DNA from: Cellvibrio sp. KY-GH-1
GTDB lineage: Bacteria > Pseudomonadota > Gammaproteobacteria > Pseudomonadales > Cellvibrionaceae
Assembly (NCBI RefSeq): GCF_008806975.1
Contig: NZ_CP031728.1
Span: 3,245,501 to 3,309,500, forward strand
Direction: 5' to 3'
DNA: 64,000 bases
Part shown: piece by piece, positions 1 to 64,000 of the stretch
Numbering within the stretch: position 1 is the first letter of the stretch
How the letters are laid out: each line of letters begins with the position of its first letter
Notes under the pieces: model-generated
The model's database searches: none
Told to the model about the DNA's origin: nothing
The model's input: the letters and a program-made list of their open reading frames with translations, nothing else
Translations under genes and position numbers: made by a program

Positions 1-252
1 GTCACCACGCTAAAAATTTCTGTGCATGCCGCTAACACAGGCAACACCACACAAGTGCAATTGTTCGCTAAGGATAAAGACTACGCCTGGAAAGATGGTG
101 GTGCGGTTGCACTGGTCAATGGCAGTGCTGACCTGACGCTGGATATTTCCACTATGGGCGGCGAATTGAGTGGCTTTGGTGTGCGCTTTATGGGGCCAGT
201 CAACAGTGCGACAGAATCAAGTTACTACATCGATGACGTTAGCTTTGAATAA
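1..252 (+). CDS. C-terminal end of a secreted carbohydrate-binding protein (partial)
   Basis: The reading frame is open from the first base and stops at 250-252, so only the last 83 residues are visible. They read as alternating beta-strands and finish with YYIDDVSFE, the closing strand typical of jelly-roll carbohydrate-binding modules appended to glycoside hydrolases. A mannan- or glucan-binding module at the end of a secreted hydrolase is therefore likely, which fits the mannanase-rich locus that follows. The catalytic part, if any, lies outside the window and the CBM family cannot be fixed from this piece. A perfect palindrome starts 18 bases after the stop. Confidence 0.6.
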   Translation, partial: VTTLKISVHAANTGNTTQVQLFAKDKDYAWKDGGAVALVNGSADLTLDISTMGGELSGFGVRFMGPVNSATESSYYIDDVSFE

Positions 253-270
253 CTAAACAACTGACAAATT

Positions 271-294
271 GGTAGCGCTCCGCGGAGCGCTACC
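271..294. terminator. Perfect 24-bp palindrome between the partial CBM gene and the first TBDR
   Basis: The two 12-base arms (GGTAGCGCTCCG and its complement) pair perfectly, but there is no T-run afterwards. It could be a stem that limits readthrough or protects the upstream mRNA end, rather than a standard intrinsic terminator. It leaves about 50 bases before the start of the next gene. Confidence 0.4.
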
Positions 295-346
295 CATCAG
301 GTTAATTCAGGCTCCCAGGTAAACGAATTTAAAACAGGAACGAATT

Positions 347-3300
347 ATGTCTTTCCCAAAACATTTATTTAAAAACAATCTTCTGTCCGTAGGGGTTGCA
401 CTCGCAACCCTGTACCCCGCTGGTATTGTACTCGCGCAGGACGCAGTACAAGAAAATTCACCAAACAACGTTGAAGAAGTGGTTGTACTCGGAATACGCA
501 ACTCCGTCATGCAATCTATCGATACCAAGCGCAATGCCAGCTCGGTGGTTGATGCGATTACCGCAACCGATATCGGTAAATTACCCGATGCGACTATCGC
601 TGACTCATTGCAACGCGTACCTGGCATTCAAATTACGCGTACTGGCGGCGAAGGTACTGGCGTAAACATTCGCGGTAACTCCAATGTCACCACTACGCTC
701 AATGGCGAGCAAATGTTGGCGGCAGGCTCTATCACCACCGTATCGCCCAACTTTGCCGATATTCCCTCGACGATGGTGTCAGGCATTGAAGTATTTAAAT
801 CGGCAGAAGCCAAAAATGTAGTGAGTGGCTTAGCAGGTACCATTAACCTGAAAACCAATCGCCCGTTTTTATTGGAAGACGGTTTTACTGCTGTGGGTAA
901 AGTAGAAGCTATTCAAGGGGCTTTAGGTGAGGAAACCGATGGCTCCTACTCCGGTTTTTTTGGTTACAACAACGACGATAAATTTGGTGCGTCGTTGAAC
1001 CTTTCTTACGGCACTTCTTACCTCGCCGATTATTGGAATGGTTCACAAGGCGGTAACGCTGGCCGCTGGTCAGGCTGGCGCAACCTTGCCAGTGAAGAAA
1101 CCGGTTATGTCGCCAACAATGTTGACGTGAATGGCGATGGCGACAGCAACGATGTGTACTACACCTTTGAAGGTCATCAAGCTGCCAACCGTTTTATTGA
1201 TCGCGAAAGAACCGGCATCAACGGTTCTATGCAATATCAAATTAACGATGCCTTCCAGCTGACAGGCGATGTTTTTTACACCAAGTTGGATGAGCATATT
1301 TACATGCAGGCGTTTGTGGCTGAGCAATCCTGGCAAAGCATTATCGGCTGGGCTAATCCGGATGAAGGCGCAACCGAGGCTTACGATAATATTATTCATC
1401 GCAACGGCGAAGCCATTACCCTGCCCGGCAATCTTTACACTATGTCGTCGGCATTGTGGCAAACGCGCTTGGCCAAAACCCAAAACCAAACCACGGCAAC
1501 CGACAAAGAATCGACTAACACCAATCTGGAATTATCATTCGATAACGGCGGCCCATTAACTGGTAAATTGCGTTGGTTGCACGGTGAAGCGGTGGATGAT
1601 TCGGCAAACAGCACTGTGGATTCCACGCTGACCGACGGCTCGCAAATCAATGACAAATATCGCCCCGCGAATGGTGATGAATCTTGGGCTAACCCTTGGG
1701 GCTATGGCAGCTTTAATGCCCTGCTGCCCAACGGCACTGAGGTAGATGGAACAGCGATTCAAGTCCCAATCCATATCGCCTACTCCGGTGGCAAACAACA
1801 TTGGACTCTGCCCAGCAGCAATTTGCCCATCACCAATGCGGATGGCACAACTAGCACCGTCAATGAAACCTTTGGCAGCAATTTGGATCGCTACAGCGCC
1901 AAATCATCCAACCTGACCGGCACCTATTCCAATGCCGATATGGATGTACTCCGTTTGGATACCAGTTACGCCTTTGACTCGCCGTTACTGAACACCTTCA
2001 CATCGATTGATGTAGGTGCACGCTACAGCGAACGCAACGTTGAAAAAAATGGTTGGATCGGCGGCGTATTAAGAACCAACGAATACGGCGATGCCTTTGT
2101 AGCGCGCTGGAAAGACACAGTATCGCCCGCACCAGTTACAGGTGAATCCTATATTGACCCGATTTCATTCACTGAATTAAACGAACTGGGAATGATTAAA
2201 GGCATTAGCGATTTTTATGGCACCACCGGTTTGGGCACTGTGTATTTCATCGATCCAAAAGCAATGGATAATCCTATTGCATGGCATGAAAAAATGTACG
2301 GCCCGCATATGCTGGTTGCCGATGCGGCCAACGTGTATGACCTGCAAGATCAAACCACATCCTTCTACCTTCAAGGCAATTTGGAAACTGAAGTTTTTGG
2401 TAAAGCGCTGCGCGGTAATCTGGGTTTGCGTTACATCGATACTGAATACACCATCACTCAAAGTGTTGCCGGCTCTGCGGCATCCACTGTGATCAACGGT
2501 GAATCCTATTTGCTTGGCCCAGGTATGGTGGCATCGGTAGGTGAATCGATTACCACGATCAACAGTTACGACGAGCTGCTGCCTGCGGTTAACTTGTCCA
2601 TGGACTTAACTGATGAGCAGGTATTGCGCTTTGCCTTCACCAAAACCATCGGCACCCATGACACAGATTCACTGGGTGGAGGGCTCAATGTTAACCGCAC
2701 CAACTCGTGCAATATCACTCGTCCGAATGGTGGTCCGGTTGCCTGTGCTAACTCGGGGTCGCAAATTGGTAACCCTGCATTGCTGCCTAATTTGCAATAC
2801 AACGCCGAGCTGAGTTATGAGTGGTATCTGAATGACAGTAGCATGGTGAGCTTGGGCATGTTTTGGGTTCAAGGTTTAACGCAAATAGAAAATACACGTA
2901 TTTATCGTTCGGACATTGCGGACGATGATGGTCAAGTGCGCGGTTACAACCCTGAAACCGGTCAATTCACTGGTGTAGTACCCATCGACTCTATTATCAG
3001 CTCTGATGAAAAAGGCGATGCTACACACGGTGTGGAATTTGGCTACAAACAATCGCTGGATTTCTTGCCCGGCTTCTGGAGCGGTTTTGGTGTGGATGCC
3101 AACTTCACTTACTCACCAAGTGAAGGTTCAGACCAAGATTACTACGGCGAAACCATGCCGGGCATTAACAACTCTGAATATCAATCAAACTTCGCACTTT
3201 GGTACGAACAAGATGGCATTCAAGCGCGCATTGCTCATAACTATCGCAGCAAAATGTATCTCGGTCGCACATTGCAGGGCGATTATCAATTCGCCTATTT

Positions 3301-3487
3301 TCAAAAACCGACCAACTATGTGGATGCATCTATCAGTTATGAATTCATTGAAAACATGACGGTAGCGCTGCAAGTCACCAACCTGACGCAAGAGCATCAA
3401 GAGTACTACAACCAATGGGAATCCAACGTTGATGCATCGTTCTACAACGAACGCCGCACCAGCTTGAGTTTGCAAGTGAAGTACTAA
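347..3487 (+). CDS. TonB-dependent outer-membrane receptor (TBDR 1)
   Basis: This 1046-residue protein is an outer-membrane TonB-dependent receptor of the large Caulobacter/Xanthomonas type usually tied to oligosaccharide import. A signal peptide ends near ALA-Q (about residue 30), followed by a TonB-box-like EEVVVLG. The plug domain has the conserved IGKLPDATIADSLQRVPG stretch and NIRG near residues 75-105. The remainder is a 22-strand-type barrel ending in SLQVKY, with a C-terminal aromatic/charged strand suited to BAM insertion. AGGA seven bases before the ATG supports this start. It is more distant from the other two receptors here than they are from each other, so a different glycan length or decoration is plausible. 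The substrate is not readable from sequence; mannan oligosaccharides are inferred from context. Confidence 0.9.
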   Translation: MSFPKHLFKNNLLSVGVALATLYPAGIVLAQDAVQENSPNNVEEVVVLGIRNSVMQSIDTKRNASSVVDAITATDIGKLPDATIADSLQRVPGIQITRTGGEGTGVNIRGNSNVTTTLNGEQMLAAGSITTVSPNFADIPSTMVSGIEVFKSAEAKNVVSGLAGTINLKTNRPFLLEDGFTAVGKVEAIQGALGEETDGSYSGFFGYNNDDKFGASLNLSYGTSYLADYWNGSQGGNAGRWSGWRNLASEETGYVANNVDVNGDGDSNDVYYTFEGHQAANRFIDRERTGINGSMQYQINDAFQLTGDVFYTKLDEHIYMQAFVAEQSWQSIIGWANPDEGATEAYDNIIHRNGEAITLPGNLYTMSSALWQTRLAKTQNQTTATDKESTNTNLELSFDNGGPLTGKLRWLHGEAVDDSANSTVDSTLTDGSQINDKYRPANGDESWANPWGYGSFNALLPNGTEVDGTAIQVPIHIAYSGGKQHWTLPSSNLPITNADGTTSTVNETFGSNLDRYSAKSSNLTGTYSNADMDVLRLDTSYAFDSPLLNTFTSIDVGARYSERNVEKNGWIGGVLRTNEYGDAFVARWKDTVSPAPVTGESYIDPISFTELNELGMIKGISDFYGTTGLGTVYFIDPKAMDNPIAWHEKMYGPHMLVADAANVYDLQDQTTSFYLQGNLETEVFGKALRGNLGLRYIDTEYTITQSVAGSAASTVINGESYLLGPGMVASVGESITTINSYDELLPAVNLSMDLTDEQVLRFAFTKTIGTHDTDSLGGGLNVNRTNSCNITRPNGGPVACANSGSQIGNPALLPNLQYNAELSYEWYLNDSSMVSLGMFWVQGLTQIENTRIYRSDIADDDGQVRGYNPETGQFTGVVPIDSIISSDEKGDATHGVEFGYKQSLDFLPGFWSGFGVDANFTYSPSEGSDQDYYGETMPGINNSEYQSNFALWYEQDGIQARIAHNYRSKMYLGRTLQGDYQFAYFQKPTNYVDASISYEFIENMTVALQVTNLTQEHQEYYNQWESNVDASFYNERRTSLSLQVKY

Positions 3488-3629
3488 TGTCTTGAACTAC
3501 TGAGTGCAAGTGCTGCGTTAAACTTTCAACATCTGAAATTTTAACCAGTGCCTGTACTCAATAGCACCCTCCATTGATCCCACCTCAACGCCTCCAGCAC
3601 GACATCTCGTCACCAGAAGTAACAAAAAA

Positions 3630-3643
3630 TGTATACGGTTACA
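3630..3643. promoter_or_regulatory. Distal LacI-type operator upstream of TBDR 2
   Basis: TGTATACGGTTACA matches the locus motif TGTAAyCGrTTACA at 12 of 14 positions and has the CG centre typical of LacI-family sites. It lies 172 bases upstream of the perfect site at 3802. The pair sits in the 411-base gap between the first two receptors, which otherwise holds no convincing gene. Confidence 0.5.
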
Positions 3644-3801
3644 CTCAGTAATAGTAATTTTGTAGAAAGCAGCAACATTGACCCACCTAGCAAATCTAAT
3701 CATAAGCATATGATTTAAATGGACAATAATAGAAAATGCATAATTGCTGTCAATTTAACCATGATGTTTTCAGTAAAAATTTTCTCTACACTTATTTAAA
3801 G

Positions 3802-3815
3802 TGTAATCGATTACA
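3802..3815. promoter_or_regulatory. Proximal LacI-type operator upstream of TBDR 2
   Basis: TGTAATCGATTACA is a perfect palindrome (16 bases when flanking G and C are included, 3801-3816) about 85 bases before the TBDR 2 start codon. The same sequence occurs at 42424 before the triple-GH5 gene, and close variants occur at 16887, 17015 and 36374. A LacI-family repressor such as the one encoded at 30361 is the natural candidate to bind it. Confidence 0.7.
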
Positions 3816-3898
3816 CATAAGATAACTAAGCGCTAACTTGTGCAGGAATGCCTGCCAGCAGCCGCCCTATTGATAACAATCACAAAGGAGAAATACTC

Positions 3899-6800
3899 AT
3901 GAAACACTTCAACAGTTTCTCAACCAAACTGTTGCCCAGTTTGATCTCGGCAATTATTGCAACCGGCGCTCAGGCGCAAAACGATGTAGTGGAAGAAGTA
4001 TTGGTTTCCGGTGTGCGCAGCGCACAGGAAAAAGCCATTGATATTAAGCGCAACTCTGCAGAAGTGGTGGATTCCATTTCATCAGAAGATATCGGCAAGC
4101 TGCCCGACTCTACCATTTCTGACTCGTTGCAACGTGTTACCGGTATCCAGATTTCACGCTCTGCCGGTCAGGGTGGATTGGTCAGTATCCGTGGCTCACG
4201 CGAGGTACTGTCTACCTTAAACGGCGAGTTGTTTTTGACTGCCGAAAATATTTTGAACAACCAAGCAAACTACACCGATGTTCCATCGGCACTGATCAGC
4301 GGGGCTAACGTATCCAAATCCTCCAGTGCAAAACAATTGGAAGGTGGCATCGGCGGTAGCATCGATTTATTGACTCGCCGCTCACTCACACTGGATGAAG
4401 GTTTTAGCGGTTCTGTGCGCGCTCAGGCAAGTAACGGCAGCATCACTGAAGAAACAGATCCTGAATTAAGCGGCTTGATTGGTTTTAACTGGAATGACCA
4501 TACCGCAATGTCATTGGGATTTTCTTACGCCGACCAAACACTCTCTGACAATTCGGTTTATACCCGTGCAGCCGAAGACCGTACTGCAGAAACTTGGGGT
4601 TGCGATTGCGATCTGGATGGTGACGGACAGAAAAATACTGACTCGCTGATCATGATGGCGTGGAACGGCCCGCAACTCTATAACCGTATCGCTGAACGCG
4701 AGCGCTTGGGTTTGACCTACAACATCAACTCACAATTGAGCGATGCGTTAGAGCTGAATGTTGACATGTTCTACAACAGCATGGATGAAAAAGCCTCTGG
4801 CAATATTTTGAATGTCAGCTCTGAAGGCCTGAACTGGAACCGTGGCAACTTCACTCAGTTGCACGGTTTGCACTCCACTGGCGATACAGGTTTGTACACC
4901 AACTCTTATGCAACCGGTTTTAGCGCCAACATGTACGGCGGCCTGCGCGCCGGTGTGGATTCTGATTACGTTGATACATCCGCATTCAACAACAGTGTTG
5001 AATTGAAATTTAATAACGGTGGTGCATTTACCGGTAGCGCCAAATTGGTTTCTTCGCGCGCGCATCGCGAGCAAAGTAATTTGGATTTAGCACAAAGCGC
5101 TGCATCCCCTGGCGGTAACGATGGTTTGGTTTACAACGTAGATGGCGATAAACGCGTGGTGAATCCAGGCTGGATTGAAGATTATTACCCAGTGACTTTC
5201 CTTGCGGGTGATGATTCTGTCAGCGTCAATTTTGATCCTACATTTGCCGATCGCCTCGCGCAAAAAGAATCTTGGTATTTCCATTCTGCGTGGCTGGAAG
5301 GTGAAACTCACGAATCCAATCTGGATGTATTACGTATTGATGGCAATTACAAATTAGCCGACGAAGGTATTACCTCTATCGATTTTGGTTTTCGTCGCGC
5401 CGACCGCGATATGTCACGCAATACTTACCACTACTTCATGGATACCGGCTTGGTCGCTTACGAGCCGGGCAGCATGACCCCTCACAATATGCTGGTGAAA
5501 TATCACGAGGCTGGTTACGTACCTAATGTCACTACTGGCGGAAAATTTGCAAATTATTTGGTTGAGGTCAGCCCTGGTGTTTACGACACCGTAGACAATC
5601 TGGATATTGAACCTGTCCGCGGCGTAAATCTGGATGAAGCCTATGTTGCAAAGTATTTGCACATGGTAGATGACATGGGTGATGTAGTGAAAAACTACAA
5701 CCTGAGTCTGCCGATGGTTGATGTATCCAAAATTGGCAATCACAAAAGTTTTATGGATGGCCTTTACGATACCGACCACGTGCGCAAGCAACGTCCTGAT
5801 GCCTCTTACCGTGTATTGGAAACGCGCGACTCTTTCTACATTAGTGCCAATTTTGAAGATCAACTGACCGACACCACTAGCCTGAGCGGTAACGCTGGTG
5901 TACGTCATATCACTACCGACATCACCGTTGAGCGCAACATTACTGATGGCACTCTGGTAGCCGATGTATTTGCCGGTGCTGACCCTAACCACACACTCTA
6001 TGAAGACAAAGGTGATGAGTTCCTGAATGTGAGTCACTCACACTTTTTGCCAAGTGTTAATTTGAATATCTCTTTTGGCGACAGCTACAAAATCAAAGCA
6101 TCTTACGATGAGCGCACCTCATTGCAGTCGCTGAATAATTTTGGAGAAGCTTCAAGCACCACTTATAGCAGCTTCCAAACGGATGAAACCACTGGTGAAA
6201 AATATCAAGCCATTCAAGAAGTAAAACGCGGCGGCAATCCATACCTCAAACCATGGAGTGCAAAAGTCTACAACTTGGCTGGCGAATATTACCCCACCGA
6301 TAACGCATTGCTCGGTTTGACTTTCTTCTACATGGATATCGGCGGTTTTGTAGATACCAAGAGTACTCATGCTGCTCTGCCTGACTCTGACGGCATAGTG
6401 CGCAATGGCGCAACCATTCAGGAATTGGTTAATGGTAAAAACGCGACTGTTGAAGGTGTTGAGTTCTCTTACCAACAAAGCTTTGATTTCTTGCCAGGGT
6501 TACTAGCTAACACGGGCATGACGTTCAACTACACCTACTCACCGAGTGTTAAAGAAGGTTGGGAATTTGCGGCCGATGGCAACGATGTTCCCTTCAATGC
6601 CACCGCCAAAAACCAATCCAACTTAGTTCTTTGGTACAACGATGATCGCTTTGAGTTCCGCGTTGCAGCCAACTATCTGGATGATCGTTACGACGGCCAA
6701 TTAGCCAGTTGGACGACTGATCCTTTAGGCACCGACAACGAGAAAAAAATTCTCGGCGGATTGGATCGCTGGGAAGATACATCGCTCTATGTTGATCTCA

Positions 6801-6958
6801 CCAGTACTTATCACATTAATGAGTCTGTGGACATCAATCTGAACGTGCAAAACCTGACAGAAGAAGGTTCGTACAAATACATTCACTGGTCGAATTTCCG
6901 CAGTGAATATCATGCTTACGAACGCCGCATTACCTTGGGTGTGAACGCCAAGTTTTAA
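3899..6958 (+). CDS. TonB-dependent outer-membrane receptor (TBDR 2)
   Basis: The start is ATG 3899, with AAAGGAG eight bases before it and a clean signal peptide (MKHFNS to AQAQ). An in-frame ATG at 3848 would put 17 polar residues before this signal and is rejected. The 1019-residue product has a TonB box (EEVLVSG), a plug with IGKLPDSTISDSLQRVTG and VSIRG, and a barrel ending in GVNAKF. It is clearly paralogous to the receptor at 33229-36240: both have GVR-AQE near residues 35-45 and LTRRSLTLDEGFSGSVR in the first barrel strands. A strong terminator follows and then a halogenase-like gene. Import of mannan-derived oligosaccharides is inferred from the locus. Confidence 0.92.
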   Translation: MKHFNSFSTKLLPSLISAIIATGAQAQNDVVEEVLVSGVRSAQEKAIDIKRNSAEVVDSISSEDIGKLPDSTISDSLQRVTGIQISRSAGQGGLVSIRGSREVLSTLNGELFLTAENILNNQANYTDVPSALISGANVSKSSSAKQLEGGIGGSIDLLTRRSLTLDEGFSGSVRAQASNGSITEETDPELSGLIGFNWNDHTAMSLGFSYADQTLSDNSVYTRAAEDRTAETWGCDCDLDGDGQKNTDSLIMMAWNGPQLYNRIAERERLGLTYNINSQLSDALELNVDMFYNSMDEKASGNILNVSSEGLNWNRGNFTQLHGLHSTGDTGLYTNSYATGFSANMYGGLRAGVDSDYVDTSAFNNSVELKFNNGGAFTGSAKLVSSRAHREQSNLDLAQSAASPGGNDGLVYNVDGDKRVVNPGWIEDYYPVTFLAGDDSVSVNFDPTFADRLAQKESWYFHSAWLEGETHESNLDVLRIDGNYKLADEGITSIDFGFRRADRDMSRNTYHYFMDTGLVAYEPGSMTPHNMLVKYHEAGYVPNVTTGGKFANYLVEVSPGVYDTVDNLDIEPVRGVNLDEAYVAKYLHMVDDMGDVVKNYNLSLPMVDVSKIGNHKSFMDGLYDTDHVRKQRPDASYRVLETRDSFYISANFEDQLTDTTSLSGNAGVRHITTDITVERNITDGTLVADVFAGADPNHTLYEDKGDEFLNVSHSHFLPSVNLNISFGDSYKIKASYDERTSLQSLNNFGEASSTTYSSFQTDETTGEKYQAIQEVKRGGNPYLKPWSAKVYNLAGEYYPTDNALLGLTFFYMDIGGFVDTKSTHAALPDSDGIVRNGATIQELVNGKNATVEGVEFSYQQSFDFLPGLLANTGMTFNYTYSPSVKEGWEFAADGNDVPFNATAKNQSNLVLWYNDDRFEFRVAANYLDDRYDGQLASWTTDPLGTDNEKKILGGLDRWEDTSLYVDLTSTYHINESVDINLNVQNLTEEGSYKYIHWSNFRSEYHAYERRITLGVNAKF

Positions 6959-6972
6959 TTGTGGAAGCCTTT

Positions 6973-6997
6973 AGGGGCGGCTTTCCGCCCCTTTTTT
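6973..6997 (+). terminator. Rho-independent terminator after TBDR 2
   Basis: An eight-base GC-rich stem (AGGGGCGG/CCGCCCCT) with a CTTT loop is followed directly by a run of six T. It should reduce but need not abolish transcription into the halogenase-like gene 52 bases downstream. Confidence 0.85.
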
Positions 6998-7048
6998 AAC
7001 ACCCATCCGGTTTACTTGCTCGTTCTGTTTTAAGAGGTAGATATTTAT

Positions 7049-8578
7049 ATGAGTGCGATTCAATCATTGGTAGTAGTGGGAGGAGGAACAGCAGGATGGA
7101 TGGCCGCTGCATTTTTTGCCAAACGTTTTGCCGGAACACCGTTAAACATTACTTTGGTGGAGTCAGCCACTATCGGAACAATTGGCGTAGGTGAAGCCAC
7201 AGTTCCAGCGATGAAAGTTTTTTTATCGGATTTAGGAATTGATGAACGTGAATTTATGCTCAATACCCAAGCCACATTTAAATTGGGTATTGAATTTGAT
7301 GGTTGGAATAAGCCGAACGAATCTTTTTTTCATCCCTTTGCCATGTTCGGTGCAAAAATTGCGAGTATACCCTTCCACCACTACTGGGCTAATTTACGCA
7401 CACAACAACAAGCAGGGCCGATTGATGATTACTCGCTAGCAACGCAACTGGCGCGCTCCAATAAATTTGCCCGCCCTAAAGAAAATGCGTTGGATATAGC
7501 TCGCTTTAATTATGCCTATCACTTTGATGCAGGCTTATTTGCCAACTACCTAAGCCGCTTTTCACAACGGCAGGGAGTAACGCGTATTGAAGCGCAAATT
7601 TCTCATGCAACGCGCGACGCAACGACAGGCAATATCAGTGAATTAGTGCTTGAAAGTGGAGAAATTATTAGCGGCGATTTTTTTATTGATTGCTCAGGCT
7701 TTCGCGGATTGCTAATTGAAGAAACCCTGCACACAGGTTATGAACACTGGAACCAATGGTTGCCTTGCGACCGCGCTATTGCGCTACCCTCCAGTTCAGA
7801 TGAACAGATTCCCTCTTACACACGTGCCCTTGCCTGCAGCGCAGGCTGGCAATGGCGAATCCCATTGCAACATCGCGTAGGTAATGGCTATGTGTATTCC
7901 AGTCAACAGATTAGCGATGAACAAGCATTAGCAGAGCTGCAAAAAAATATTACCGGAACAAGTTTGGCCGAACCAAAACTGATTCACTTTGCAACAGGTA
8001 TGCGCCGCAAAATCTGGAACCACAATGTGTTTGCGTTGGGGCTCGCCAGTGGCTTTTTAGAACCGCTGGAATCCACTAGTATTTATATGGTCCAAACAGC
8101 AATCAATACGCTATTCACTTACTTTCCGCAAACGCAAGATTGCGCGACAATTGCACAACATGCCAACCATACACTCGCACAACATAACCAACGCCTGCGT
8201 GATTTTATTATTTTGCACTATTACCTTAACCAACGTACCGGTGAACCTTTCTGGAATGAATGCCAGAATATGACAATACCTGAAAGCCTGCAAGCACGCA
8301 TAGAAGAGTTTCGTTATACCGCCAACCTACGTTTCGATGACCTGGACTTTTTCCAAATCAGTTCCTGGTTATCTCTATTTTCCGGCTTTAATTTATTACC
8401 AACGCATCATCACCCTAAAGTGGCGTTTTTTGACAAGCAGCACGTCATCCGCGAGTTAGCTGACATGCGCTCGGCAATTCAACGCGCGGTTGGTGATTTA
8501 CCCTCACATCAACATTTTTTAAATCCTGAAAACGCAACCAATACAAGGAGGACCGCTCAACACGAACTCCCTACTTAA
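7049..8578 (+). CDS. Flavin-dependent tryptophan-halogenase-like protein 1
   Basis: This 509-residue protein belongs to the PrnA-like flavin-dependent halogenase family, which uses FADH2, oxygen and halide to halogenate electron-rich rings. Visible hallmarks are the FAD-binding GGGTAGW (residues 11-17), the lysine of TFKLGIEFDGW (K78, matching the catalytic lysine near 79 in PrnA), WQWRIP (267-272, the halogenase WxWxIP signature) and EPLEST with E341 near the second catalytic position. No signal peptide is seen, so it should be cytoplasmic. GAGGTAG lies upstream of the ATG. It directly follows a TBDR, an arrangement known for halogenases such as BrvH whose native substrates are unsettled. 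A separate flavin reductase would be needed and none is nearby. A second paralogue is at 31519. Confidence 0.88.
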   Translation: MSAIQSLVVVGGGTAGWMAAAFFAKRFAGTPLNITLVESATIGTIGVGEATVPAMKVFLSDLGIDEREFMLNTQATFKLGIEFDGWNKPNESFFHPFAMFGAKIASIPFHHYWANLRTQQQAGPIDDYSLATQLARSNKFARPKENALDIARFNYAYHFDAGLFANYLSRFSQRQGVTRIEAQISHATRDATTGNISELVLESGEIISGDFFIDCSGFRGLLIEETLHTGYEHWNQWLPCDRAIALPSSSDEQIPSYTRALACSAGWQWRIPLQHRVGNGYVYSSQQISDEQALAELQKNITGTSLAEPKLIHFATGMRRKIWNHNVFALGLASGFLEPLESTSIYMVQTAINTLFTYFPQTQDCATIAQHANHTLAQHNQRLRDFIILHYYLNQRTGEPFWNECQNMTIPESLQARIEEFRYTANLRFDDLDFFQISSWLSLFSGFNLLPTHHHPKVAFFDKQHVIRELADMRSAIQRAVGDLPSHQHFLNPENATNTRRTAQHELPT

Positions 8579-8664
8579 ATAACTATCGAATATCACTCAC
8601 AAAAAATGACTTATTGCCTCCAAGGTTGGATAACAACAATAAACTTCTGTTTACGGAGATAATT

Positions 8665-9897
8665 ATGAACTACTTTTATCTACGCTGGAGTTTCCTACTG
8701 AGTATATTGCTTAGTCTATCCAGCCCCGCCACTATCGCCGCTGTTGCAGGCGATATCACGTTTTATTCCAACCGTGTCGATCTAGTAACTAATGGCAGTT
8801 ATGCGCGCTGGATAAAAGAGTTTCAATCACTATATCCACAGGCTCGAGTAAGAGTTGAGGGGATTCCTGACTACGAAGCGGCCATGCCAAAACGGTTTGA
8901 AGCGCGCAACTATGGTGATGTGATGTTGGTGCCACGCGACATGCCAAAACAAATGTATGCTAAATATTTTTTACCATTAAATGATTTACAACTGCAGGAT
9001 AAAATTTATTTTCCTGACAATTGGGAATTCAACGAAAAACAATACGCGTACACTCAAGGCGTTATTGCCGAGGGACTGATTTACAACAAACGCGCGTTAA
9101 AAGCTGCTGGCGTTAGCGAGCCCCCTACCACACTGGATGAACTAATCCGCATTGCAACCACATTAAAAACTCAAGGTAAGGTTGCAATTGCATTGAATGT
9201 GGGCGCAGCTTGGCCACTACAACAATGGGACAAAGCTACATTAGCGTTAGCGGGCGATGGCAATTATTTTGCCAGCATGATTAATGACAATGCCCCCTTC
9301 TCCCCCGGAAAGCCCTACTACCAATCATTAAAAATTGCTCACATATTATTTTCTTCCGGTTTCAGTGAGGCAGACTTTGTATTGAATAATTGGGAACAAT
9401 CTAAACGTGATTTTATTGCCAGTAAAAATGCCCTGTTTTTTCTGGGAAATTGGGCAATTCCCCAATTGATTGAATCTGGCATGCGAAGCGACGATATTGG
9501 TTTTATTCCCTTTCCATTTGACAATAGCGGAAAATCAAAAGCGATATTGAATTTTGATTGGGGTATGGCGGTAAGCCGTTATAGTAAAAACCCCGATACA
9601 GCCAAAGCCTGGATTGCATTCATGATTACCAAATCCAACTTTGCCGACGTAGCTGGCTTCATACCCACCGATAAATCGCGCAAGTCCAATATGCCCCAGC
9701 TGGCGGAATACATGGCCTATCAACCCGAGATTATTCAAGTAGCTCCTGAAAGCAATGATTTTATTCGACTCACCAATAAGGCAGGAATGGATTTCATGAG
9801 CGGTAATTATATTCGCAATATTTTGTTAAGCCCCGACTTTGACGGTAGCATGGCTTATTGGAACAAACGTTGGGGACAAGCTAAAGAAAATTTTTAG
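8665..9897 (+). CDS. Periplasmic sugar-type extracellular solute-binding protein (family 1), orphan
   Basis: The start is ATG 8665, with CGGAG seven bases upstream and a good signal peptide (hydrophobic SFLLSILLSLSS, cleavage near AAVA). The 410-residue product has the fold pattern of family 1 extracellular solute-binding proteins that bind sugars for ABC importers (TQGVIAEGLIYNKRALKAAG, then LFFLGNWAIPQL, both typical). No permease or ATPase gene accompanies it anywhere in the window. Instead a chemoreceptor gene starts 35 bases after its stop, probably in the same transcript. It may therefore deliver a bound sugar signal to that receptor, or serve a transporter encoded elsewhere. Confidence 0.85.
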   Translation: MNYFYLRWSFLLSILLSLSSPATIAAVAGDITFYSNRVDLVTNGSYARWIKEFQSLYPQARVRVEGIPDYEAAMPKRFEARNYGDVMLVPRDMPKQMYAKYFLPLNDLQLQDKIYFPDNWEFNEKQYAYTQGVIAEGLIYNKRALKAAGVSEPPTTLDELIRIATTLKTQGKVAIALNVGAAWPLQQWDKATLALAGDGNYFASMINDNAPFSPGKPYYQSLKIAHILFSSGFSEADFVLNNWEQSKRDFIASKNALFFLGNWAIPQLIESGMRSDDIGFIPFPFDNSGKSKAILNFDWGMAVSRYSKNPDTAKAWIAFMITKSNFADVAGFIPTDKSRKSNMPQLAEYMAYQPEIIQVAPESNDFIRLTNKAGMDFMSGNYIRNILLSPDFDGSMAYWNKRWGQAKENF

Positions 9898-9932
9898 TAA
9901 ATCGAACTCAACATTGAATTGCAGCATATATT

Positions 9933-11936
9933 ATGAATAAATTATCCATTGTCGCTCAGGTTATTTTTGGTTTTTCGGTATTGCTGGCATTACAACTAGT
10001 GGTAGCCACATTTAGCGTTACCAGCCAGAAACACTTATCAGGCAATATCGATCTCTCCTCTGGCGTGGTCACTCCTTTACTACAATCTAGCGCACTTCTC
10101 ACCCAGAATTTGCAGGGCGCAGCCCAAACTGTAAGCCAACATGCAGCCGAACAGGAGTTGAATCGACTTACTGTTTTGCAAAATAAATTTACTGAATTTC
10201 AGCAAGGTTATCGCAAAGAATATAGTATTGCGGAAGACTACGCTAAAGATTTCCCTGACATTGCAGACCGACTGGAGGAATTGAATCGAGTAACTGAATT
10301 TACTTTTATCCAAGCAGGGGCACACCTAAAAGCTCACGAAAAAATGCTACACGCACGCAATAATGAATTCGAGGCACTGCGTCAATTTGAAGATAAATGG
10401 CAATATTTCAGCGCAGAAATGAAAGACATCCGCTTTAATATGTCCGATTCGGATATCCCCTCTCAATGGCTGTTAGCATCTATAGAGCAGGATGCGAATG
10501 AGGCGTCCGCACTACTTTCTAAAATACCTTCTATTCATGCCAGTGTCGAACTGGAAGAACGCGCTAAAGAGCTACATTATTTCTGGAAAAATATTGACCG
10601 AAAAAATTTCGTTTTGGAAGAACGATTTCCGAAAGTTGCCGAACCATTGCGCACTTCTGTTGAAATTTTACAAAAACACATTACCGCTGACAACGGAGTC
10701 TTGCATCAGCAACAACAATTACTCGTCTCGGAAGCAGAAAGCCGAAAACTTTTACAGGCATTAGTCGCCGAATTGGACAAGAGCATGGCCAAGCTAGCAG
10801 AACTGAACAAACATTTAAAATCTGTTTCAGATAATTCCAGCTCGCACACAAAGGCCGCTATATCTAGCGGAGGCATGACAATCTGGATTGTATTTTTCAT
10901 ATCTCTACTTGTCGGTATTGCAGTAGCAGCAAAAGTCGTTGCTGGAGTACGTAAGCCAATTAAACAGTTAGTAGTGCGACTGGAGGCTTTGGCGAAAAAT
11001 GATTTGCGCGATTCCCATGAAAAATCTAACTCAGGTGAATTTGGTGAAATATCCCTCTCTTTGGACAAATTGGCAAGCAATCTCACCTGTATTATTCGCA
11101 ATCTTAAAGACCAAAGCGGGCGCTTATTGAACATGGCAGACAGTTCCAGCCGAATTAGCTCCAATTCAAGGCAGCAAATTGATTTTCAAAAATCGCAGGC
11201 AGAAAACCTCGCGTCCGCTGTGACTGAAATGGAGCAGACTGCGCGCCATGTCGCAAATAATGCACGCGACACGAACGATGTGGTGTTTGATATTTATTCT
11301 TCGACAAAATCTGGGCAGCAAGTCGTCAACCGAAATAAGGACCTAATCGGGAGCCTGAACAGCGAATTAAACACAGCTACCCAAGTGGTGGATAGCTTAC
11401 GTAAAAATTCCGATGGTATTGGCTCAATTATTTCAGTGATTAACGGTATCGCTTCACAAACTAATTTGCTTGCACTGAATGCTGCGATTGAAGCCGCCCG
11501 TGCGGGCGAACAAGGGCGTGGTTTTGCCGTGGTGGCTGATGAAGTACGCACTCTTGCCACACAAACGCAAGCTTCCACAGCTGAAATCACCGAGATGATC
11601 GCCAATTTGCAAAGTAGCGCAGTACAAGCGACCGACATAATGCAGCGCAATAAACATGTCGCCACTTCATGTGTTGAGCAATCTGATTTAGCTAGTGAAG
11701 CACTTGCCGTAATCGCCAATGGTCTGGACCAGATTAAGGATATGACCGCCGCTATTGCCCAAGCGGTCAGTGAGCAGAGCAGTGTCGCCACCGAACTGGC
11801 AAGGGGAGTGGTCAGGATGTCGGATATAGCAGACAGCGTGCAGCTCGAAGCCATAGAGCTAGAGGAGTCCAGTAACGCGCTCAAGCAAATGGCGCATCAG
11901 CAAGAACAAGTAACAGCAAATTTTGTGCTGCCATGA
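9933..11936 (+). CDS. Methyl-accepting chemotaxis protein
   Basis: This 667-residue transmembrane chemoreceptor has a first membrane segment at about residues 7-28 and a long helical periplasmic region of roughly 285 residues. The second membrane segment is at about 314-338 ([20 protein letters not shown]), followed by a HAMP region and a cytoplasmic coiled-coil signalling domain. The hairpin tip is unmistakable near residues 500-545 ([19 protein letters not shown], then [15 protein letters not shown]). The periplasmic part is large enough for a helical-bimodular type sensor. It follows the orphan solute-binding protein closely, suggesting that the receptor reads the ligand-loaded binding protein. 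No C-terminal CheR-binding pentapeptide is evident. Its role would be taxis toward products of the hydrolases encoded here. Confidence 0.93.
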
Positions 11937-12022
11937 CGTTCGCGTTATTTCAAATACCACTCTGTCAGAAACAACAGAAAAAGTATCACTACCGATTATT
12001 TAAATTTGGAAGGTAAAATCCT

Positions 12023-13507
12023 ATGGAATTCGTTAAATTACAATCATCACTTCTACTTGCAACTGGACTTTTCTTAAGCACCTCCAGTCAAGCATTTGAC
12101 TACTTTGTGAAGCGTGATGGATCGCAACTAATGGATGGAAAAAATGCCCTACGCTTTGCTGGAATACATGCCCCAGAACTACACAGAATAGAGGATGACG
12201 CCAAAGGAGTATGCAAAGCAGATCCGCGCGGCTGGGGACAATATTTTAAATGGCCAACCGCTGACGAACAGGAAAATTGGTTCCAATCATTAGCATTTAC
12301 CGGCCACAAGGTAATGCGCACTTATGTCTTATCCGTAGAACAAGAATTTGATCCAAACTGCCAAAGGGAGACACATATTTCCAAACCATTGAAGGGAAAA
12401 ATTACTCCACAATTAAACGAATCCGCGATGGTGCATTATGATCGAATGATCGCACTGGCTGAAAAATATAATGTTCGTCTGATACTTCCTTTCATCGATC
12501 ATTGGCCGTGGTGGGGTGGGCGAGAACAACTTGCTGCATTCTACGGTGAAGCGCCAGAGGATTTTTACAACATAAACAGTAAAACCTATGCCGCTTATTT
12601 AAGTATTATTGAGCAAGTTATCAACCGCAAAAACACAATTACCGGCCGATTGTATCGCGATGAGAAAGCCATCATGGCGTGGGAGACCGGTAATGAATTA
12701 AAAGATACTACGGCTGAGTTTTTACAAAGCACTGCAGCGCATATTAAATCGCTTGATAAAAATCATCTGGTGATGGACGGCAACTACACCCAAATCCATG
12801 ACTTTGCACTAAAAGACCCCAACGTCGATATCATTTCCAATCATTATTATGAGAATGTGGGCAACCTAAGCCCTGCCACTGTCAGCAAAGACTTGCAAAA
12901 AATCGCAGGAAACAAGGTGTATGTAGTTGGTGAATTTGGATTGCTGGATATCGATCAACTTTCAGCGATTGCTAACGCCGCCATCAAACAGGATTATCAA
13001 GGGCATAAAACTGCTGGCTTTTTTATTTGGGGATTGCGCGGACATCGCCACGACGGTGGCTTTTATTGGCACTTGGAACCAGCTAATAACAAAACTTATA
13101 GCTATCACATTCCTGGATTTCCGGAGGGAGAGTCGAATCAAGAATCGGCAGTAATTGATTTAGTGCGAGAATCTATAGCTCACATGAACGGCGATAAAAA
13201 CGTTGCTCCATTACCGAAACCTCTGCCCCCAAAACTTCGCCCTATCAGGGATCAAAAAGATATTCGGTGGATGGGAGCCGCAGTCGGTCGCTATTATCGT
13301 ATCGAACGCTCAACGACTATCAACGGACCATGGAAAATTATTGGCGATAATATATCTGACGGCATCAACCGATTTGACCCCTCCACTATGACTTTATTTT
13401 CCGACACGGATAGTGTCAGCAAAGGCACTTATTATTATCGCGTTATCGCCATTAATGAATCTGGAGAGTCGGCACCCTCCGATGTGGTGATGTTTTTGCT
13501 TCGCTAG
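12023..13507 (+). CDS. Secreted GH5-type beta-mannanase/glycosidase with C-terminal Fn3-like domain
   Basis: The 494-residue product has a signal peptide (cleavage near SQAF, residue 24) and a GH5-like clan A barrel over roughly residues 27-390. Probable catalytic residues are E225 in WETGNEL (acid/base) and E304 in VVGEFG (nucleophile). The usual NEP is NEL here, a departure seen in divergent clan A members. After a proline-rich hinge (PLPKPLPPK) comes a fibronectin-III-like domain (about 405-494) ending in YYYRVIAINESGESAPSD. GGAAGG precedes the ATG. It lacks the CBM5/CBM10 modules of the neighbouring mannanases, so action on soluble oligosaccharides or in the periplasm is likely. The exact GH5 subfamily and specificity are not certain. 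Confidence 0.78.
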   Translation: MEFVKLQSSLLLATGLFLSTSSQAFDYFVKRDGSQLMDGKNALRFAGIHAPELHRIEDDAKGVCKADPRGWGQYFKWPTADEQENWFQSLAFTGHKVMRTYVLSVEQEFDPNCQRETHISKPLKGKITPQLNESAMVHYDRMIALAEKYNVRLILPFIDHWPWWGGREQLAAFYGEAPEDFYNINSKTYAAYLSIIEQVINRKNTITGRLYRDEKAIMAWETGNELKDTTAEFLQSTAAHIKSLDKNHLVMDGNYTQIHDFALKDPNVDIISNHYYENVGNLSPATVSKDLQKIAGNKVYVVGEFGLLDIDQLSAIANAAIKQDYQGHKTAGFFIWGLRGHRHDGGFYWHLEPANNKTYSYHIPGFPEGESNQESAVIDLVRESIAHMNGDKNVAPLPKPLPPKLRPIRDQKDIRWMGAAVGRYYRIERSTTINGPWKIIGDNISDGINRFDPSTMTLFSDTDSVSKGTYYYRVIAINESGESAPSDVVMFLLR

Positions 13508-13552
13508 CATCACGCAGTGGCGATCAACAAAACATTTAATTACGAACCAATT

Positions 13553-13576
13553 TTCTTCCCCTTTAAAGGGGAAGAA
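13553..13576. terminator. Perfect 24-bp palindrome between convergent genes
   Basis: TTCTTCCCCTTT and its exact complement lie between the converging ends of the GH5 gene and the sensor gene. It can form a stem on both strands, so a bidirectional terminator is plausible, although the T-runs are short. Confidence 0.45.
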
Positions 13577-13620
13577 TCACTACAAACATATCAAAACCCA
13601 AATGGGTCACACTAATGCTT

Positions 13621-16600
13621 TCACTCTTTTGGACTCGCAAGAACGATACGATCACGCCCTGACTTCTTAGCTTCATACATTGCAGTATCAGCTCGTTTCA
13701 AAGCAGATTCAAAAGAGTCAACTTCTGACACCATCGCAAAGCCGGCACTAACCGTTACTTTTGCAATCCCATCCAATCCAAAATTAAATTCTCGTATCGC
13801 AATACGCACCTTATCAATTAATTCCATCCCATCCTCGGGATCACGGACAACACAGATTAAAACAAATTCTTCTCCACCCCACCGTCCAAAGTGGTCACTA
13901 TGACGGATGGTATCCTTTGCAATTCTCGCAACATTTTTCAAAACATAATCACCCGAATCGTGCCCACATCGATCATTTATTAGCTTGAAATGATCAACAT
14001 CAAACAAAGCAACCCCCACCCCCCTCTTGGTTTCTGAATTTGAAAAAACACCTTCAGCGATCTGCCCCAATCCAAATCGATTGTAGACACCGGTTAGCGC
14101 GTCTTTGGTAGCTTGTGCTTGATAAGCTCGCGCATTTGCGCGCAGCACAATGTGGCTATGGCGATAGTAAAGCGCTGAAAAAATGATGATCACGTACAGA
14201 ACATATGCCCACCAAGTTCTCCAAGGTGGAGCCTGTATCCTCACTTCAAGTGACTGCCCAGTATACCAATGCTCGTCGTCATTCGATGCACGCACTCGAA
14301 AAGTATATTTTCCAGGCCCTAGATTTGTGTATACCGCATTCGCATTGCGCCCAACATCTATCCAGTCTTGGTCAAAACCATCTAACTTATAACTATAGTG
14401 AATTGTTTTTGAGTTGCGGTAATCCAGCGCAGAAAATCCAAAAGTAAACATTGAGTCTTTGTAAGACAGGGATATCTTATCAGCGATAAAAATAGGGACT
14501 TTTAACGGTGAGTTTTCGCCAAGATTGACCTCCTTATTAAAGATTCGAAAACTAACCAACCTGATTGGAGGTGGAGCCGAATCGCTTCTCAGCTCGGCGG
14601 GATGAAAGCTTGTAATACCCTCCGAGCTTCCGAAATATAATCTTCCGTTGCGATCCTTCAGAAGTGCTTCACGATTATAATTACTACCTGCCAACTCGGC
14701 CTCGCGGCCGAAAATCGTAATCTTCTCGGAGAGTGAATCAATTTTTACAAGCCCGTTCCCCGTTGCTAACCATATGTTTTGGTTGTCATCTTCCAATATT
14801 CCCGAGACATTCTGAGATGGCAGCCCATCACTTGTGTCTAAATATCGAAACTCCTTCGAGCGAGTATCAAAAATATTAACACCTCGATGCTGGGTACCGA
14901 TCCAAACTCTCCCCTTGCTATCCTCAAAGAATGCCTTGGTATTCTTGCTATTGGTGGAATTTGAAAAGCCAGTTTCATAAGGAATCTGGGTAAATGTTTC
15001 ATTTTTCAGATTGAAAACGTTAACGCCTGTATAGCCACCAAGCCACAAATTTCCCTTGCTATCAGCCATCAGGGATGAAATGAAGTTGCCGGTGATGCCA
15101 CCTTTTATTTTTGGATCATGATAATAATGAATGAAACTATCAGTGCTTTTTTCGTATCGATTTAAACCGCCGGTCTCAGTAGCAATCCAGATATTATCGT
15201 TACGATCTTTTGTGATGTCCCAGATAAACTCACTATTAATAGACCCGCTCTCGCTTGGATTTGGAAAGTAGCGTGAAAATATGCCACTGTGTGGGTTTAA
15301 CCGGTGCAATCCACCACCCCAAGTTCCTACCCATATTTGACCATCACTGTCTTCCTCAAGCGCCAAAACGGCATTGGCCCGCAAGGCAGCAGGATCGGTA
15401 GGATTGGCTAAGTATCGAGTTACCTTTCCAGTCGCTGGATCCAGCCTGTTTAAACCACCTTCAGTTCCAACCCAAAGCATGCCATCAGCAGCTTCAATAA
15501 TTCTTAAGATGGAATTATTAGAAAGGCTGAAGGGATCGGAGGGCTGCGTAATGAAATGTCGAAATTTGTTGGTATTCCGACTATAAAAACTCACACCAGA
15601 AGGTGATGCACCGAACCAAAGGTCATTATTGTTATCTTCATAAATAACGCGAAGCTGGTCAGAGACCAGACTCGTTAAGTCATAGGGACGGTGTCGGTAG
15701 TGGACAAAATGCTCGGACTCCTCGTCAAATCTTGCCAACCCTCGTTGGTCTATCGCAAACAATATATTTCCCGCAGCATCTTCTTTAATGTCCCATATAA
15801 TGTTTCCGCCAATAGAGCCTGACACATCCGCATTGTAGACATAGCGCTGAAAAATCTCAGATCCTGCGTCCAGCCTACTAACACCATTACCATAGGTGCC
15901 AAACCAAATTCTACCGCGAGAATCTTGCAGCACAGAGCGCACACTATTATGGCCAAGTGATCCTGAATCCTGAGGATTATGCAAAAAGTAGTTAAACTTT
16001 TCTGTATTAGGATTTAAGACAGCGACCCCCATCCCGGCAGTCGCTAACCAAACATTTTTTTTGTCATCAATTAGTATGTCGCGAATCTGTTCTATATTCG
16101 GCTCTATGGTAAGAGGAGGGCGCGGTAAGAAAAAACGCATGTGTTGCTGGGAAGGATCAATTACATACAAACCTCTTGCCGTCCCTACATACAACTGATC
16201 ATTTGCATCAATTTCTAAGGCCGATACTGAATCGACATCAATAGTAAATGAGCCGATAGTTGTTACTCGCTCGAAACGATTGACGCCAATATCGTAACGA
16301 ATCAGACCCTCCTCGGTTGCAAGCCATAAAGTGTTTTTTGAATCCACTACCATCTGAAATATATAGTTTAAGGGTAAAGAGCCATCACCACTCAAATCAG
16401 ATTTGAAATAAAGCAGCGTGCGTCCGTCGTAACGAGCCAAGCCGTTTTCACCACCGATCCAAATGAAGCCTAACTTGTCTTGGACTATCGCGTTCACTCC
16501 CCCTAGCTCCTGCCTGGCGCGATCTTGATTATCGAAGGGCGTCGTGAACCGCATTTCGGGATAATCGATTATCGATGTTTCTGAAAATCCATTCGCACTA

Positions 16601-16659
16601 CCGGAAAGAAGAAAAATCGATAGGAGGTTGCACACATATCTTTTAAGAATTGATTTCAC
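13621..16659 (-). CDS. Periplasmic beta-propeller sensor fused to a diguanylate cyclase
   Basis: The product has a signal sequence, about a dozen Reg_prop-type propeller repeats (recurring IWIGT/LWLAT/GLxRYD motifs up to about residue 650), a Y_Y_Y domain (about 735-800, GPGKYTFRVRASN), one membrane segment (WWAYVLYVIIIFSALYY) and a C-terminal GGDEF domain. The active-site loop is GGEEF near residue 927, and RHSD five residues before it is an intact inhibitory I-site. This is the sensory half of Bacteroidetes hybrid two-component sensors with c-di-GMP synthesis as output in place of a kinase. GTG 16659 is preferred because GAAGG lies seven bases upstream; ATG at 16677 has no visible ribosome site. 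Sensing of a mannan fragment is inferred from position. Confidence 0.88.
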   Translation of the reverse strand: MKSILKRYVCNLLSIFLLSGSANGFSETSIIDYPEMRFTTPFDNQDRARQELGGVNAIVQDKLGFIWIGGENGLARYDGRTLLYFKSDLSGDGSLPLNYIFQMVVDSKNTLWLATEEGLIRYDIGVNRFERVTTIGSFTIDVDSVSALEIDANDQLYVGTARGLYVIDPSQQHMRFFLPRPPLTIEPNIEQIRDILIDDKKNVWLATAGMGVAVLNPNTEKFNYFLHNPQDSGSLGHNSVRSVLQDSRGRIWFGTYGNGVSRLDAGSEIFQRYVYNADVSGSIGGNIIWDIKEDAAGNILFAIDQRGLARFDEESEHFVHYRHRPYDLTSLVSDQLRVIYEDNNNDLWFGASPSGVSFYSRNTNKFRHFITQPSDPFSLSNNSILRIIEAADGMLWVGTEGGLNRLDPATGKVTRYLANPTDPAALRANAVLALEEDSDGQIWVGTWGGGLHRLNPHSGIFSRYFPNPSESGSINSEFIWDITKDRNDNIWIATETGGLNRYEKSTDSFIHYYHDPKIKGGITGNFISSLMADSKGNLWLGGYTGVNVFNLKNETFTQIPYETGFSNSTNSKNTKAFFEDSKGRVWIGTQHRGVNIFDTRSKEFRYLDTSDGLPSQNVSGILEDDNQNIWLATGNGLVKIDSLSEKITIFGREAELAGSNYNREALLKDRNGRLYFGSSEGITSFHPAELRSDSAPPPIRLVSFRIFNKEVNLGENSPLKVPIFIADKISLSYKDSMFTFGFSALDYRNSKTIHYSYKLDGFDQDWIDVGRNANAVYTNLGPGKYTFRVRASNDDEHWYTGQSLEVRIQAPPWRTWWAYVLYVIIIFSALYYRHSHIVLRANARAYQAQATKDALTGVYNRFGLGQIAEGVFSNSETKRGVGVALFDVDHFKLINDRCGHDSGDYVLKNVARIAKDTIRHSDHFGRWGGEEFVLICVVRDPEDGMELIDKVRIAIREFNFGLDGIAKVTVSAGFAMVSEVDSFESALKRADTAMYEAKKSGRDRIVLASPKE

Positions 16660-16886
16660 TCGATTGCCTTCGCGCATCAATTAAAAGCGGTAGTCAGGGG
16701 GCTCAAAGTCGGGCTTTAAACTATTAAAAGAGTAGCAGAAAGAATAGGAAACCCCTTGAACAAACCTTTGTCGTTCATAGCACTATGAGCATAGAGCTAA
16801 GAGTCTATTTTCCGCCCCCAGAAACGCATGGAGGACACCGTAGCCATACCCCACCCCCCTCTAATTTCGCCTCACCCACTAAAATT

Positions 16887-16900
16887 TGTAATCGGTTACG
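16887..16900. promoter_or_regulatory. Distal LacI-type operator upstream of GH5 mannanase
   Basis: TGTAATCGGTTACG matches the locus operator at 13 of 14 positions. It pairs with the site at 17015, at a distance of 128 bases, a layout that could allow repressor looping. Confidence 0.62.
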
Positions 16901-17014
16901 ATTTCCGTTAAAAATCAACTTAGAATAAATTGTTTAAAATCAATAATTTAAAAATTTTAAGCAAATAAACCACTAATCCACCCTATCCTAAAAGCATGTT
17001 TTATGACCATAATA

Positions 17015-17028
17015 TGTAATCGGTTACA
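17015..17028. promoter_or_regulatory. Proximal LacI-type operator upstream of GH5 mannanase
   Basis: TGTAATCGGTTACA is a near-perfect palindrome with a CG centre, located about 255 bases before the mannanase start codon. Confidence 0.68.
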
Positions 17029-17281
17029 AACAATGTTATCTATTTTCGAATTTGCCTAACCAATAAAACCTATAAGCGGTTCGAGAATGCAATCTGCAAG
17101 ACCTCCCGATCTTATGAACGTGACAAATATAAAAATCGAACTGAGGAATAAGACAATGCCCCGGAGTGGGATTTGAGGGAATTCGCAAGTATGAGAAGTT
17201 TTTTTCAGCAGGAGGTATTCATGCTGCTATTTCCACCTTGCGCTGGTTTACATAAATCTAATATCAACTGGCAGGTATTCT

Positions 17282-19789
17282 ATGAAACTTTTTACTTCTT
17301 CCCCTATGTGGGCGGGTGCCCTATTGGCGACTCTCAGTTGGCAGGCTTCTGCCGATTGCAATTCATCTGGATGGTCATCTACCACGCAATATCGCGGTGG
17401 TGAATCTATTGTATATCAGGGCAGCGAATTTAAAGCGCGCTATTGGATCAACGTAGGGCAAGCCCCGAATGCATCCAACCCATGGGATGCATGGCAACAT
17501 ATCCAAACCTGTAGCGGAACCTCTGTGTCGTCTGCAAACCCATCGTCGATACCATCAATTTCTTCCAGCAAAAGCTCTGTTATTGCTACCGGGCAGCAGT
17601 GCAATTGGTATGGCAGTGTTTACTCTATTTGTTCACAAACCAATAGTGGTTGGGGATGGGAAAACAATCAAAGCTGTATTGCTTATGCAGATTGCGCTGC
17701 ATTGGCCAGCCCTTACGGAGTGATAGGATCTGCAAGCAGTGCGTCATCAAGTGTGCTTTCCAGCAAAAGCTCATCCAGTATTTCTACTAGCGTTTCAAGC
17801 AGCTCAGTGGGGTCTTCTGTTGTTAGCAGCTCCAGTATTAGCAGCTCAAGCTCTTCAATTAAAAGTTCGGTAAGTTCTCTTTCATCCAGCTCGGTAGCAT
17901 CCGGAATTACTACCTGGAACTACGACGCATCAACCGCTGTAATTACTGCACCAGCAGAGCTAGCGGATGGTGTTGGAAACTTAATGGGCGACGGCAGTGC
18001 TGTGATTTGGAATGTGAATCTGCCAGTGACTGGCGAATATCGCATTACCATTAATTGGAGTGCGCCTTACGGTACTAAAACCAATACCTTAGTGGTGGAT
18101 GGTACAGGCATCAGCAATGTGTTTGCTGAAACCGCTACTCCCGTTGCATACACCCAAACCAAAACACTGATAGCAGGCGCGCATAGTTTTGGTATTCAAG
18201 TAGGTGGCAGCGATTGGGGCTACATGAACGTTCACAGCTTGAAAGTGGAATTGCTAGGCGGCCTTACTGTTACATCGCCTGCCAATTTTGCGCAATTGCC
18301 ATCGGGCAGTAATATTCAAGTGGTGTACACCAAGTTGGGTAGCGGCAATCTTACTTACAGCGTGAACGACGGCACAACGGTTGTGTACACAGGCGCAAGC
18401 CCGCTGACCATTCCAACAAAGGGTGATGGTGTGTATCGCATCAAGCTAGGAATGGAAGGTACAACGCTGAGCAGCAATTTGCGTGTGACTGTAGGTACTA
18501 CCAATTTGCCAGCATTTGTTGAAGCTTCAGGTACTCAGTTTGTATTAGGCAATAAACCATTTTATTTCAATGGTTCAAACCAGTATTACCTGATGTATAA
18601 GCCTGAGTCTATGGCAAATGATTTCTTTGCTCGTGCCAAAGCTTTGGATATGAAAGTAGTGCGTACCTGGATGTTCTGTAATGGTTCATCAACGCACGAC
18701 GGCGTTTGTATCAATAAAAAATCCGGCACTAGTTTTATTTTGGTAAAACCGGAGTCTGAACGCACTGCAGAAGAAAAGGCGCTGATCGCACGCAGCTTCG
18801 AATTGTTCGACAACTATGTTGCACAAGCTGAAGCCAATGATATGCGTTTGGTATTGTCGCTGTCTGACTACTGGGATTACTTCGGCAAGATTGAAGATTA
18901 CGGCCCCTACGGTAGCGCGGCAGGTCGCACACTCTTTAAAACCTTCATCACCAATTTGCTGAATCACGTAAATCCATTAACGGGTAAAGCCTACAAAAAT
19001 GATCCAACGATCATGATGTGGGAATTGGCGAACGAACCGCGTTATACCAATAGCAATTTTGCTGATTTTAAAGTCTGGGTTTCCGATATCGCAGCACACA
19101 TCAAATCGATTGCACCTAATCAATTAGTATCGATTGGTTCTGAATCCTCATTCGGTATTGCTCTGGATGATAGCTACGCATCGCTGGTGGAATTAAATCG
19201 TGACCCAAATATTGACGCAATCAGTGGGCACCTTTATCCAACTGCATGGTCAATGACCGACGAACAAGTACTTGGCAATATTCAAAAGCTCGCCGACCTT
19301 GCGCGTGAAGTTGGTAAGCCTGCGTACATTGGTGAATTGGGTTGGCCGGTTGATAAAAAACGCACCACGGGCTCACAAGTGGAAAATATTCCATCAGGCC
19401 AAGCGGCGATAGACGCTTTCCTTGCGGTGTCTTTGGCACAGCGTGCAAGTTACATGGAAAGCTGGTACGCCAAAGCTTATGCAAATCAAGATGCAATCGG
19501 CGGTTTCCTAATCTGGCAATTGTCTGGCAAAGAATGGGGTAACGGTGGTGTGCCACTGCAGGGCTGTCAATGGTGTGCAGGTCCTTATGGCGAGCCAACC
19601 AATGGCTGGTCGGGTAATCACGACGGCTATCAGTTCTATTGCGCGATTACTCAGGCAGAAATGTCATTGACAGCATTGGGCGCAGTAGGTAGCAATAAAG
19701 AAGGCGACAAAATCCATATGGATTTACACAAGCCAAGTTGTGACGTTATTAAAAACTACTCAGGTAAATATCAATTGCTGACGCAGTAA
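17282..19789 (+). CDS. Secreted multimodular GH5 endo-beta-1,4-mannanase
   Basis: The 835-residue enzyme should cut beta-1,4-mannan outside the cell. In order it has a signal peptide (to about A24), a CBM5-like module (25-77, SSTTQYRGGE and KARYWINVGQ), a CBM10-like module (107-138, CNWYG with paired cysteines), a poly-serine linker (150-207), a CBM35-like beta-sandwich (about 209-327), an Ig-like spacer (328-405) and a GH5 catalytic domain (411-835). The catalytic pair is E585 in ELANEPR (acid/base) and E685 in YIGELGW (nucleophile). The CBM5/CBM10 pair suggests anchoring to crystalline polysaccharide. The last 630 residues are closely paralogous to the C-terminal third of the protein encoded at 36844-42201. 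CAGG lies just upstream of the ATG. Confidence 0.9.
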   Translation: MKLFTSSPMWAGALLATLSWQASADCNSSGWSSTTQYRGGESIVYQGSEFKARYWINVGQAPNASNPWDAWQHIQTCSGTSVSSANPSSIPSISSSKSSVIATGQQCNWYGSVYSICSQTNSGWGWENNQSCIAYADCAALASPYGVIGSASSASSSVLSSKSSSSISTSVSSSSVGSSVVSSSSISSSSSSIKSSVSSLSSSSVASGITTWNYDASTAVITAPAELADGVGNLMGDGSAVIWNVNLPVTGEYRITINWSAPYGTKTNTLVVDGTGISNVFAETATPVAYTQTKTLIAGAHSFGIQVGGSDWGYMNVHSLKVELLGGLTVTSPANFAQLPSGSNIQVVYTKLGSGNLTYSVNDGTTVVYTGASPLTIPTKGDGVYRIKLGMEGTTLSSNLRVTVGTTNLPAFVEASGTQFVLGNKPFYFNGSNQYYLMYKPESMANDFFARAKALDMKVVRTWMFCNGSSTHDGVCINKKSGTSFILVKPESERTAEEKALIARSFELFDNYVAQAEANDMRLVLSLSDYWDYFGKIEDYGPYGSAAGRTLFKTFITNLLNHVNPLTGKAYKNDPTIMMWELANEPRYTNSNFADFKVWVSDIAAHIKSIAPNQLVSIGSESSFGIALDDSYASLVELNRDPNIDAISGHLYPTAWSMTDEQVLGNIQKLADLAREVGKPAYIGELGWPVDKKRTTGSQVENIPSGQAAIDAFLAVSLAQRASYMESWYAKAYANQDAIGGFLIWQLSGKEWGNGGVPLQGCQWCAGPYGEPTNGWSGNHDGYQFYCAITQAEMSLTALGAVGSNKEGDKIHMDLHKPSCDVIKNYSGKYQLLTQ

Positions 19790-19855
19790 TTTAATATCGA
19801 TAACAGGATCTCTCCCCCCCTTCTGATATGAATCTTGTATCAGTAGTTCCCTCTT

Positions 19856-19888
19856 CCTCCGGCTTGTGTATCTGGCCGGGGGTTTTTT
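19856..19888 (+). terminator. Rho-independent terminator after GH5 mannanase
   Basis: An eight-pair stem (CCTCCGGC/GCCGGGGG, with one G-U pair) is followed by six T. A second small hairpin (CTGATA/TATCAG) lies just before it. Confidence 0.85.
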
Positions 19889-20675
19889 ATTTTCTGGACT
19901 GACGAGTCTGGCAACACGTAAACGTTTATTTCCCGAGACCCCCAGTGACTTGATGCTTATGGCAGTCAATACCTTACGATAGTTGCATATTTTCCCGACC
20001 ACGCTCTGCCTAAAAAATATTTAACACAACCTGTCCAAGGACGTCGATCAAACCAGGACGTAACAATTAAAGGAGTTCAGAGTTCAGCTTCTCAGGAAGA
20101 AATTCCAAGATGGATGCGGGATAGATAAGGCACGATGCCGATGTAACTAGGAAGATCACATGCCCGAGCAGGAGGCAAAGGGGCTATTAAGATGCAGCGC
20201 CCCTCTTCAAATTCTCCGTTTTTGATTTACGTTTCAACACTGAGCTCAACGGATTTTCCGCAAATTTCTCCCTTCATAATCTCGGTGTTCACTAAGTCTT
20301 AATTATAGCTTTCTATTTAATTTTTCAAGCCAAGGACCAACTCAACTAATGTGCACATATCTAAAGATTTCCAGCTGCTTCAGCCTTTGCAATTAACTAC
20401 TGGGTTAGTACTAAAAAATAGAATTGTGATGCCACCGCAACTTCGCTCCAAATCCGACGACAGTTTTGCGCTGACTAGAGACATGGCTGATTACTACAGA
20501 CCCTGTTGATCTTTGATTTTTTATTCCGATTATGATAACGTTAACTATCGTGGTAGAAAATAACAATAAAAGTGCTTCAAGCAAAACAGTTTCTCAGCAA
20601 TTCACCAGATATGGCTATCCGCTTCACTCAGGATAAAAGCAATAAATACTCTTAATAATTAATGAGGAAAGACGT
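19889..20675. other. Intergenic region upstream of GH26-like gene A
   Basis: Nearly 790 bases contain no reading frame I would support. Around 20175-20215 there is a GC-rich hairpin (AGGGGC and GCCCCT arms). The last 120 bases are the promoter and leader duplicated at 25289-25411. A remnant of a lost gene or mobile element is possible, but I see no diagnostic ends. Confidence 0.45.
20533..20546. promoter_or_regulatory. Class 2 LacI-type operator candidate before GH26-like gene A
   Basis: TGATAACGTTAACT contains the palindrome core TAACGTTA about 130 bases before the start codon. The same core occurs at exactly the same distance before GH26-like gene B (25269). It differs from the TGTAAyCGrTTACA sites, so a second regulator may act here. 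Confidence 0.5.
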
Positions 20676-21986
20676 ATGTCTTATATAAAATCAACCAGAT
20701 GGCAGCTTGGTCGGTGGGCGGCGCTCGCCGCTTTATCAACCGGAATAACACTGGCTGCACCAACAACCTATGCCGTCACCGGTAAATTTGTTCCCCAAAG
20801 CGGCATTCTCATGACTGTCGGGCAGGATGTGGACAGTATTAACAATTATAAAAACGCCATTGGCCATGTGCCGGCGGGTGTCACCAATTATGTGGGTATC
20901 GCCAATCTGGATGGATTAAATAACAACGCCGATGCCGGTGCTGGCCGCAACAATATTAATGAGCTGGCAAATACTTATCCGAACAGCGCATTAGTGGTTG
21001 GGGTGTCGATGAATGGCCAAGTCGATGCTGTTGCCTCAGGCAGCTACAACGCGAATATCGATACGCTCTTACATAAACTCGCCAGTTATAACCGCCCAAT
21101 ATTTTTACGCTGGGCTTACGAAGTAGATGGCCCTTGGAATGGTCACAGCCCCAGTGGCGTGATTCAATCGTTCCGTTATGTTGCCGATCGCGTTAAGCAG
21201 CTGGGTTATTCCAACCGCATTGCGATGGTGTGGCAAACCATGTCCTACTGCCCTATCGATTCCAATATCGAGCAATGGTATCCGGGTGACCAATATGTTG
21301 ACTGGATCGGCCTGTCCTACTTCGCACCACAAGATTGTAATTTCCGCGAAGTAAATAAAACCGCAAACTTTGCGGTTGCGCACAATAAACCGCTGATGAT
21401 TAATGAATCCACTCCGCAGCGTTTTGCGATTGGCGAATTAAGTTATTCCGCTGATGCAGCACGCGGCACCGGTCGGATAAATAAAACAGCCAACCAAATC
21501 TGGAACGAGTGGTTTGTGGGTTATTTTGAATTTATGGATAGCTATTCATCGCACTTAAAAGCGGTGACTTACATTGACGCCAACTGGAATGCGCAATCGC
21601 GCTGGGCATCGGGCAATGAAGGTTATTGGGGCGATAGCCGTGTAGAAGCTAATGCAACAATCAAAACCAATTGGCTGAATGAACTGAACAATAATGCGCT
21701 GACGGGTGAAACATTTATCTATAAAACTTCGAGCGATTTGTTTAGCAAATTGGGTTTTGGTAGCACGCCATCTTCAGCCGCAGCCAGCTCCGCGCCTGCA
21801 AGCTCTACTGCAACAACCTCGGTAGCCGCAAGTTCAACTGGCAGCACTGGCACTAGCGGTGTGTTTGGCATGACCAGCAGCGGTACTGTGTATCATTTAG
21901 ATGGCGGCCAAACTGCGGGCTTTGTGTACCTGTGTGTGAATGGCGATTGCCGTACAGCGACTAAAGTGGGTAATCGTTACGAGCGC
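20553..21986 (+). repeat. Duplication copy A: promoter, leader and GH26-like domain
   Basis: This stretch matches 25289-26722 at a constant offset of 4736 bases without indels. It covers the leader, signal peptide, catalytic domain, first serine linker and the start of the first four-cysteine module. The substitutions I spotted are scattered and mostly silent. After residue 438 the two proteins diverge abruptly. Confidence 0.9.
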
Positions 21987-23063
21987 AGCTATGCACCAGT
22001 AAATGTCAGCATGAGTTATGCGATTGAATTCAAAGTGCAGGACAATACCATGGGTCAATGCTTGACATCAGCCAATGTCAAACCCGGTCAGGCCGTTTCA
22101 ACACCTTGCTATTTAGGCTCAGTGGCGACCACCAGCAGCACTGCACCCAGCTCAACCGCCATGAGCTCCACTGCCACCAGCTCCATGCCCGCCAGTAAAG
22201 CGGCCAGTTCAAAAGCGAGCAGTGCAACAACCAGTACCGCACTCACTTGTCAAAGCGATACAAATCCATCCCATGTAGTTTCTGGTCGCCGTGGAGAATT
22301 CACTCAAAGTTGGTGCGATACAGTCTGTGTGACCATGATTGGAAATGATACGGGCTGCTTAAATAAAGACGGTATTTTTGTCAGCAACGCTAGCATTTGT
22401 AGTGACCCAGCAAACGCCAAAGAAGCCATGCTGGATATTGAATACAACTTGGGGATCGATATTGACGATGCATTTGTTGCTGCTTCAGGCTACCAAGGTG
22501 CCGTTCCTTCACTCAATCCACGGATGAAAACCGAAGATGTACGTAAATATTTTGTCGCACTACTTGGGCAAGACAGAGGCTCTTCATTAACAGATGCCTT
22601 GAATACCAATGGTGATGCCTGGATTGATCGCAATGAGGCCAGTCAAGCAAAAGGCTCTGACCCACGTCAATTACTCACCACCGGTTTTGGTTGTGGCTTA
22701 TCAACCGATGACATAATGGCATACCTCGGTTTGTACATGGGCGATGGTGCCATTGATAAATACGCGGGCGATTTGGACGCTTCAGTAAAAGCATCCATGC
22801 TTACATTTACTCGCAGCTGGCAGCCAGGCGTTAGCGCACAAGCCTGTGAATATCGCGGCGGTTGCGGCAATACTCAAAGCAGCGCCAAAAGCTCAGCGGC
22901 TTCATCTAGCAACCTAAACTCATCCAAAGCAGCAATCAGCTCTGCAGCAGCGAGCAGTGCGGCGCCCAGCAATAACTGCCCAGTTAGCCACCCGTTCTGG
23001 GCAGCCTCTTGCCAACGCTGTTTTGTCGATGCCAGCCAAGCTGCATCGGCGTCTTGTCATTAA
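20676..23063 (+). CDS. Secreted GH26-like glycoside hydrolase A with EF-hand-like C-terminal region
   Basis: The 795-residue protein has a signal peptide (cleavage near YA, residue 33) and a clan A barrel (about 37-360). The motif RWAYEVDGPW resembles the acid/base motif of GH26 (RPxHExxGxW), giving E149, and MINEST gives E244 as nucleophile. Linkers rich in Ser/Ala flank a four-cysteine module (395-482). A unique region (524-732) follows, containing a calcium-loop-like stretch, N643-E654 with ligands at N643, N645, D647, D651 and E654. The chain ends in a cysteine-rich tail (767-795). GAGGAAAG precedes the ATG. Endo-mannanase or another endo-hexosanase activity is inferred. Gene B has the same catalytic half but a heme-binding tail. 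Confidence 0.75.
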   Translation: MSYIKSTRWQLGRWAALAALSTGITLAAPTTYAVTGKFVPQSGILMTVGQDVDSINNYKNAIGHVPAGVTNYVGIANLDGLNNNADAGAGRNNINELANTYPNSALVVGVSMNGQVDAVASGSYNANIDTLLHKLASYNRPIFLRWAYEVDGPWNGHSPSGVIQSFRYVADRVKQLGYSNRIAMVWQTMSYCPIDSNIEQWYPGDQYVDWIGLSYFAPQDCNFREVNKTANFAVAHNKPLMINESTPQRFAIGELSYSADAARGTGRINKTANQIWNEWFVGYFEFMDSYSSHLKAVTYIDANWNAQSRWASGNEGYWGDSRVEANATIKTNWLNELNNNALTGETFIYKTSSDLFSKLGFGSTPSSAAASSAPASSTATTSVAASSTGSTGTSGVFGMTSSGTVYHLDGGQTAGFVYLCVNGDCRTATKVGNRYERSYAPVNVSMSYAIEFKVQDNTMGQCLTSANVKPGQAVSTPCYLGSVATTSSTAPSSTAMSSTATSSMPASKAASSKASSATTSTALTCQSDTNPSHVVSGRRGEFTQSWCDTVCVTMIGNDTGCLNKDGIFVSNASICSDPANAKEAMLDIEYNLGIDIDDAFVAASGYQGAVPSLNPRMKTEDVRKYFVALLGQDRGSSLTDALNTNGDAWIDRNEASQAKGSDPRQLLTTGFGCGLSTDDIMAYLGLYMGDGAIDKYAGDLDASVKASMLTFTRSWQPGVSAQACEYRGGCGNTQSSAKSSAASSSNLNSSKAAISSAAASSAAPSNNCPVSHPFWAASCQRCFVDASQAASASCH

Positions 23064-23126
23064 GTAATTGCTTTGCTTGCCTGCTTGATGTATTCAGGCA
23101 GGCAATTTAATTTGCGTGATAACAAC

Positions 23127-23720
23127 ATGAAAAACAATCGGCTTTTTCTCGCTTTTACAATCGGAAGCGTGTTTATTTACAGCATGATGTTATTAATCGG
23201 CGTGCAACCGGGCGATTCAGTGCTCTACTCATCACCTGCATTTACCCATGATTCGCCTCTTAGCGAGGCAGAAAAAACAACCGCCCGCGACGACGATGGA
23301 AAGCTTGATAACAACGTCATATCCACATCAGTCTATAACCACAAACCAGAATTAATCTTCGCACCAACGGAAATAACCACGCCATCAAAAAACATGGAGA
23401 GCACCGAAACTTATAAAATAAAATCTGATTTTTTTGATCGAAAAATAAATAACATAGGCAGGGACGAGCAGGGAAATTACGTTGTAACCATTGCAACTGA
23501 TAGCAAAGAAGAAAGCCTTATTCAGTCGACCTCACCTATTTATTACCCTACTGAAACAGACTTAAATTATGGCGTAAAAGGATGTGTACTAGGTGGCTAT
23601 TACATAGAATTAAGCCATCACATTGTATTAATCACAAAGAGCAATGCAAAACAAACACAACACGTTTATCGCTGCGACTACAATAGCGAAACCAATACCT
23701 ACATATTGAGTGACTTATAA
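23127..23720 (+). CDS. Small membrane-anchored or secreted protein of unknown function
   Basis: I do not recognise this 197-residue protein. ATG 23127 is chosen because it gives a basic N-terminus followed by a hydrophobic segment (LFLAFTIGSVFIYSMMLLIGV), which is either a signal peptide or an anchor; the more upstream frame adds unrelated residues. The middle is polar and probably disordered. The C-terminal 70 residues hold two cysteines (KGCVLGGYY and YRCDY) that could form a disulfide. It lies 63 bases after GH26-like gene A on the same strand and ends 11 bases from the convergent heme lipoprotein gene. No clear ribosome site is seen, so translation may be weak or coupled. Confidence 0.55.
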   Translation: MKNNRLFLAFTIGSVFIYSMMLLIGVQPGDSVLYSSPAFTHDSPLSEAEKTTARDDDGKLDNNVISTSVYNHKPELIFAPTEITTPSKNMESTETYKIKSDFFDRKINNIGRDEQGNYVVTIATDSKEESLIQSTSPIYYPTETDLNYGVKGCVLGGYYIELSHHIVLITKSNAKQTQHVYRCDYNSETNTYILSDL

Positions 23721-23731
23721 AAACCACCTGC

Positions 23732-25150
23732 TTATTGAAAATATTTAACAACCGGCTTTACGATAGGATCAAATACCCGCTCATAAATATCTTCGGCATC
23801 AAGCGGATAATAAATCCAATTCACCTGATAGCGTGCAGCCCCGCGCAGATAAAACAAATGTAGCATTTTAAAATCAATTAATTGTGCAATAGTCGCCACG
23901 GTATCAGGGCAATCAATTACTCCCATCTCTGCCGGAACAACGGCTAACAAATCGGCAAGCTGTGCATCCTCTTGACGTAAATCATTTAATACTTGCAGCA
24001 TAACCATATCCAACAAATCCCCCTCCCCCATGCTCCAATCAGGCTGTGGCGCCTCTAAATGAGCCAATGTTGCCAGTGAAAAAGCTTCATCGGGGTCAAC
24101 CCCCAAATCACGGAGTAACTGTTCAATATTGGCGGTGGGAAAACGAGGTGATTGAATTAACTGCTTATAGAGCTGTTGCGCTGATTCACCCTGAGCAGCC
24201 GCTAAACGTTTGGCGAAATAAGCCAACAAAAGTTCCGCGCGCTGGGATTTATACTGTTGCGGATGGATATTCTGCAAACGAACAAAAGCGCCGCGAGCAG
24301 TGGCTGTGCCCATAGCGATATTGGACATAATTAATTCCGCTCCAAACGCATGCTTGGCAATTTTACGTTTAGCGCCGCGCGTCAATGTCTGCGGTGACCA
24401 CTGCAAAAAAGAAAAACGCGGTGAGTTATATTCACCGTGCATCAGTGCATTCATTTTCTTTGCGTGCTTTCCGTCCAGTGCTTCACCCTGTGGCCCCGGA
24501 GCAATATTATCGCCAAATACCCCAGGCCAATCCAAATTAGTGCCCCACACCGGGCGCGCATTCTCAGTGCCGTGACATTGCGCACAACTTGGATCATTGC
24601 GAATCAAGCGCGGTTTATCCCCATCAAAATCAAACACTGAAAATTCCCACCGTCCAGTATTCTCATCCAATTGCGCAACATCTAATAGATTGTATTTAGG
24701 ATCATCCAGTTTGGTGCCGATGTTTAGTAAAAATCGGCCATCAGAACCAAACAACACAATGCGGGGGTATTCCAAATTCGATTGTCCTGTTGCACGGGTA
24801 TGCTCAACTAATGAAAAGTTATTTTGATAGTGCGCTGGAAAGTAATTCACTAACTCATCAATCGAGCGAATGTCTTTTTTCTGAATAAATGCATAAATGC
24901 CTTCCACCGTCATGTCCGGCTGATCAACCAAAGGTGATGGATTTAAAGCACTAATTGGCACAACAGTATCCAGGGCAGATGCAGGGCAAATACCCGCCCG
25001 CGTTGCGCTGCCACCGGTATGAATTAATTGCGCCTGAATTTGCTGTTGATGGGATGGCAATACATTCACTGTTTTATCGCAAGCGCCTAACATTGCCATC
25101 ACAATCACAGCAGCCAAGGGCTTCAAACGCAACTGAATTGTGTTTTGCAT
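23732..25150 (-). CDS. Predicted lipoprotein with a single c-type heme motif
   Basis: From ATG 25150 the 472-residue product has a lipoprotein signal ending in MAMLGAC, with the lipidated cysteine at 24. The next residue is D, the classical inner-membrane retention signal in enterics. A CAQCH motif at 189-193 would attach one heme c covalently, and it is followed by a loop with WPG and a histidine-rich segment. The remaining helical C-terminal half has no family I can name. In-frame starts further upstream would spoil the signal. It sits between the two GH26-like genes on the opposite strand, next to the gene encoding a di-heme GH26-like fusion. An electron-transfer role in the same process is a reasonable inference. 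Confidence 0.65.
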   Translation of the reverse strand: MQNTIQLRLKPLAAVIVMAMLGACDKTVNVLPSHQQQIQAQLIHTGGSATRAGICPASALDTVVPISALNPSPLVDQPDMTVEGIYAFIQKKDIRSIDELVNYFPAHYQNNFSLVEHTRATGQSNLEYPRIVLFGSDGRFLLNIGTKLDDPKYNLLDVAQLDENTGRWEFSVFDFDGDKPRLIRNDPSCAQCHGTENARPVWGTNLDWPGVFGDNIAPGPQGEALDGKHAKKMNALMHGEYNSPRFSFLQWSPQTLTRGAKRKIAKHAFGAELIMSNIAMGTATARGAFVRLQNIHPQQYKSQRAELLLAYFAKRLAAAQGESAQQLYKQLIQSPRFPTANIEQLLRDLGVDPDEAFSLATLAHLEAPQPDWSMGEGDLLDMVMLQVLNDLRQEDAQLADLLAVVPAEMGVIDCPDTVATIAQLIDFKMLHLFYLRGAARYQVNWIYYPLDAEDIYERVFDPIVKPVVKYFQ

Positions 25151-25268
25151 AGAATTTATAGTTAAGTTAGTAAAGTTCATGTTTGCTATAAGCATTCTAC
25201 TTATACATTTTTATTCTTATTTTTCTCTAAAAAACCGACAGATGGCAATTGAATATAGGGATCATTAC

Positions 25269-25282
25269 TGGTAACGTTAACA
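25269..25282. promoter_or_regulatory. Class 2 LacI-type operator candidate before GH26-like gene B
   Basis: TGGTAACGTTAACA carries the same TAACGTTA core, at the same distance from the start codon, as the site at 20533. It is more symmetric than that copy (TGnTAACGTTAnCA). Confidence 0.55.
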
Positions 25283-25288
25283 CTGATA

Positions 25289-26722
25289 GTAGAAAATAAC
25301 AATAAAAGTGCTTCAAGCAAAACAGTTTCTCAGCAATTCACCAGATATGGCTATCCGCTTCATTCAGGATAAAAGCAATAAATACTCTCAATAATTAATG
25401 AGGAAAGACGTATGCCTTATATAAAATCAACCAAGTGGCAGCTTGGTCGGTGGGCGGCGCTCGCCGCTTTATCAACCGGAATAACACTGGCTGCACCAAC
25501 AACCTATGCCGTCACCGGTAAATTTGTTCCCCAAAGCGGCATTCTCATGACTGTCGGGCAGGATGTGGACAGTATTAACAATTACAAAAACGCCATTGGC
25601 CATGTGCCGGCGGGTGTCACCAATTATGTGGGTATCGCCAATCTGGATGGATTAAATAACAACGCCGATGCCGGTGCTGGCCGCAACAATATTAATGAGC
25701 TGGCAAATACTTATCCGAACAGCGCATTAGTGGTTGGGGTGTCAATGAATGGCCAAGTCGATGCTGTTGCCTCAGGCAGCTACAACGCGAATATCGATAC
25801 GCTCTTGCATAAACTCGCCAGTTATAACCGCCCAATATTTTTACGCTGGGCTTACGAAGTAGATGGCCCTTGGAATGGTCACAGCCCCAGTGGCGTGATT
25901 CAATCGTTCCGTTATGTTGCCGATCGCGTTAAGCAGCTGGGTTATTCCAACCGCATTGCGATGGTGTGGCAAACCATGTCCTACTGCCCTATCGATTCCA
26001 ATATCGAGCAGTGGTATCCGGGTGATCAATATGTTGACTGGATCGGCCTGTCCTACTTCGCACCACAAGATTGCAATTTCCGCGAAGTAAATAAAACCGC
26101 AAACTTTGCGGTTGCGCACAATAAACCGCTGATGATTAATGAATCCACTCCGCAACGTTTTGCGATTGGCGAATTAAGTTATTCCGCTGATGCAGCACGC
26201 GGCACCGGTCGGATAAATAAAACAGCCAACCAAATCTGGAATGAGTGGTTTGTGGGTTATTTTGAATTTATGGATAGCTATTCATCGCACTTAAAAGCGG
26301 TGACTTACATTGACGCCAACTGGAATGCGCAATCGCGCTGGGCATCGGGCAATGAAGGTTATTGGGGCGATAGCCGTGTAGAGGCTAATGCAACAATCAA
26401 AACCAATTGGCTGAATGAACTGAACAATAATGCGCTGACGGGTGAAACATTTATCTATAAAACTTCGAGCGATTTGTTTAGCAAATTGGGTTTTGGTAGC
26501 ACGCCATCTTCAGCCGCAGCCAGCTCCGCGCCTGCAAGCTCTACTGCAACAACCTCGGTAGCCGCAAGTTCAACTGGCAGCACTGGCACTAGCGGTGTGT
26601 TTGGCATGACCAGCAGCGGCACGGTGTACCATTTAGATGGTGGCCAAACCGCAGGGTTTGTGTACTTGTGTGTGAATGGCGATTGCCGTACAGCGACTAA
26701 AGTGGGTAATCGTTACGAGCGC
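25289..26722 (+). repeat. Duplication copy B: promoter, leader and GH26-like domain
   Basis: This is the partner of 20553-21986. The encoded residues 9-438 appear identical between the copies even though several third-codon positions differ, for example GAC/GAT and CAG/CAA changes. Confidence 0.9.
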
Positions 26723-29700
26723 TCTTTCGCTCCGGTGACGACAGCCACAACCTATTCAATCGAATTTAAAATCCAGGACAATGCTATTGGCCAATGCCTG
26801 ACATCTGCATCGATTAAACCCGGCAATGCGGTCGCAAGCACACCTTGTTATTCCGGCTCAGTCCCCGTAAGTTCAGCCGCAACCTCTTCAGCACCGGCTT
26901 CAATACCAGCCTCATCTATTCCCGCCAGCTCAGCACCTGCAGCGACTAGCTCCAGCAGTGCTAATACAGACGGTGCAGGTGTATTCGGTTTGACCACCAG
27001 CGGACTGCTGTACCATTTGGACGGCGGTCAAACCGGTGGTTTTGTGTATTTGTGTTTGAATGACAATTGCCAAACGGCCACTAAAACCAATGGCCGCTAT
27101 GAGCGCAATTTTGGTTCGGTCGGCGCTGCGACCAACTATAAGGTCGAGTTTAAAATTCAGGACAATGCCACTGGCCAATGCATCACCTCTGGCAACCTCA
27201 TACCCGGCAGTGCATTAAGCGAAACCGCCTGTTTCAATGGTAGCGTCAGTGTCAGCTCGGCGAGCGTTTCCTCACTTGCCCCTGGCTCCAGCAGTAAGTC
27301 ATCAACCCCATTGAATTCGAGCAGTAAATCATCAACACCGCTTAACTCGAGCAGCAAGTCATCAACACCCTTGAGTTCTAGCAGCCAATCTTCAACCGTA
27401 GCATTGCCAAGTTCCAGCAGCCAATCCTCATCCAGCTCAGCACCCGCCGCGAGCGGTGATTTCGGCTTGGTTTATGTGAGCAATACCAGCGGTATTATTC
27501 GCCATCGCGATAAACCCTTCACCGCTGCGTTTGCCAATCTGTGCTTTAACGGTGCCTGCTCTACAGCAACGCTGCGCAATGGCTACTGGGAACGCAATAT
27601 CGATGGCTTGACCTTGGGCGCGGTTTACAATATCGGCACCCAAATTCAGGACAATGCTATCGGCCAGTGCGCCATTAATACCAATGTTACCTTCCAAAAA
27701 GAGGGCACTTTTGTTACCAGCGCATGCTTACCACCGGATCTTGATGCACCAACCTTACCGGGAAATTTACAAGGTGTGCAGAAAAATGGCCGCGCCGTTG
27801 CGTTGACTTGGACTGCCTCTACTGATAACCGCGGTGTTGCCCGCTATGAATTGTTCCGCAACAACATACTGGTTGCATCGCCCACCGGCACCAGCTACAA
27901 CGATTCTGGTTTGACCGAAAACAGCAGTTACCAATATGCGATCCGTGCCTGTGATGCAGCCAATAACTGCTCAGCAAAAAGTGCGGCAATCATTGTTGCA
28001 ACGGGCAATTTTACGCCCGATACCACAGCCCCTACCGTTCCAGGTAATTTCACCGGTAAAGGCAATTCGATTAATGCAGTCTTGTTGAGCTGGAATGCAT
28101 CAACCGATGCAGCAGGTTTGGTTGCACTCTATAACGTATTTAAAGACAACGTAAAAATTGGCAGTCCGACCACAACATCATTCACCGCTAGCGGTATGAA
28201 AGCCGGTGAGCGTCACAGCTACGCCGTACAAGCCTGTGATGATTCCGGCAATTGCTCGGCCAAAACAACCGCTATCAGCGTGGCTACTAACCCACCAGAT
28301 TTTAGCAATCTGGATTTCACCACCAATTCCCATGAAGGTTATGTACACTTTGGTGGCAATGAAGTTGGCCCAGCACCGCGCGCCAATCGCCCAGATGCCT
28401 TAGCAACCCCCATCAATGGCGCCACCGCTAATCCACGTGGCTTTGCATTTGATATCACCGGCAACCAATTAACTTGGCGCTGGGGTGCAAACAATGTTCC
28501 ACAAGGTACTGCGGGCGATGTTGGTTTCACCCGTACCGCAGGCGATTCCGGCCTTGAAATGCATTGCTCTGAAGATGGCAACAAGACCTTTAAAATGGCC
28601 AAGTTGGTTAATTCAACCCTGACCATTCCATGTTCGTCAGCTAATTACACTTACTTCTTCCGCTACAAACACCCGCTGGCAATGAGCAGTTTGGCCGGTA
28701 CCGATTGGATTCACACGGCACTCTTCACTATCGCCACACGGGTTAACGTCAATGCCTACACCCCCTTCACCGATGGCTCTTCCAACTGGATGCGCTGGCG
28801 CCACCCGATTGCGCATGACGGTTGTACCGCAGCGGTATCGGATGCATGTCATAACAACAGCTTGTTGCGCGATTTGGATCGCTACACCATTTGGGTCGAT
28901 GACTCGCCCAACAATGTACAAGTTCGCCACTCGGCAAGCGGCGGTATTTTGCGGATTGAAGCAGCGCGTCATCACGCCGGCAACTCCAATGGCCAACAAC
29001 AATTCACCTACAACATGGGTACTGGGTTTGGCAGTGAGTTCAGTTATGGTCAAGTCATTCAATTTGAGATCACCGCTGTAGCCGGCTCGCAGGTTTACAA
29101 CGACTTCTCCTACTACACCGTCGGTTTAGGTTGGGGTAACTACGGTGACCCGCGTTTGAACCCAGCGGGCCGTGCCAGTACCACCATGATTATCGCCGGT
29201 GCACCGGGTGCGGACATCTTCAATGAACAAGAAGCTATCTTTACCCAACCACTGGTCACAGTTCACTCGGAAGGTTTGATGAATGACTTCATTGTCGGTC
29301 ACCACCTATTCCATGGTATTGACCCCAAGGTTCGTCATGGTGCACACGACCAAGTAAAAATTGGTGAGCGCAGCTGTGGCGGATGTCACTTCCGCGATGG
29401 TCGCGGCTCAGAGGTGATTGACACACCACGCGGCAAACGCCTACCACCACCGGTATACGGCGTAAAATTGCTGGAGTGGATGGTCGGCCGTGAAGCGGGT
29501 TTCCGTTGGGATGGCCAAGTAGCAAGCGTTGAAGATCAAATCCATAACGCGCTACTGGAAGATCATGGTGTTAGAGCAGAAGATCTACCTCCCCGCGTGC
29601 TGGAAACTCTTGTTAACTACACCGAAGTGCTGACCGTGCCTGCACGTCGCCCAGCGGTATACGACAATCCTTCAGTTGCGCGTGGCGATGTAGCATTCAA

Positions 29701-30043
29701 TGAAATTGGTTGCGCCGGTTGCCACAAACCAGAAGCCAGAACCCGCGCGGATGCGCCTTCGCACCTGCGCAACATTAGTATCCGACCTTACACAGATATG
29801 AAAACCTGGGATTTAGGCGGCGATCAAGCTTACCGCACCCCTGCACTATGGGGCTTAAGCCACAACTTGACGCTACTGGAATCGCGTGGACGCGCAGTAC
29901 TCTTCATGCACGATGGCTCTGCCACCAGCGTTGAAGCAGCCATTGCTGCCCACGGCGGAGCAGGCCAAACATCGCGCAGCGCCTATAACGCATTGAGCGC
30001 TGCAGATAAAAAAGCTGTCGTGGACTTTATTAAATCACTCTAA
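25412..30043 (+). CDS. Secreted GH26-like glycoside hydrolase fused to a di-heme cytochrome (DHOR-type) domain
   Basis: This 1543-residue protein starts like gene A: signal peptide, GH26-like barrel with E149 and E244, and a serine linker. It then has three four-cysteine modules (395-483, 522-612, 682-772), a linker with a 10-residue repeat, two Fn3 domains (about 778-866 and 871-959), an unassigned domain of about 300 residues (963-1270) and a C-terminal di-heme domain (about 1270-1543). The heme motifs are CGGCH (1322-1326, followed by FRDGRG) and CAGCH (1434-1438). YRTPALWGL, FMHDGSA and AAHGG match the end of di-heme thiol-oxidoreductase-like (DHOR/MauG-like) proteins. A hydrolase and a cytochrome on one secreted chain suggests coupled redox and hydrolytic attack, or tethering of an electron carrier to polysaccharide. 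Confidence 0.85.
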   Translation: MPYIKSTKWQLGRWAALAALSTGITLAAPTTYAVTGKFVPQSGILMTVGQDVDSINNYKNAIGHVPAGVTNYVGIANLDGLNNNADAGAGRNNINELANTYPNSALVVGVSMNGQVDAVASGSYNANIDTLLHKLASYNRPIFLRWAYEVDGPWNGHSPSGVIQSFRYVADRVKQLGYSNRIAMVWQTMSYCPIDSNIEQWYPGDQYVDWIGLSYFAPQDCNFREVNKTANFAVAHNKPLMINESTPQRFAIGELSYSADAARGTGRINKTANQIWNEWFVGYFEFMDSYSSHLKAVTYIDANWNAQSRWASGNEGYWGDSRVEANATIKTNWLNELNNNALTGETFIYKTSSDLFSKLGFGSTPSSAAASSAPASSTATTSVAASSTGSTGTSGVFGMTSSGTVYHLDGGQTAGFVYLCVNGDCRTATKVGNRYERSFAPVTTATTYSIEFKIQDNAIGQCLTSASIKPGNAVASTPCYSGSVPVSSAATSSAPASIPASSIPASSAPAATSSSSANTDGAGVFGLTTSGLLYHLDGGQTGGFVYLCLNDNCQTATKTNGRYERNFGSVGAATNYKVEFKIQDNATGQCITSGNLIPGSALSETACFNGSVSVSSASVSSLAPGSSSKSSTPLNSSSKSSTPLNSSSKSSTPLSSSSQSSTVALPSSSSQSSSSSAPAASGDFGLVYVSNTSGIIRHRDKPFTAAFANLCFNGACSTATLRNGYWERNIDGLTLGAVYNIGTQIQDNAIGQCAINTNVTFQKEGTFVTSACLPPDLDAPTLPGNLQGVQKNGRAVALTWTASTDNRGVARYELFRNNILVASPTGTSYNDSGLTENSSYQYAIRACDAANNCSAKSAAIIVATGNFTPDTTAPTVPGNFTGKGNSINAVLLSWNASTDAAGLVALYNVFKDNVKIGSPTTTSFTASGMKAGERHSYAVQACDDSGNCSAKTTAISVATNPPDFSNLDFTTNSHEGYVHFGGNEVGPAPRANRPDALATPINGATANPRGFAFDITGNQLTWRWGANNVPQGTAGDVGFTRTAGDSGLEMHCSEDGNKTFKMAKLVNSTLTIPCSSANYTYFFRYKHPLAMSSLAGTDWIHTALFTIATRVNVNAYTPFTDGSSNWMRWRHPIAHDGCTAAVSDACHNNSLLRDLDRYTIWVDDSPNNVQVRHSASGGILRIEAARHHAGNSNGQQQFTYNMGTGFGSEFSYGQVIQFEITAVAGSQVYNDFSYYTVGLGWGNYGDPRLNPAGRASTTMIIAGAPGADIFNEQEAIFTQPLVTVHSEGLMNDFIVGHHLFHGIDPKVRHGAHDQVKIGERSCGGCHFRDGRGSEVIDTPRGKRLPPPVYGVKLLEWMVGREAGFRWDGQVASVEDQIHNALLEDHGVRAEDLPPRVLETLVNYTEVLTVPARRPAVYDNPSVARGDVAFNEIGCAGCHKPEARTRADAPSHLRNISIRPYTDMKTWDLGGDQAYRTPALWGLSHNLTLLESRGRAVLFMHDGSATSVEAAIAAHGGAGQTSRSAYNALSAADKKAVVDFIKSL
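27287..27376 (+). repeat. Three 30-bp tandem repeats coding a Ser/Thr linker
   Basis: Three units encode SSSKSSTPLN with few base changes, inside the linker before the third four-cysteine module. Such repeats can change copy number by slippage and so vary linker length. Confidence 0.85.
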
Positions 30044-30197
30044 ACCAGCGTTAACTTTATAAATACAGGATAAGGATATTTTTACACTTAGGCGCAAGGA
30101 TCGCGCCACTCCCTATCTCCATCATTGGCGTTTCTAGCCAATGAGTTTTGGCTGGTGAAGTCCGCTACAACACCTGTGCTGTAACGGATAAGCTGTT

Positions 30198-30224
30198 GGC
30201 GATCCTTTTGGGTCGCCCTTTTTT
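30198..30224 (+). terminator. Rho-independent terminator after the GH26-cytochrome gene
   Basis: An eight-pair stem GGCGATCC/GGGTCGCC (one G-U pair) with a TTTT loop is followed by C and six T. It separates the fusion gene from the regulator gene downstream. Confidence 0.88.
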
Positions 30225-30300
30225 GCCCCTCTCTCTCCTCCCGCGATTCCCTCTTTTAGTAATTGCATCAAGCTATTTTGCCTAGGATAATTTGCTCCAG

Positions 30301-30316
30301 ATAACAATCGCGTTAT
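30301..30316. promoter_or_regulatory. Candidate autoregulatory site before the LacI-family gene
   Basis: ATAAC and GTTAT arms frame a six-base centre (AATCGC) 45-60 bases before the regulator start codon. It is similar in outline to the class 2 sites, but the match is imperfect. Confidence 0.3.
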
Positions 30317-30360
30317 GATGCCGCGCAATCCTCAATCTCTTTATTCCATGGAAATATGTA

Positions 30361-31410
30361 ATGAGTGGAAGACGCTCCCCCGAGAAAAATAAACAATCCA
30401 CTATGCGCGATGTAGCGGAAATGGCCAACGTTTCGCTGATGACCGTATCGCGCGTACTCAATGAAGATGGCAAAGTCGCCGATGAAACACGCGAACGCGT
30501 CATGGCCGCAGTAGAAAAACTGAATTACAAACTCAACATTTCAGCGCGCAGCTTATCCAGCGCAAAATCTTACGAGATAGGTTTTTTTTACGATCAAAGT
30601 AAAGGCGCCTTTATTAAAGAATATTTGATCGGTACCATGCTGCGCTGCAACCAATTGGGCTACCACCTCATTCTGGAACCCTGCGACTTTTCCGATATGG
30701 ATATCAACTCTCATATTAAAAAAATGGTTCGTCGCCATGCACTGGACGGCATCATAGTACCGCCCCCCCTTAGTGATAACGCCAAACTACTAGATGCATT
30801 GGATGCCGAAGGACTGCGTTATGTGCGCGTCGGCCCAGGCGCACAACTCAAACGCGCCTTTTGTGTCCACATCAATGACTATGCTGCCGCAGTACAAATG
30901 ACCGAACACCTGATCAATAAAGGCCATAAAAATATTGGTTTTATTAAAGGTGATCTCTCTCAGGAAACTAGTCACCGTCGTTTCGCGGGTTATATGGATA
31001 CCATGCAAAAACACAATTTGCGCGTGGCATCCAGCTGGATCGGTGAAGGTAACTTTGAATTTGAAGGTGGCATGCTTGCCGCTGAAAAAATTTTGAAAAA
31101 AACCAAAGTCAGTGCGATTTTTGCCTCCAATGATGACATGGCTGCAGGCGTAATTGCCGCTGCGCGCAAAATGCATATAGACGTACCTGAACAATTAAGT
31201 GTTGCGGGATTCGATGACACCACACTCGCTGAATCCATGTGGCCAAAACTCACCACAATCCATCAGCCCATTTATGAAATGTCGCAATCGGCAGTAGATT
31301 TATTAGTAGAATCCATTCGCTCAAATTTCGATAAAAAAATCACATCTAAAGTACAGATAGAACTTGATCATTATTTAAAAGATCGAGAGTCTATTAACGA
31401 AATTCATTAG
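30361..31410 (+). CDS. LacI-family transcriptional regulator
   Basis: The 349-residue protein has an N-terminal helix-turn-helix (about residues 15-40, MRDVAEMANVSLMTVSRVLN) and the hinge-helix pattern ARSLSS. The rest is a periplasmic-binding-like effector domain with the family signatures NDDMAAGVIAAAR and VAGFDDTTLAESMWPKLTT. Such proteins bind CG-centred palindromes and release DNA on binding a sugar or sugar phosphate. The 14-bp palindromes distributed before TBDR, mannanase and GH26-like genes in this locus are the likely targets. It stands alone after a strong terminator and faces the second halogenase-like gene. The effector is unknown; mannose, mannobiose or a phosphorylated derivative would fit. 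Confidence 0.93.
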   Translation: MSGRRSPEKNKQSTMRDVAEMANVSLMTVSRVLNEDGKVADETRERVMAAVEKLNYKLNISARSLSSAKSYEIGFFYDQSKGAFIKEYLIGTMLRCNQLGYHLILEPCDFSDMDINSHIKKMVRRHALDGIIVPPPLSDNAKLLDALDAEGLRYVRVGPGAQLKRAFCVHINDYAAAVQMTEHLINKGHKNIGFIKGDLSQETSHRRFAGYMDTMQKHNLRVASSWIGEGNFEFEGGMLAAEKILKKTKVSAIFASNDDMAAGVIAAARKMHIDVPEQLSVAGFDDTTLAESMWPKLTTIHQPIYEMSQSAVDLLVESIRSNFDKKITSKVQIELDHYLKDRESINEIH

Positions 31411-31518
31411 ATGCCCGATTACGGAGTGAACTGTCAATTCAACCAGGATAAAAAGTTTTCTTGCGGAAAATTGTGGGCAGCTCACGAAAGCCATCAAAAG
31501 ATGATGCCTTCGCAGAAA

Positions 31519-33042
31519 TTATTCAACCACTTGCGAAGATTTTATAAAAATATTGCGCTGCATAAAATGCAGGTGATCCGGTAGATCTTTAACGGTATTG
31601 GCAATGCTTGCAGCGATTGCTTTTAATTCCTGTTCGACGAGTTGCACATCAAAATCATCTACCACCGGATGGTAATGCTGCGGCTGAATATTGAACCCGG
31701 AAAACATCGCCAGCCAACTGTTGGTGTCAAAAAAATCGAGTTCATCTACCTGGGGTTGACCGGTGGCTTTAAAGTACTCAATGCGCGCGCTGAGTGTATC
31801 GGGAATTGCCATGTTGCGGCATTCATCCCAGAAGGCTTGGCCATGGCGCTGGTTGGCGTAATAATGCAGGATTAAAAAATCGCGCAATTTCTCCTGCCGT
31901 ATACGCAAGTTGTTGTTCACCGTGTTGACCAGGGTTTGATTGAATTGATTATTAGGGAAATGATTAAGCAGCAGGGTAAGACTTGATTGGATTAAATAGA
32001 TGCTGGTGGATTCGAGTGGTTCCATAAAACCACTGGCCAGCCCCAAACAAAACACATTTTTATTCCACGCCTGTTTGCGCATGCCGGTGGTAAAACGAAT
32101 AAATTTGGGTTCGGCAAGTGCATCACCTTGCAGATTTTCCTGTAATTTTTCAGCGGCAATTTCATCGGAAATATAATCACTGCAATAGACATAACCGTTG
32201 CCAACACGGTGTTGCAGAGGAATTCGCCACTGCCAACCAGCTTCCATTGCGAGGGCGCGGGTGGCGGATTGGGGTGCAAGTGTGCTCGCACAGGGCATTG
32301 CTACTGCGCGATCGCAGCGTAGCCATTGACTCCAGCTTTCGTAACCCGTTTTTAGTCTCTGCTCAATTAACAAACCGTTAAATCCCGAGCAATCGATAAA
32401 AAACTCACCTTGGATTTTTTCGCCATTACTCAGTGTCAGCGATTGAATAAAGCCTGTATCTGGATCTTGCGCAACCTGCTCGACATTGGCTTCAATACGA
32501 TTAACGCCCATGCCTTGCGCGAGTGATGATAAATACTGGGCAAATAAACCCGCATCAAAATGAAATGCATAATTAAAACTGGATAATTCAATATCATTAT
32601 TGGCTTTGGGCAGTGCAAATTTGTTGTGTCGCGCCATTTGTACGGCGAGACAGTAAGTGTCCAGCGTTTGCGCTTTGTTTTGCGCGCGCAATTTTGCCCA
32701 GTAGTGATGAAAGGGAATGCGAGCGATACGCGCGCCGTATCCGGCAAAAGGGTGGATAAATTTTTCGCTGGGTTTATACCAGCCATCAAAATCGATGCCG
32801 AGTTTATAAGTCGCTTGGGTGGCGCGCATAAAATCGACTTCATTAATGTTCAGGTCTTGCAGAAATTCTTTGATATAGGGAACTGTGGCCTCGCCTACAC
32901 CGATAGTGCCGATCTCGGCCGATTCAATTAAGGTAATCCTGGTGATGCCTTGCTTAAAACGATTGGCTAAAGCGGCCGCGGCCATCCAACCGGCAGTGCC
33001 GCCACCGAGAATAACAATGGAGCGAATGCGTGAATCGGTCAT
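31519..33042 (-). CDS. Flavin-dependent tryptophan-halogenase-like protein 2
   Basis: ATG 33042 is chosen because AGG lies eight bases upstream and the protein then starts right before the FAD-binding strand (SIVILGGGTAGWM); the longer frame from 33123 adds unrelated residues. The 507-residue product keeps the halogenase marks: GGGTAGW (13-19), the lysine of ATYKLGIDFDGW (K80), WQWRIP, and GFMEPLEST. It is closely similar along its whole length to the protein at 7049-8578. It lies 186 bases downstream of TBDR 3, the same order as the first pair. A cytoplasmic FADH2-dependent enzyme is expected; its substrate is unknown. Confidence 0.88.
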   Translation of the reverse strand: MTDSRIRSIVILGGGTAGWMAAAALANRFKQGITRITLIESAEIGTIGVGEATVPYIKEFLQDLNINEVDFMRATQATYKLGIDFDGWYKPSEKFIHPFAGYGARIARIPFHHYWAKLRAQNKAQTLDTYCLAVQMARHNKFALPKANNDIELSSFNYAFHFDAGLFAQYLSSLAQGMGVNRIEANVEQVAQDPDTGFIQSLTLSNGEKIQGEFFIDCSGFNGLLIEQRLKTGYESWSQWLRCDRAVAMPCASTLAPQSATRALAMEAGWQWRIPLQHRVGNGYVYCSDYISDEIAAEKLQENLQGDALAEPKFIRFTTGMRKQAWNKNVFCLGLASGFMEPLESTSIYLIQSSLTLLLNHFPNNQFNQTLVNTVNNNLRIRQEKLRDFLILHYYANQRHGQAFWDECRNMAIPDTLSARIEYFKATGQPQVDELDFFDTNSWLAMFSGFNIQPQHYHPVVDDFDVQLVEQELKAIAASIANTVKDLPDHLHFMQRNIFIKSSQVVE

Positions 33043-33067
33043 AGCAGTACCTGAAAAATTAAAAAGC

Positions 33068-33204
33068 TGGATACCCGCAAGCGGGTATGACGACGAGGTG
33101 TTTGTTAAACAGGGAGTCGTCACCCTGCGTGCGGGTATCCATGAGGCGATGACATGGCAGTAGAGTCAATCGTGGCTCGTCATCCCCGCGTGCGGGGATC
33201 CATG
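33068..33204. repeat. Cluster of three REP-like palindromic elements
   Basis: Three short hairpin units occur at 33068-33093, 33116-33143 and 33177-33204. Each has a variant of GTCATCCCCGCGTGCGGGGA plus ATCCATG. The first is inverted relative to the other two, giving a BIME-like arrangement between TBDR 3 and the halogenase-like gene. Such elements can act as mRNA-stabilising stems or mark transposase-assisted spread. Confidence 0.75.
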
Positions 33205-33228
33205 TATTTAAAGCAAGTTGAAATTTAT

Positions 33229-36200
33229 TTAAAACTTATAGTTAACCCCGGCAGTAATACGACGCTCAAAAATATTGTAGGAATCAACAAAATCTTGCCA
33301 TTGGGTATAGGTGATATTGTTTTCTTCCGTCAGGTTATTTACCGCCAGCGTGATCTGCAGTTCTTCGGTTATGTTGTAAGCCGTGGTGACATCAACAAAT
33401 AAGGTTTCTTTCATGTAGCGCGGCATCCCCTTGTCTTCATTGGTTGGGTTCCACATCCAGCCAGAAGTTTTGCCTTGGTATTGATCGCCCAAATAATTGG
33501 CGGCAATACGCGCTTCAAATTTCTCGTCTTGATACCAGAGCACCAGGTTCGCTTGATCTTCAGCGGTATTGTTAAATGGCGCAACACTGCCATTGGGTAA
33601 CAATTCGCTGGAAGGGCTCTTGGTGGGTGAGTAGGTATAGTTGAGTGTCATACCTGTGTTAGTTAAAAACCCTGGCAAGAAATCAAAACTTTGTTGGTAA
33701 GAAAATTCCCAGCCTTTGACGGTTCCACCGGAACCATTGGATACGGTTTGCTCTTCACCACCGCGACGTACTACACCATCGCTATCTGCCAGTGTGGGAT
33801 TTTTTTCAACTTTGGTGTAAGTAAAACTATCTACTTCAATGTTGAAATAACCCAGTGACACAATGGCGTTGTCGGTTGGATACCATTCACCGGCAATGTT
33901 AAATACATTTGCAGACCAAGGTTTGAGATAAGGGTTGCCGTTGTTCTGGCGTGAACTAACCCGTTGGAATGGCTCTTTAACCGATTCGCCGGTGACTGGA
34001 TCTGTAACGGTTTCTTCTGAACTCAAATAAGTGATAGAGCCTTGACCCAAGCGATCCAAATCTTGCAATGTCATGCGTTTATCAAACGCTAAGCGCACTT
34101 TGAAATCATCGGCAATGCCAATGTTTAAATTTAAACTGGGCAAAAAGTGATTGTAAGAGACGTTGGTAATCTTATCGCCAAGATCCGTATAGGTGGTGTG
34201 GTTCGGATCTGTGCCCGCCAAAATTAACGGATTCAGTTTTTTCGGATCAGTAATATTTTGTGTGACGGTTAAATCGGTTTTTACGTAGCGCACACCAGTG
34301 TTACCACTGATGGTGAACGTATCGTTTAGCGCTTTATCAAAGTTAGCTTGGAAGTGGAAACTTTGTTTGCTGTCGGTAATCGCGTAAGAGCGATCCGGGT
34401 TGACTATGCGTTGGCCTTTGCCGTAAATCATATCGTTAAACGCAATCGGGTCATCAATTTTGCGTGTATCGATCATGGGAATCGTTACGTTAAAACCTTT
34501 TAAGGCTTCGCCGAAATTACTCACATTGCCGATGTAACCATTGAGTTTTGCATCGGTAATTTCAACCACGGGCAGCGGATCGTAAGTTAAACCAGCGGCG
34601 GTGCCGGTGCTGCCTGCTTGGCCGGTGGCGTAACCCACTTCGTGATATTTATTGAGCAGTTCCACGCCGTCTTTTACGACACCAGAAGGTGAGAAGAATG
34701 ACATGTTTTTGAAGCTGGTATTGCGATCGGCAAACCGGTAACCAAAATCTACCGAAGTCAAACCTTCATCGGCAAATTTAAAATTGCCGTCAAAACGCAG
34801 TACATCAAAATCGGATTCGGCGTAAGTACTTTCAATCCAACCAGAGTGCAAATACCAGGCTTCCGGATTGGCCATTTTGCTAATCATTGCCGGGTCAAGT
34901 TCTGCCAAAACATTTTCGTTGTTGACTTGAACATGCATGGGGTAAATCAAGCCGTCATCAATAGCGCCGGGGTTGATGTTAACTGGAGCTGTTGTTGGCG
35001 AACGCTTCACCATCATCGCATTGCTGACTTGGGCGAGGGTGAGATTGTTGTTGTCGTTATCGGCATTGCCCGATACCCAGCGCGCGCTACCGGTAAATGC
35101 ACCACCGTTATCGTATTTCAATTCTACGTTAGAGTTGAGCGCAGAACTTTCGCGGTAATCGCCGAGCACACCGGCGCGGAAACCGGACACCATCATATTC
35201 ATGTCGGTAGCGTAGAAAGGTTGACCGCCGAGTGAGCCATCGCCGGGGTTAACAATCGCCGGTTTACCAGTCACTAGAGTGTATTCATGGAAACCGGCGC
35301 GGCCGCCAATTTGGTTGCCCAAATAAATAAATTGGCCAGCAGCTTTTTCATCCATTGATGTGTAAAAAATATCCGCATTTAATTCGAGTGCATCGCTCAC
35401 CGCCAAATTAAAGTTGTAGGCCAAACCCAAGCGTTCGCGTTCAATTTCACGGGCGGAAAATTCTGGGCTGTTCCAGCTCATCGGGTTGATGAAATCGCCA
35501 TTGGTATTGCCGTTGCCATCCAGATCGGCGCAGCTACTGCTGCAACCCCAGCTTTCGGCAACACGGTCGGCGCGCAGGCGGCCCTGATTTTCCGCGAGGG
35601 TAGATTCACCGTAGGAAAAGGCCAGCGACATAGCGGCTACATCATCAAAATTCCAACCTACCAAGCCGCTTAATTCCGGATCAGTCGTTTCAGTGATGCT
35701 GCCGCTGCTGCCTTGCAGGCGCACTGAACCGCTGAAGCCTTCATCCAATGTCAGTGAACGACGGGTGAGTACATCGATACTGCCGCCAATGCCGCCTTCC
35801 AACTGCGCTGCCGATTGGGATTTGGACACATTCAAACCAGAAACCAGACTTGCGGGAACATCGGTAAAGTTCACGCCGTTAGTGGTCATGCTGGCGGGCG
35901 TTAGAAAATATTCGCCGTTCATGGTGCTCAACACCTGCCCCATACCACGTACGCTCACCACACTGCCCTGGCCGCCGCTGCGCTGGATTTGAATACCGGT
36001 AATACGCTGGAGCGAGTCGGCGATGGTGGTGTCGGGCAGTTTGCCTATATCTTCGGCGGCGACTGAATCGACGATTTGTGCTGAGTTGCGTTTTACATCA
36101 ATCGCTCTTTCCTGTGCGCCGCGCACACCGGTGACAACAACTTCTTCGACCGAATCGCCCTGTGCATAAGCACCAGTAGCGAAGCAGGTGGTAATAAGCG

Positions 36201-36240
36201 TGGCGAGTAGGGTTTTATTAAAATTCGTAGACGTTTTCAT
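33229..36240 (-). CDS. TonB-dependent outer-membrane receptor (TBDR 3)
   Basis: The 1003-residue product has a signal peptide (cleavage near AYAQ, residue 27), a TonB box (EEVVVTG), a plug with IGKLPDTTIADSLQRITG and VSVRG, and a large barrel ending in RRITAGVNYKF. It is the paralogue of TBDR 2; the two share long identical stretches in the plug and first strands but differ in the extracellular loops, so they probably take related but not identical ligands. Its upstream region carries two class 1 operators and one class 2 candidate. Together with the halogenase-like gene downstream it forms a copy of the TBDR 2 module in reverse orientation. Confidence 0.92.
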   Translation of the reverse strand: MKTSTNFNKTLLATLITTCFATGAYAQGDSVEEVVVTGVRGAQERAIDVKRNSAQIVDSVAAEDIGKLPDTTIADSLQRITGIQIQRSGGQGSVVSVRGMGQVLSTMNGEYFLTPASMTTNGVNFTDVPASLVSGLNVSKSQSAAQLEGGIGGSIDVLTRRSLTLDEGFSGSVRLQGSSGSITETTDPELSGLVGWNFDDVAAMSLAFSYGESTLAENQGRLRADRVAESWGCSSSCADLDGNGNTNGDFINPMSWNSPEFSAREIERERLGLAYNFNLAVSDALELNADIFYTSMDEKAAGQFIYLGNQIGGRAGFHEYTLVTGKPAIVNPGDGSLGGQPFYATDMNMMVSGFRAGVLGDYRESSALNSNVELKYDNGGAFTGSARWVSGNADNDNNNLTLAQVSNAMMVKRSPTTAPVNINPGAIDDGLIYPMHVQVNNENVLAELDPAMISKMANPEAWYLHSGWIESTYAESDFDVLRFDGNFKFADEGLTSVDFGYRFADRNTSFKNMSFFSPSGVVKDGVELLNKYHEVGYATGQAGSTGTAAGLTYDPLPVVEITDAKLNGYIGNVSNFGEALKGFNVTIPMIDTRKIDDPIAFNDMIYGKGQRIVNPDRSYAITDSKQSFHFQANFDKALNDTFTISGNTGVRYVKTDLTVTQNITDPKKLNPLILAGTDPNHTTYTDLGDKITNVSYNHFLPSLNLNIGIADDFKVRLAFDKRMTLQDLDRLGQGSITYLSSEETVTDPVTGESVKEPFQRVSSRQNNGNPYLKPWSANVFNIAGEWYPTDNAIVSLGYFNIEVDSFTYTKVEKNPTLADSDGVVRRGGEEQTVSNGSGGTVKGWEFSYQQSFDFLPGFLTNTGMTLNYTYSPTKSPSSELLPNGSVAPFNNTAEDQANLVLWYQDEKFEARIAANYLGDQYQGKTSGWMWNPTNEDKGMPRYMKETLFVDVTTAYNITEELQITLAVNNLTEENNITYTQWQDFVDSYNIFERRITAGVNYKF

Positions 36241-36373
36241 AGCCGATAGTGGGTCCTTTAGTTTTGACTTCTTATGTGTGTGTTCCCTGTATTTTAAGCT
36301 TATACAGGCTCTCAGTCAGAACCTTGGCACCGCGTGGAGGCACCGTTCAATTCTGAGAGACTGGTGAACCTAG

Positions 36374-36387
36374 TGCAACCGTTTACA
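36374..36387. promoter_or_regulatory. Proximal class 1 LacI-type operator before TBDR 3
   Basis: TGCAACCGTTTACA keeps the CG centre and most positions of the locus motif. It is about 135 bases from the TBDR 3 start codon. Confidence 0.5.
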
Positions 36388-36407
36388 TATACGAGCATGC
36401 CCCAGCG

Positions 36408-36421
36408 AGTTAACGATAACA
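36408..36421. promoter_or_regulatory. Class 2 operator candidate before TBDR 3
   Basis: Read on the minus strand this is TGTTATCGTTAACT, close to the TGnTAnCGTTAnC pattern of the sites before both GH26-like genes. It lies 20 bases from the class 1 site, so two regulators could compete here. Confidence 0.4.
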
Positions 36422-36597
36422 TATATATTTCATATATTAAAAAGATTAGGTTTTTTTATTATTAAAATTGTTTGTGGTGTGCATAAAATTCATATAACAC
36501 TGATTAGTAAAGACTTTAATTTATTGTGTGCCACTAGACTTGATTTATATTAGGAAAGGATAGCGAAAAAATTTAAATCTTCGTAACCTCGAAAATT

Positions 36598-36611
36598 TGT
36601 ACACGGTTACT
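36598..36611. promoter_or_regulatory. Distal class 1 LacI-type operator before TBDR 3
   Basis: TGTACACGGTTACT matches the motif at most positions and lies 224 bases upstream of the proximal site with respect to TBDR 3. Confidence 0.45.
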
Positions 36612-36767
36612 TTTTACATTGAGTGACCCTAGTATCAGGGGACGCAAAAGGTATACTTTCACCCTGTCGTCGCACTGTTTGTGAAGCCCTCAGCATAGAA
36701 CCACTGTCATCGCCTGAAGTGAAGGCAATATAGAGCACGGCACAACCAATTAATTTCTCGGAATGAT

Positions 36768-36808
36768 AAAAACAAAAAGCCCCCGAGCGGCTTTAGCCGA
36801 CCCGAGGG
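36768..36808 (-). terminator. Rho-independent terminator after the triple-GH5 gene
   Basis: On the minus strand a long GC-rich stem (CCCTCGGG and CTCGGGGG arms plus an inner CGGC/GCCG, TAAA loop) is followed by CTTTTTGTTTTT. Confidence 0.88.
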
Positions 36809-36843
36809 AAGAGAGAGCGAGGAGAGCGCTCAGAGTTACATCA

Positions 36844-39800
36844 CTATTGATTTAAGCCCTGATACAGTTCCGAATACTGCTTGATGATGTCGCAGCTGGG
36901 TTTATGCCAAGTCATGTGGATGACTTTGCCTTCAACATTGTTGCCCGGTGCGCCCAGCTTGCTAAGGCTGAGCTCAGCTTCATTAATTGCGCAGTAGAAC
37001 TGGAAGCCGTCATTATTAGCTGTCCAGCCACCGCTGGCTTCACCATAGGGGCCAGAACACCACTGACAACCGCCCAGGGGCGTCATGCCATTACCCCACT
37101 CTAATCCGGACAGCTGCCAGGTAAGCATGCCGCCAATAGCATCGCGCTGGGCCCAAGCTTTGGCGTACCAGCTGGCAAAGTATTGGTCGCGCTGCTGCAG
37201 CGACACCTTCACAAAACTATCCACCAGTGCTTGATCAGTAAAGCTGGTGAGTTTTACCGTTTGCGCGCCAGTGGTGCGCTGCTCGTTAACCGGCCAACTG
37301 AACTCACCGATATAAGCTGGCTTGCCCAAATCGCGCGCCAAGTCCGCCAGCAGGTCAAAGTTGCCGAGGGTTTGGGCATCGGTTAAACCCCACCAAGTGG
37401 GATAAAGGTGAGCACTAATAGCGTCGATATTTGGGTCGCTATTGACGGCGCGCAGGTTGGCGTAAGTATCGCCCGCCCCTGCAGCACCAAAGGACGACTC
37501 CATACCGATAGAGACCAACTGCTGTGGCGCAATGGATTTTATGTGCGCGGCAATGCTGCTCACCCAAGCGCTAAAACCGGGCAAGTCGCTGCCAATACGC
37601 GGCTCATTGGCCAACTCCCACATCATGATGGTTGGATCATTTTTGTAGGCCACACCGGTGATGCTGTTGGTGTGATTGAGCAGATTGGTGATAAAGGCCT
37701 TGTAGATCTCGCGCCCGGGCGCACTGGCATAACCACCGTAGCTGTCGATATTGCCGAAGTAGTTCCAGTGATCGCCAAGCGACAACACCAAGCGAATACC
37801 GCGCTCCTCGGCCAGAGCCACATAATTATCAAACAGTTGGAAACTGCGGTCGATAATCGCTTGCTCCTGCGCCGTGCGCTGCGCCGCTGGCTTGCTCAAA
37901 ATGAACGAGCCATTGGATTTCATATTGATGCAGACGCCGTCGTGGGTTTTGGTGTCGTTGCAGAACATCCAGGTGCGCACTACATTCATTTTTAAATGGG
38001 CGGCGCGCTCAAAGAAGTCCTTAGCCATAGCCTCGGGCTTGTACATCAAGTAATACTGATTAGAGCCGTTGAAGTAGAAGGGTTTATTGCCCAACACAAA
38101 CTGCGTGCCCGAGCGCTCTACAAACTGCTTATTGGCCGATGCCCCCACTTGCAAGCGCAGGCTTTGGCTTAGGCCAGTGCCCTCAACTCCGAACTGCAGG
38201 CGATAAATGCCATCGCCCTGATTGGGGATAACCAAGGGGCTAGCACCGCTATAACTCACCGGCGCTGCACCATTGAGGCTGTAGCTCAGTTTGCCCGCAC
38301 CTTGTTTAAGGTAACTGATTTGAATATTGCTACCCGAAGCCAGCTGCGCAAAGTTCGCCGGGCTTTGAATTTGCAAGCCGCCCAACAACTCCACCTTAAG
38401 GCTATGCACAGTCATGTAGCCCCAATCACCGGCGTTCACTTGAATACCGGCGCTGTGGCTGCCCTGACTTAGCATCAGAGTACGCACACTGGTCGCTGGG
38501 GTTGCTGAATTAAAGTTAGTGGCAACACCGGCACCGTCCACCATGAGCGTATTGACCTTACTGCCGCTGGGCGTGCTCCAGGTCAGGGTCAAGCGATACT
38601 CCCCCGCCATAGGTGCATTAAATGTCCAGATGGCACCACTGCCCGCAGCTTTTAATTCCACCGCATCGCCAGATAACACTGCCGCGCCCTGCAAGCTGGC
38701 GCTATTGGCGGCGTAATTCCAAGTCATCTCCGCAGGTGCCACACTGGTGGCGACCGAGCTAGTAGTTTGCACACTGCTAGAACTGACAAGGGACGACGCA
38801 GGCTGGCTCGACGCTGCCACAGAGCTGGGCACAGATGAACTTGACGCTTGTGATGTGGCCGCTGCCGAGCTAGTCGAGCCGCCAAAATAACTCGTCGCTA
38901 AAGGTACTACCGTCGCTTTAATACCGGTTGCGGAATCGACTATATCCACCCCGTGTTGCGTCAGTGAATAACTGTCGTAGGCGTTGGACATATCGAGCAT
39001 GGTTTCACCCGCGCCATTGCCGCGCCAAGACCAGGCGATCCATCCCATAGATACGCTTTGCGCTTTTTGCATCAAGTAGAAATGATCAGTGGTTTTGCCA
39101 CCCGCAGTGTGATTGCTACGCCCAAACTCGCCCACTACCACCGGCAACTGGGTATTGATTAGATACTGCATGCGCGTATCTATCTCTGCCGTGTTTGACC
39201 ACTCGTAATAGCCATGAACCGAGAAGATGGTGTTGCGCAGTGGGTCTGCCGCCAGCACGCTGGCACCACCATCAAAGAAGTAAGGGTTGTGCCCCCAATC
39301 GCCCGCGTCTATAACCAAGGGCGCAGTGATGCCATTGTCGCGCAGGGTTTTTACCGCTTTGGCGTAGGTGTCGCGCCATACTGTTTTATCCTGACCCCAT
39401 TCATTGGCGATATTAATTAGCAAGTATGGTTGGTATTTAGGGTCTTTAATCACCGCACCCCAGGTTTCCGTCCACTTACTGACGGCGTCATCGCCACCGA
39501 CCACACCGTTATCAATCGCATTGGCATCGCTGCCACCAGTGATTTGATAGGTGCCGCGGCTGCCGTTCTCCCAATACATCGGCATAGCCAGCATGCGGTT
39601 GCGCACAATCTCATCGAGCGCGCTGCGCAACTGGGCGGCAGTGGTATCGGCGCGCAGTTGCAAGCGCACCACATTGGCACCGGTTTTAGCGATTTGTGCG
39701 ATGGAAGCAAACTTAACCGCCGGGTCGTCACCGTATTGCAGGTTCACCCCACGCATGACCAGCGGCGTACCATCGGCTAGGTAGATAGAGCGGCCACTCA

Positions 39801-42201
39801 CATAGATAGTTTGACGGCTGGGCGCGGAGCTGGCGGTAGAACTGCTGCTATTAGGCGCGCTGGACGCAGCGCCCATACCTGTACCATCGACGGTGTTTTT
39901 CTGGGTTTGCAGCAAATTACTGTAGGCACCGATTTTGGCGCAGACCACATCGGTGCGCGCACTGTTGCAGTAGACGGTAAACCTGTCCCAGTCGTTGTAC
40001 AGGCCATCGCAAGTCCAACTGTTCAGGTTGGCGGCAGCACCCGGGTGTGACGTACGGCTGGCCTCATACTCAGGCGCAAAACAGTATTTGGTTTTGTTGC
40101 CGTAGTCGGTTTTGCCGTTGTAAGTCCAGGGCTGCATATTGTCACGCTCCCAGTAATCTAAGCCCGACAACAACCAGAGCATGGCGCCATCCAACTGCTT
40201 GGCATCCATAAGGTCGTACCACTCGCCATAAATGCGCTCGCGCTCAGCCTGGCTTACACCCTGACGGCCATCCCAAAACTGATAGTCGTACATGGCCGCC
40301 TGATCAAACTCCACCATGCGCCCAAACTCACCCAAATAAACCGGCTTGCCACCGGCGCGGGCTTTATCGATACGGCTGCTGATATAGCTTTTGGCTTCCG
40401 CTTCATTCAAGCCCCACCAATCTGGGTAGAGGTGAAAGGAGTAGGCATCAATCGCGGGATAGCTGTGATCGGCAATGAAGTCAGTACCCTCTTTATAGGC
40501 TAAAGGAATGGCCGCTTCGGCTTGGGCGCGAGTTTGCCCCTGTGCCACTAGCTCATTGCGCTGACGCTCTTCCCAAGGATTGGACGCATCAAACCCTTCC
40601 ATACCGGTAGAGACCAAATGCTTGCCATCGATAGACTTAATATAGCGTGAGGTCTCGTCGATCCAGCGGTGAAATGCAGCGCGCTGCTCTTCCGTACAAC
40701 CGACGCAGCGCGGCTCGTTGGCCAGCTCCCACATCATGATGCTGGGGTCATCTTTGTACTTAATGCCAGTCAAGTGGTTGGTACGATTCAACACATAGCT
40801 GATGTATTCGCGGAACCGCTGTTGCGACCAGGCATCACCATAGAATTTCGCCGCCGCTTCAACGATGAACTCATGGTCTTCTTTACCTTGCGGGCCATTG
40901 ACTATAGCGGCGTTGTAATCTGCCACTGCCTTGTTGATACCATCCGGCGTAGTGGCGGTGAAACGCTCGGCATAACGCTGTTTGATCTCCACGCGATAGC
41001 ATTGCAATGCTTCGTCGGCATCGGTGGTTTGACCATCGCCATCCACATCGATATTAGGTGACCAGGCCGCGTATTGGCACATGCCGCCAAAACCGCCCCA
41101 GTAGTTGGTCAGCGGCAAAATCGACTTGATGCCACGATCGCCCGCCTCCTTCAGCATAAAGTCCAACTGCTTAAAGCCCACTTCATTGAAGCGTGCCGCT
41201 GCGGTCACTTTATCGGGGTTGTTAGGCTGGAAGCAGTGACTATCGGACTGGGTGCCAGTGCCAAAAATCGGGTCCCAATAACCGGTGTAGTCGGTGCTGC
41301 CATAGTATTCACCATCGCAGAAACCCCAAGCACGCAAACTGGTCATGCCCAGATTTTTCATGTCACCCAAAACATCCAACACCATTTTGGGATGTTTGTA
41401 GAACATGAAGTATTGATTGGAACCGTTGGTGTAAAAGTATTTGCCATCCAGACCAAAGTGGCCATCGGGCGTGGCGTACACAAAGCCCGGGGTTTTCGGT
41501 GTGCCGATGACCGAGCTAAGGCTAGACGAGCTCACCGTACCAAGACTTGAGCTTTTCAATGAACTGGCAACTGAACTTGTCACCGAGCTTTTTATCGAGC
41601 TGGCAACTGAGCTATTAACCGAACTTTTTATTGAGCTAGCCACCGCGCTAGAGGCGGCACCCACTACGCCATAGGGCGCGGGCTGCTCGCTACAGGTGGT
41701 GCGTGCAATACAACTTTTTTGCTCTTCCCAACCCCAGCCCGACGGCGTGGCTTTACATAAGGGATAAAGATTGCCGTACCAATTACATTGGGCGGCAGTT
41801 GCCAACGAAGAGCCTGTGCCAGATGAGGTGGCGGCTGACGAAGGCGCTATGGATGAGGCTGCCAGGGATGAAAGTGCTGCCGATGAAAAGGCGATAGATG
41901 AACGCACCGACGAAGACTGCGCACTTGAGGAGGGTACCAGTGAAGCTGCCGAGCTCTGGCTTGAGCTACAAGCCTGCAGCCACTGCCACGCATCCCACTC
42001 ATCGGCTTTATTGGGTGTTTTACCCGGGTTAATCCAATAGCGCGCTTTATACTCATCACCTTGATAGGTGATCACCTCGCCCCCTTTGTAGGTTGTACTG
42101 GAAGACCACACCACCGAAGTGCATTGCCCGGCTAATGCGGGAAGCGCACTCGCCATAGCAAAAACCCCGACAATGGAGGAACACAATTGAAGTTTCTTCA
42201 T
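36844..42201 (-). CDS. Giant secreted mannanase with three GH5 catalytic domains
   Basis: The 1785-residue protein has a signal peptide (to about A24), a CBM5-like module (26-78), a CBM10-like module (138-172), serine linkers and GH5 domain 1 (about 237-760; E496 in ELANEPR, E625 in YLGEFGR). GH5 domain 2 spans about 797-1108 (E934 in NIANEWG, E1025 in VVGEFGR). A CBM35-like module (1158-1275), an Ig-like spacer and GH5 domain 3 (1358-1785; E1533 in ELANEPR, E1633 in YIGEFSW) complete it. Domains 1 and 3 look like the larger NEPR-type mannanases, while domain 2 resembles compact bacterial GH5 mannanases (WSWRGNG). All three Glu pairs are present, so all may be active. The C-terminal third is paralogous to the mannanase at 17282. 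Upstream operators suggest LacI control. Confidence 0.9.
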   Translation of the reverse strand: MKKLQLCSSIVGVFAMASALPALAGQCTSVVWSSSTTYKGGEVITYQGDEYKARYWINPGKTPNKADEWDAWQWLQACSSSQSSAASLVPSSSAQSSSVRSSIAFSSAALSSLAASSIAPSSAATSSGTGSSLATAAQCNWYGNLYPLCKATPSGWGWEEQKSCIARTTCSEQPAPYGVVGAASSAVASSIKSSVNSSVASSIKSSVTSSVASSLKSSSLGTVSSSSLSSVIGTPKTPGFVYATPDGHFGLDGKYFYTNGSNQYFMFYKHPKMVLDVLGDMKNLGMTSLRAWGFCDGEYYGSTDYTGYWDPIFGTGTQSDSHCFQPNNPDKVTAAARFNEVGFKQLDFMLKEAGDRGIKSILPLTNYWGGFGGMCQYAAWSPNIDVDGDGQTTDADEALQCYRVEIKQRYAERFTATTPDGINKAVADYNAAIVNGPQGKEDHEFIVEAAAKFYGDAWSQQRFREYISYVLNRTNHLTGIKYKDDPSIMMWELANEPRCVGCTEEQRAAFHRWIDETSRYIKSIDGKHLVSTGMEGFDASNPWEERQRNELVAQGQTRAQAEAAIPLAYKEGTDFIADHSYPAIDAYSFHLYPDWWGLNEAEAKSYISSRIDKARAGGKPVYLGEFGRMVEFDQAAMYDYQFWDGRQGVSQAERERIYGEWYDLMDAKQLDGAMLWLLSGLDYWERDNMQPWTYNGKTDYGNKTKYCFAPEYEASRTSHPGAAANLNSWTCDGLYNDWDRFTVYCNSARTDVVCAKIGAYSNLLQTQKNTVDGTGMGAASSAPNSSSSTASSAPSRQTIYVSGRSIYLADGTPLVMRGVNLQYGDDPAVKFASIAQIAKTGANVVRLQLRADTTAAQLRSALDEIVRNRMLAMPMYWENGSRGTYQITGGSDANAIDNGVVGGDDAVSKWTETWGAVIKDPKYQPYLLINIANEWGQDKTVWRDTYAKAVKTLRDNGITAPLVIDAGDWGHNPYFFDGGASVLAADPLRNTIFSVHGYYEWSNTAEIDTRMQYLINTQLPVVVGEFGRSNHTAGGKTTDHFYLMQKAQSVSMGWIAWSWRGNGAGETMLDMSNAYDSYSLTQHGVDIVDSATGIKATVVPLATSYFGGSTSSAAATSQASSSSVPSSVAASSQPASSLVSSSSVQTTSSVATSVAPAEMTWNYAANSASLQGAAVLSGDAVELKAAGSGAIWTFNAPMAGEYRLTLTWSTPSGSKVNTLMVDGAGVATNFNSATPATSVRTLMLSQGSHSAGIQVNAGDWGYMTVHSLKVELLGGLQIQSPANFAQLASGSNIQISYLKQGAGKLSYSLNGAAPVSYSGASPLVIPNQGDGIYRLQFGVEGTGLSQSLRLQVGASANKQFVERSGTQFVLGNKPFYFNGSNQYYLMYKPEAMAKDFFERAAHLKMNVVRTWMFCNDTKTHDGVCINMKSNGSFILSKPAAQRTAQEQAIIDRSFQLFDNYVALAEERGIRLVLSLGDHWNYFGNIDSYGGYASAPGREIYKAFITNLLNHTNSITGVAYKNDPTIMMWELANEPRIGSDLPGFSAWVSSIAAHIKSIAPQQLVSIGMESSFGAAGAGDTYANLRAVNSDPNIDAISAHLYPTWWGLTDAQTLGNFDLLADLARDLGKPAYIGEFSWPVNEQRTTGAQTVKLTSFTDQALVDSFVKVSLQQRDQYFASWYAKAWAQRDAIGGMLTWQLSGLEWGNGMTPLGGCQWCSGPYGEASGGWTANNDGFQFYCAINEAELSLSKLGAPGNNVEGKVIHMTWHKPSCDIIKQYSELYQGLNQ

Positions 42202-42226
42202 AAGAATGCCTGCTAGTTGATTTTAG

Positions 42227-42240
42227 AATTATCGTTACCA
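42227..42240. promoter_or_regulatory. Class 2 operator candidate before the triple-GH5 gene
   Basis: AATTATCGTTACCA resembles the TGnTAnCGTTAnCA pattern in its right half and centre. It lies only 26-39 bases before the start codon. Confidence 0.3.
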
Positions 42241-42423
42241 GCGCAAGTACTGCCCTAACACAACCCAGCCCACGCCCTAAAGCACGAGCCGCATAATTGT
42301 TATGTATTAACTTGCTTTCTCTCTTAAGCGCACTTCCTAAGCGCAATATTATGTTTCCCTTGAAGACCAACTCACCTGATTGAGAAGGGAGAGCTGAATG
42401 CAATGCTGCGATTAAAGAGTACA

Positions 42424-42437
42424 TGTAATCGATTACA
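42424..42437. promoter_or_regulatory. Class 1 LacI-type operator before the triple-GH5 gene
   Basis: TGTAATCGATTACA is identical to the site at 3802 before TBDR 2 and lies about 225 bases upstream of the start codon. Confidence 0.7.
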
Positions 42438-42536
42438 CTAACAACAGGAATAAGCAGAATTGAATCTCAAAAATAGCGTTAACATTAGTATGATGTATCG
42501 CAAAACACCTTTTTATGTAGGAAGATAAAACAATCA

Positions 42537-42550
42537 AGTAACCAATTACA
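42537..42550. promoter_or_regulatory. Distal class 1 operator candidate before the triple-GH5 gene
   Basis: AGTAACCAATTACA agrees with the motif at 11 of 14 positions and keeps the GTAA/TTAC arms. It is 113 bases from the perfect site, continuing the paired pattern. Confidence 0.42.
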
Positions 42551-43023
42551 TCGCACCTCATCAAAAAGACAACGCTCGCGTGGCGCAATCATCGTTCTAA
42601 CCCTAGCAATGAGATTCAGGTTTGCAGCAGTAGTGCAACAACTGCGATTGATAACATGCAGATACTCAAGTCAGTAAGTGTAGATTTAAGTCGCATCGAA
42701 CCGATAGATGCCAAAGACGGCGTGCCGCCGCTGGACTTAGATCATCGATTGGGCCCTTTTTGCTTTACTAATACGAGGGTGCAATGAACAAATGGAAGCG
42801 GAGAATGTTTCGCTGAGGCACGCATAGCGCCAAGCTAACCTACCTTAAAGGCCCACGCATTAACTTTGGAACAATTAGGGAGCAGATCCGATGCCATCAA
42901 TTTATGATCAATACACTTGAACATTCGTTATAATTTAAGTCTGCTCGGTACTTTGTTGATTTGAATAAAAGAAAATCGCTTAGAAGAGGCGTAGATGTAT
43001 ACCAAAAATTGTGCTTAATGTAG
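42551..43023. other. Gene-free stretch at the edge of the mannan locus
   Basis: No reading frame here shows a recognisable product. It marks the passage from the regulated mannan locus to decayed genes, and I see no insertion-sequence ends or tRNA that would explain a junction. Confidence 0.4.
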
Positions 43024-43900
43024 GAAAAAAATCGAGTAAGCCTTTATGCTTGGCCAGTGGGTGTGCAGGATTTTGATTCCCAAGTTCAAAAAGCAGTAAA
43101 TCGTTATAACAGTGTTGAAGATGTAAGCACCTTGGTAAAAGCACTACGTCAACAAGACTATCGCTCGATCAGTATGGATTTAATTTATGGCCTGCCAATG
43201 CAAACTTTGAGCAGTGTCGGTGAAACATTAAATAGAGTGATAGAACTTTCCCCCGACCGCTTGTCATTATTTAATTAGGCCCATATGCCGCATCTTTTTA
43301 AGAGCCAGCAATTAATTAGCGAGCGTGATCTCCCCCTCAGCAGAGCAAAAACTTGAACTCCTGTATATGGCGATAGAGCGGTTACAGGGCGCTGGATATG
43401 TTTATGTTGGCATGGATCATTTCGCAAAACCGGATGATAGTTTGGTACAAGCACAAAGAGCAGGAAAGTTACAACGAAATTTTCAGGGCTACCCCACTCA
43501 TGGCGATTGCGATTTGCTCTCTTTTGGAGCTTCTGAGATTGGCGCATTCGGCAATGTCTATATACAAAATGCTAAGCGCGTTGAACATTATCAAAAATCG
43601 ATTGACTCGGGTGCAATTCCTTTTAATAAAGGTATTGAATTAACCAGCGAAGATCTTTTGCGGCGGTTTGTAATTAATCAGTTAATTTGTCATTTCAATT
43701 TGAATTTTGCTGCTGTTGATAGTGCATTTTGCCGGGATATGCGCACTCATTTTGCTAAAGAATTATCGCAACTAAAGCTAATGATTGATGATGGAATTGA
43801 CGTTCTCAATGCGGGGCGGTTGCTTATTCGGAGAATTTGTATGGTGGTTGATGAGTATCTTAATAATGCATCATCAATTCGTTACTCCAAGGTAATGTAG
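43024..43900 (+). pseudogene. hemN: Remnant of hemN (oxygen-independent coproporphyrinogen III oxidase)
   Basis: Translated pieces match the middle and C-terminus of HemN: GVQDFDSQVQKAVNR, MDLIYGLPMQT, then in another frame AIERLQGAGYVYVGMDHFAK, FQGYPTHGDCDLLSFGAS and INQLICHFNLNF. The 5' third with the radical-SAM CxxxCxxC cluster is absent. A TAG at 43276-43278 stands where HemN has a tyrosine (NYAHMPH). A run of five C at 43332-43336, one more than needed, shifts the frame. About eight residues also seem lost before GIDVLNAGRLL, and YAWPV appears inserted before GVQDFD. The gene cannot yield a working enzyme, and a functional hemN presumably lies elsewhere. Confidence 0.88.
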
Positions 43901-43956
43901 TCGGTAATTTTTTGGGGTAGATTTTGAGCAGGTAGTGTAATAGTGATTGGATTGCA

Positions 43957-44253
43957 CTACCCGCTCAAGGTTGTTGACTTAGGTGTGTCCACTAGAGTTT
44001 GGAAGTCCACGTTTAATTTGGAATGGCTTTGATATTGCGCAATCCGCACTGAAGACACAGTTTCAGTAACGTCATGCGGCAGCAAAGTTTCTGCGGCAAT
44101 GTTAAATACATACTGCGGGGTCAGTTCATCGGTTAAACGTAACTTCAACTGAAATACCAAATCATGCCGTAATACTCTACGTAACGCATTTTTAGACGAA
44201 GACACTATTGCCATTGCTGCATCAATATATTTCTTTGGATCGGATCTCTTCAA
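43957..44253 (-). CDS. Short unidentified reading frame in a decayed region
   Basis: A 98-codon frame (TTG start) has protein-like composition (VLRHDLVFQLKLRLTDEL, then FNIAAETLLPHDVTE), but I cannot assign a family. Just upstream another frame begins with ATG (MKLRWDLEEIRSK) and runs into this one if a single base is shifted, which suggests a broken gene rather than an intact one. It lies between two gene remnants. Treat as a probable pseudogene fragment. Confidence 0.3.
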   Translation of the reverse strand: MKRSDPKKYIDAAMAIVSSSKNALRRVLRHDLVFQLKLRLTDELTPQYVFNIAAETLLPHDVTETVSSVRIAQYQSHSKLNVDFQTLVDTPKSTTLSG

Positions 44254-44591
44254 GATCCCAGCGTAATTTCATATGCTGGCAAAATCGGGGTAACGCATCT
44301 CTCGCTTGGGTATAGCATTACAGATTATTGTAAAAAATCGGAATCTTGCATAATACTGTCACTCATGGCGCTTAATGGCTCATGAGTGGCTTTTGCGGTT
44401 ACATTTTTTGAGGCTTATTCAGATTTTATCGCGTTTGTTTGGCGCCAACTCATTAGCAATCTCCCCCCCCAGCCCAAATTTGTACACATCTGCCCTGAAT
44501 AGTTATGTATACATATGCTACTTTTTGTTTAACTAAACACTTTAATTAACAATTAGTTACAGATGTACATGTATGATAGCGTTAAGGTTAG
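44254..44591. other. Gene-free stretch before the truncated srkA
   Basis: About 340 AT-rich bases contain no recognisable coding sequence. The missing first part of srkA is not found here in any frame. Confidence 0.4.
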
Positions 44592-45470
44592 TCAGAGAAC
44601 CGCGTATATCAGGTGGGGATTGAGGGAAGCTCGCCGCTGATCGCCAAGTTTTATCGCCCGGAACGCTGGAGCAATGAACAGATACTGGAAGAACACCAGT
44701 TCACCCAAGCGTTAAAGGACTTGGAGATCTCAGTCGTACCACCACTAGTCGACGATCAAGGCAACAGCCTATGCGAATTCCAGGGGTTTCGCTTTGCACT
44801 CTACCCGCGCCAGGGCGGTCATGCGCCAAACCTCGATGACTTTGATGCGCTACTCTCTCTGGGACGTACGCTCGGACGCATGCATGCCTTGGGCAAGGCA
44901 CAAGCATTCCAACATCGCCCCGGGTTAGATATCCAAACCTTCGGTCGGGCGAGCTACACTTTTTTGCTCGAGCAGGACTTTATTCCGGCAAGTTTGCGCG
45001 AGTCCTATCGCACTCTGGGTGCCGACCTACTGGCGCGCTGCGATACGGTGTTCGCGCGCGTGGATTACACGCCTATCCGCCTTCACGGCGACTGTCACCC
45101 GGGCAACATTTTGTGGCGCGATGAAGTACCGCATTTTGTCGACTTTGATGATGCGCGCATGGGGCCGGCGATCCAGGATTTATGGATGCTGCTCTCGGGT
45201 GAACGCGACCAGCAGACGGCGCAGATGAGCGAGATACTGGAGGGTTACCGCGAGTTTTGCGATTTTGATCTGGCCGAACTGCAACTGATCGAAGCCTTGC
45301 GCAGCTTGCGTATCATGCATTACAGCGCCTGGCTGGCGCGTCGCTGGACCGACCCGGCCTTTCCCCGGCATTTTCCCTGGTTCAATACCGAGCGCTACTG
45401 GGGCGAGCATATTCTGGAACTGCGCGAACAGCTGGCGGCACTCAATGAGCCACCATTAGTCATTTACTAG
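44592..45470 (+). pseudogene. srkA: 5'-truncated srkA/yihE (stress-response Ser/Thr kinase)
   Basis: From 44592 the frame reads S-ENRVYQVGIEG, the conserved early segment of SrkA/YihE kinases, and continues with AKFYRPERWSNEQILEEHQF, the catalytic RLHGDCHPGNILW (Asp in HGDCH), VDFDDARMGPAIQDLWML and FPWFNTERYW to a normal C-terminus. A stop (44589-44591) lies immediately before it. The tyrosine of SYENR is lost through what looks like a one-base deletion, and the usual 30-40 N-terminal residues have no match upstream. Initiation at GTG 44613 would give 285 residues versus about 328 in E. coli. Activity is doubtful because part of the nucleotide-binding lobe is missing. Confidence 0.7.
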
Positions 45471-45545
45471 TAACAAGCGGTTGGAAATTTAACATTCACC
45501 CCCAATAATGGTTTTCTGATCTGATTGATTGTTTGGAGTATTCCC

Positions 45546-46343
45546 ATGACTGCATCTGCACCCGCCCTGGTGGTCGATAGCCTCTGGGAATCGATTCGCC
45601 TGCAAACCCGCAAACAGGCGGAGTCAGAACCGGTATTGGCCAGTTTCCTCTATTCCACCATCCTCAACCATGACTCACTGAAAGCCGCGCTTAGCTTTCA
45701 TCTCGCCAATAAACTGGATAGCCCTGCTTTACCGGCCATGCTAATTCGCGAAGTGATTGAAGAGGCCATGGGCAAAGATGACCGTATTATCGAAGCGATC
45801 CGCGCTGATTTACTCGCCGTGAGTGAGCGCGACTCAGCTTGTTGCTCGCTGGTAACCCCGCTGCTCTTTTTCAAAGGCTTTCACGCGCTGCAGGCCTACC
45901 GCGTGGCTCATTGGCTTTGGCAACAGGGGCGCAACTCGCTGGCGCTATTTCTGCAAAACCGTATCTCGTCGGTGTTTGCGGTGGATATCCACCCCGCTGC
46001 ACAAATCGGTAAGGGCATTATGTTTGACCATGCGACCGGTATAGTGATCGGCGAAACCGCTGAGGTAGAAGACAACGTCTCCATCATGCAGTCAGTGACT
46101 CTGGGGGGCACCGGTAAAGAGGCGGGCGACCGTCATCCCAAGGTACGCAAAGGCGTGTTAATCGGTGCTGGAGCCAAAATTCTTGGCAATATTACCCTGG
46201 GTGAATGCGCCAAAATTGGCGCTGGAAGCGTGGTATTGAAAGATGTTCCCTCCCGCGCGACAGTTGCGGGTGTACCTGCGCAAATCATCTGCGAAACCCA
46301 GTGCTCACAACCATCACGGGAAATGGATCATTTGATTCGCTAA
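45546..46343 (+). CDS. cysE: Serine O-acetyltransferase
   Basis: CysE transfers acetyl from acetyl-CoA to serine, the first step of cysteine synthesis, in the cytoplasm. The 265-residue product (ATG 45546, GGAG upstream) has the helical N-terminal domain (SLWESIRLQTRKQAE) and a left-handed beta-helix of hexapeptide repeats. It carries the catalytic region DHATGIVIGETA, the loop TLGGTGKEAGDRHPK and the C-terminal GAGSVVLKDVPSRATVAGVPA. The length agrees with the family. The C-terminal tail that mediates OASS binding ends in HLIR rather than the usual Ile, so complex formation is uncertain. It stands alone, 75 bases after srkA. Confidence 0.96.
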   Translation: MTASAPALVVDSLWESIRLQTRKQAESEPVLASFLYSTILNHDSLKAALSFHLANKLDSPALPAMLIREVIEEAMGKDDRIIEAIRADLLAVSERDSACCSLVTPLLFFKGFHALQAYRVAHWLWQQGRNSLALFLQNRISSVFAVDIHPAAQIGKGIMFDHATGIVIGETAEVEDNVSIMQSVTLGGTGKEAGDRHPKVRKGVLIGAGAKILGNITLGECAKIGAGSVVLKDVPSRATVAGVPAQIICETQCSQPSREMDHLIR

Positions 46344-46579
46344 CCACTCATCTACAAATACCAAATCCACAAACACCAAACAGCCTAGCTGGCGCCGGGA
46401 ATTTAGTTTCGTCGCCAGATACGTTTTCTTTGCCTCTGCGCTGCCCCAGAATAATCCTCGCGCACCAAAACATTCCCCCTTATTGCTCATTTATAGGTCG
46501 AAATCGCCAGCTATAACCGGAAATTCGCCTTTGGTCTGATATTTGCTCAACTGCAATTCCAAGACCGAGGAGAAGAAGC

Positions 46580-46960
46580 ATGCAATACACTAAGCCGATG
46601 ATTGATTTGGTGTACGAGATTCGCCGTCGCGTTGAGCCCGATGTAAAACCGGGTGTGAAAATGGCGAACCCGGAGCTGCTTAAGGAATTAGCGGATTACT
46701 ACCAAAGTGCCAAAGACACTATTCTTAAAACCCTGATCAAAGAACTCCTGTCTCTCGCAGGTACACAGTGGCTGGGACTGATACAGCCAGTGTCGGCTAC
46801 CGCAATCAAAGCGGAACCAGCCCCGAAAACCGATTTACCGAAACAGGTCGTTAAGGTCTATCGCGGGCAGACGATATTGGTTGACGCGCCCCGCCCGGAG
46901 CTGCTGGCCGCTGCGCCGGCCAAGCCAGTTCGCATGTACCGCGGCCACCCGGTGGATTGA
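46580..46960 (+). CDS. Conserved hypothetical protein
   Basis: The 126-residue product is preceded by a strong GAGGAGA site. It starts with a helical stretch (MIDLVYEIRRRVEPD, KELADYYQSAKDTILKTLIKELLSLAG). After a proline/alanine-rich hinge it ends with two copies of a short motif, KVYRGQ and RMYRGHP. No signal peptide or cysteine is seen, so it is probably cytoplasmic. I recognise no function. Confidence 0.7.
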   Translation: MQYTKPMIDLVYEIRRRVEPDVKPGVKMANPELLKELADYYQSAKDTILKTLIKELLSLAGTQWLGLIQPVSATAIKAEPAPKTDLPKQVVKVYRGQTILVDAPRPELLAAAPAKPVRMYRGHPVD

Positions 46961-47042
46961 GCATCCATTTCTGGACGATAAGAGTGTCAACAGCCACAAT
47001 TACAAGGACTGGCCCAGCCAGTAACTTTTAATTGTGAGCACT

Positions 47043-47936
47043 ATGAGCAAACTTTTTGAAAATGAGTGGCTGCGCACTCTGGCGATAGCCTGTGGGCTCA
47101 TTTTATTGAGCAGCCAACTGCACGCTGAAACCTCGGCACGCATTGGGGTCCTGCCGGACATTCAAGCGGATTATCGTCAATTTTTAGGGGAGCGCAGCCC
47201 GACCGCCGTTGATTATTACGGCGGCCTTCATGCACGCCGCGATGTAATCGACCTGATACTGATGCAGCAGGCGCTCGCTCTTGGCGGCTTTACTCAGCCG
47301 CTGCAGTTTTTCGCGGAAGAAAACTATTTCCGCAGCATTCGCAATGTGCTCGACGGGAAAACACTCACTGTCAGCGGCACCATCTGGTATCAGGATCTGG
47401 AAGACCAGCGGGACAAAGTACATATCACACCGCCATTGGTATTGGATGGGCAATTTACCGTTGGCTTTTACACATCTGCTGATAACCTCAAGGCTCAAGA
47501 GAGTAAAACGCTTGCCCAGTTAACCCAGTTGAAAGTGGTGACCAGCCGTCAGTGGAAGCCGGATTTGATTACGCTTGAATCCATGGGATTTAATAAAATT
47601 ATGTTCACACCCAATTGGGTCAATATGGCGCGCATGATAAATGCCAAGCGTGTGGATTTAACTTTGTCGCCGTTTGCAATGAACCCGGAGCAGGAAATTG
47701 TGGTAGACGGAATTCGCTTGGTGCCGATTAAAGGCGTGAGGGTTGCAATTAGAGGGAGCCGTCATTGGCCGGTGAGCAAAACCCATCCGCTTGGCGATGC
47801 ATTTTATCAAGCGTTGAGTAAAGGCATTTCACAACTGCGAGCCAATGGTACCATTGAACGCGCTTACCGCGAGTGCGGATTTTTTCATCCAGAGCTGGCG
47901 AGCTGGCAATTATTAAATCCGCCAGCCGCCAATTAA
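47043..47936 (+). CDS. Periplasmic SBP_bac_3-like substrate-binding protein
   Basis: From ATG 47043 the protein has a signal peptide (WLRTLAIACGLILLSSQLHA, cleaved before E) and about 270 mature residues. The second half follows amino-acid-type binding-protein order (LAQLTQLKVVTSRQWKPDLI, then the final helical YQALSKGISQLRANGTIERAY). GTG 47034 is an alternative start. No transporter genes are adjacent. Many such solitary proteins are sensors or of unknown role, so the ligand is not predicted. It is convergent with mscL, with 11 bases between the stops. Confidence 0.7.
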   Translation: MSKLFENEWLRTLAIACGLILLSSQLHAETSARIGVLPDIQADYRQFLGERSPTAVDYYGGLHARRDVIDLILMQQALALGGFTQPLQFFAEENYFRSIRNVLDGKTLTVSGTIWYQDLEDQRDKVHITPPLVLDGQFTVGFYTSADNLKAQESKTLAQLTQLKVVTSRQWKPDLITLESMGFNKIMFTPNWVNMARMINAKRVDLTLSPFAMNPEQEIVVDGIRLVPIKGVRVAIRGSRHWPVSKTHPLGDAFYQALSKGISQLRANGTIERAYRECGFFHPELASWQLLNPPAAN

Positions 47937-47947
47937 CTATTCAACTA

Positions 47948-48349
47948 TTATTTTTGTTGTTGCTGTTTCAGCAAATCGCGAATTTCTGTGAGCAACACTT
48001 CTTGCGCACTGGGAGCAGGCGGCGGAGGGACATCTTTCGCTTTCACTTTATTGATGACTTTAATCAGCATAAAAATCGCAAACGCGATAATTGTGAAATC
48101 AATAATAGTCTGTAGAAATTTACCAATAGAAATGACCACCGCCGGAGTCGCTCCTTCGGCTTCTTTTAACGTAATAACTAAATCACTAAAATCTACCCCG
48201 CCGATCAGCAATCCAATGGGGGGCATAATCACATCTGCCACAATGGATGTGACGATTTTTCCAAAAGCAGCGCCGATAATAATACCGACCGCCAAATCCA
48301 CCACGTTGCCGCGCACTGCAAATTCTTTAAAATCTTTAATAAAGCTCAT
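47948..48349 (-). CDS. mscL: Large-conductance mechanosensitive channel
   Basis: MscL forms a homopentameric inner-membrane channel that opens under membrane tension to release solutes on osmotic downshock. The 133-residue product has the family N-terminus ([30 protein letters not shown]) with the pore helix GxxxG-type glycines, a second transmembrane helix ([18 protein letters not shown]) and a charged C-terminal bundle ([13 protein letters not shown]). The length is normal. Confidence 0.96.
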
Positions 48350-48453
48350 AGCTCTTCCCCTTTATGTGTTGGTTGAGCGCGCACATGCGCTGCAACTTTT
48401 ATAGCCTATAACGTTCTGAAAACCAAACGGTAATTGCAAAAACGCCACCCCGG

Positions 48454-48645
48454 TCATTCATCTTCACGCAGCGCGTAAACTTGCGGATAACCTTGCTCAT
48501 CTACCGCGACCTGCAACACTATAGGCCGGCAGCAAACCTGACAATCTTCAACATAAGTTTGCTGATCGATAGAGCAATCTACCAACACGCTGATTGGCTC
48601 GCCGCAATAAGGACAATCCAGACAACATTCCTCAAGTAAACTCAT
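48454..48645 (-). CDS. CPXCG-motif cysteine-rich protein
   Basis: This 63-residue protein carries CPYCGEP and CQVCCRP, giving two CxxC knuckles for a zinc ribbon. It matches the small CPXCG cysteine-rich family of unknown role found in gammaproteobacteria. It lies 26 bases downstream of ubiD on the same strand and may be co-transcribed. Confidence 0.85.
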   Translation of the reverse strand: MSLLEECCLDCPYCGEPISVLVDCSIDQQTYVEDCQVCCRPIVLQVAVDEQGYPQVYALREDE

Positions 48646-48671
48646 GACAATACTCCTATGAACAATGCGAG

Positions 48672-50153
48672 TTAATAGGCAGCCGGCAAATCAATTCCCA
48701 ATTCATTCCAGATTTCATCTACACGGTTTTTAATTTGCTGGTCCATCACAATCGGAGTACCCCATTCGCGCGTCGTTTCACCCGGCCATTTATTGGTCGC
48801 ATCAAAACCGATTTTGGAACCCAACCCGGAAACCGGCGAAGCAAAATCCAGATAATCGATGGGAGTATTTTCCACCATAAGCGTATCGCGTGCCGGATCC
48901 ATGCGCGTAGTCATCGCCCAGATCACATCTTTCCAATCCCGCGCATTGACGTCGTCATCGGTAACAATCACAAATTTGGTGTACATGAATTGCCGCAAGA
49001 AGCTCCAAACCCCCATCATCACGCGCTTGGCGTGACCGGGATATTGTTTCTTCATGGTAACTACCGCCATGCGGTAAGAACAACCTTCAGGCGGCAAATA
49101 GAAATCCACGATTTCCGGGAATTGCTTTTGCAGAATTGGCACAAATACTTCGTTCAAAGCCACACCGAGAATGGCAGGTTCATCTGGCGGACGGCCAGTG
49201 TAAGTGCTGTGATAAATTGGATCGCGGCGATGTGTAATTCTCTCGACGGTAAATACCGGGAAATTATCCACCTCATTGTAATAACCGGTGTGATCACCAA
49301 ACGGACCTTCGGGGGCCATATCATTCGGGGCGATATAACCTTCCAGGATAAATTCGGCCGATGCAGGTACTTGTAGATCATTGCCAATACATTTCACCAC
49401 TTCGGTTTTGTCGCCACGCAATAAACCCGCGAAGGCGTATTCAGAAAGTGTATCGGGAACTGGTGTGACCGCACCAAGAATAGTTGCCGGATCAGCCCCC
49501 AGTGCAACAGCAACCGGAAAAGGTTTACCGGGGTTCTGGATTTGGAACTCGCGAAAATCCAATGCGCCGCCACGATGCGAAAGCCAGCGCATAATCAAAC
49601 GGTTCTTACCGATTTTTTGCATCCGGTAAATACCGAGATTTTGGCGCTCTTTGTGCGGCCCACGCGTAACCACTAATGGCCAGGTCACCAGCGGTGCCGC
49701 GTCACCTGGCCAGCAGGTTTGAATCGGAATTTGATCGAGATCGACCGCCGCGCCTTCCAGCACAACTTCCTGGCTGGGCGCATTGCTCAACACCTTGGGC
49801 GCCATATTCAAAACCTGTTTGAAAATTGGCAATTTCTCCCACGCATCTTTAAACCCTTTCGGCGGTTCCGGCTCTTTTAAAAAGGCGAGTAATTTTCCCA
49901 CATCGCGCAAGGCATCTACCGATTCTTGCCCCATGCCCAACGCAACGCGTTCAGGCGTACCAAATAAATTTCCCAACACAGGAATCGAATAACCTTTAGG
50001 GTTTTCAAATAACAGCGCTGGGCCACCGGCACGCAATGTGCGGTCGCAAATTTCAGTCATCTCCAGATTGGGATCGATTTCCTGCTTGATGCGCTTTAAT
50101 AATCCGCGCGCTTCCAGCAGAGCGATAAAATCGCGAAGGTCTTTATATTTCAT
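48672..50153 (-). CDS. ubiD: 4-hydroxy-3-polyprenylbenzoate decarboxylase
   Basis: UbiD removes the carboxyl group from the polyprenyl-hydroxybenzoate intermediate of ubiquinone synthesis, using the prenylated FMN made by UbiX. The 493-residue product from ATG 50153 ([17 protein letters not shown]) has family marks [20 protein letters not shown] (prFMN and Mn site), [11 protein letters not shown] and RPPDEPAI. The longer frame from 50183 lies inside the rho terminator region and is rejected. It is 21 bases from the rho terminator. ubiX is not in the window. Confidence 0.96.
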
Positions 50154-50174
50154 GTGGTGAAAACTCACGGGGCG

Positions 50175-50223
50175 AAAAAGCAAAAACGCCTTCCGCCGTT
50201 GGTAGAATTGGCGGAAGGCGTTT
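50175..50223 (-). terminator. Rho-independent terminator after rho
   Basis: On the minus strand, arms of fourteen bases (AAACGCCTTCCGCC and complement) with a 12-base loop are followed by TTTTTGCTTTTT. It separates rho from ubiD. Confidence 0.92.
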
Positions 50224-50258
50224 CACATTCCGCCCTGCAAATTTACTTTATGTAGCGT

Positions 50259-51518
50259 TTATTTGCGCTTCATAGACTGGAAGAATTCGTCGTTGGTTTT
50301 AAAGTCTTTCAGCTTATCGAGCAGGAATTCAGTTGCCGGAACATCTTCCATATCGTTCAGCAAACGACGCAAAATCCACGCGCGTTGCAACTCATCTTCT
50401 TTCATCAACAAGTCTTCGCGACGAGTACCTGAACGGCGCACGTTGATCGCTGGATAAATACGCTTTTCAGCGATCTTGCGATCCAGGTGCAATTCCAGGT
50501 TACCGGTACCTTTAAACTCTTCGTAAATAACCTCGTCCATTTTGGAGCCGGTATCTACCAGAGCAGTAGCGATAATACTCAAGCTACCACCTTCTTCGAT
50601 GTTACGTGCAGCACCGAAGAAACGCTTTGGACGCTCAAGTGCATGGGCATCCACACCACCGGTCAATACTTTACCGGATGAAGGAATTACGGTGTTGTAA
50701 GCGCGCGCCAGACGCGTAATAGAGTCGAGCAAAATGACAACGTCTTTCTTGTGTTCAACCAAGCGCTTCGCCTTTTCAATTACCATGTCCGCCACTTGTA
50801 CGTGACGTGCTGGCGGCTCATCGAATGTTGATGCAACCACTTCGCCACGCACCGAGCGCTGCATCTCGGTAACTTCTTCCGGACGTTCGTCAATCAATAA
50901 CACAATTAAATGACATTCGGGGTTATTGCGCGTAATCGCCTGCGCAATATTTTGCATCATGATGGTTTTACCCGCTTTTGGTGGTGCAACGATCAGTCCG
51001 CGCTGGCCTTTCCCGATAGGGGCAATCAAATCGATGATACGACCGGTGAGATCTTCGGTAGAACCGTTACCGGCTTCAAGCAAGAGGCGAATATTGGGAA
51101 ATAGCGGAGTGAGGTTTTCAAACAGAATTTTGTTGCGGGAGCTTTCCGGTTTGTCGAAGTTAATATCGTTAACTTTCAACAGGGCAAAATAACGTTCGCC
51201 TTCTTTCGGTGGGCGAATCTTGCCAGAAATGGTGTCGCCGGTGCGCAGGTTAAAGCGGCGAATCTGGCTGGGTGAAACATAAATGTCATCGGGGCCTGCA
51301 AGGTACGAACTGTCTGCAGAGCGCAGGAAACCAAATCCATCTACCAAAATTTCCAATACACCATCGCCGTAAATATCTTCGCCACCTTTTGCATGGCGCT
51401 TGAGGATATTAAAAATAATGTCCTGCTTACGCGAGCGGGCGATATTTTCCAAACCCATTTCGTGGGCGATATCAATTAATTCTTCAATGGGTTTCTTTTT
51501 AAGGTCGGTTAGGTTCAT
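50259..51518 (-). CDS. rho: Transcription termination factor Rho
   Basis: The 419-residue protein is the hexameric RNA helicase that ends transcription at Rho-dependent sites. It shows the Rho N-terminal domain ([18 protein letters not shown]), the cold-shock-like RNA-binding fold ([23 protein letters not shown]), the P-loop APPKAGKT, the [10 protein letters not shown] stretch and [15 protein letters not shown] with the Q-loop region after it. The length is typical. No clear ribosome site lies upstream of the ATG. Confidence 0.98.
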
Positions 51519-51952
51519 AGGAGAGACTTTATGGATGGATGTGAGTGTTGCAGATAGTGACTTTTCAAATACGAATAATTACGAACTAATAATTGCAATC
51601 TAATAATAATTACTTAACAAAAGTTAGCCGGAAAAATGTCGGTTAACGACTTGTTGTTTATAAAAAGGTTTGCACTTTTGCTGTTATTGTCGCTGCGCCG
51701 GGGATTGAACTTTTCAGATAAATTCCAGGATGCAAGCTTGCCAGCCCAAGGTAACAGGTTCAATTAACTTATCAATTATTTATACAGTGAATTGACGGGC
51801 TAACTGACAAATCCAAAACTTCAGGATTCCAAGGACAAGGTTAACAGCAGGAGTAAGGGTTTGTTCGTCTGGTTATTGTGAATCAGGCAGGCGATTCGAG
51901 GAGGAACAAACATCAGGTTGGGTGGAGTATAGCCAGAAAAAACGCACAGTGC
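51519..51952. other. rho leader and promoter region
   Basis: About 430 bases between the ends of trxA and rho contain no supported gene. Long leaders before rho are common and often autoregulated through Rho-dependent attenuation. I see no clear intrinsic hairpin apart from the trxA terminator at the far side. Confidence 0.45.
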
Positions 51953-51984
51953 AAAAACAAATTGGGCCGTTTTTGTAACGGCCC
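51953..51984 (-). terminator. Rho-independent terminator after trxA
   Basis: The minus strand forms GGGCCGTT/AACGGCCC with a five-base loop, followed by AATTTGTTTTT. It starts 8 bases past the trxA stop. Confidence 0.85.
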
Positions 51985-51992
51985 GATCAGTT

Positions 51993-52322
51993 TTAAAGTG
52001 AACTATTGATAAAATCAACCAGCTGCGGCTTGCTCAGCGCACCCACTTTCGTCGCATGGGCGGCACCATTTTTGAAGATGATCAGGGTTGGAATGCCGCG
52101 AATACCAAATTGTGCGGGAGTGTCCTTGTTTGCATCCACGTCCATTTTGGCGATCTTGATTTTGCCTTCAAACTGTTCAGCCAGGTCATCCAGAATCGGG
52201 GCAATCATCTTACAAGGGCCACACCACGCCGCCCAAAAATCTACCAATACTGGCAAATCAGCCTTCAAAACATCCTGCGCAAAGCTCGCATCGCTTACAT
52301 GAACAATTGCATCACTACTCAT
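51993..52322 (-). CDS. trxA: Thioredoxin 1
   Basis: This 109-residue cytoplasmic thiol-disulfide reductase has the active site WAAWCGPCK, then [21 protein letters not shown] with the cis-proline. ATG 52322 is preferred, with GGAG six bases upstream; the four extra residues of the longer frame lack support. The trxA-rho order is common in gammaproteobacteria. Confidence 0.97.
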
Positions 52323-52442
52323 AAGAAACTCCAAACCTTGCGGTTAATTAGTGGCGGGATTATCCCAAAACAATGAAGGCATCATAAGGATTGCCCCAGG
52401 TACAGGCAAGGAGAAAAAACCAATTATTGCCATAGGGGAACG

Positions 52443-54860
52443 CTATGCGCCGGGTGCGCTTCGCTCGCGCCGAACCACTCCAACCCCCTCAAATGCGCCG
52501 TAGAGATTGTCAAACGTGACTGGTTTGGACAGGTAATAGTTCATACCGCTGGCAAAGACCGCCTCTCGATGCTCCTGCAGGGCGTGGGCAGTCAGTGCAA
52601 TGATAGGAATGGCCGACAGGCCTTCGCGCCGCTCAAAATCCCGGATACTCTGGGTTGCCTCAAAACCATCCATTTCCGGCATTTCACAGTCCATCAAGAT
52701 AAGACTGAAAGCCTCGTGCGCCAATTTCACCGCCGACAACGCCTCCACACCATTTTCCGCAAATTGCGGCACGATATTGAGCTTGCCAAGCAAGCCTTTA
52801 ATTACCATGCGGTTGACCGGGTTATCCTCGGCAACCAGTACACGTAAATGGGCGAACTTTTCCGGATCATGCACCTTGCGCTCTTCCGGAGCCACCGGCG
52901 GCGCCTCATGCCCGGTCAGGGCAATCAGTTCCTGTTGTAGCAGTTTAATTGAGATAGGTTTGCGCAAAATAGAATGTATGCCCAGTCGACGTACATGCGC
53001 CTGATCATGATAGACATCCCCCGCGCTAAACATAAATAAAGGCAAATCGCCTAACTCGGGGATATCGCGTACCCCTTGGGCAAAATCAAAGCCATTGGTA
53101 TCCGGCAATGCATAGTCGAATCCCACAAAATCGTAAGGCTCACCCGAGTGCATGGCGTGTTTGATTTGCGCCAACGCTGCTTTAGCAGAGGATGCCGTTT
53201 CAACATACCCCCCCCAAGCCACACAGTGATGCGTTAAAAAATCGCTCAGGGTGCGACTGGCCTCCACCAACAACAATTTTTTTGCAATCAGGGATTCATA
53301 CTTCGCTTGGTTGCGCGCGGAATTCCAATCGCAAACATCCTCGATGCCCATGCGCGCGGTAAACCAGAAAGTTGCCCCCTGACCTTTAACACTTTCAACC
53401 CCTATATCGCCCTCCATCAACTCGGCGAGACTTTTGCAAATCGCCAGCCCCAAACCCGTACCGCCGTATTTGCGCGTCGTGGAGGCATCAGCCTGGTTAA
53501 AAGAGTCGAATAAATTCGTGGTGTTACTGGTATCCAGACCTATGCCGCTATCCTGCACCACAAACCGGAGCGCAACTTTATGATCAACAGGCTCTGCTGC
53601 CAATTGCACGCGCAAGGAAACAAAACCCTCGCTGGTAAATTTAAAGGCGTTGCCGAGTAAGTTAATAATAATCTGGCGCAAACGCGTCGGATCGCCACGC
53701 AACCACCGCGGCACCCCCGGCTCAAGACCGCCAAACAATTCAATCTGCCGCTTGTTTGCCGTTGCGCCAAATAACTGCACACAGTTTTCTACCAGCTCAT
53801 CCAACTCAAAGGTGGTTTCCTCCAAGCGCATTTTCCCGGCTTCGATTTTGGAGTAATCGAGAATATCGTTAATGATGCTTAATAGAGTTTCACCGGAGCG
53901 ATGAATAACATCGATATAATGCTTTTGGTTGTCATCTAGCGGGGTGTCACGCAGCATTTCCAGCATGCCGATAACACCGTTCATCGGCGTGCGGATTTCA
54001 TGGCTCATCGTGGCCAAAAACTGGCTCTTGGCACGACTGGCATCTTCCGCTGCATTTTTCTGTCGACGCGTTTCCAGCTTCTCTTCTTTTTCTGTTAACA
54101 ACGCCATTTCAATAGCGTGGCGCTGTTCAATATCATCGAGCAGGGTTTCGCGCATGTGGTTGATTGCATTGACCACATTATCCAATTCGTCAGACGCGGA
54201 ATTGACTTTCAGACGTTTTAGTTTCAGCGGCTTGGTGAGCGTTTCCAGATTCAAATTGCGTGCGTAATTAGCAATAGTTTTGATATGGCGTGTGAGCAGT
54301 GCATGGACCAGCCAAACGATAAACAGCGCAATGACCAGAGTTTTGGTGCCCTGTACCAGCGCGATAAAAAACGCACGCTCCCACAATTTATCGTAAATGC
54401 TGCTCAGGCTCGCGGTGATAGTCAACGTGCCCAATTGTTGCTCGGGGGTGCTGGCGTCTTCGTAGACCAAAGGGTAGGAACGCACCAGAAACTGGCTACG
54501 CTTATTTTCCAGATCCTTGGGATCGTAATTGTAATTGCTGGCAACCAGGGTTTGCTCGGTATTGTTCCAGTCATGCCACACCACTTTGACCTGCACCACA
54601 TCATCAACCGCCAACACGCTATTGATCTGGATATTAAGCTGCTCCTGGTCAAAGCCCCACAGGCTTTTCGTGATACTGGCGAGGGTGCTGATACGCACCT
54701 GATCCAAGCGTTTTTCCAACGCGGCGATATCATCGTTAAAGTTGCTATGCAACTGCAGGAGAATGGCAATCAGGGTGATAATCGAACTGCTGATAATAAT
54801 CAGCCCAAGCAGGCGCGCCGCTATCGGATTTTCACGCATGTAGCGTCTCAGGTTGGGCAT
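52443..54860 (-). CDS. Hybrid sensor histidine kinase with two receiver domains
   Basis: From ATG 54860 the product has about 805 residues: membrane segment 1 (about 15-36), a periplasmic sensor of some 125 residues, membrane segment 2 (about 164-189), a HAMP region and a coiled coil. HisKA carries phospho-acceptor H287 ([15 protein letters not shown]). HATPase motifs are [17 protein letters not shown] and GGTGLGL. The first receiver domain is divergent (about 540-650, [11 protein letters not shown]). The canonical second one (about 683-805) has [19 protein letters not shown] and LSKPV. No HPt domain is present, so the phosphorelay must continue through a separate HPt protein. The stimulus is unknown; the layout resembles BarA/GacS-like kinases but is shorter. 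Confidence 0.92.
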
Positions 54861-54978
54861 CTCGGCAAACCACAGCAAAATACAAAATGAAATGACAGGA
54901 TGCCCTGAGTGTAGCAGCAAAAACGACTCTACTTATGACAATTCGCGCAGGTACATTAACAACTCACCAAATCAGTCG

Positions 54979-55269
54979 CTAACTGACGTAACCGGATTGC
55001 AGGTGCAGCAAGATACGCTCGGCGCGGACTGAGAATTCTTTTCGCTCGCGCTCGTCCAGTTGCTCCGCTAACGCGTTGACGTAATGCCGCAACCCCGAAG
55101 GACTGGTTTTGCCAGAGCTCAACCACCGCTGGAAAACCATCTCCAATCGGGCTTGCCCGCCGGCGCCGGACCGCTCAAGAAACACCTTATCCAACTGTTC
55201 AATTACGCGGGTGACCACAGGCAAAATTTTGTGGGGAGTGGGATGGGTTGTAGATGCAGATCGTTGCAT
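54979..55269 (-). CDS. Small conserved hypothetical protein
   Basis: The 96-residue product has a textbook AAGGAG site six bases before the ATG. The predicted structure is helical and charged (VVTRVIEQLDKVFLERSG, LAEQLDERERKEFSVRAERI). No signal peptide, cysteine or known motif is present. I do not recognise its function. It is transcribed just upstream of the hybrid kinase and may share its promoter. Confidence 0.65.
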   Translation of the reverse strand: MQRSASTTHPTPHKILPVVTRVIEQLDKVFLERSGAGGQARLEMVFQRWLSSGKTSPSGLRHYVNALAEQLDERERKEFSVRAERILLHLQSGYVS

Positions 55270-55771
55270 ATAAATCTCCTTGTCGTCTCATGATTTGAGT
55301 TAAGACGATCCGCCTTCTTTCGCCAAGACTGTTTGGGAATAAACGGATTTTTTTAAACTGCCTCGCGCCGCAAATGAAAAGACAGAATCCGCCTAAAAAA
55401 ACCCTCCCAAGTGTTGGTGAAACAAGCTATTTTTTGCTGGCAGATGTATTACAATGCGTGCGCCTCCCGCTGCTTTCTGGCAAGCCTTGTGCAAGCACAC
55501 GCGTGCGGCAGGACATCTTCAGACAATTATTACCCCACTTGTATTTTTGTATGAGCAGGATAAATGCCGCCAGGGTTATTCGTGTGCGCGCAAATCGCAG
55601 TCGCCAAACAAGGGGAATAGTTCAGAACCAAGGTGCAACAGGCACATAAGCCCGGGAACCAGCCACCTTTAAAAATACGGAAATTCAACGACTACAATCA
55701 ATGCTGACCCGAAACATCGGGACGCTTTTTTTATTTAACGAGACACCTTAATCCGACGCGGAGACAATTGG
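55270..55771. other. Intergenic region upstream of opgG
   Basis: About 500 bases separate divergent genes. Short frames here have no protein-like character. A small hairpin (CCCG/CGGG) followed by a T-run at about 55707-55736 lies 35 bases before opgG and might attenuate its transcript. Confidence 0.4.
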
Positions 55772-57412
55772 ATGAGCATGTTGTTTAACAACACCAGGTT
55801 TGAAAGCACGAGCAAGGCAAGCGCCAGATTAATCCGCCGCTGCAGCCTGACGGCCATTGCCCTGAGCTGCGCTTTAGGGATTGGCGCCCAAGCCCAGGCA
55901 CCAGCACAACCCGCCGTTGCGCCCGCCTCTGCAACTGAGATTGCCCAACCCGCCCTCTTTGATGCCATAGCCTCACGTGCAAAATTGCTCGCCAAACGCG
56001 AATACAAACCGCTCCAGGCAAATATTCCCGAAGCACTGGCCAATATGAATTATGACCAGTACCGTTCGATCCGTTTCCGCCCGGAAGCGTCCCTGTGGCA
56101 CAACGAATCCCTATTTGAACTGCAATTGTTCCACCCCGGTTTTCTCTACCGCGAACCTGTTGTCCTGCATATGGCCACCGATGGCCCGGATTCGTTCGTG
56201 CAATTCAAGCAAGAGTATTTCAATTACGATGGCCCGGCTGCACCGCTCGCCGGCGTAGCTCCCAATAACATCGGCTTTGCCGGCTTCCGTATTCACTACC
56301 CGCTCAACAGCAATGAATACAAAGATGAGTTTGTGGTTTTCCAGGGTGCGTCTTACTTCCGCATGGTTGGCCCAGGTTTGGCCTACGGTTTGTCGGCGCG
56401 CGGGTTGGCAATAGATACCGCCGAACCCAAGGGCGAGGAATTCCCGGTATTCCGCGAGTTCTGGCTGGTGAAACCCAACCCCACCGACACCCGGATGGTG
56501 ATGTATGCGCTGCTGGACAGCCCTTCGATCACCGGCGCTTACCGTTTTGAAATCATGCCGGGCGCCCCTACTGAAATGGCGGTCGAAGCCCGCATTTTCG
56601 CCCGTAAGGATATCCTCAAAGTCGGCATAGCGCCTTTAACCAGTATGTATATGTGGGGCGAGAACCACACGCGCTTCGTGGATGACTTCCGCCCTGAAGT
56701 GCACGATTCCGACGGCCTGCTAATGGCCGCTTCCAATGGTGAGTGGATCTGGCGCCCGATCAGCAATCATCGCCAACTGCGTGTTTCTTCCATGCTGGAT
56801 GAAAATCCGCGCGGCTTCGGTTTGCTGCAGCGCGATCGCGATTTCGACCATTACATGGATATGGAAGCGCGCTACGAAAAACGCCCGAGTATGTGGGTAA
56901 TCCCCGAGGGCAACTGGGGCAAAGGTCGCGCCGAACTGGTGGAAATCCCGAGCGACAGCGAGACCAATGACAACATCGTTGCCTATTGGGTACCGTCAAA
57001 AGCCATGAAAGCCGGCTCTAACGCCACCTATAAATATCGCTTACGCGCCATGGATGACCATGTCATCGAGAACACCGGTGCCAAAGTTATCCGCACCCGT
57101 ATCGGTTGGGGCGCCAACCCCGGCCAGGCTAACCCGCCCCCAGCGTCCAAGCGCAAATTTGTCATCGACTTCCGCGGTGGCGAACTGGACAACCTCTCTG
57201 CTGATGCACCGCTGGTAGCGGAAATGCAAAAATCCGCTGGCAATGTCAGCGAACTGGTAGTCCGCCAGCTACCTGATGGCCGCACGTGGCGCGCTTCATT
57301 TAAATTGGAACCCGAAGGCGATAAAGTTGCCGATATGAGACTGTACCTGAAATTGCGCGACCAGCGCTTAAGCGAAGTCTGGAGCTATGTCTGGTACCCG
57401 GACGCAATTTAA
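55772..57412 (+). CDS. opgG: Periplasmic glucan biosynthesis protein G
   Basis: OpgG acts in the periplasm to make osmoregulated periplasmic glucans, probably adding branches to the beta-1,2 backbone exported by OpgH. The 546-residue product has a long signal peptide (RRCSLTAIALSCALGIGAQAQA) and family stretches such as NYDQYRSIRFRPEASLWH, FQVGASYFR-like FQGASYFRMVGPG, AYGLSARGLAIDT and TSMYMWGEN. GGAG lies before ATG 55772. It is followed after one base by opgH, with which it forms the standard operon. Confidence 0.95.
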   Translation: MSMLFNNTRFESTSKASARLIRRCSLTAIALSCALGIGAQAQAPAQPAVAPASATEIAQPALFDAIASRAKLLAKREYKPLQANIPEALANMNYDQYRSIRFRPEASLWHNESLFELQLFHPGFLYREPVVLHMATDGPDSFVQFKQEYFNYDGPAAPLAGVAPNNIGFAGFRIHYPLNSNEYKDEFVVFQGASYFRMVGPGLAYGLSARGLAIDTAEPKGEEFPVFREFWLVKPNPTDTRMVMYALLDSPSITGAYRFEIMPGAPTEMAVEARIFARKDILKVGIAPLTSMYMWGENHTRFVDDFRPEVHDSDGLLMAASNGEWIWRPISNHRQLRVSSMLDENPRGFGLLQRDRDFDHYMDMEARYEKRPSMWVIPEGNWGKGRAELVEIPSDSETNDNIVAYWVPSKAMKAGSNATYKYRLRAMDDHVIENTGAKVIRTRIGWGANPGQANPPPASKRKFVIDFRGGELDNLSADAPLVAEMQKSAGNVSELVVRQLPDGRTWRASFKLEPEGDKVADMRLYLKLRDQRLSEVWSYVWYPDAI

Positions 57413-57413
57413 T

Positions 57414-59363
57414 ATGACGCAGATGCACTCGCCTGTTCCCCCGGTCAGCCGCCCCGTGGCTGACCTCAGCTCAGCCCCTCTGGATGCAATACGAATTCCA
57501 GCCAAATCATTACGCCGGTACATTTATGTCATTCTGAGTGTGATCACTGCGGTAAGCGGTGTTTACATTATGTTTGATATCTTGCGCGCTAATGATCTGA
57601 CTGCACTGGAAGCCGTTATTCTGGTGCTCTTTGGAATAAGTTTTACCTGGCTAAGCCTCGCATTTTGGAGCGGGCTATTTGGTTTTGTGTTGCAGATGCT
57701 GCGCATTGACCCGCTCACTTTGAAATCCACCAAGAACCTGCTGGCAGACCAATCGCCCATCACTACCCGCACAGCGGTAGTCATGCCGGTGTACAACGAG
57801 GATACCCACCGCGTTATTGCCGGGTTTGAGGCGACCTTGCGCTCGCTGGAAAAGACCGGCGAAATGGCCAATTTCGATTTCTTCCTGCTCAGTGATACCA
57901 CCAATCTCACTATTGCTCAGGCCGAGCGCGATGCCTGGCAGCAATTGCAAGAGCGCTTGGGCGATTTGGGCAAGCAGGTGTTTTATCGCCGTCGCGAAAA
58001 AAATATCAGTCGCAAGGTCGGCAACCTGGCTGAATTTTGCCAGCGCTGGGGTGCCAACTACGAGCACCTGCTAGTGCTGGATGCCGACTCCATTATGACG
58101 GGTGAGTGCCTGGTGAAAATGGTGCGCGCCATGCAAGCCAACCCGCGCACTGGCCTGATCCAAACCATTCCAATTCCCGTGCGCCAAACCACGTTCTTTG
58201 GTCGCTTCGTACAATTTGCTGCCGTACTCTACAGCCCGATGCTCGCGACAGGTATTGCCTTCTGGCAAACCGATGCAGCCAACTACTGGGGCCACAACGC
58301 GATCATCCGTATGCGTGCATTTATGGATCACTGCGGGCTACCTACTTTGTCCGGCAAGGCCCCCTTTGGCGGGGATATCCTTAGTCACGATTTCGTAGAA
58401 GCCGCGTTGCTTCGCCGCGCCGGATGGGACGTATTTCTGCTGTCGGATCTGGAAGGTAGTTACGAGGAAGTACCCTGCAATATTATTGACTACGCCAAGC
58501 GCGACCGTCGTTGGGTACAAGGCAATATCCAGCATCTGGGTATTTTGGGCCTGAAGGGGCTTCACCCGATCAGCCGTATGCATTTTTTACTCGGTGCGAC
58601 GGCGTATATCACTTCATTAATCTGGCTGTTAATGTTGGTACTGAGCACCGCTGACGCGGTGGTACGGGCTATTAATTCCAATGTCTATTTCACAGAAGCT
58701 TATCAGCTTTACCCCAATTGGCCGATTGCGAAAACCGAGCTTATTGTCGCGCTGATACTGTTAACCACTGTGCTATTGATGGGCCCCAAGTTTCTCGGTG
58801 TAATCGTTACTTTAGTCCATCGTCGCAAACAATTTGGCGGCGGATTTGCAATTATCAAAGGCGCCGTGGTTGAAACTATTTTCGCAGTACTGATTGCGCC
58901 AATCATGATGGTGTACCACGCGTACTTTGTAATTTCCGTATTGCTAGGTTTCAAAGTGAACTGGGACTCGCAAGACCGTGAGGGCCGTTTACTGCCTTGG
59001 GGTGAATGTATCGCGCGCACCTCTAAAATGACCACAGCTGCAATTATCTGGGGCTGGGTAACCTATCAATACGCACCCGTTTTTTTCTGGTGGTTAATTC
59101 CAGTCATCACCGGATTGATCATGGGCGCGGCGCTGGTGCGCTACTCCTCAAGTCTCGACTTGGGGCGCAGTACACGCGAACACAACATTTTGGTCTGCCC
59201 AAGCGAGGCGATTGAAGATCCAGTATTGGTACATTTGGATGCACTACTTGCTGTTGAACATCCCAAACTGGAAAACCCGGCGCCAATTCCGCCGCTACCG
59301 GCAGATAACTGGCTAGACATGCCGCATGGCGATATCGATGAATATCGCCCCATTACCCGTTAA
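57414..59363 (+). CDS. opgH: Glucan glucosyltransferase H
   Basis: OpgH is an inner-membrane family 2 glycosyltransferase that polymerises UDP-glucose into the glucan backbone and moves it to the periplasm. ATG 57414 overlaps the opgG end by spacing of a single base, which implies translational coupling. The 649-residue product shows two early membrane segments, the GT domain with PVYNEDTHRV, LDADSIMTG, GGDILSHDFVEA and the RRWVQGNIQH (Q..RW) motif, then several more membrane segments. It lacks the long N-terminal extension of E. coli OpgH (847 residues), which in that species also contacts FtsZ. Confidence 0.95.
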   Translation: MTQMHSPVPPVSRPVADLSSAPLDAIRIPAKSLRRYIYVILSVITAVSGVYIMFDILRANDLTALEAVILVLFGISFTWLSLAFWSGLFGFVLQMLRIDPLTLKSTKNLLADQSPITTRTAVVMPVYNEDTHRVIAGFEATLRSLEKTGEMANFDFFLLSDTTNLTIAQAERDAWQQLQERLGDLGKQVFYRRREKNISRKVGNLAEFCQRWGANYEHLLVLDADSIMTGECLVKMVRAMQANPRTGLIQTIPIPVRQTTFFGRFVQFAAVLYSPMLATGIAFWQTDAANYWGHNAIIRMRAFMDHCGLPTLSGKAPFGGDILSHDFVEAALLRRAGWDVFLLSDLEGSYEEVPCNIIDYAKRDRRWVQGNIQHLGILGLKGLHPISRMHFLLGATAYITSLIWLLMLVLSTADAVVRAINSNVYFTEAYQLYPNWPIAKTELIVALILLTTVLLMGPKFLGVIVTLVHRRKQFGGGFAIIKGAVVETIFAVLIAPIMMVYHAYFVISVLLGFKVNWDSQDREGRLLPWGECIARTSKMTTAAIIWGWVTYQYAPVFFWWLIPVITGLIMGAALVRYSSSLDLGRSTREHNILVCPSEAIEDPVLVHLDALLAVEHPKLENPAPIPPLPADNWLDMPHGDIDEYRPITR

Positions 59364-59369
59364 CCTCAC

Positions 59370-59404
59370 AGCCTCCACCTAAAAATGGAGGCTTTGTTTT
59401 TTTA
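59370..59404 (+). terminator. Rho-independent terminator after opgGH
   Basis: AGCCTCCA/TGGAGGCT with an eight-base loop is followed by TTGTTTTTTT, six bases past the opgH stop. Confidence 0.9.
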
Positions 59405-59459
59405 GGGTCTATACGTTCTACGTTTTGCTAAACACCACCACTCACGAGAAACAATAAGA

Positions 59460-60437
59460 ATGAATAAAACATCCTGTCTGATTGTCTGCGCGCTAAGCCT
59501 ATCCCTGTTCTGCACACCTGCACTCGCGGAATATGCACGCAAACCAGGTGACTACCAATTTACCCCTGATTCATTGGAACAACCCAGTGTCCCCAGCGGC
59601 ACATTAAAAGGCCCCTACGAATTTCATAGCAAGATTTTTAAAAATACCGTTCGACGCTACTGGGTTTATTTACCAGCCAATTATGAAACCCTTCATCAAA
59701 AACCACTAAACCTCCTCGTGTTTCAGGACGGTCAACGCGCCACCAACCCCACCGGTTCATTGCGCGTTCCCGAAGTGCTGGATAATTTAATCCACAAAAA
59801 AAATATTCCACCGACCATTGGTTTATTTATCACCCCTGGCAATGTAAGCGAGACTTATCCCGACAATTTAGGCATGTCCAACCCCGATCATCGCGCACAG
59901 GAATACGATGCCCTCAACGATAACTACGCGCGCATGTTGCTGGAAGAATTATTGCCGCAACTGGAAAAAACCTACGCGATCAGCAGCAACCCGCAAGATC
60001 GAATTATTGGCGGCACCAGTAGTGGTGCTATTTGTGCGTTTACTGTGGCATGGCATAAGCCCGATGCGTTCCGCAATGTTATCAGCATTATCGGCAGCTA
60101 CACGTCTATTGGTTATGCGCCCGCCACTGCCGAAAGCCCCATGACACCCGGCGGCGATCTCTACCCCGGTCTAATTCGCAAGTCCCCAATTCGTCCGCTA
60201 AAAATTTTTCTGCAAGACGGCAGCAACGATATCGATAACGAACACGGCAATTGGTTTTTAGCGAATCAACAAATGCTCGCTGCACTGACCTATGCCAATA
60301 AAAATGCCGACGAAAAAAATATCCCGGGTGCACGCTATGAAGTGCGGCATATTTGGGGTGATGGCGATCACTCAGATAAACATGGCGGGGTGTTATTGCC
60401 GGAAATTTTGCGCTGGATGTGGGGCACAAAGAAATAG
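59460..60437 (+). CDS. Secreted esterase D/CE1-like alpha/beta hydrolase
   Basis: The 325-residue product has a signal peptide (cleavage near ALAE, residue 24) and an enterochelin-esterase/CE1-like alpha/beta hydrolase domain. The nucleophile elbow is GGTSSGA (Ser near residue 186), preceded by VFQDGQR and PPTIGLFITPG, which form the oxyanion region. The catalytic His is probably in GDGDHS near the end, with DGSNDID supplying the acidic residue. Such proteins deacylate polysaccharides, siderophores or aryl esters. No operator motif of the mannan locus is nearby, so a link to mannan deacetylation is only a possibility. Confidence 0.82.
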   Translation: MNKTSCLIVCALSLSLFCTPALAEYARKPGDYQFTPDSLEQPSVPSGTLKGPYEFHSKIFKNTVRRYWVYLPANYETLHQKPLNLLVFQDGQRATNPTGSLRVPEVLDNLIHKKNIPPTIGLFITPGNVSETYPDNLGMSNPDHRAQEYDALNDNYARMLLEELLPQLEKTYAISSNPQDRIIGGTSSGAICAFTVAWHKPDAFRNVISIIGSYTSIGYAPATAESPMTPGGDLYPGLIRKSPIRPLKIFLQDGSNDIDNEHGNWFLANQQMLAALTYANKNADEKNIPGARYEVRHIWGDGDHSDKHGGVLLPEILRWMWGTKK

Positions 60438-60444
60438 CGTAGGT

Positions 60445-60470
60445 AAACGCGGCATTCGCCGCGTTTTTAT
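60445..60470. terminator. Bidirectional terminator between convergent genes
   Basis: AAACGCGGC/GCCGCGTTT with an ATTC loop and T-run on the plus strand. The reverse strand has a matching A/T flank, so it can serve both the esterase gene and the DUF3570 gene. Confidence 0.85.
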
Positions 60471-60474
60471 TAAG

Positions 60475-61635
60475 TCAAAACCAAAACGAAAAATACAACC
60501 GAATCACATCCGCTTGCAAACTGTAGAGAGGCTCATCGCCAGCGGCGAATTCTTCCGGGGATACACGTGCATCGCGGAAGTCGTCGTAGTCGATATTGAA
60601 ATGATCCCAGTAAAGGTTCGCCGTGCTTTTATCGAACCAGGGAATAAAACCGGGTGGAATCTTGTAGGTGACGCCCACGCCAACCGTGGTTGATGAAAAC
60701 GGACTTAATTCTTTATCGCGCGCGAGAAAATTTTGCGCATCGCGGTAGGGAAATAAATCGGCATAAAACTCAGCTCCGGTTTGATCATAAATACGGTATT
60801 TCACTTCGAACAAGAAGCGTTCGCCATAGGGATGCAAGTAACGCAATTCCGCATTATCCGCCTCAACACCCCAGCTATCGGAAAAGGTACGCAACTCTGC
60901 ACGAATGGAAGCGCGATAAGGTAAATAATAAATCGCACGCACACCGAAAGCGTCACTGTTGCGCGTATGCGGGTAGCGCTCCCCTTGATAGAGATAACCA
61001 CCGGTGCCACTTAAATAGCGCACCGAGCGATAGGGATTATTTAAACAGCTTTCTTCGTCGGTGAGATTTAAACACTGGTCAGTCGCGCTATCAAAACTGA
61101 GCGATGCCAATAAATTTTTGGTGACAATTTGCGACGCATTGACACTGTATTTGCGCCGCTGCAAATCGCGCTGATAGGTCGGGTCAGTATTTTGCCCAAC
61201 CACATCCTCACCAAAACTAACACCAAAACCCAGGGTGGTTAAATCACCAAAAAAACTTTGATCAATACCAAAACTGTAGGTTGTAGCATCGTAATCATTT
61301 TCTTTACTGCCGGTGTAACCCAATTTAATGGTGGATCGATCCAGCATGAACTGGCCACTAAAACCTGACTCTTTGCGCTCTTCGCTGTAAGGGCTGGCAG
61401 TTGCCTGTACATCGATCGAGGCACTGCTCACCATATCCACGTAATAATTGGCCGACACCGAAACAGAGGCGCCGATATTTTTGCGCACTAAAATAGAAGG
61501 CCCGTCAATTTGCGCCCCACCGCCATCGTAGCCGTGATAAAGCACATCGATACGCTCGTCTGGCAGTACGGCAGCGAAGGATGAGGTTGCCAACAACGCA
61601 GCAACGAAAACCAACCAGCGATTAATTACAGCCAC
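60475..61635 (-). CDS. DUF3570 outer-membrane protein
   Basis: GTG 61635 is chosen because GGGAGG lies five bases upstream and a signal peptide follows at once (NRWLVFVAALLATSSFA). The start overlaps the end of the DUF4266 gene by 14 bases. The 386-residue mature chain is rich in alternating beta-strands (SVSANYYVDMVSSASIDV, YSEERKESGFSGQF) and ends in RLYFSFWF, an aromatic outer-membrane barrel strand. The DUF3570 family regularly travels with DUF4266 and a TlpA-like thioredoxin, as here. The molecular function is not known. Confidence 0.85.
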   Translation of the reverse strand: MAVINRWLVFVAALLATSSFAAVLPDERIDVLYHGYDGGGAQIDGPSILVRKNIGASVSVSANYYVDMVSSASIDVQATASPYSEERKESGFSGQFMLDRSTIKLGYTGSKENDYDATTYSFGIDQSFFGDLTTLGFGVSFGEDVVGQNTDPTYQRDLQRRKYSVNASQIVTKNLLASLSFDSATDQCLNLTDEESCLNNPYRSVRYLSGTGGYLYQGERYPHTRNSDAFGVRAIYYLPYRASIRAELRTFSDSWGVEADNAELRYLHPYGERFLFEVKYRIYDQTGAEFYADLFPYRDAQNFLARDKELSPFSSTTVGVGVTYKIPPGFIPWFDKSTANLYWDHFNIDYDDFRDARVSPEEFAAGDEPLYSLQADVIRLYFSFWF

Positions 61636-61846
61636 AGCCACCTCCCGATGCACCATCGCCACCGCGCGCCGCTTCGCGCGCATCATAGACATGGTGCAGA
61701 TAGGAATCGGCCACGGGGTCGCGCTCAAAACTCATAATTTCATCTGCAATTTTTTGCCGCTCATAGGGCTTTACCCATGGCTTGATGGAGCTACAGGCAG
61801 TGATGCTGACAAGCAGCACCAAGAGCGCAAACAGGCGAACAATCAT
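61622..61846 (-). CDS. DUF4266 lipoprotein
   Basis: The 74-residue product has a lipoprotein signal (VLLVSITAC) followed by the family core WVKPYERQKIADEIM and a glycine/cysteine-rich tail ending in GGGCGCN. Its ATG overlaps the TlpA-like stop by four bases (ATGA), showing translational coupling. It is always small and its function is unknown; the terminal cysteines could take part in redox or metal binding with the adjacent thioredoxin-like protein. Confidence 0.88.
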   Translation of the reverse strand: MIVRLFALLVLLVSITACSSIKPWVKPYERQKIADEIMSFERDPVADSYLHHVYDAREAARGGDGASGGGCGCN

Positions 61847-62331
61847 TCTTTAATCAACTCGCGAATTTGGTCGCGGTATTTATTTTCGTCGCCGGCTTTG
61901 TAGCCACGATTGACGAAACGTACCTGACCTTTTTTGTCGATCACCACTGTGGTTGGCATTGCATCTACGTTGTACAAGCTGCTCGCTTTGCTTTCCGAGT
62001 CGAACAACACCGGGAAGGTAACGCCCAACTCTTTCAGCAGCTTTTTCGCGTCGGTATTATCTTCTTCTACATTTACGCCGTAGAGCACAAAGCCGGCACT
62101 GGAATAGCGCTGGTACATAGCATCCAGTAACGGCATTTCTTTCCGGCAGGGTCCGCACCATGACGCCCAAAAATTCAACATCACCACCTGACCGCGCTGT
62201 TCCGCCAGGCGCACATTGTCACCCTTACTGCTTGGCAAGGTGAAATCCGGTGCGGCATCCGCACTGGCAATCAATGATGCGGAAGCCAACGCACAGACTG
62301 CAAAAACCCTCAAAAAATATCTCATGCTCAC
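61843..62331 (-). CDS. TlpA/ResA-like periplasmic thioredoxin
   Basis: The 162-residue protein has a signal peptide (cleavage near ADA, residue 27) and a thioredoxin fold with NFWASWCGPCRKEMP, the loop YGVNVEEDNTDAKKLL and DAMPTTVVIDKKG with the cis-proline. It is a periplasmic thiol reductase or disulfide handler. It sits in an operon with cysteine-rich DUF4266 and DUF3570, which suggests a dedicated substrate there. Confidence 0.9.
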   Translation of the reverse strand: MSMRYFLRVFAVCALASASLIASADAAPDFTLPSSKGDNVRLAEQRGQVVMLNFWASWCGPCRKEMPLLDAMYQRYSSAGFVLYGVNVEEDNTDAKKLLKELGVTFPVLFDSESKASSLYNVDAMPTTVVIDKKGQVRFVNRGYKAGDENKYRDQIRELIKE

Positions 62332-62352
62332 ACCACCATCACACTTAATAGA

Positions 62353-63018
62353 TTAGAAAAACAATGACAATCCAAGGCGCGATTCCAGATTGGTTACGCG
62401 CTTGCTTTCACCAAATAATTCATGCTCAAAACTGTGGCCCCGCATGCTTAAATCCAACGCCAACCAATCAGTGGCATAAAAGCGCAACCCTGCCCCTATG
62501 CTGGTGGTGAAATAATCTTTTGCAGCAAAATCTGTGTTGCCGCCACCGAGCATAATGTAAAAGTGATTGTTAAACGCCCACTTGTCCGAGATATACACCT
62601 GACCGTGTAAAAAGTTGTAGCCGAGTGCAAGATTGTAGTACTGAATATCGCGCTGATCCTCGGTCAGCAACTCCACGCCACCGCTCAATAATTCATAACT
62701 GGTTTTTTCTGTTTTGCTGACCGCATACGCAGCCTCGACAAAAAAATCTTCTGTGATGTGATAGGCAAAGGTAATCCCCTGCACATCGTTAGTGCCAAAA
62801 TCTTCCACACTAAGCAAACCGAAAAACGCACCCATTTCAAAATCTTCACTGTCCAGATCATCTTCTTTAATGGTGCGACGTTTGATATCCGGAGTAATAA
62901 TTTGCTCCAGCTCATCATCTTCTTGTTCGTCATCTTCCTGCGCAACAGCCTGACCGGCAAAACCTATCAGGCTCGCCAGCAGGCCAATCAGAAAAAGACG
63001 TTGAAACCGAGTTTCCAT
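62353..63018 (-). CDS. Outer-membrane beta-barrel protein
   Basis: The 221-residue protein has a signal peptide (FLIGLLASLIGFAGQAVA), an acidic stretch (EDDEQEDDELEQ) and then an eight-strand type barrel (FGLLSVEDFGTNDVQGITFAYHI and similar) closing with SRLGLSLFF. It overlaps the upstream gene by 31 bases, so the two are coupled. The barrel half resembles the C-terminal half of that neighbour; both probably arose by duplication. Function is unknown. Confidence 0.82.
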   Translation of the reverse strand: METRFQRLFLIGLLASLIGFAGQAVAQEDDEQEDDELEQIITPDIKRRTIKEDDLDSEDFEMGAFFGLLSVEDFGTNDVQGITFAYHITEDFFVEAAYAVSKTEKTSYELLSGGVELLTEDQRDIQYYNLALGYNFLHGQVYISDKWAFNNHFYIMLGGGNTDFAAKDYFTTSIGAGLRFYATDWLALDLSMRGHSFEHELFGESKRVTNLESRLGLSLFF

Positions 63019-63788
63019 TCATTAACCTCTTCGTTGGTATTGCGGCTGGTAAGTACGTAGTGGTTGACATATTCCACGCGCATAAAGAACCGGCCGGTGA
63101 GATGAACATAAGCACCCAGACTTGCTTGAAGTAGATTGTCTTCGCGATCTTCGGATTGCACCAGTGTAGAACTGGGAAACGTTTTTATTTTACCGCCACC
63201 AATGCTAAAAAACGGCGAGCCGCGCAGTTCGGGAAAAGGCTGAAACAGCAGCGCACCACCGATGATTTGACTATCGGAAAACTTTCCGGTGTTATCGGCA
63301 AAGCGCAGCTCCGCGGATAAGTTTTTGGTAAAGCGATAACCAAGGTTCAACGTCAAACTGTCGGCCCCGGCAAAATCGCCATAGGCGGCGCCCATTTCAA
63401 AGCGATTAACCAGATAATCTGCCTGTTTGCTGTCTGGAAACTCTGGTTTGCTGCCATCCAGCGCCAGAGTAAATTGCATGTCGTCGCGCTTGATCCAACC
63501 CACAATCCCGCGCCGGGTTTTAATTTTGATCCACTCGGTACGGCTTTTTAACAGGGTGATAATTTCTTCGCGCTCGACCACATGAAAAATCGGATAGCCG
63601 CGCCCGGGCCCCGAATACACATTGATAAAAGCATCGTCCACACTGACCTGTAATGGTTCATCCGCAGCAAACCAGTTAGTGAACCAGTTTTGCGCCCAGG
63701 CAGGATGACTGCACAACAAGAGGCAGCAGAAAATAATTCGGTAAAAACCCGGGCGTTTTTGTTGTTGTGATGCGCCGAAAATCGTCAT
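62988..63788 (-). CDS. SH3-domain outer-membrane beta-barrel protein
   Basis: The 266-residue protein has a signal peptide (FYRIIFCCLLLCSHPAWAQ), a bacterial SH3-type domain (about 45-105: NVYSGPGRGYPIFHVVEREEI and WIKIKTRRGIVGWI) and a C-terminal barrel ending in KLGFNVFF. Bacterial SH3 domains often contact peptidoglycan, so the protein may link the outer membrane to the wall. It begins 6 bases after the preceding gene and overlaps the following one. Confidence 0.82.
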   Translation of the reverse strand: MTIFGASQQQKRPGFYRIIFCCLLLCSHPAWAQNWFTNWFAADEPLQVSVDDAFINVYSGPGRGYPIFHVVEREEIITLLKSRTEWIKIKTRRGIVGWIKRDDMQFTLALDGSKPEFPDSKQADYLVNRFEMGAAYGDFAGADSLTLNLGYRFTKNLSAELRFADNTGKFSDSQIIGGALLFQPFPELRGSPFFSIGGGKIKTFPSSTLVQSEDREDNLLQASLGAYVHLTGRFFMRVEYVNHYVLTSRNTNEEVNEWKLGFNVFF

Positions 63789-63794
63789 TGATAA

Positions 63795-64000
63795 TCAATC
63801 TACCGAGTCAAAAGGATTGTTGTAATACGCCGCGCGTATATCCAGCCATTCGGATAACAATTTCAATTCGCTTGCGCTTAAAAAGCCCCGGTGATCGACA
63901 GTTTCGTCCGCTGCATTGAAAGAATTAAACCGACCAAAAAATCTTGCACTGGCGCGCGCGCCACCCACCGACATGCTTGAGTCAACGCCCTCCCGGAAGG
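63795..64000 (-). CDS. C-terminal end of an upstream operon gene (partial)
   Basis: The frame is open from the window edge to a TGA at 63795-63797. The last residues read FLSASELKLLSEWLDIRAAYYNNPFDSVD. The ending (SEWLDI-AAYYNNPF) is reminiscent of the C-terminus of large HzsA-related periplasmic propeller proteins seen with DUF3570/DUF4266 operons, but this rests on memory of a short motif. It is separated from the SH3-barrel gene by six bases and should be in the same transcript. Confidence 0.55.
   Translation of the reverse strand, partial: FREGVDSSMSVGGARASARFFGRFNSFNAADETVDHRGFLSASELKLLSEWLDIRAAYYNNPFDSVD

Follow-up and report, generated by a model that had tools for sequence, protein, structure and literature searches.

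A predicted GH26 beta-1,3-xylanase joined to a conserved, CBM31-associated X-DHOR module in Cellvibrio sp. KY-GH-1

Results

The fusion gene and its neighbours

The genome of Cellvibrio sp. KY-GH-1 is a single contig of 5,762,391 bases. The window, the 64,000-nt stretch of DNA that was analysed, covers positions 3245501-3309500 of this contig. It contains a gene for a secreted chain in which a signal peptide is followed by a GH26 domain, three CBM31 copies, two Fn3 domains, a module named X and, at the C-terminus, a DHOR-like domain with two haem sites. The features of this gene and of its neighbours are given below, with positions in the window.

20553..21986, + strand, repeat block near-identical to 25289-26722 (1.43 kb; nucleotide comparison)
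20676..23063, + strand, tandem GH26-CBM31 gene, its GH26 domain 100% protein-identical to that of the fusion
23732..25195, - strand, P0128, divergent neighbour of 487 aa with a lipobox-like LGAC and one CAQCH (sequence motifs)
25412..30043, + strand, whole fusion gene, 1543 aa, ATG start, open frame throughout
25412..25510, + strand, signal peptide, about residues 1-33 (read from the sequence)
25517..26497, + strand, GH26 beta-1,3-xylanase domain (predicted), residues 36-362 (Xyl4 2ddx and AlXyn26A alignments)
26621..26812, + strand, CBM31 copy 1 (Pfam AlcCBM31)
27008..27190, + strand, CBM31 copy 2 (Pfam AlcCBM31)
27446..27700, + strand, CBM31 copy 3 (Pfam AlcCBM31)
27734..28015, + strand, Fn3 domain 1, residues 775-868 (Pfam fn3)
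28016..28294, + strand, Fn3 domain 2, residues 869-961 (Pfam fn3)
28394..28741, + strand, X module part 1, about residues 995-1110, Fn3-like beta sandwich (structure model)
28742..29164, + strand, X module part 2, about residues 1111-1251, beta domain, no confident match
29165..30040, + strand, compact DHOR-like two-haem domain, residues 1252-1543 (Pfam DHOR, fold match)
29375..29389, + strand, haem 1 site CGGCH, residues 1322-1326 (CxxCH motif)
29711..29725, + strand, haem 2 site CAGCH, residues 1434-1438 (CxxCH motif)
30361..31410, + strand, LacI-family regulator, downstream (family match)

The preliminary description of this locus had placed a secreted hydrolase and a two-haem unit on one 1543-residue chain. 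Domain searches agree with this layout, and the frame is open. The GH26-like domain is confirmed by Pfam, and both candidate catalytic Glu residues are found, at E149 (25856-25858) and E244 (26141-26143). Pfam fn3 matches twice, as had been claimed. The three modules that had been described only as cysteine-paired are CBM31, and each of the three AlcCBM31 stretches is individually above the Pfam cut-off. The X and DHOR parts together are 100% protein-identical to a partial record of Cellvibrio sp. OA-2007. The OA-2007 contig is 98.8% identical to the window over 5483 bases and begins at coding nt 1219. LacI-family homologues (E 1e-10) are found at nine of 47 listed module loci; the family is a common one.

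The hydrolase domain

The closest solved relative of the GH26 domain is the beta-1,3-xylanase Xyl4 (2ddx; residues 36-364, E 2.2e-140). The next is AlXyn26A (E 5e-26), in which the Glu of the solved Glu-to-Ala variant E243A is aligned with E244. The domain is predicted to be a beta-1,3-xylanase and not a mannanase, and the three CBM31 copies would fit the same polymer, beta-1,3-xylan. Mannan had been named as the substrate in the preliminary description. This assignment is not congruent with the relatives of the GH26 domain, the nearest of which are beta-1,3-xylanases, or with the CBM31 identity of the binding modules. The Pfam GH26 match has an E-value of only 1e-6, so that motifs could reasonably suggest a mannanase. 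The mannanases at this locus are two GH5 proteins.

Distribution of the X-DHOR module

The module comparison is made up of 151 spanning rows from 159 candidates: the query, 106 proteins and 44 locus frames, the latter two sets overlapping in part. The protein searches scored the approximately 8000 candidates that share most words, and partial matches (P0080 and P0116-P0123) and non-spanning rows are excluded. Judged with small purpose-built HMMs, CBM31 is present in 106 of the 151 listed rows and GH26 in 12; the other 139 lack GH26 on the same chain. X alone as query, against candidates of about 155-490 aa, gives four matches. Three of these, of 157-282 aa and without a Pfam domain, are probably gene pieces, and the fourth is a truncated X-DHOR. 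No clear separate gene for X was found in this search. X and DHOR appear to form one conserved unit of about 580 aa.

The locus scan, with one genome per species, lists 80 matches, which represent at least 74 loci; some genomes contain several. The 74 listed loci comprise 47 module loci, 22 control loci with a C-terminal DHOR match only, and five that were dropped as contig-edge or partial matches (L077 and L080-L083). At 38 of the 47 listed module loci, CBM31 is part of the module gene. GH26 is fused at five of them (Gilvimarinus chinensis, G. xylanilyticus, Marinibactrum halimedae, a Gynuella MAG and Neiella marina) and forms a separate gene within the 10-kb flanks at 15, so that 20 of the 47 have it in one form or the other. 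Neither CBM31 nor GH26 is found at any of the 22 listed control loci, part of which have shorter flanks and one of which (L085) is possibly a true module cut off at a contig edge. Seven of the 47 listed module loci have neither CBM31 in the module gene nor GH26 in the flanks. At one of these (L048), CBM31 occurs in two adjoining genes.

Three of 244 genomes of the order contain CBM31 (E 1e-3), and the same three contain the module (E 1e-30), with a value of 4e-7 for this co-occurrence when kinship is ignored. In the order-wide module scan, genomes G000 and G105 were scored for part of their candidates; G105 contains at least five module genes. The own genome is the only one of 369 genomes of the class with the module (E 1e-30), and the whole module is present in three of 37 near relatives, the own genome included. 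Among the matches listed, the hosts belong to the Pseudomonadota, Bacteroidota, Acidobacteriota and Planctomycetota. X-DHOR appears to accompany beta-1,3-xylan widely and to have been little studied.

The two-haem domain

The claimed CGGCH, CAGCH and DHOR-type end are all present. Pfam DHOR (PF06537) matches with 71.5 bits against a gathering cut-off of 22 (E 6.3e-20), over positions 338-499 of the 499 in the model only rather than over the whole model. Pfam Cytochrom_C is barely over its cut-off. Residues 1270-1543, the part that had been read as a cytochrome, thus have a cytochrome-family match. In structural comparison, the fold matches the hydrazine synthase gamma subunit, MauG and bCCP. 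The haem Cys and His of both CxxCH motifs are invariant in all 151 listed rows, as are H1301, D1462, M1463 and W1480. In the sequence alignment, H1297, H1301 and M1463, considered as possible axial haem ligands, are invariant or nearly so across the listed rows.

The distal-pocket Gln, Pro and Glu are conserved across bCCP, MauG and BthA, and changes at these positions harm the peroxide-binding step (PMC6405878). In an alignment with the Nitrosomonas europaea peroxidase 1iqc that is weak by score, WDG...Q pairs with WDG...Q at the same spacing. With positions placed by motif on this weak alignment, the pocket Trp is kept in 148 and the Gln in 140 of the 151 listed rows. On the same weak, motif-based placement, the pocket Pro is Ala in 149 rows, and the Glu position is Gly in 92 and Lys in 36. 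A His (H1385) lies beside the Glu position in 149 of the 151 listed rows; of the three ordinary DHOR proteins in this genome, two have Met and one has Ile at this position. In this motif-based alignment, two of the three peroxide-pocket residues of bCCP and MauG appear to be replaced, and peroxidase chemistry therefore cannot be transferred to X-DHOR. The haem domain represents a separate branch, for which such chemistry is not to be assumed.

These residues bear on the possibility that the module is a peroxide scavenger, a two-haem peroxidase that shields the fibre-bound enzyme and the cell from the H2O2 of an algal oxidative burst. The bCCP/MauG fold and the Trp and Gln at bCCP spacing are as expected of such an enzyme. 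The Pro and Glu positions are not, and the tie to CBM31 is left unexplained. A scavenging role is considered unlikely.

P0128, a neighbouring putative haem protein

P0128 has no Pfam match at E 0.001, and in NCBIfam no family comes close to its cut-off. At five of the 47 listed loci (Gilvimarinus xylanilyticus, G. chinensis, Aquimarina litoralis and two Flammeovirga), a homologue is encoded in the DNA flanking the module gene, and in genome G105 a homologue adjoins a GH26-CBM31 gene. Eighteen module genomes, hand-picked rather than drawn and mostly drafts of unstated completeness, were compared. Twelve of the 18 contain P0128 homologues (best E 4e-159 to 1e-75), and no match was found in the remaining six. 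Among the 244 genomes of the order, seven have P0128 matches (E 1e-3), namely two module genomes and five others, and at E 1e-30 none of the other 368 genomes of the class has one; these backgrounds are unmatched for hosts outside the Gammaproteobacteria. The five matches in genomes without the module have 31-34% identity, the best being that of G030 (E 7e-79), on a par with the weakest match in the 12 module genomes. P0128 is a lipoprotein-like putative mono-haem protein and a possible redox partner of X-DHOR, by co-occurrence, which is not proof of contact.

Two putative cytochromes adjoin at this locus, one of them lipoprotein-like, and a role in extracellular respiration has been suggested for large secreted cytochromes (PMC10916295). 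X-DHOR and P0128 could then carry electrons outward or inward, with the hydrolase as a passenger. The association with CBM31 and with beta-1,3-xylanase genes points instead to the polymer, and respiration is a quite improbable function.

LPMO genes

The preliminary description had thought of LPMOs as partners. An electron donor for an LPMO has been proposed in the case of Cbp2D of Cellvibrio japonicus. Like X-DHOR it belongs to the secreted CBM-linked cytochromes, and its X183 domain can serve LPMOs in vitro (PMC8981238). Four AA10 genes are present in the own genome, and eight of the 18 module genomes contain AA10. However, AA10 is absent from the 64,000-nt window, and the nearest of the four genes is about 893 kb from the fusion gene. 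The other ten module genomes have no AA10 match (PF03067), so that the LPMO reading does not hold in general. TtX183 domains failed to serve an LPMO under the conditions tested (PMC10916295). An LPMO partner is not supported by this distribution, and the donor role is very unlikely.

Xyn65 of Gilvimarinus xylanilyticus

No hydrolase-DHOR fusion was known to the preliminary description, but one had been published in 2022. Xyn65 of Gilvimarinus xylanilyticus HB14 is a GH26-CBM31-CBM6-Big-DHOR protein of 176.6 kDa that cut only 1,3-xylan among the xylans tested, at 76.9 U/umol (PMC9638140). When made in E. coli and assayed with no redox partner added, it converted 1,3-xylan mainly to xylobiose and xylotriose (PMC9638140). 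It is the most abundant of the secreted 1,3-xylanases on 1,3-xylan, with 82.3% of their peptide-spectrum matches (PMC9638140). According to its authors, DHOR had previously not been found in GHs; they offer two guesses, an oxidoreductase acting on 1,3-xylan or a binding and stabilising part (PMC9638140). The measurements reported for Xyn65 in the available text are of hydrolysis only (PMC9638140).

The second guess implies that the DHOR part has lost its redox work. The altered pocket residues and the activity of E. coli-made Xyn65 are compatible with such a loss. The CxxCH pair and the four further residues invariant in all 151 listed rows are not, since a scaffold needs none of them, and this reading is given very little credence. 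The preliminary description had also proposed that electron delivery and chain cleavage happen at one site. The redox unit is indeed on the hydrolase chain, but hydrolysis does not depend on redox action where the chain is cut, as the active E. coli-made Xyn65 demonstrates.

A locus of G. xylanilyticus (L070) has a 1673-aa GH26-CBM31-X-DHOR frame of 178.8 kDa, or about 176 kDa without the signal peptide. From strain and size, it is very probably Xyn65. The X module goes without mention in the available part of the Xyn65 description (PMC9638140). No CBM31-linked DHOR was found in the literature besides PMC9638140, in a search that lay mostly outside subscription journals. The fusion type itself is known; what is new here is X and DHOR as one apparently conserved unit of about 580 aa with a CBM31 association.

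Origin of the GH26 half

Over the first 1311 coding nt the two copies of the repeat block differ at 20 positions, and over the 123 nt upstream of the start at two; within the first CBM31 they diverge sharply. In a quickly built tree of 137 modules, in which the unfused rows L032 and P0062 may be truncated, the GH26 label has nine gains or losses, compared with a shuffled mean of 11.7; two of 500 shuffles are as low. The two halves have conflicting histories. P0032 and P0034 are 80-81% identical to the fusion protein in GH26 and 54% in the module, and P0005 is 80% identical in the module and 48% in GH26. In P0003, with a module identity of 91%, GH26 is absent, and a similar signal peptide (LGRWAALAALST shared) is followed directly by CBM31.

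Judged from these sequences, the GH26-module fusion is a product of shuffling, because its GH26 half is a near-copy of the adjoining gene and a close relative lacks GH26. This is most simply explained by a recent recombination or gene conversion event involving the tandem genes, with the CBM31 repeats as the meeting point. The fusion would therefore reflect a shared substrate more than a fixed machine. The near-identical 1.43-kb block in both genes could also point to an assembly join at a repeat, a caveat of the preliminary description, but this is scarcely credible with a genome in a single contig, copies with 20 differences over the first 1311 coding nt, an OA-2007 contig that starts within the gene as expected of a collapsed repeat, and GH26-X-DHOR chains in other species.

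Discussion

The explanation that fits best is a fibre-tethered redox unit that assists beta-1,3-xylan breakdown and acts with P0128. As a whole, this two-headed reading is given a little less than an even chance. It builds on the observed domains, haem motifs, CBM31 and beta-1,3-xylanase association, shuffling and P0128 co-occurrence. The first head would be the GH26 endo-beta-1,3-xylanase (E149 and E244), which would hydrolyse without redox help, and the three CBM31 copies would hold the chain on beta-1,3-xylan. The second head would be X with the compact two-haem domain of bCCP/MauG/DHOR fold, usually brought to the polymer by CBM31 alone. GH26 would be joined to X-DHOR now and then by recombination, probably via the CBM31 repeats. 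X-DHOR would most likely move electrons at the fibre surface and so loosen or oxidise the insoluble polymer, and it would swap electrons with the cell-bound mono-haem protein of the P0128 family. This reading presumes haem loading, electron flow, the P0128 partnership and an action on the polymer.

Several observations count against it. Six of the 18 module genomes have no P0128 match, and P0128 is in the flanks at only five of the 47 listed loci. Two of the three pocket residues appear to be replaced, and hydrolysis by Xyn65 was measured without a redox partner.

A dedicated, LPMO-free oxidative system is a bolder and rather doubtful possibility. In such a system, CBM31-tethered X-DHOR with its altered pocket would directly attack the polymer or its wall partner and would be wired to the cell by P0128, across four phyla and with the hydrolase as an optional part.

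1,3-xylan is an ocean algal polymer, and few 1,3-xylanases have been reported (PMC9638140). A haem unit that follows CBM31 across phyla, together with a candidate cytochrome, provides a testable case for a redox step in the breakdown of 1,3-xylan. The question of such a step is also open for another insoluble polymer, cellulose (PMC12542752). The fusion is a handy test object, with the redox unit on a hydrolase whose relative was expressible. The X-DHOR unit with P0128, rather than the fusion as such, is what merits follow-up.

Comparison with known systems

In Xyn65-type proteins, as in the fusion, a single secreted chain carries GH26, CBM31, X and DHOR, with X as seen in L070. Between L070 and the fusion, GH26 is 61% identical and the module 55%. 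The fusion has three CBM31 copies and two Fn3 domains, where Xyn65 has CBM31, CBM6 and Big (PMC9638140). Xyl4, TxyA and other GH26-CBM31 beta-1,3-xylanases have the catalytic domain and CBM31 in common with the fusion (PMC9638140). As far as the available descriptions go, they are without the haem unit.

Like the fusion, the three F5/F8-type (CBM32-like) and CBM56-linked DHOR proteins of this genome combine a carbohydrate-binding domain with a C-terminal DHOR. In these, the DHOR model is matched from 211-215 on, an insert follows haem 1, and the motif is DMGV or DIGV, whereas the fusion type has DHGV. X was not detected in them with hhalign. bCCP, MauG and the hydrazine synthase gamma subunit share the two-haem fold with the fusion, at approximately 15-21% identity in structural alignments.

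Cbp2D and Cbp2E of Cellvibrio japonicus are secreted, multi-module proteins with a CBM, like the fusion, and Cbp2D also has Fn3 and c-type haem domains. By description, they are set apart from the fusion by CBM2 and YceI-like X158, to which Cbp2D adds X183 and X132; the fusion has GH26, CBM31, X and a DHOR-like domain. CBM2, X158, X183 and X132 are the domains described for Cbp2D-type proteins (PMC8981238, PMC10916295), and neither CBM2 nor YceI-like X158 is found in the fusion protein with Pfam up to E 0.1. Cbp2D and Cbp2E target cellulose, and the predicted target of the fusion is beta-1,3-xylan. Both Cbp2 proteins are essential for growth on insoluble cellulose and have been proposed to cut cellulose directly (PMC12542752). 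As a lead rather than a test, X-DHOR could be a parallel to Cbp2D and Cbp2E for another polymer.

Near-identical block in the tandem genes

Two near-identical copies of a block of about 1.43 kb are present in the tandem genes of the window.

20553-21986 and 25289-26722, the two copies of the block

The coding part of the block has 98.5% identity between copies. Within its GH26 domain there are nine differences, all nine of which are silent. Because of this near-identity and the silent differences, the simplest account is a recent duplication or gene conversion.

Further X-DHOR genes

The genome of Cellvibrio sp. KY-GH-1 contains a paralogue of the X-DHOR module (domain X plus a compact two-haem domain).

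L025 (locus coordinates) 11260-15030, minus strand, X-DHOR paralogue of 1256 aa

This paralogue has two CBM31 domains, two Lipoprotein_15 (PF03640) repeats and X-DHOR, and its module is 46% identical to that of the main gene over the matched part. Among the matches listed, PF03640 repeats frequently share a chain with CBM31 and DHOR (for example, the homologues P0032 and P0034 and the L025 protein). In the X-DHOR homologues these repeats could serve as a third part, with a redox or metal role. Among the loci listed, a second X-DHOR gene adjoins the first in L043, L045, L048, L049, L058 and L069-L071.

Neighboring genes in the window

23732-25195, minus strand, P0128, putative lipoprotein with one CxxCH
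17282-19789, plus strand, GH5 protein resembling mannanases, carrying CBM35 and CBM10
36844-42201, minus strand, multi-GH5 protein of 1785 aa
7049-8578, plus strand, tryptophan-halogenase-like flavoprotein
31519-33123, minus strand, second tryptophan-halogenase-like flavoprotein

P0128, probably a lipoprotein judging from its sequence, matches no known family in Pfam (E 0.001) and comes near the cut-off of no NCBIfam family. Its homologues occur in 12 of 18 hand-picked X-DHOR module genomes, from more than one phylum.

The 1785-aa protein carries on a single chain CBM35, CBM10, CBM5/12 and three GH5-like stretches, two mannanase-like and one mannosidase-like by PDB matches. With the GH5 gene at 17282-19789, mannan genes adjoin those for beta-1,3-xylan. 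Both flavoproteins are adjoined by TonB-dependent receptors, in the setting of a polysaccharide locus.

Other two-CxxCH and DHOR proteins

L117 (locus coordinates) 8534-11137, plus strand, two-CxxCH protein of 868 aa (CSGCH and CFGCH), genome G105

This protein adjoins GH26-CBM31 and P0128-like genes and does not match X-DHOR at E 1e-5.

Three ordinary DHOR proteins of the Cellvibrio sp. KY-GH-1 genome (L028, L029 and L030) carry F5/F8-type (CBM32-like) or CBM56 domains. Linking DHOR to a CBM may therefore be a general arrangement that is used for several polymers.
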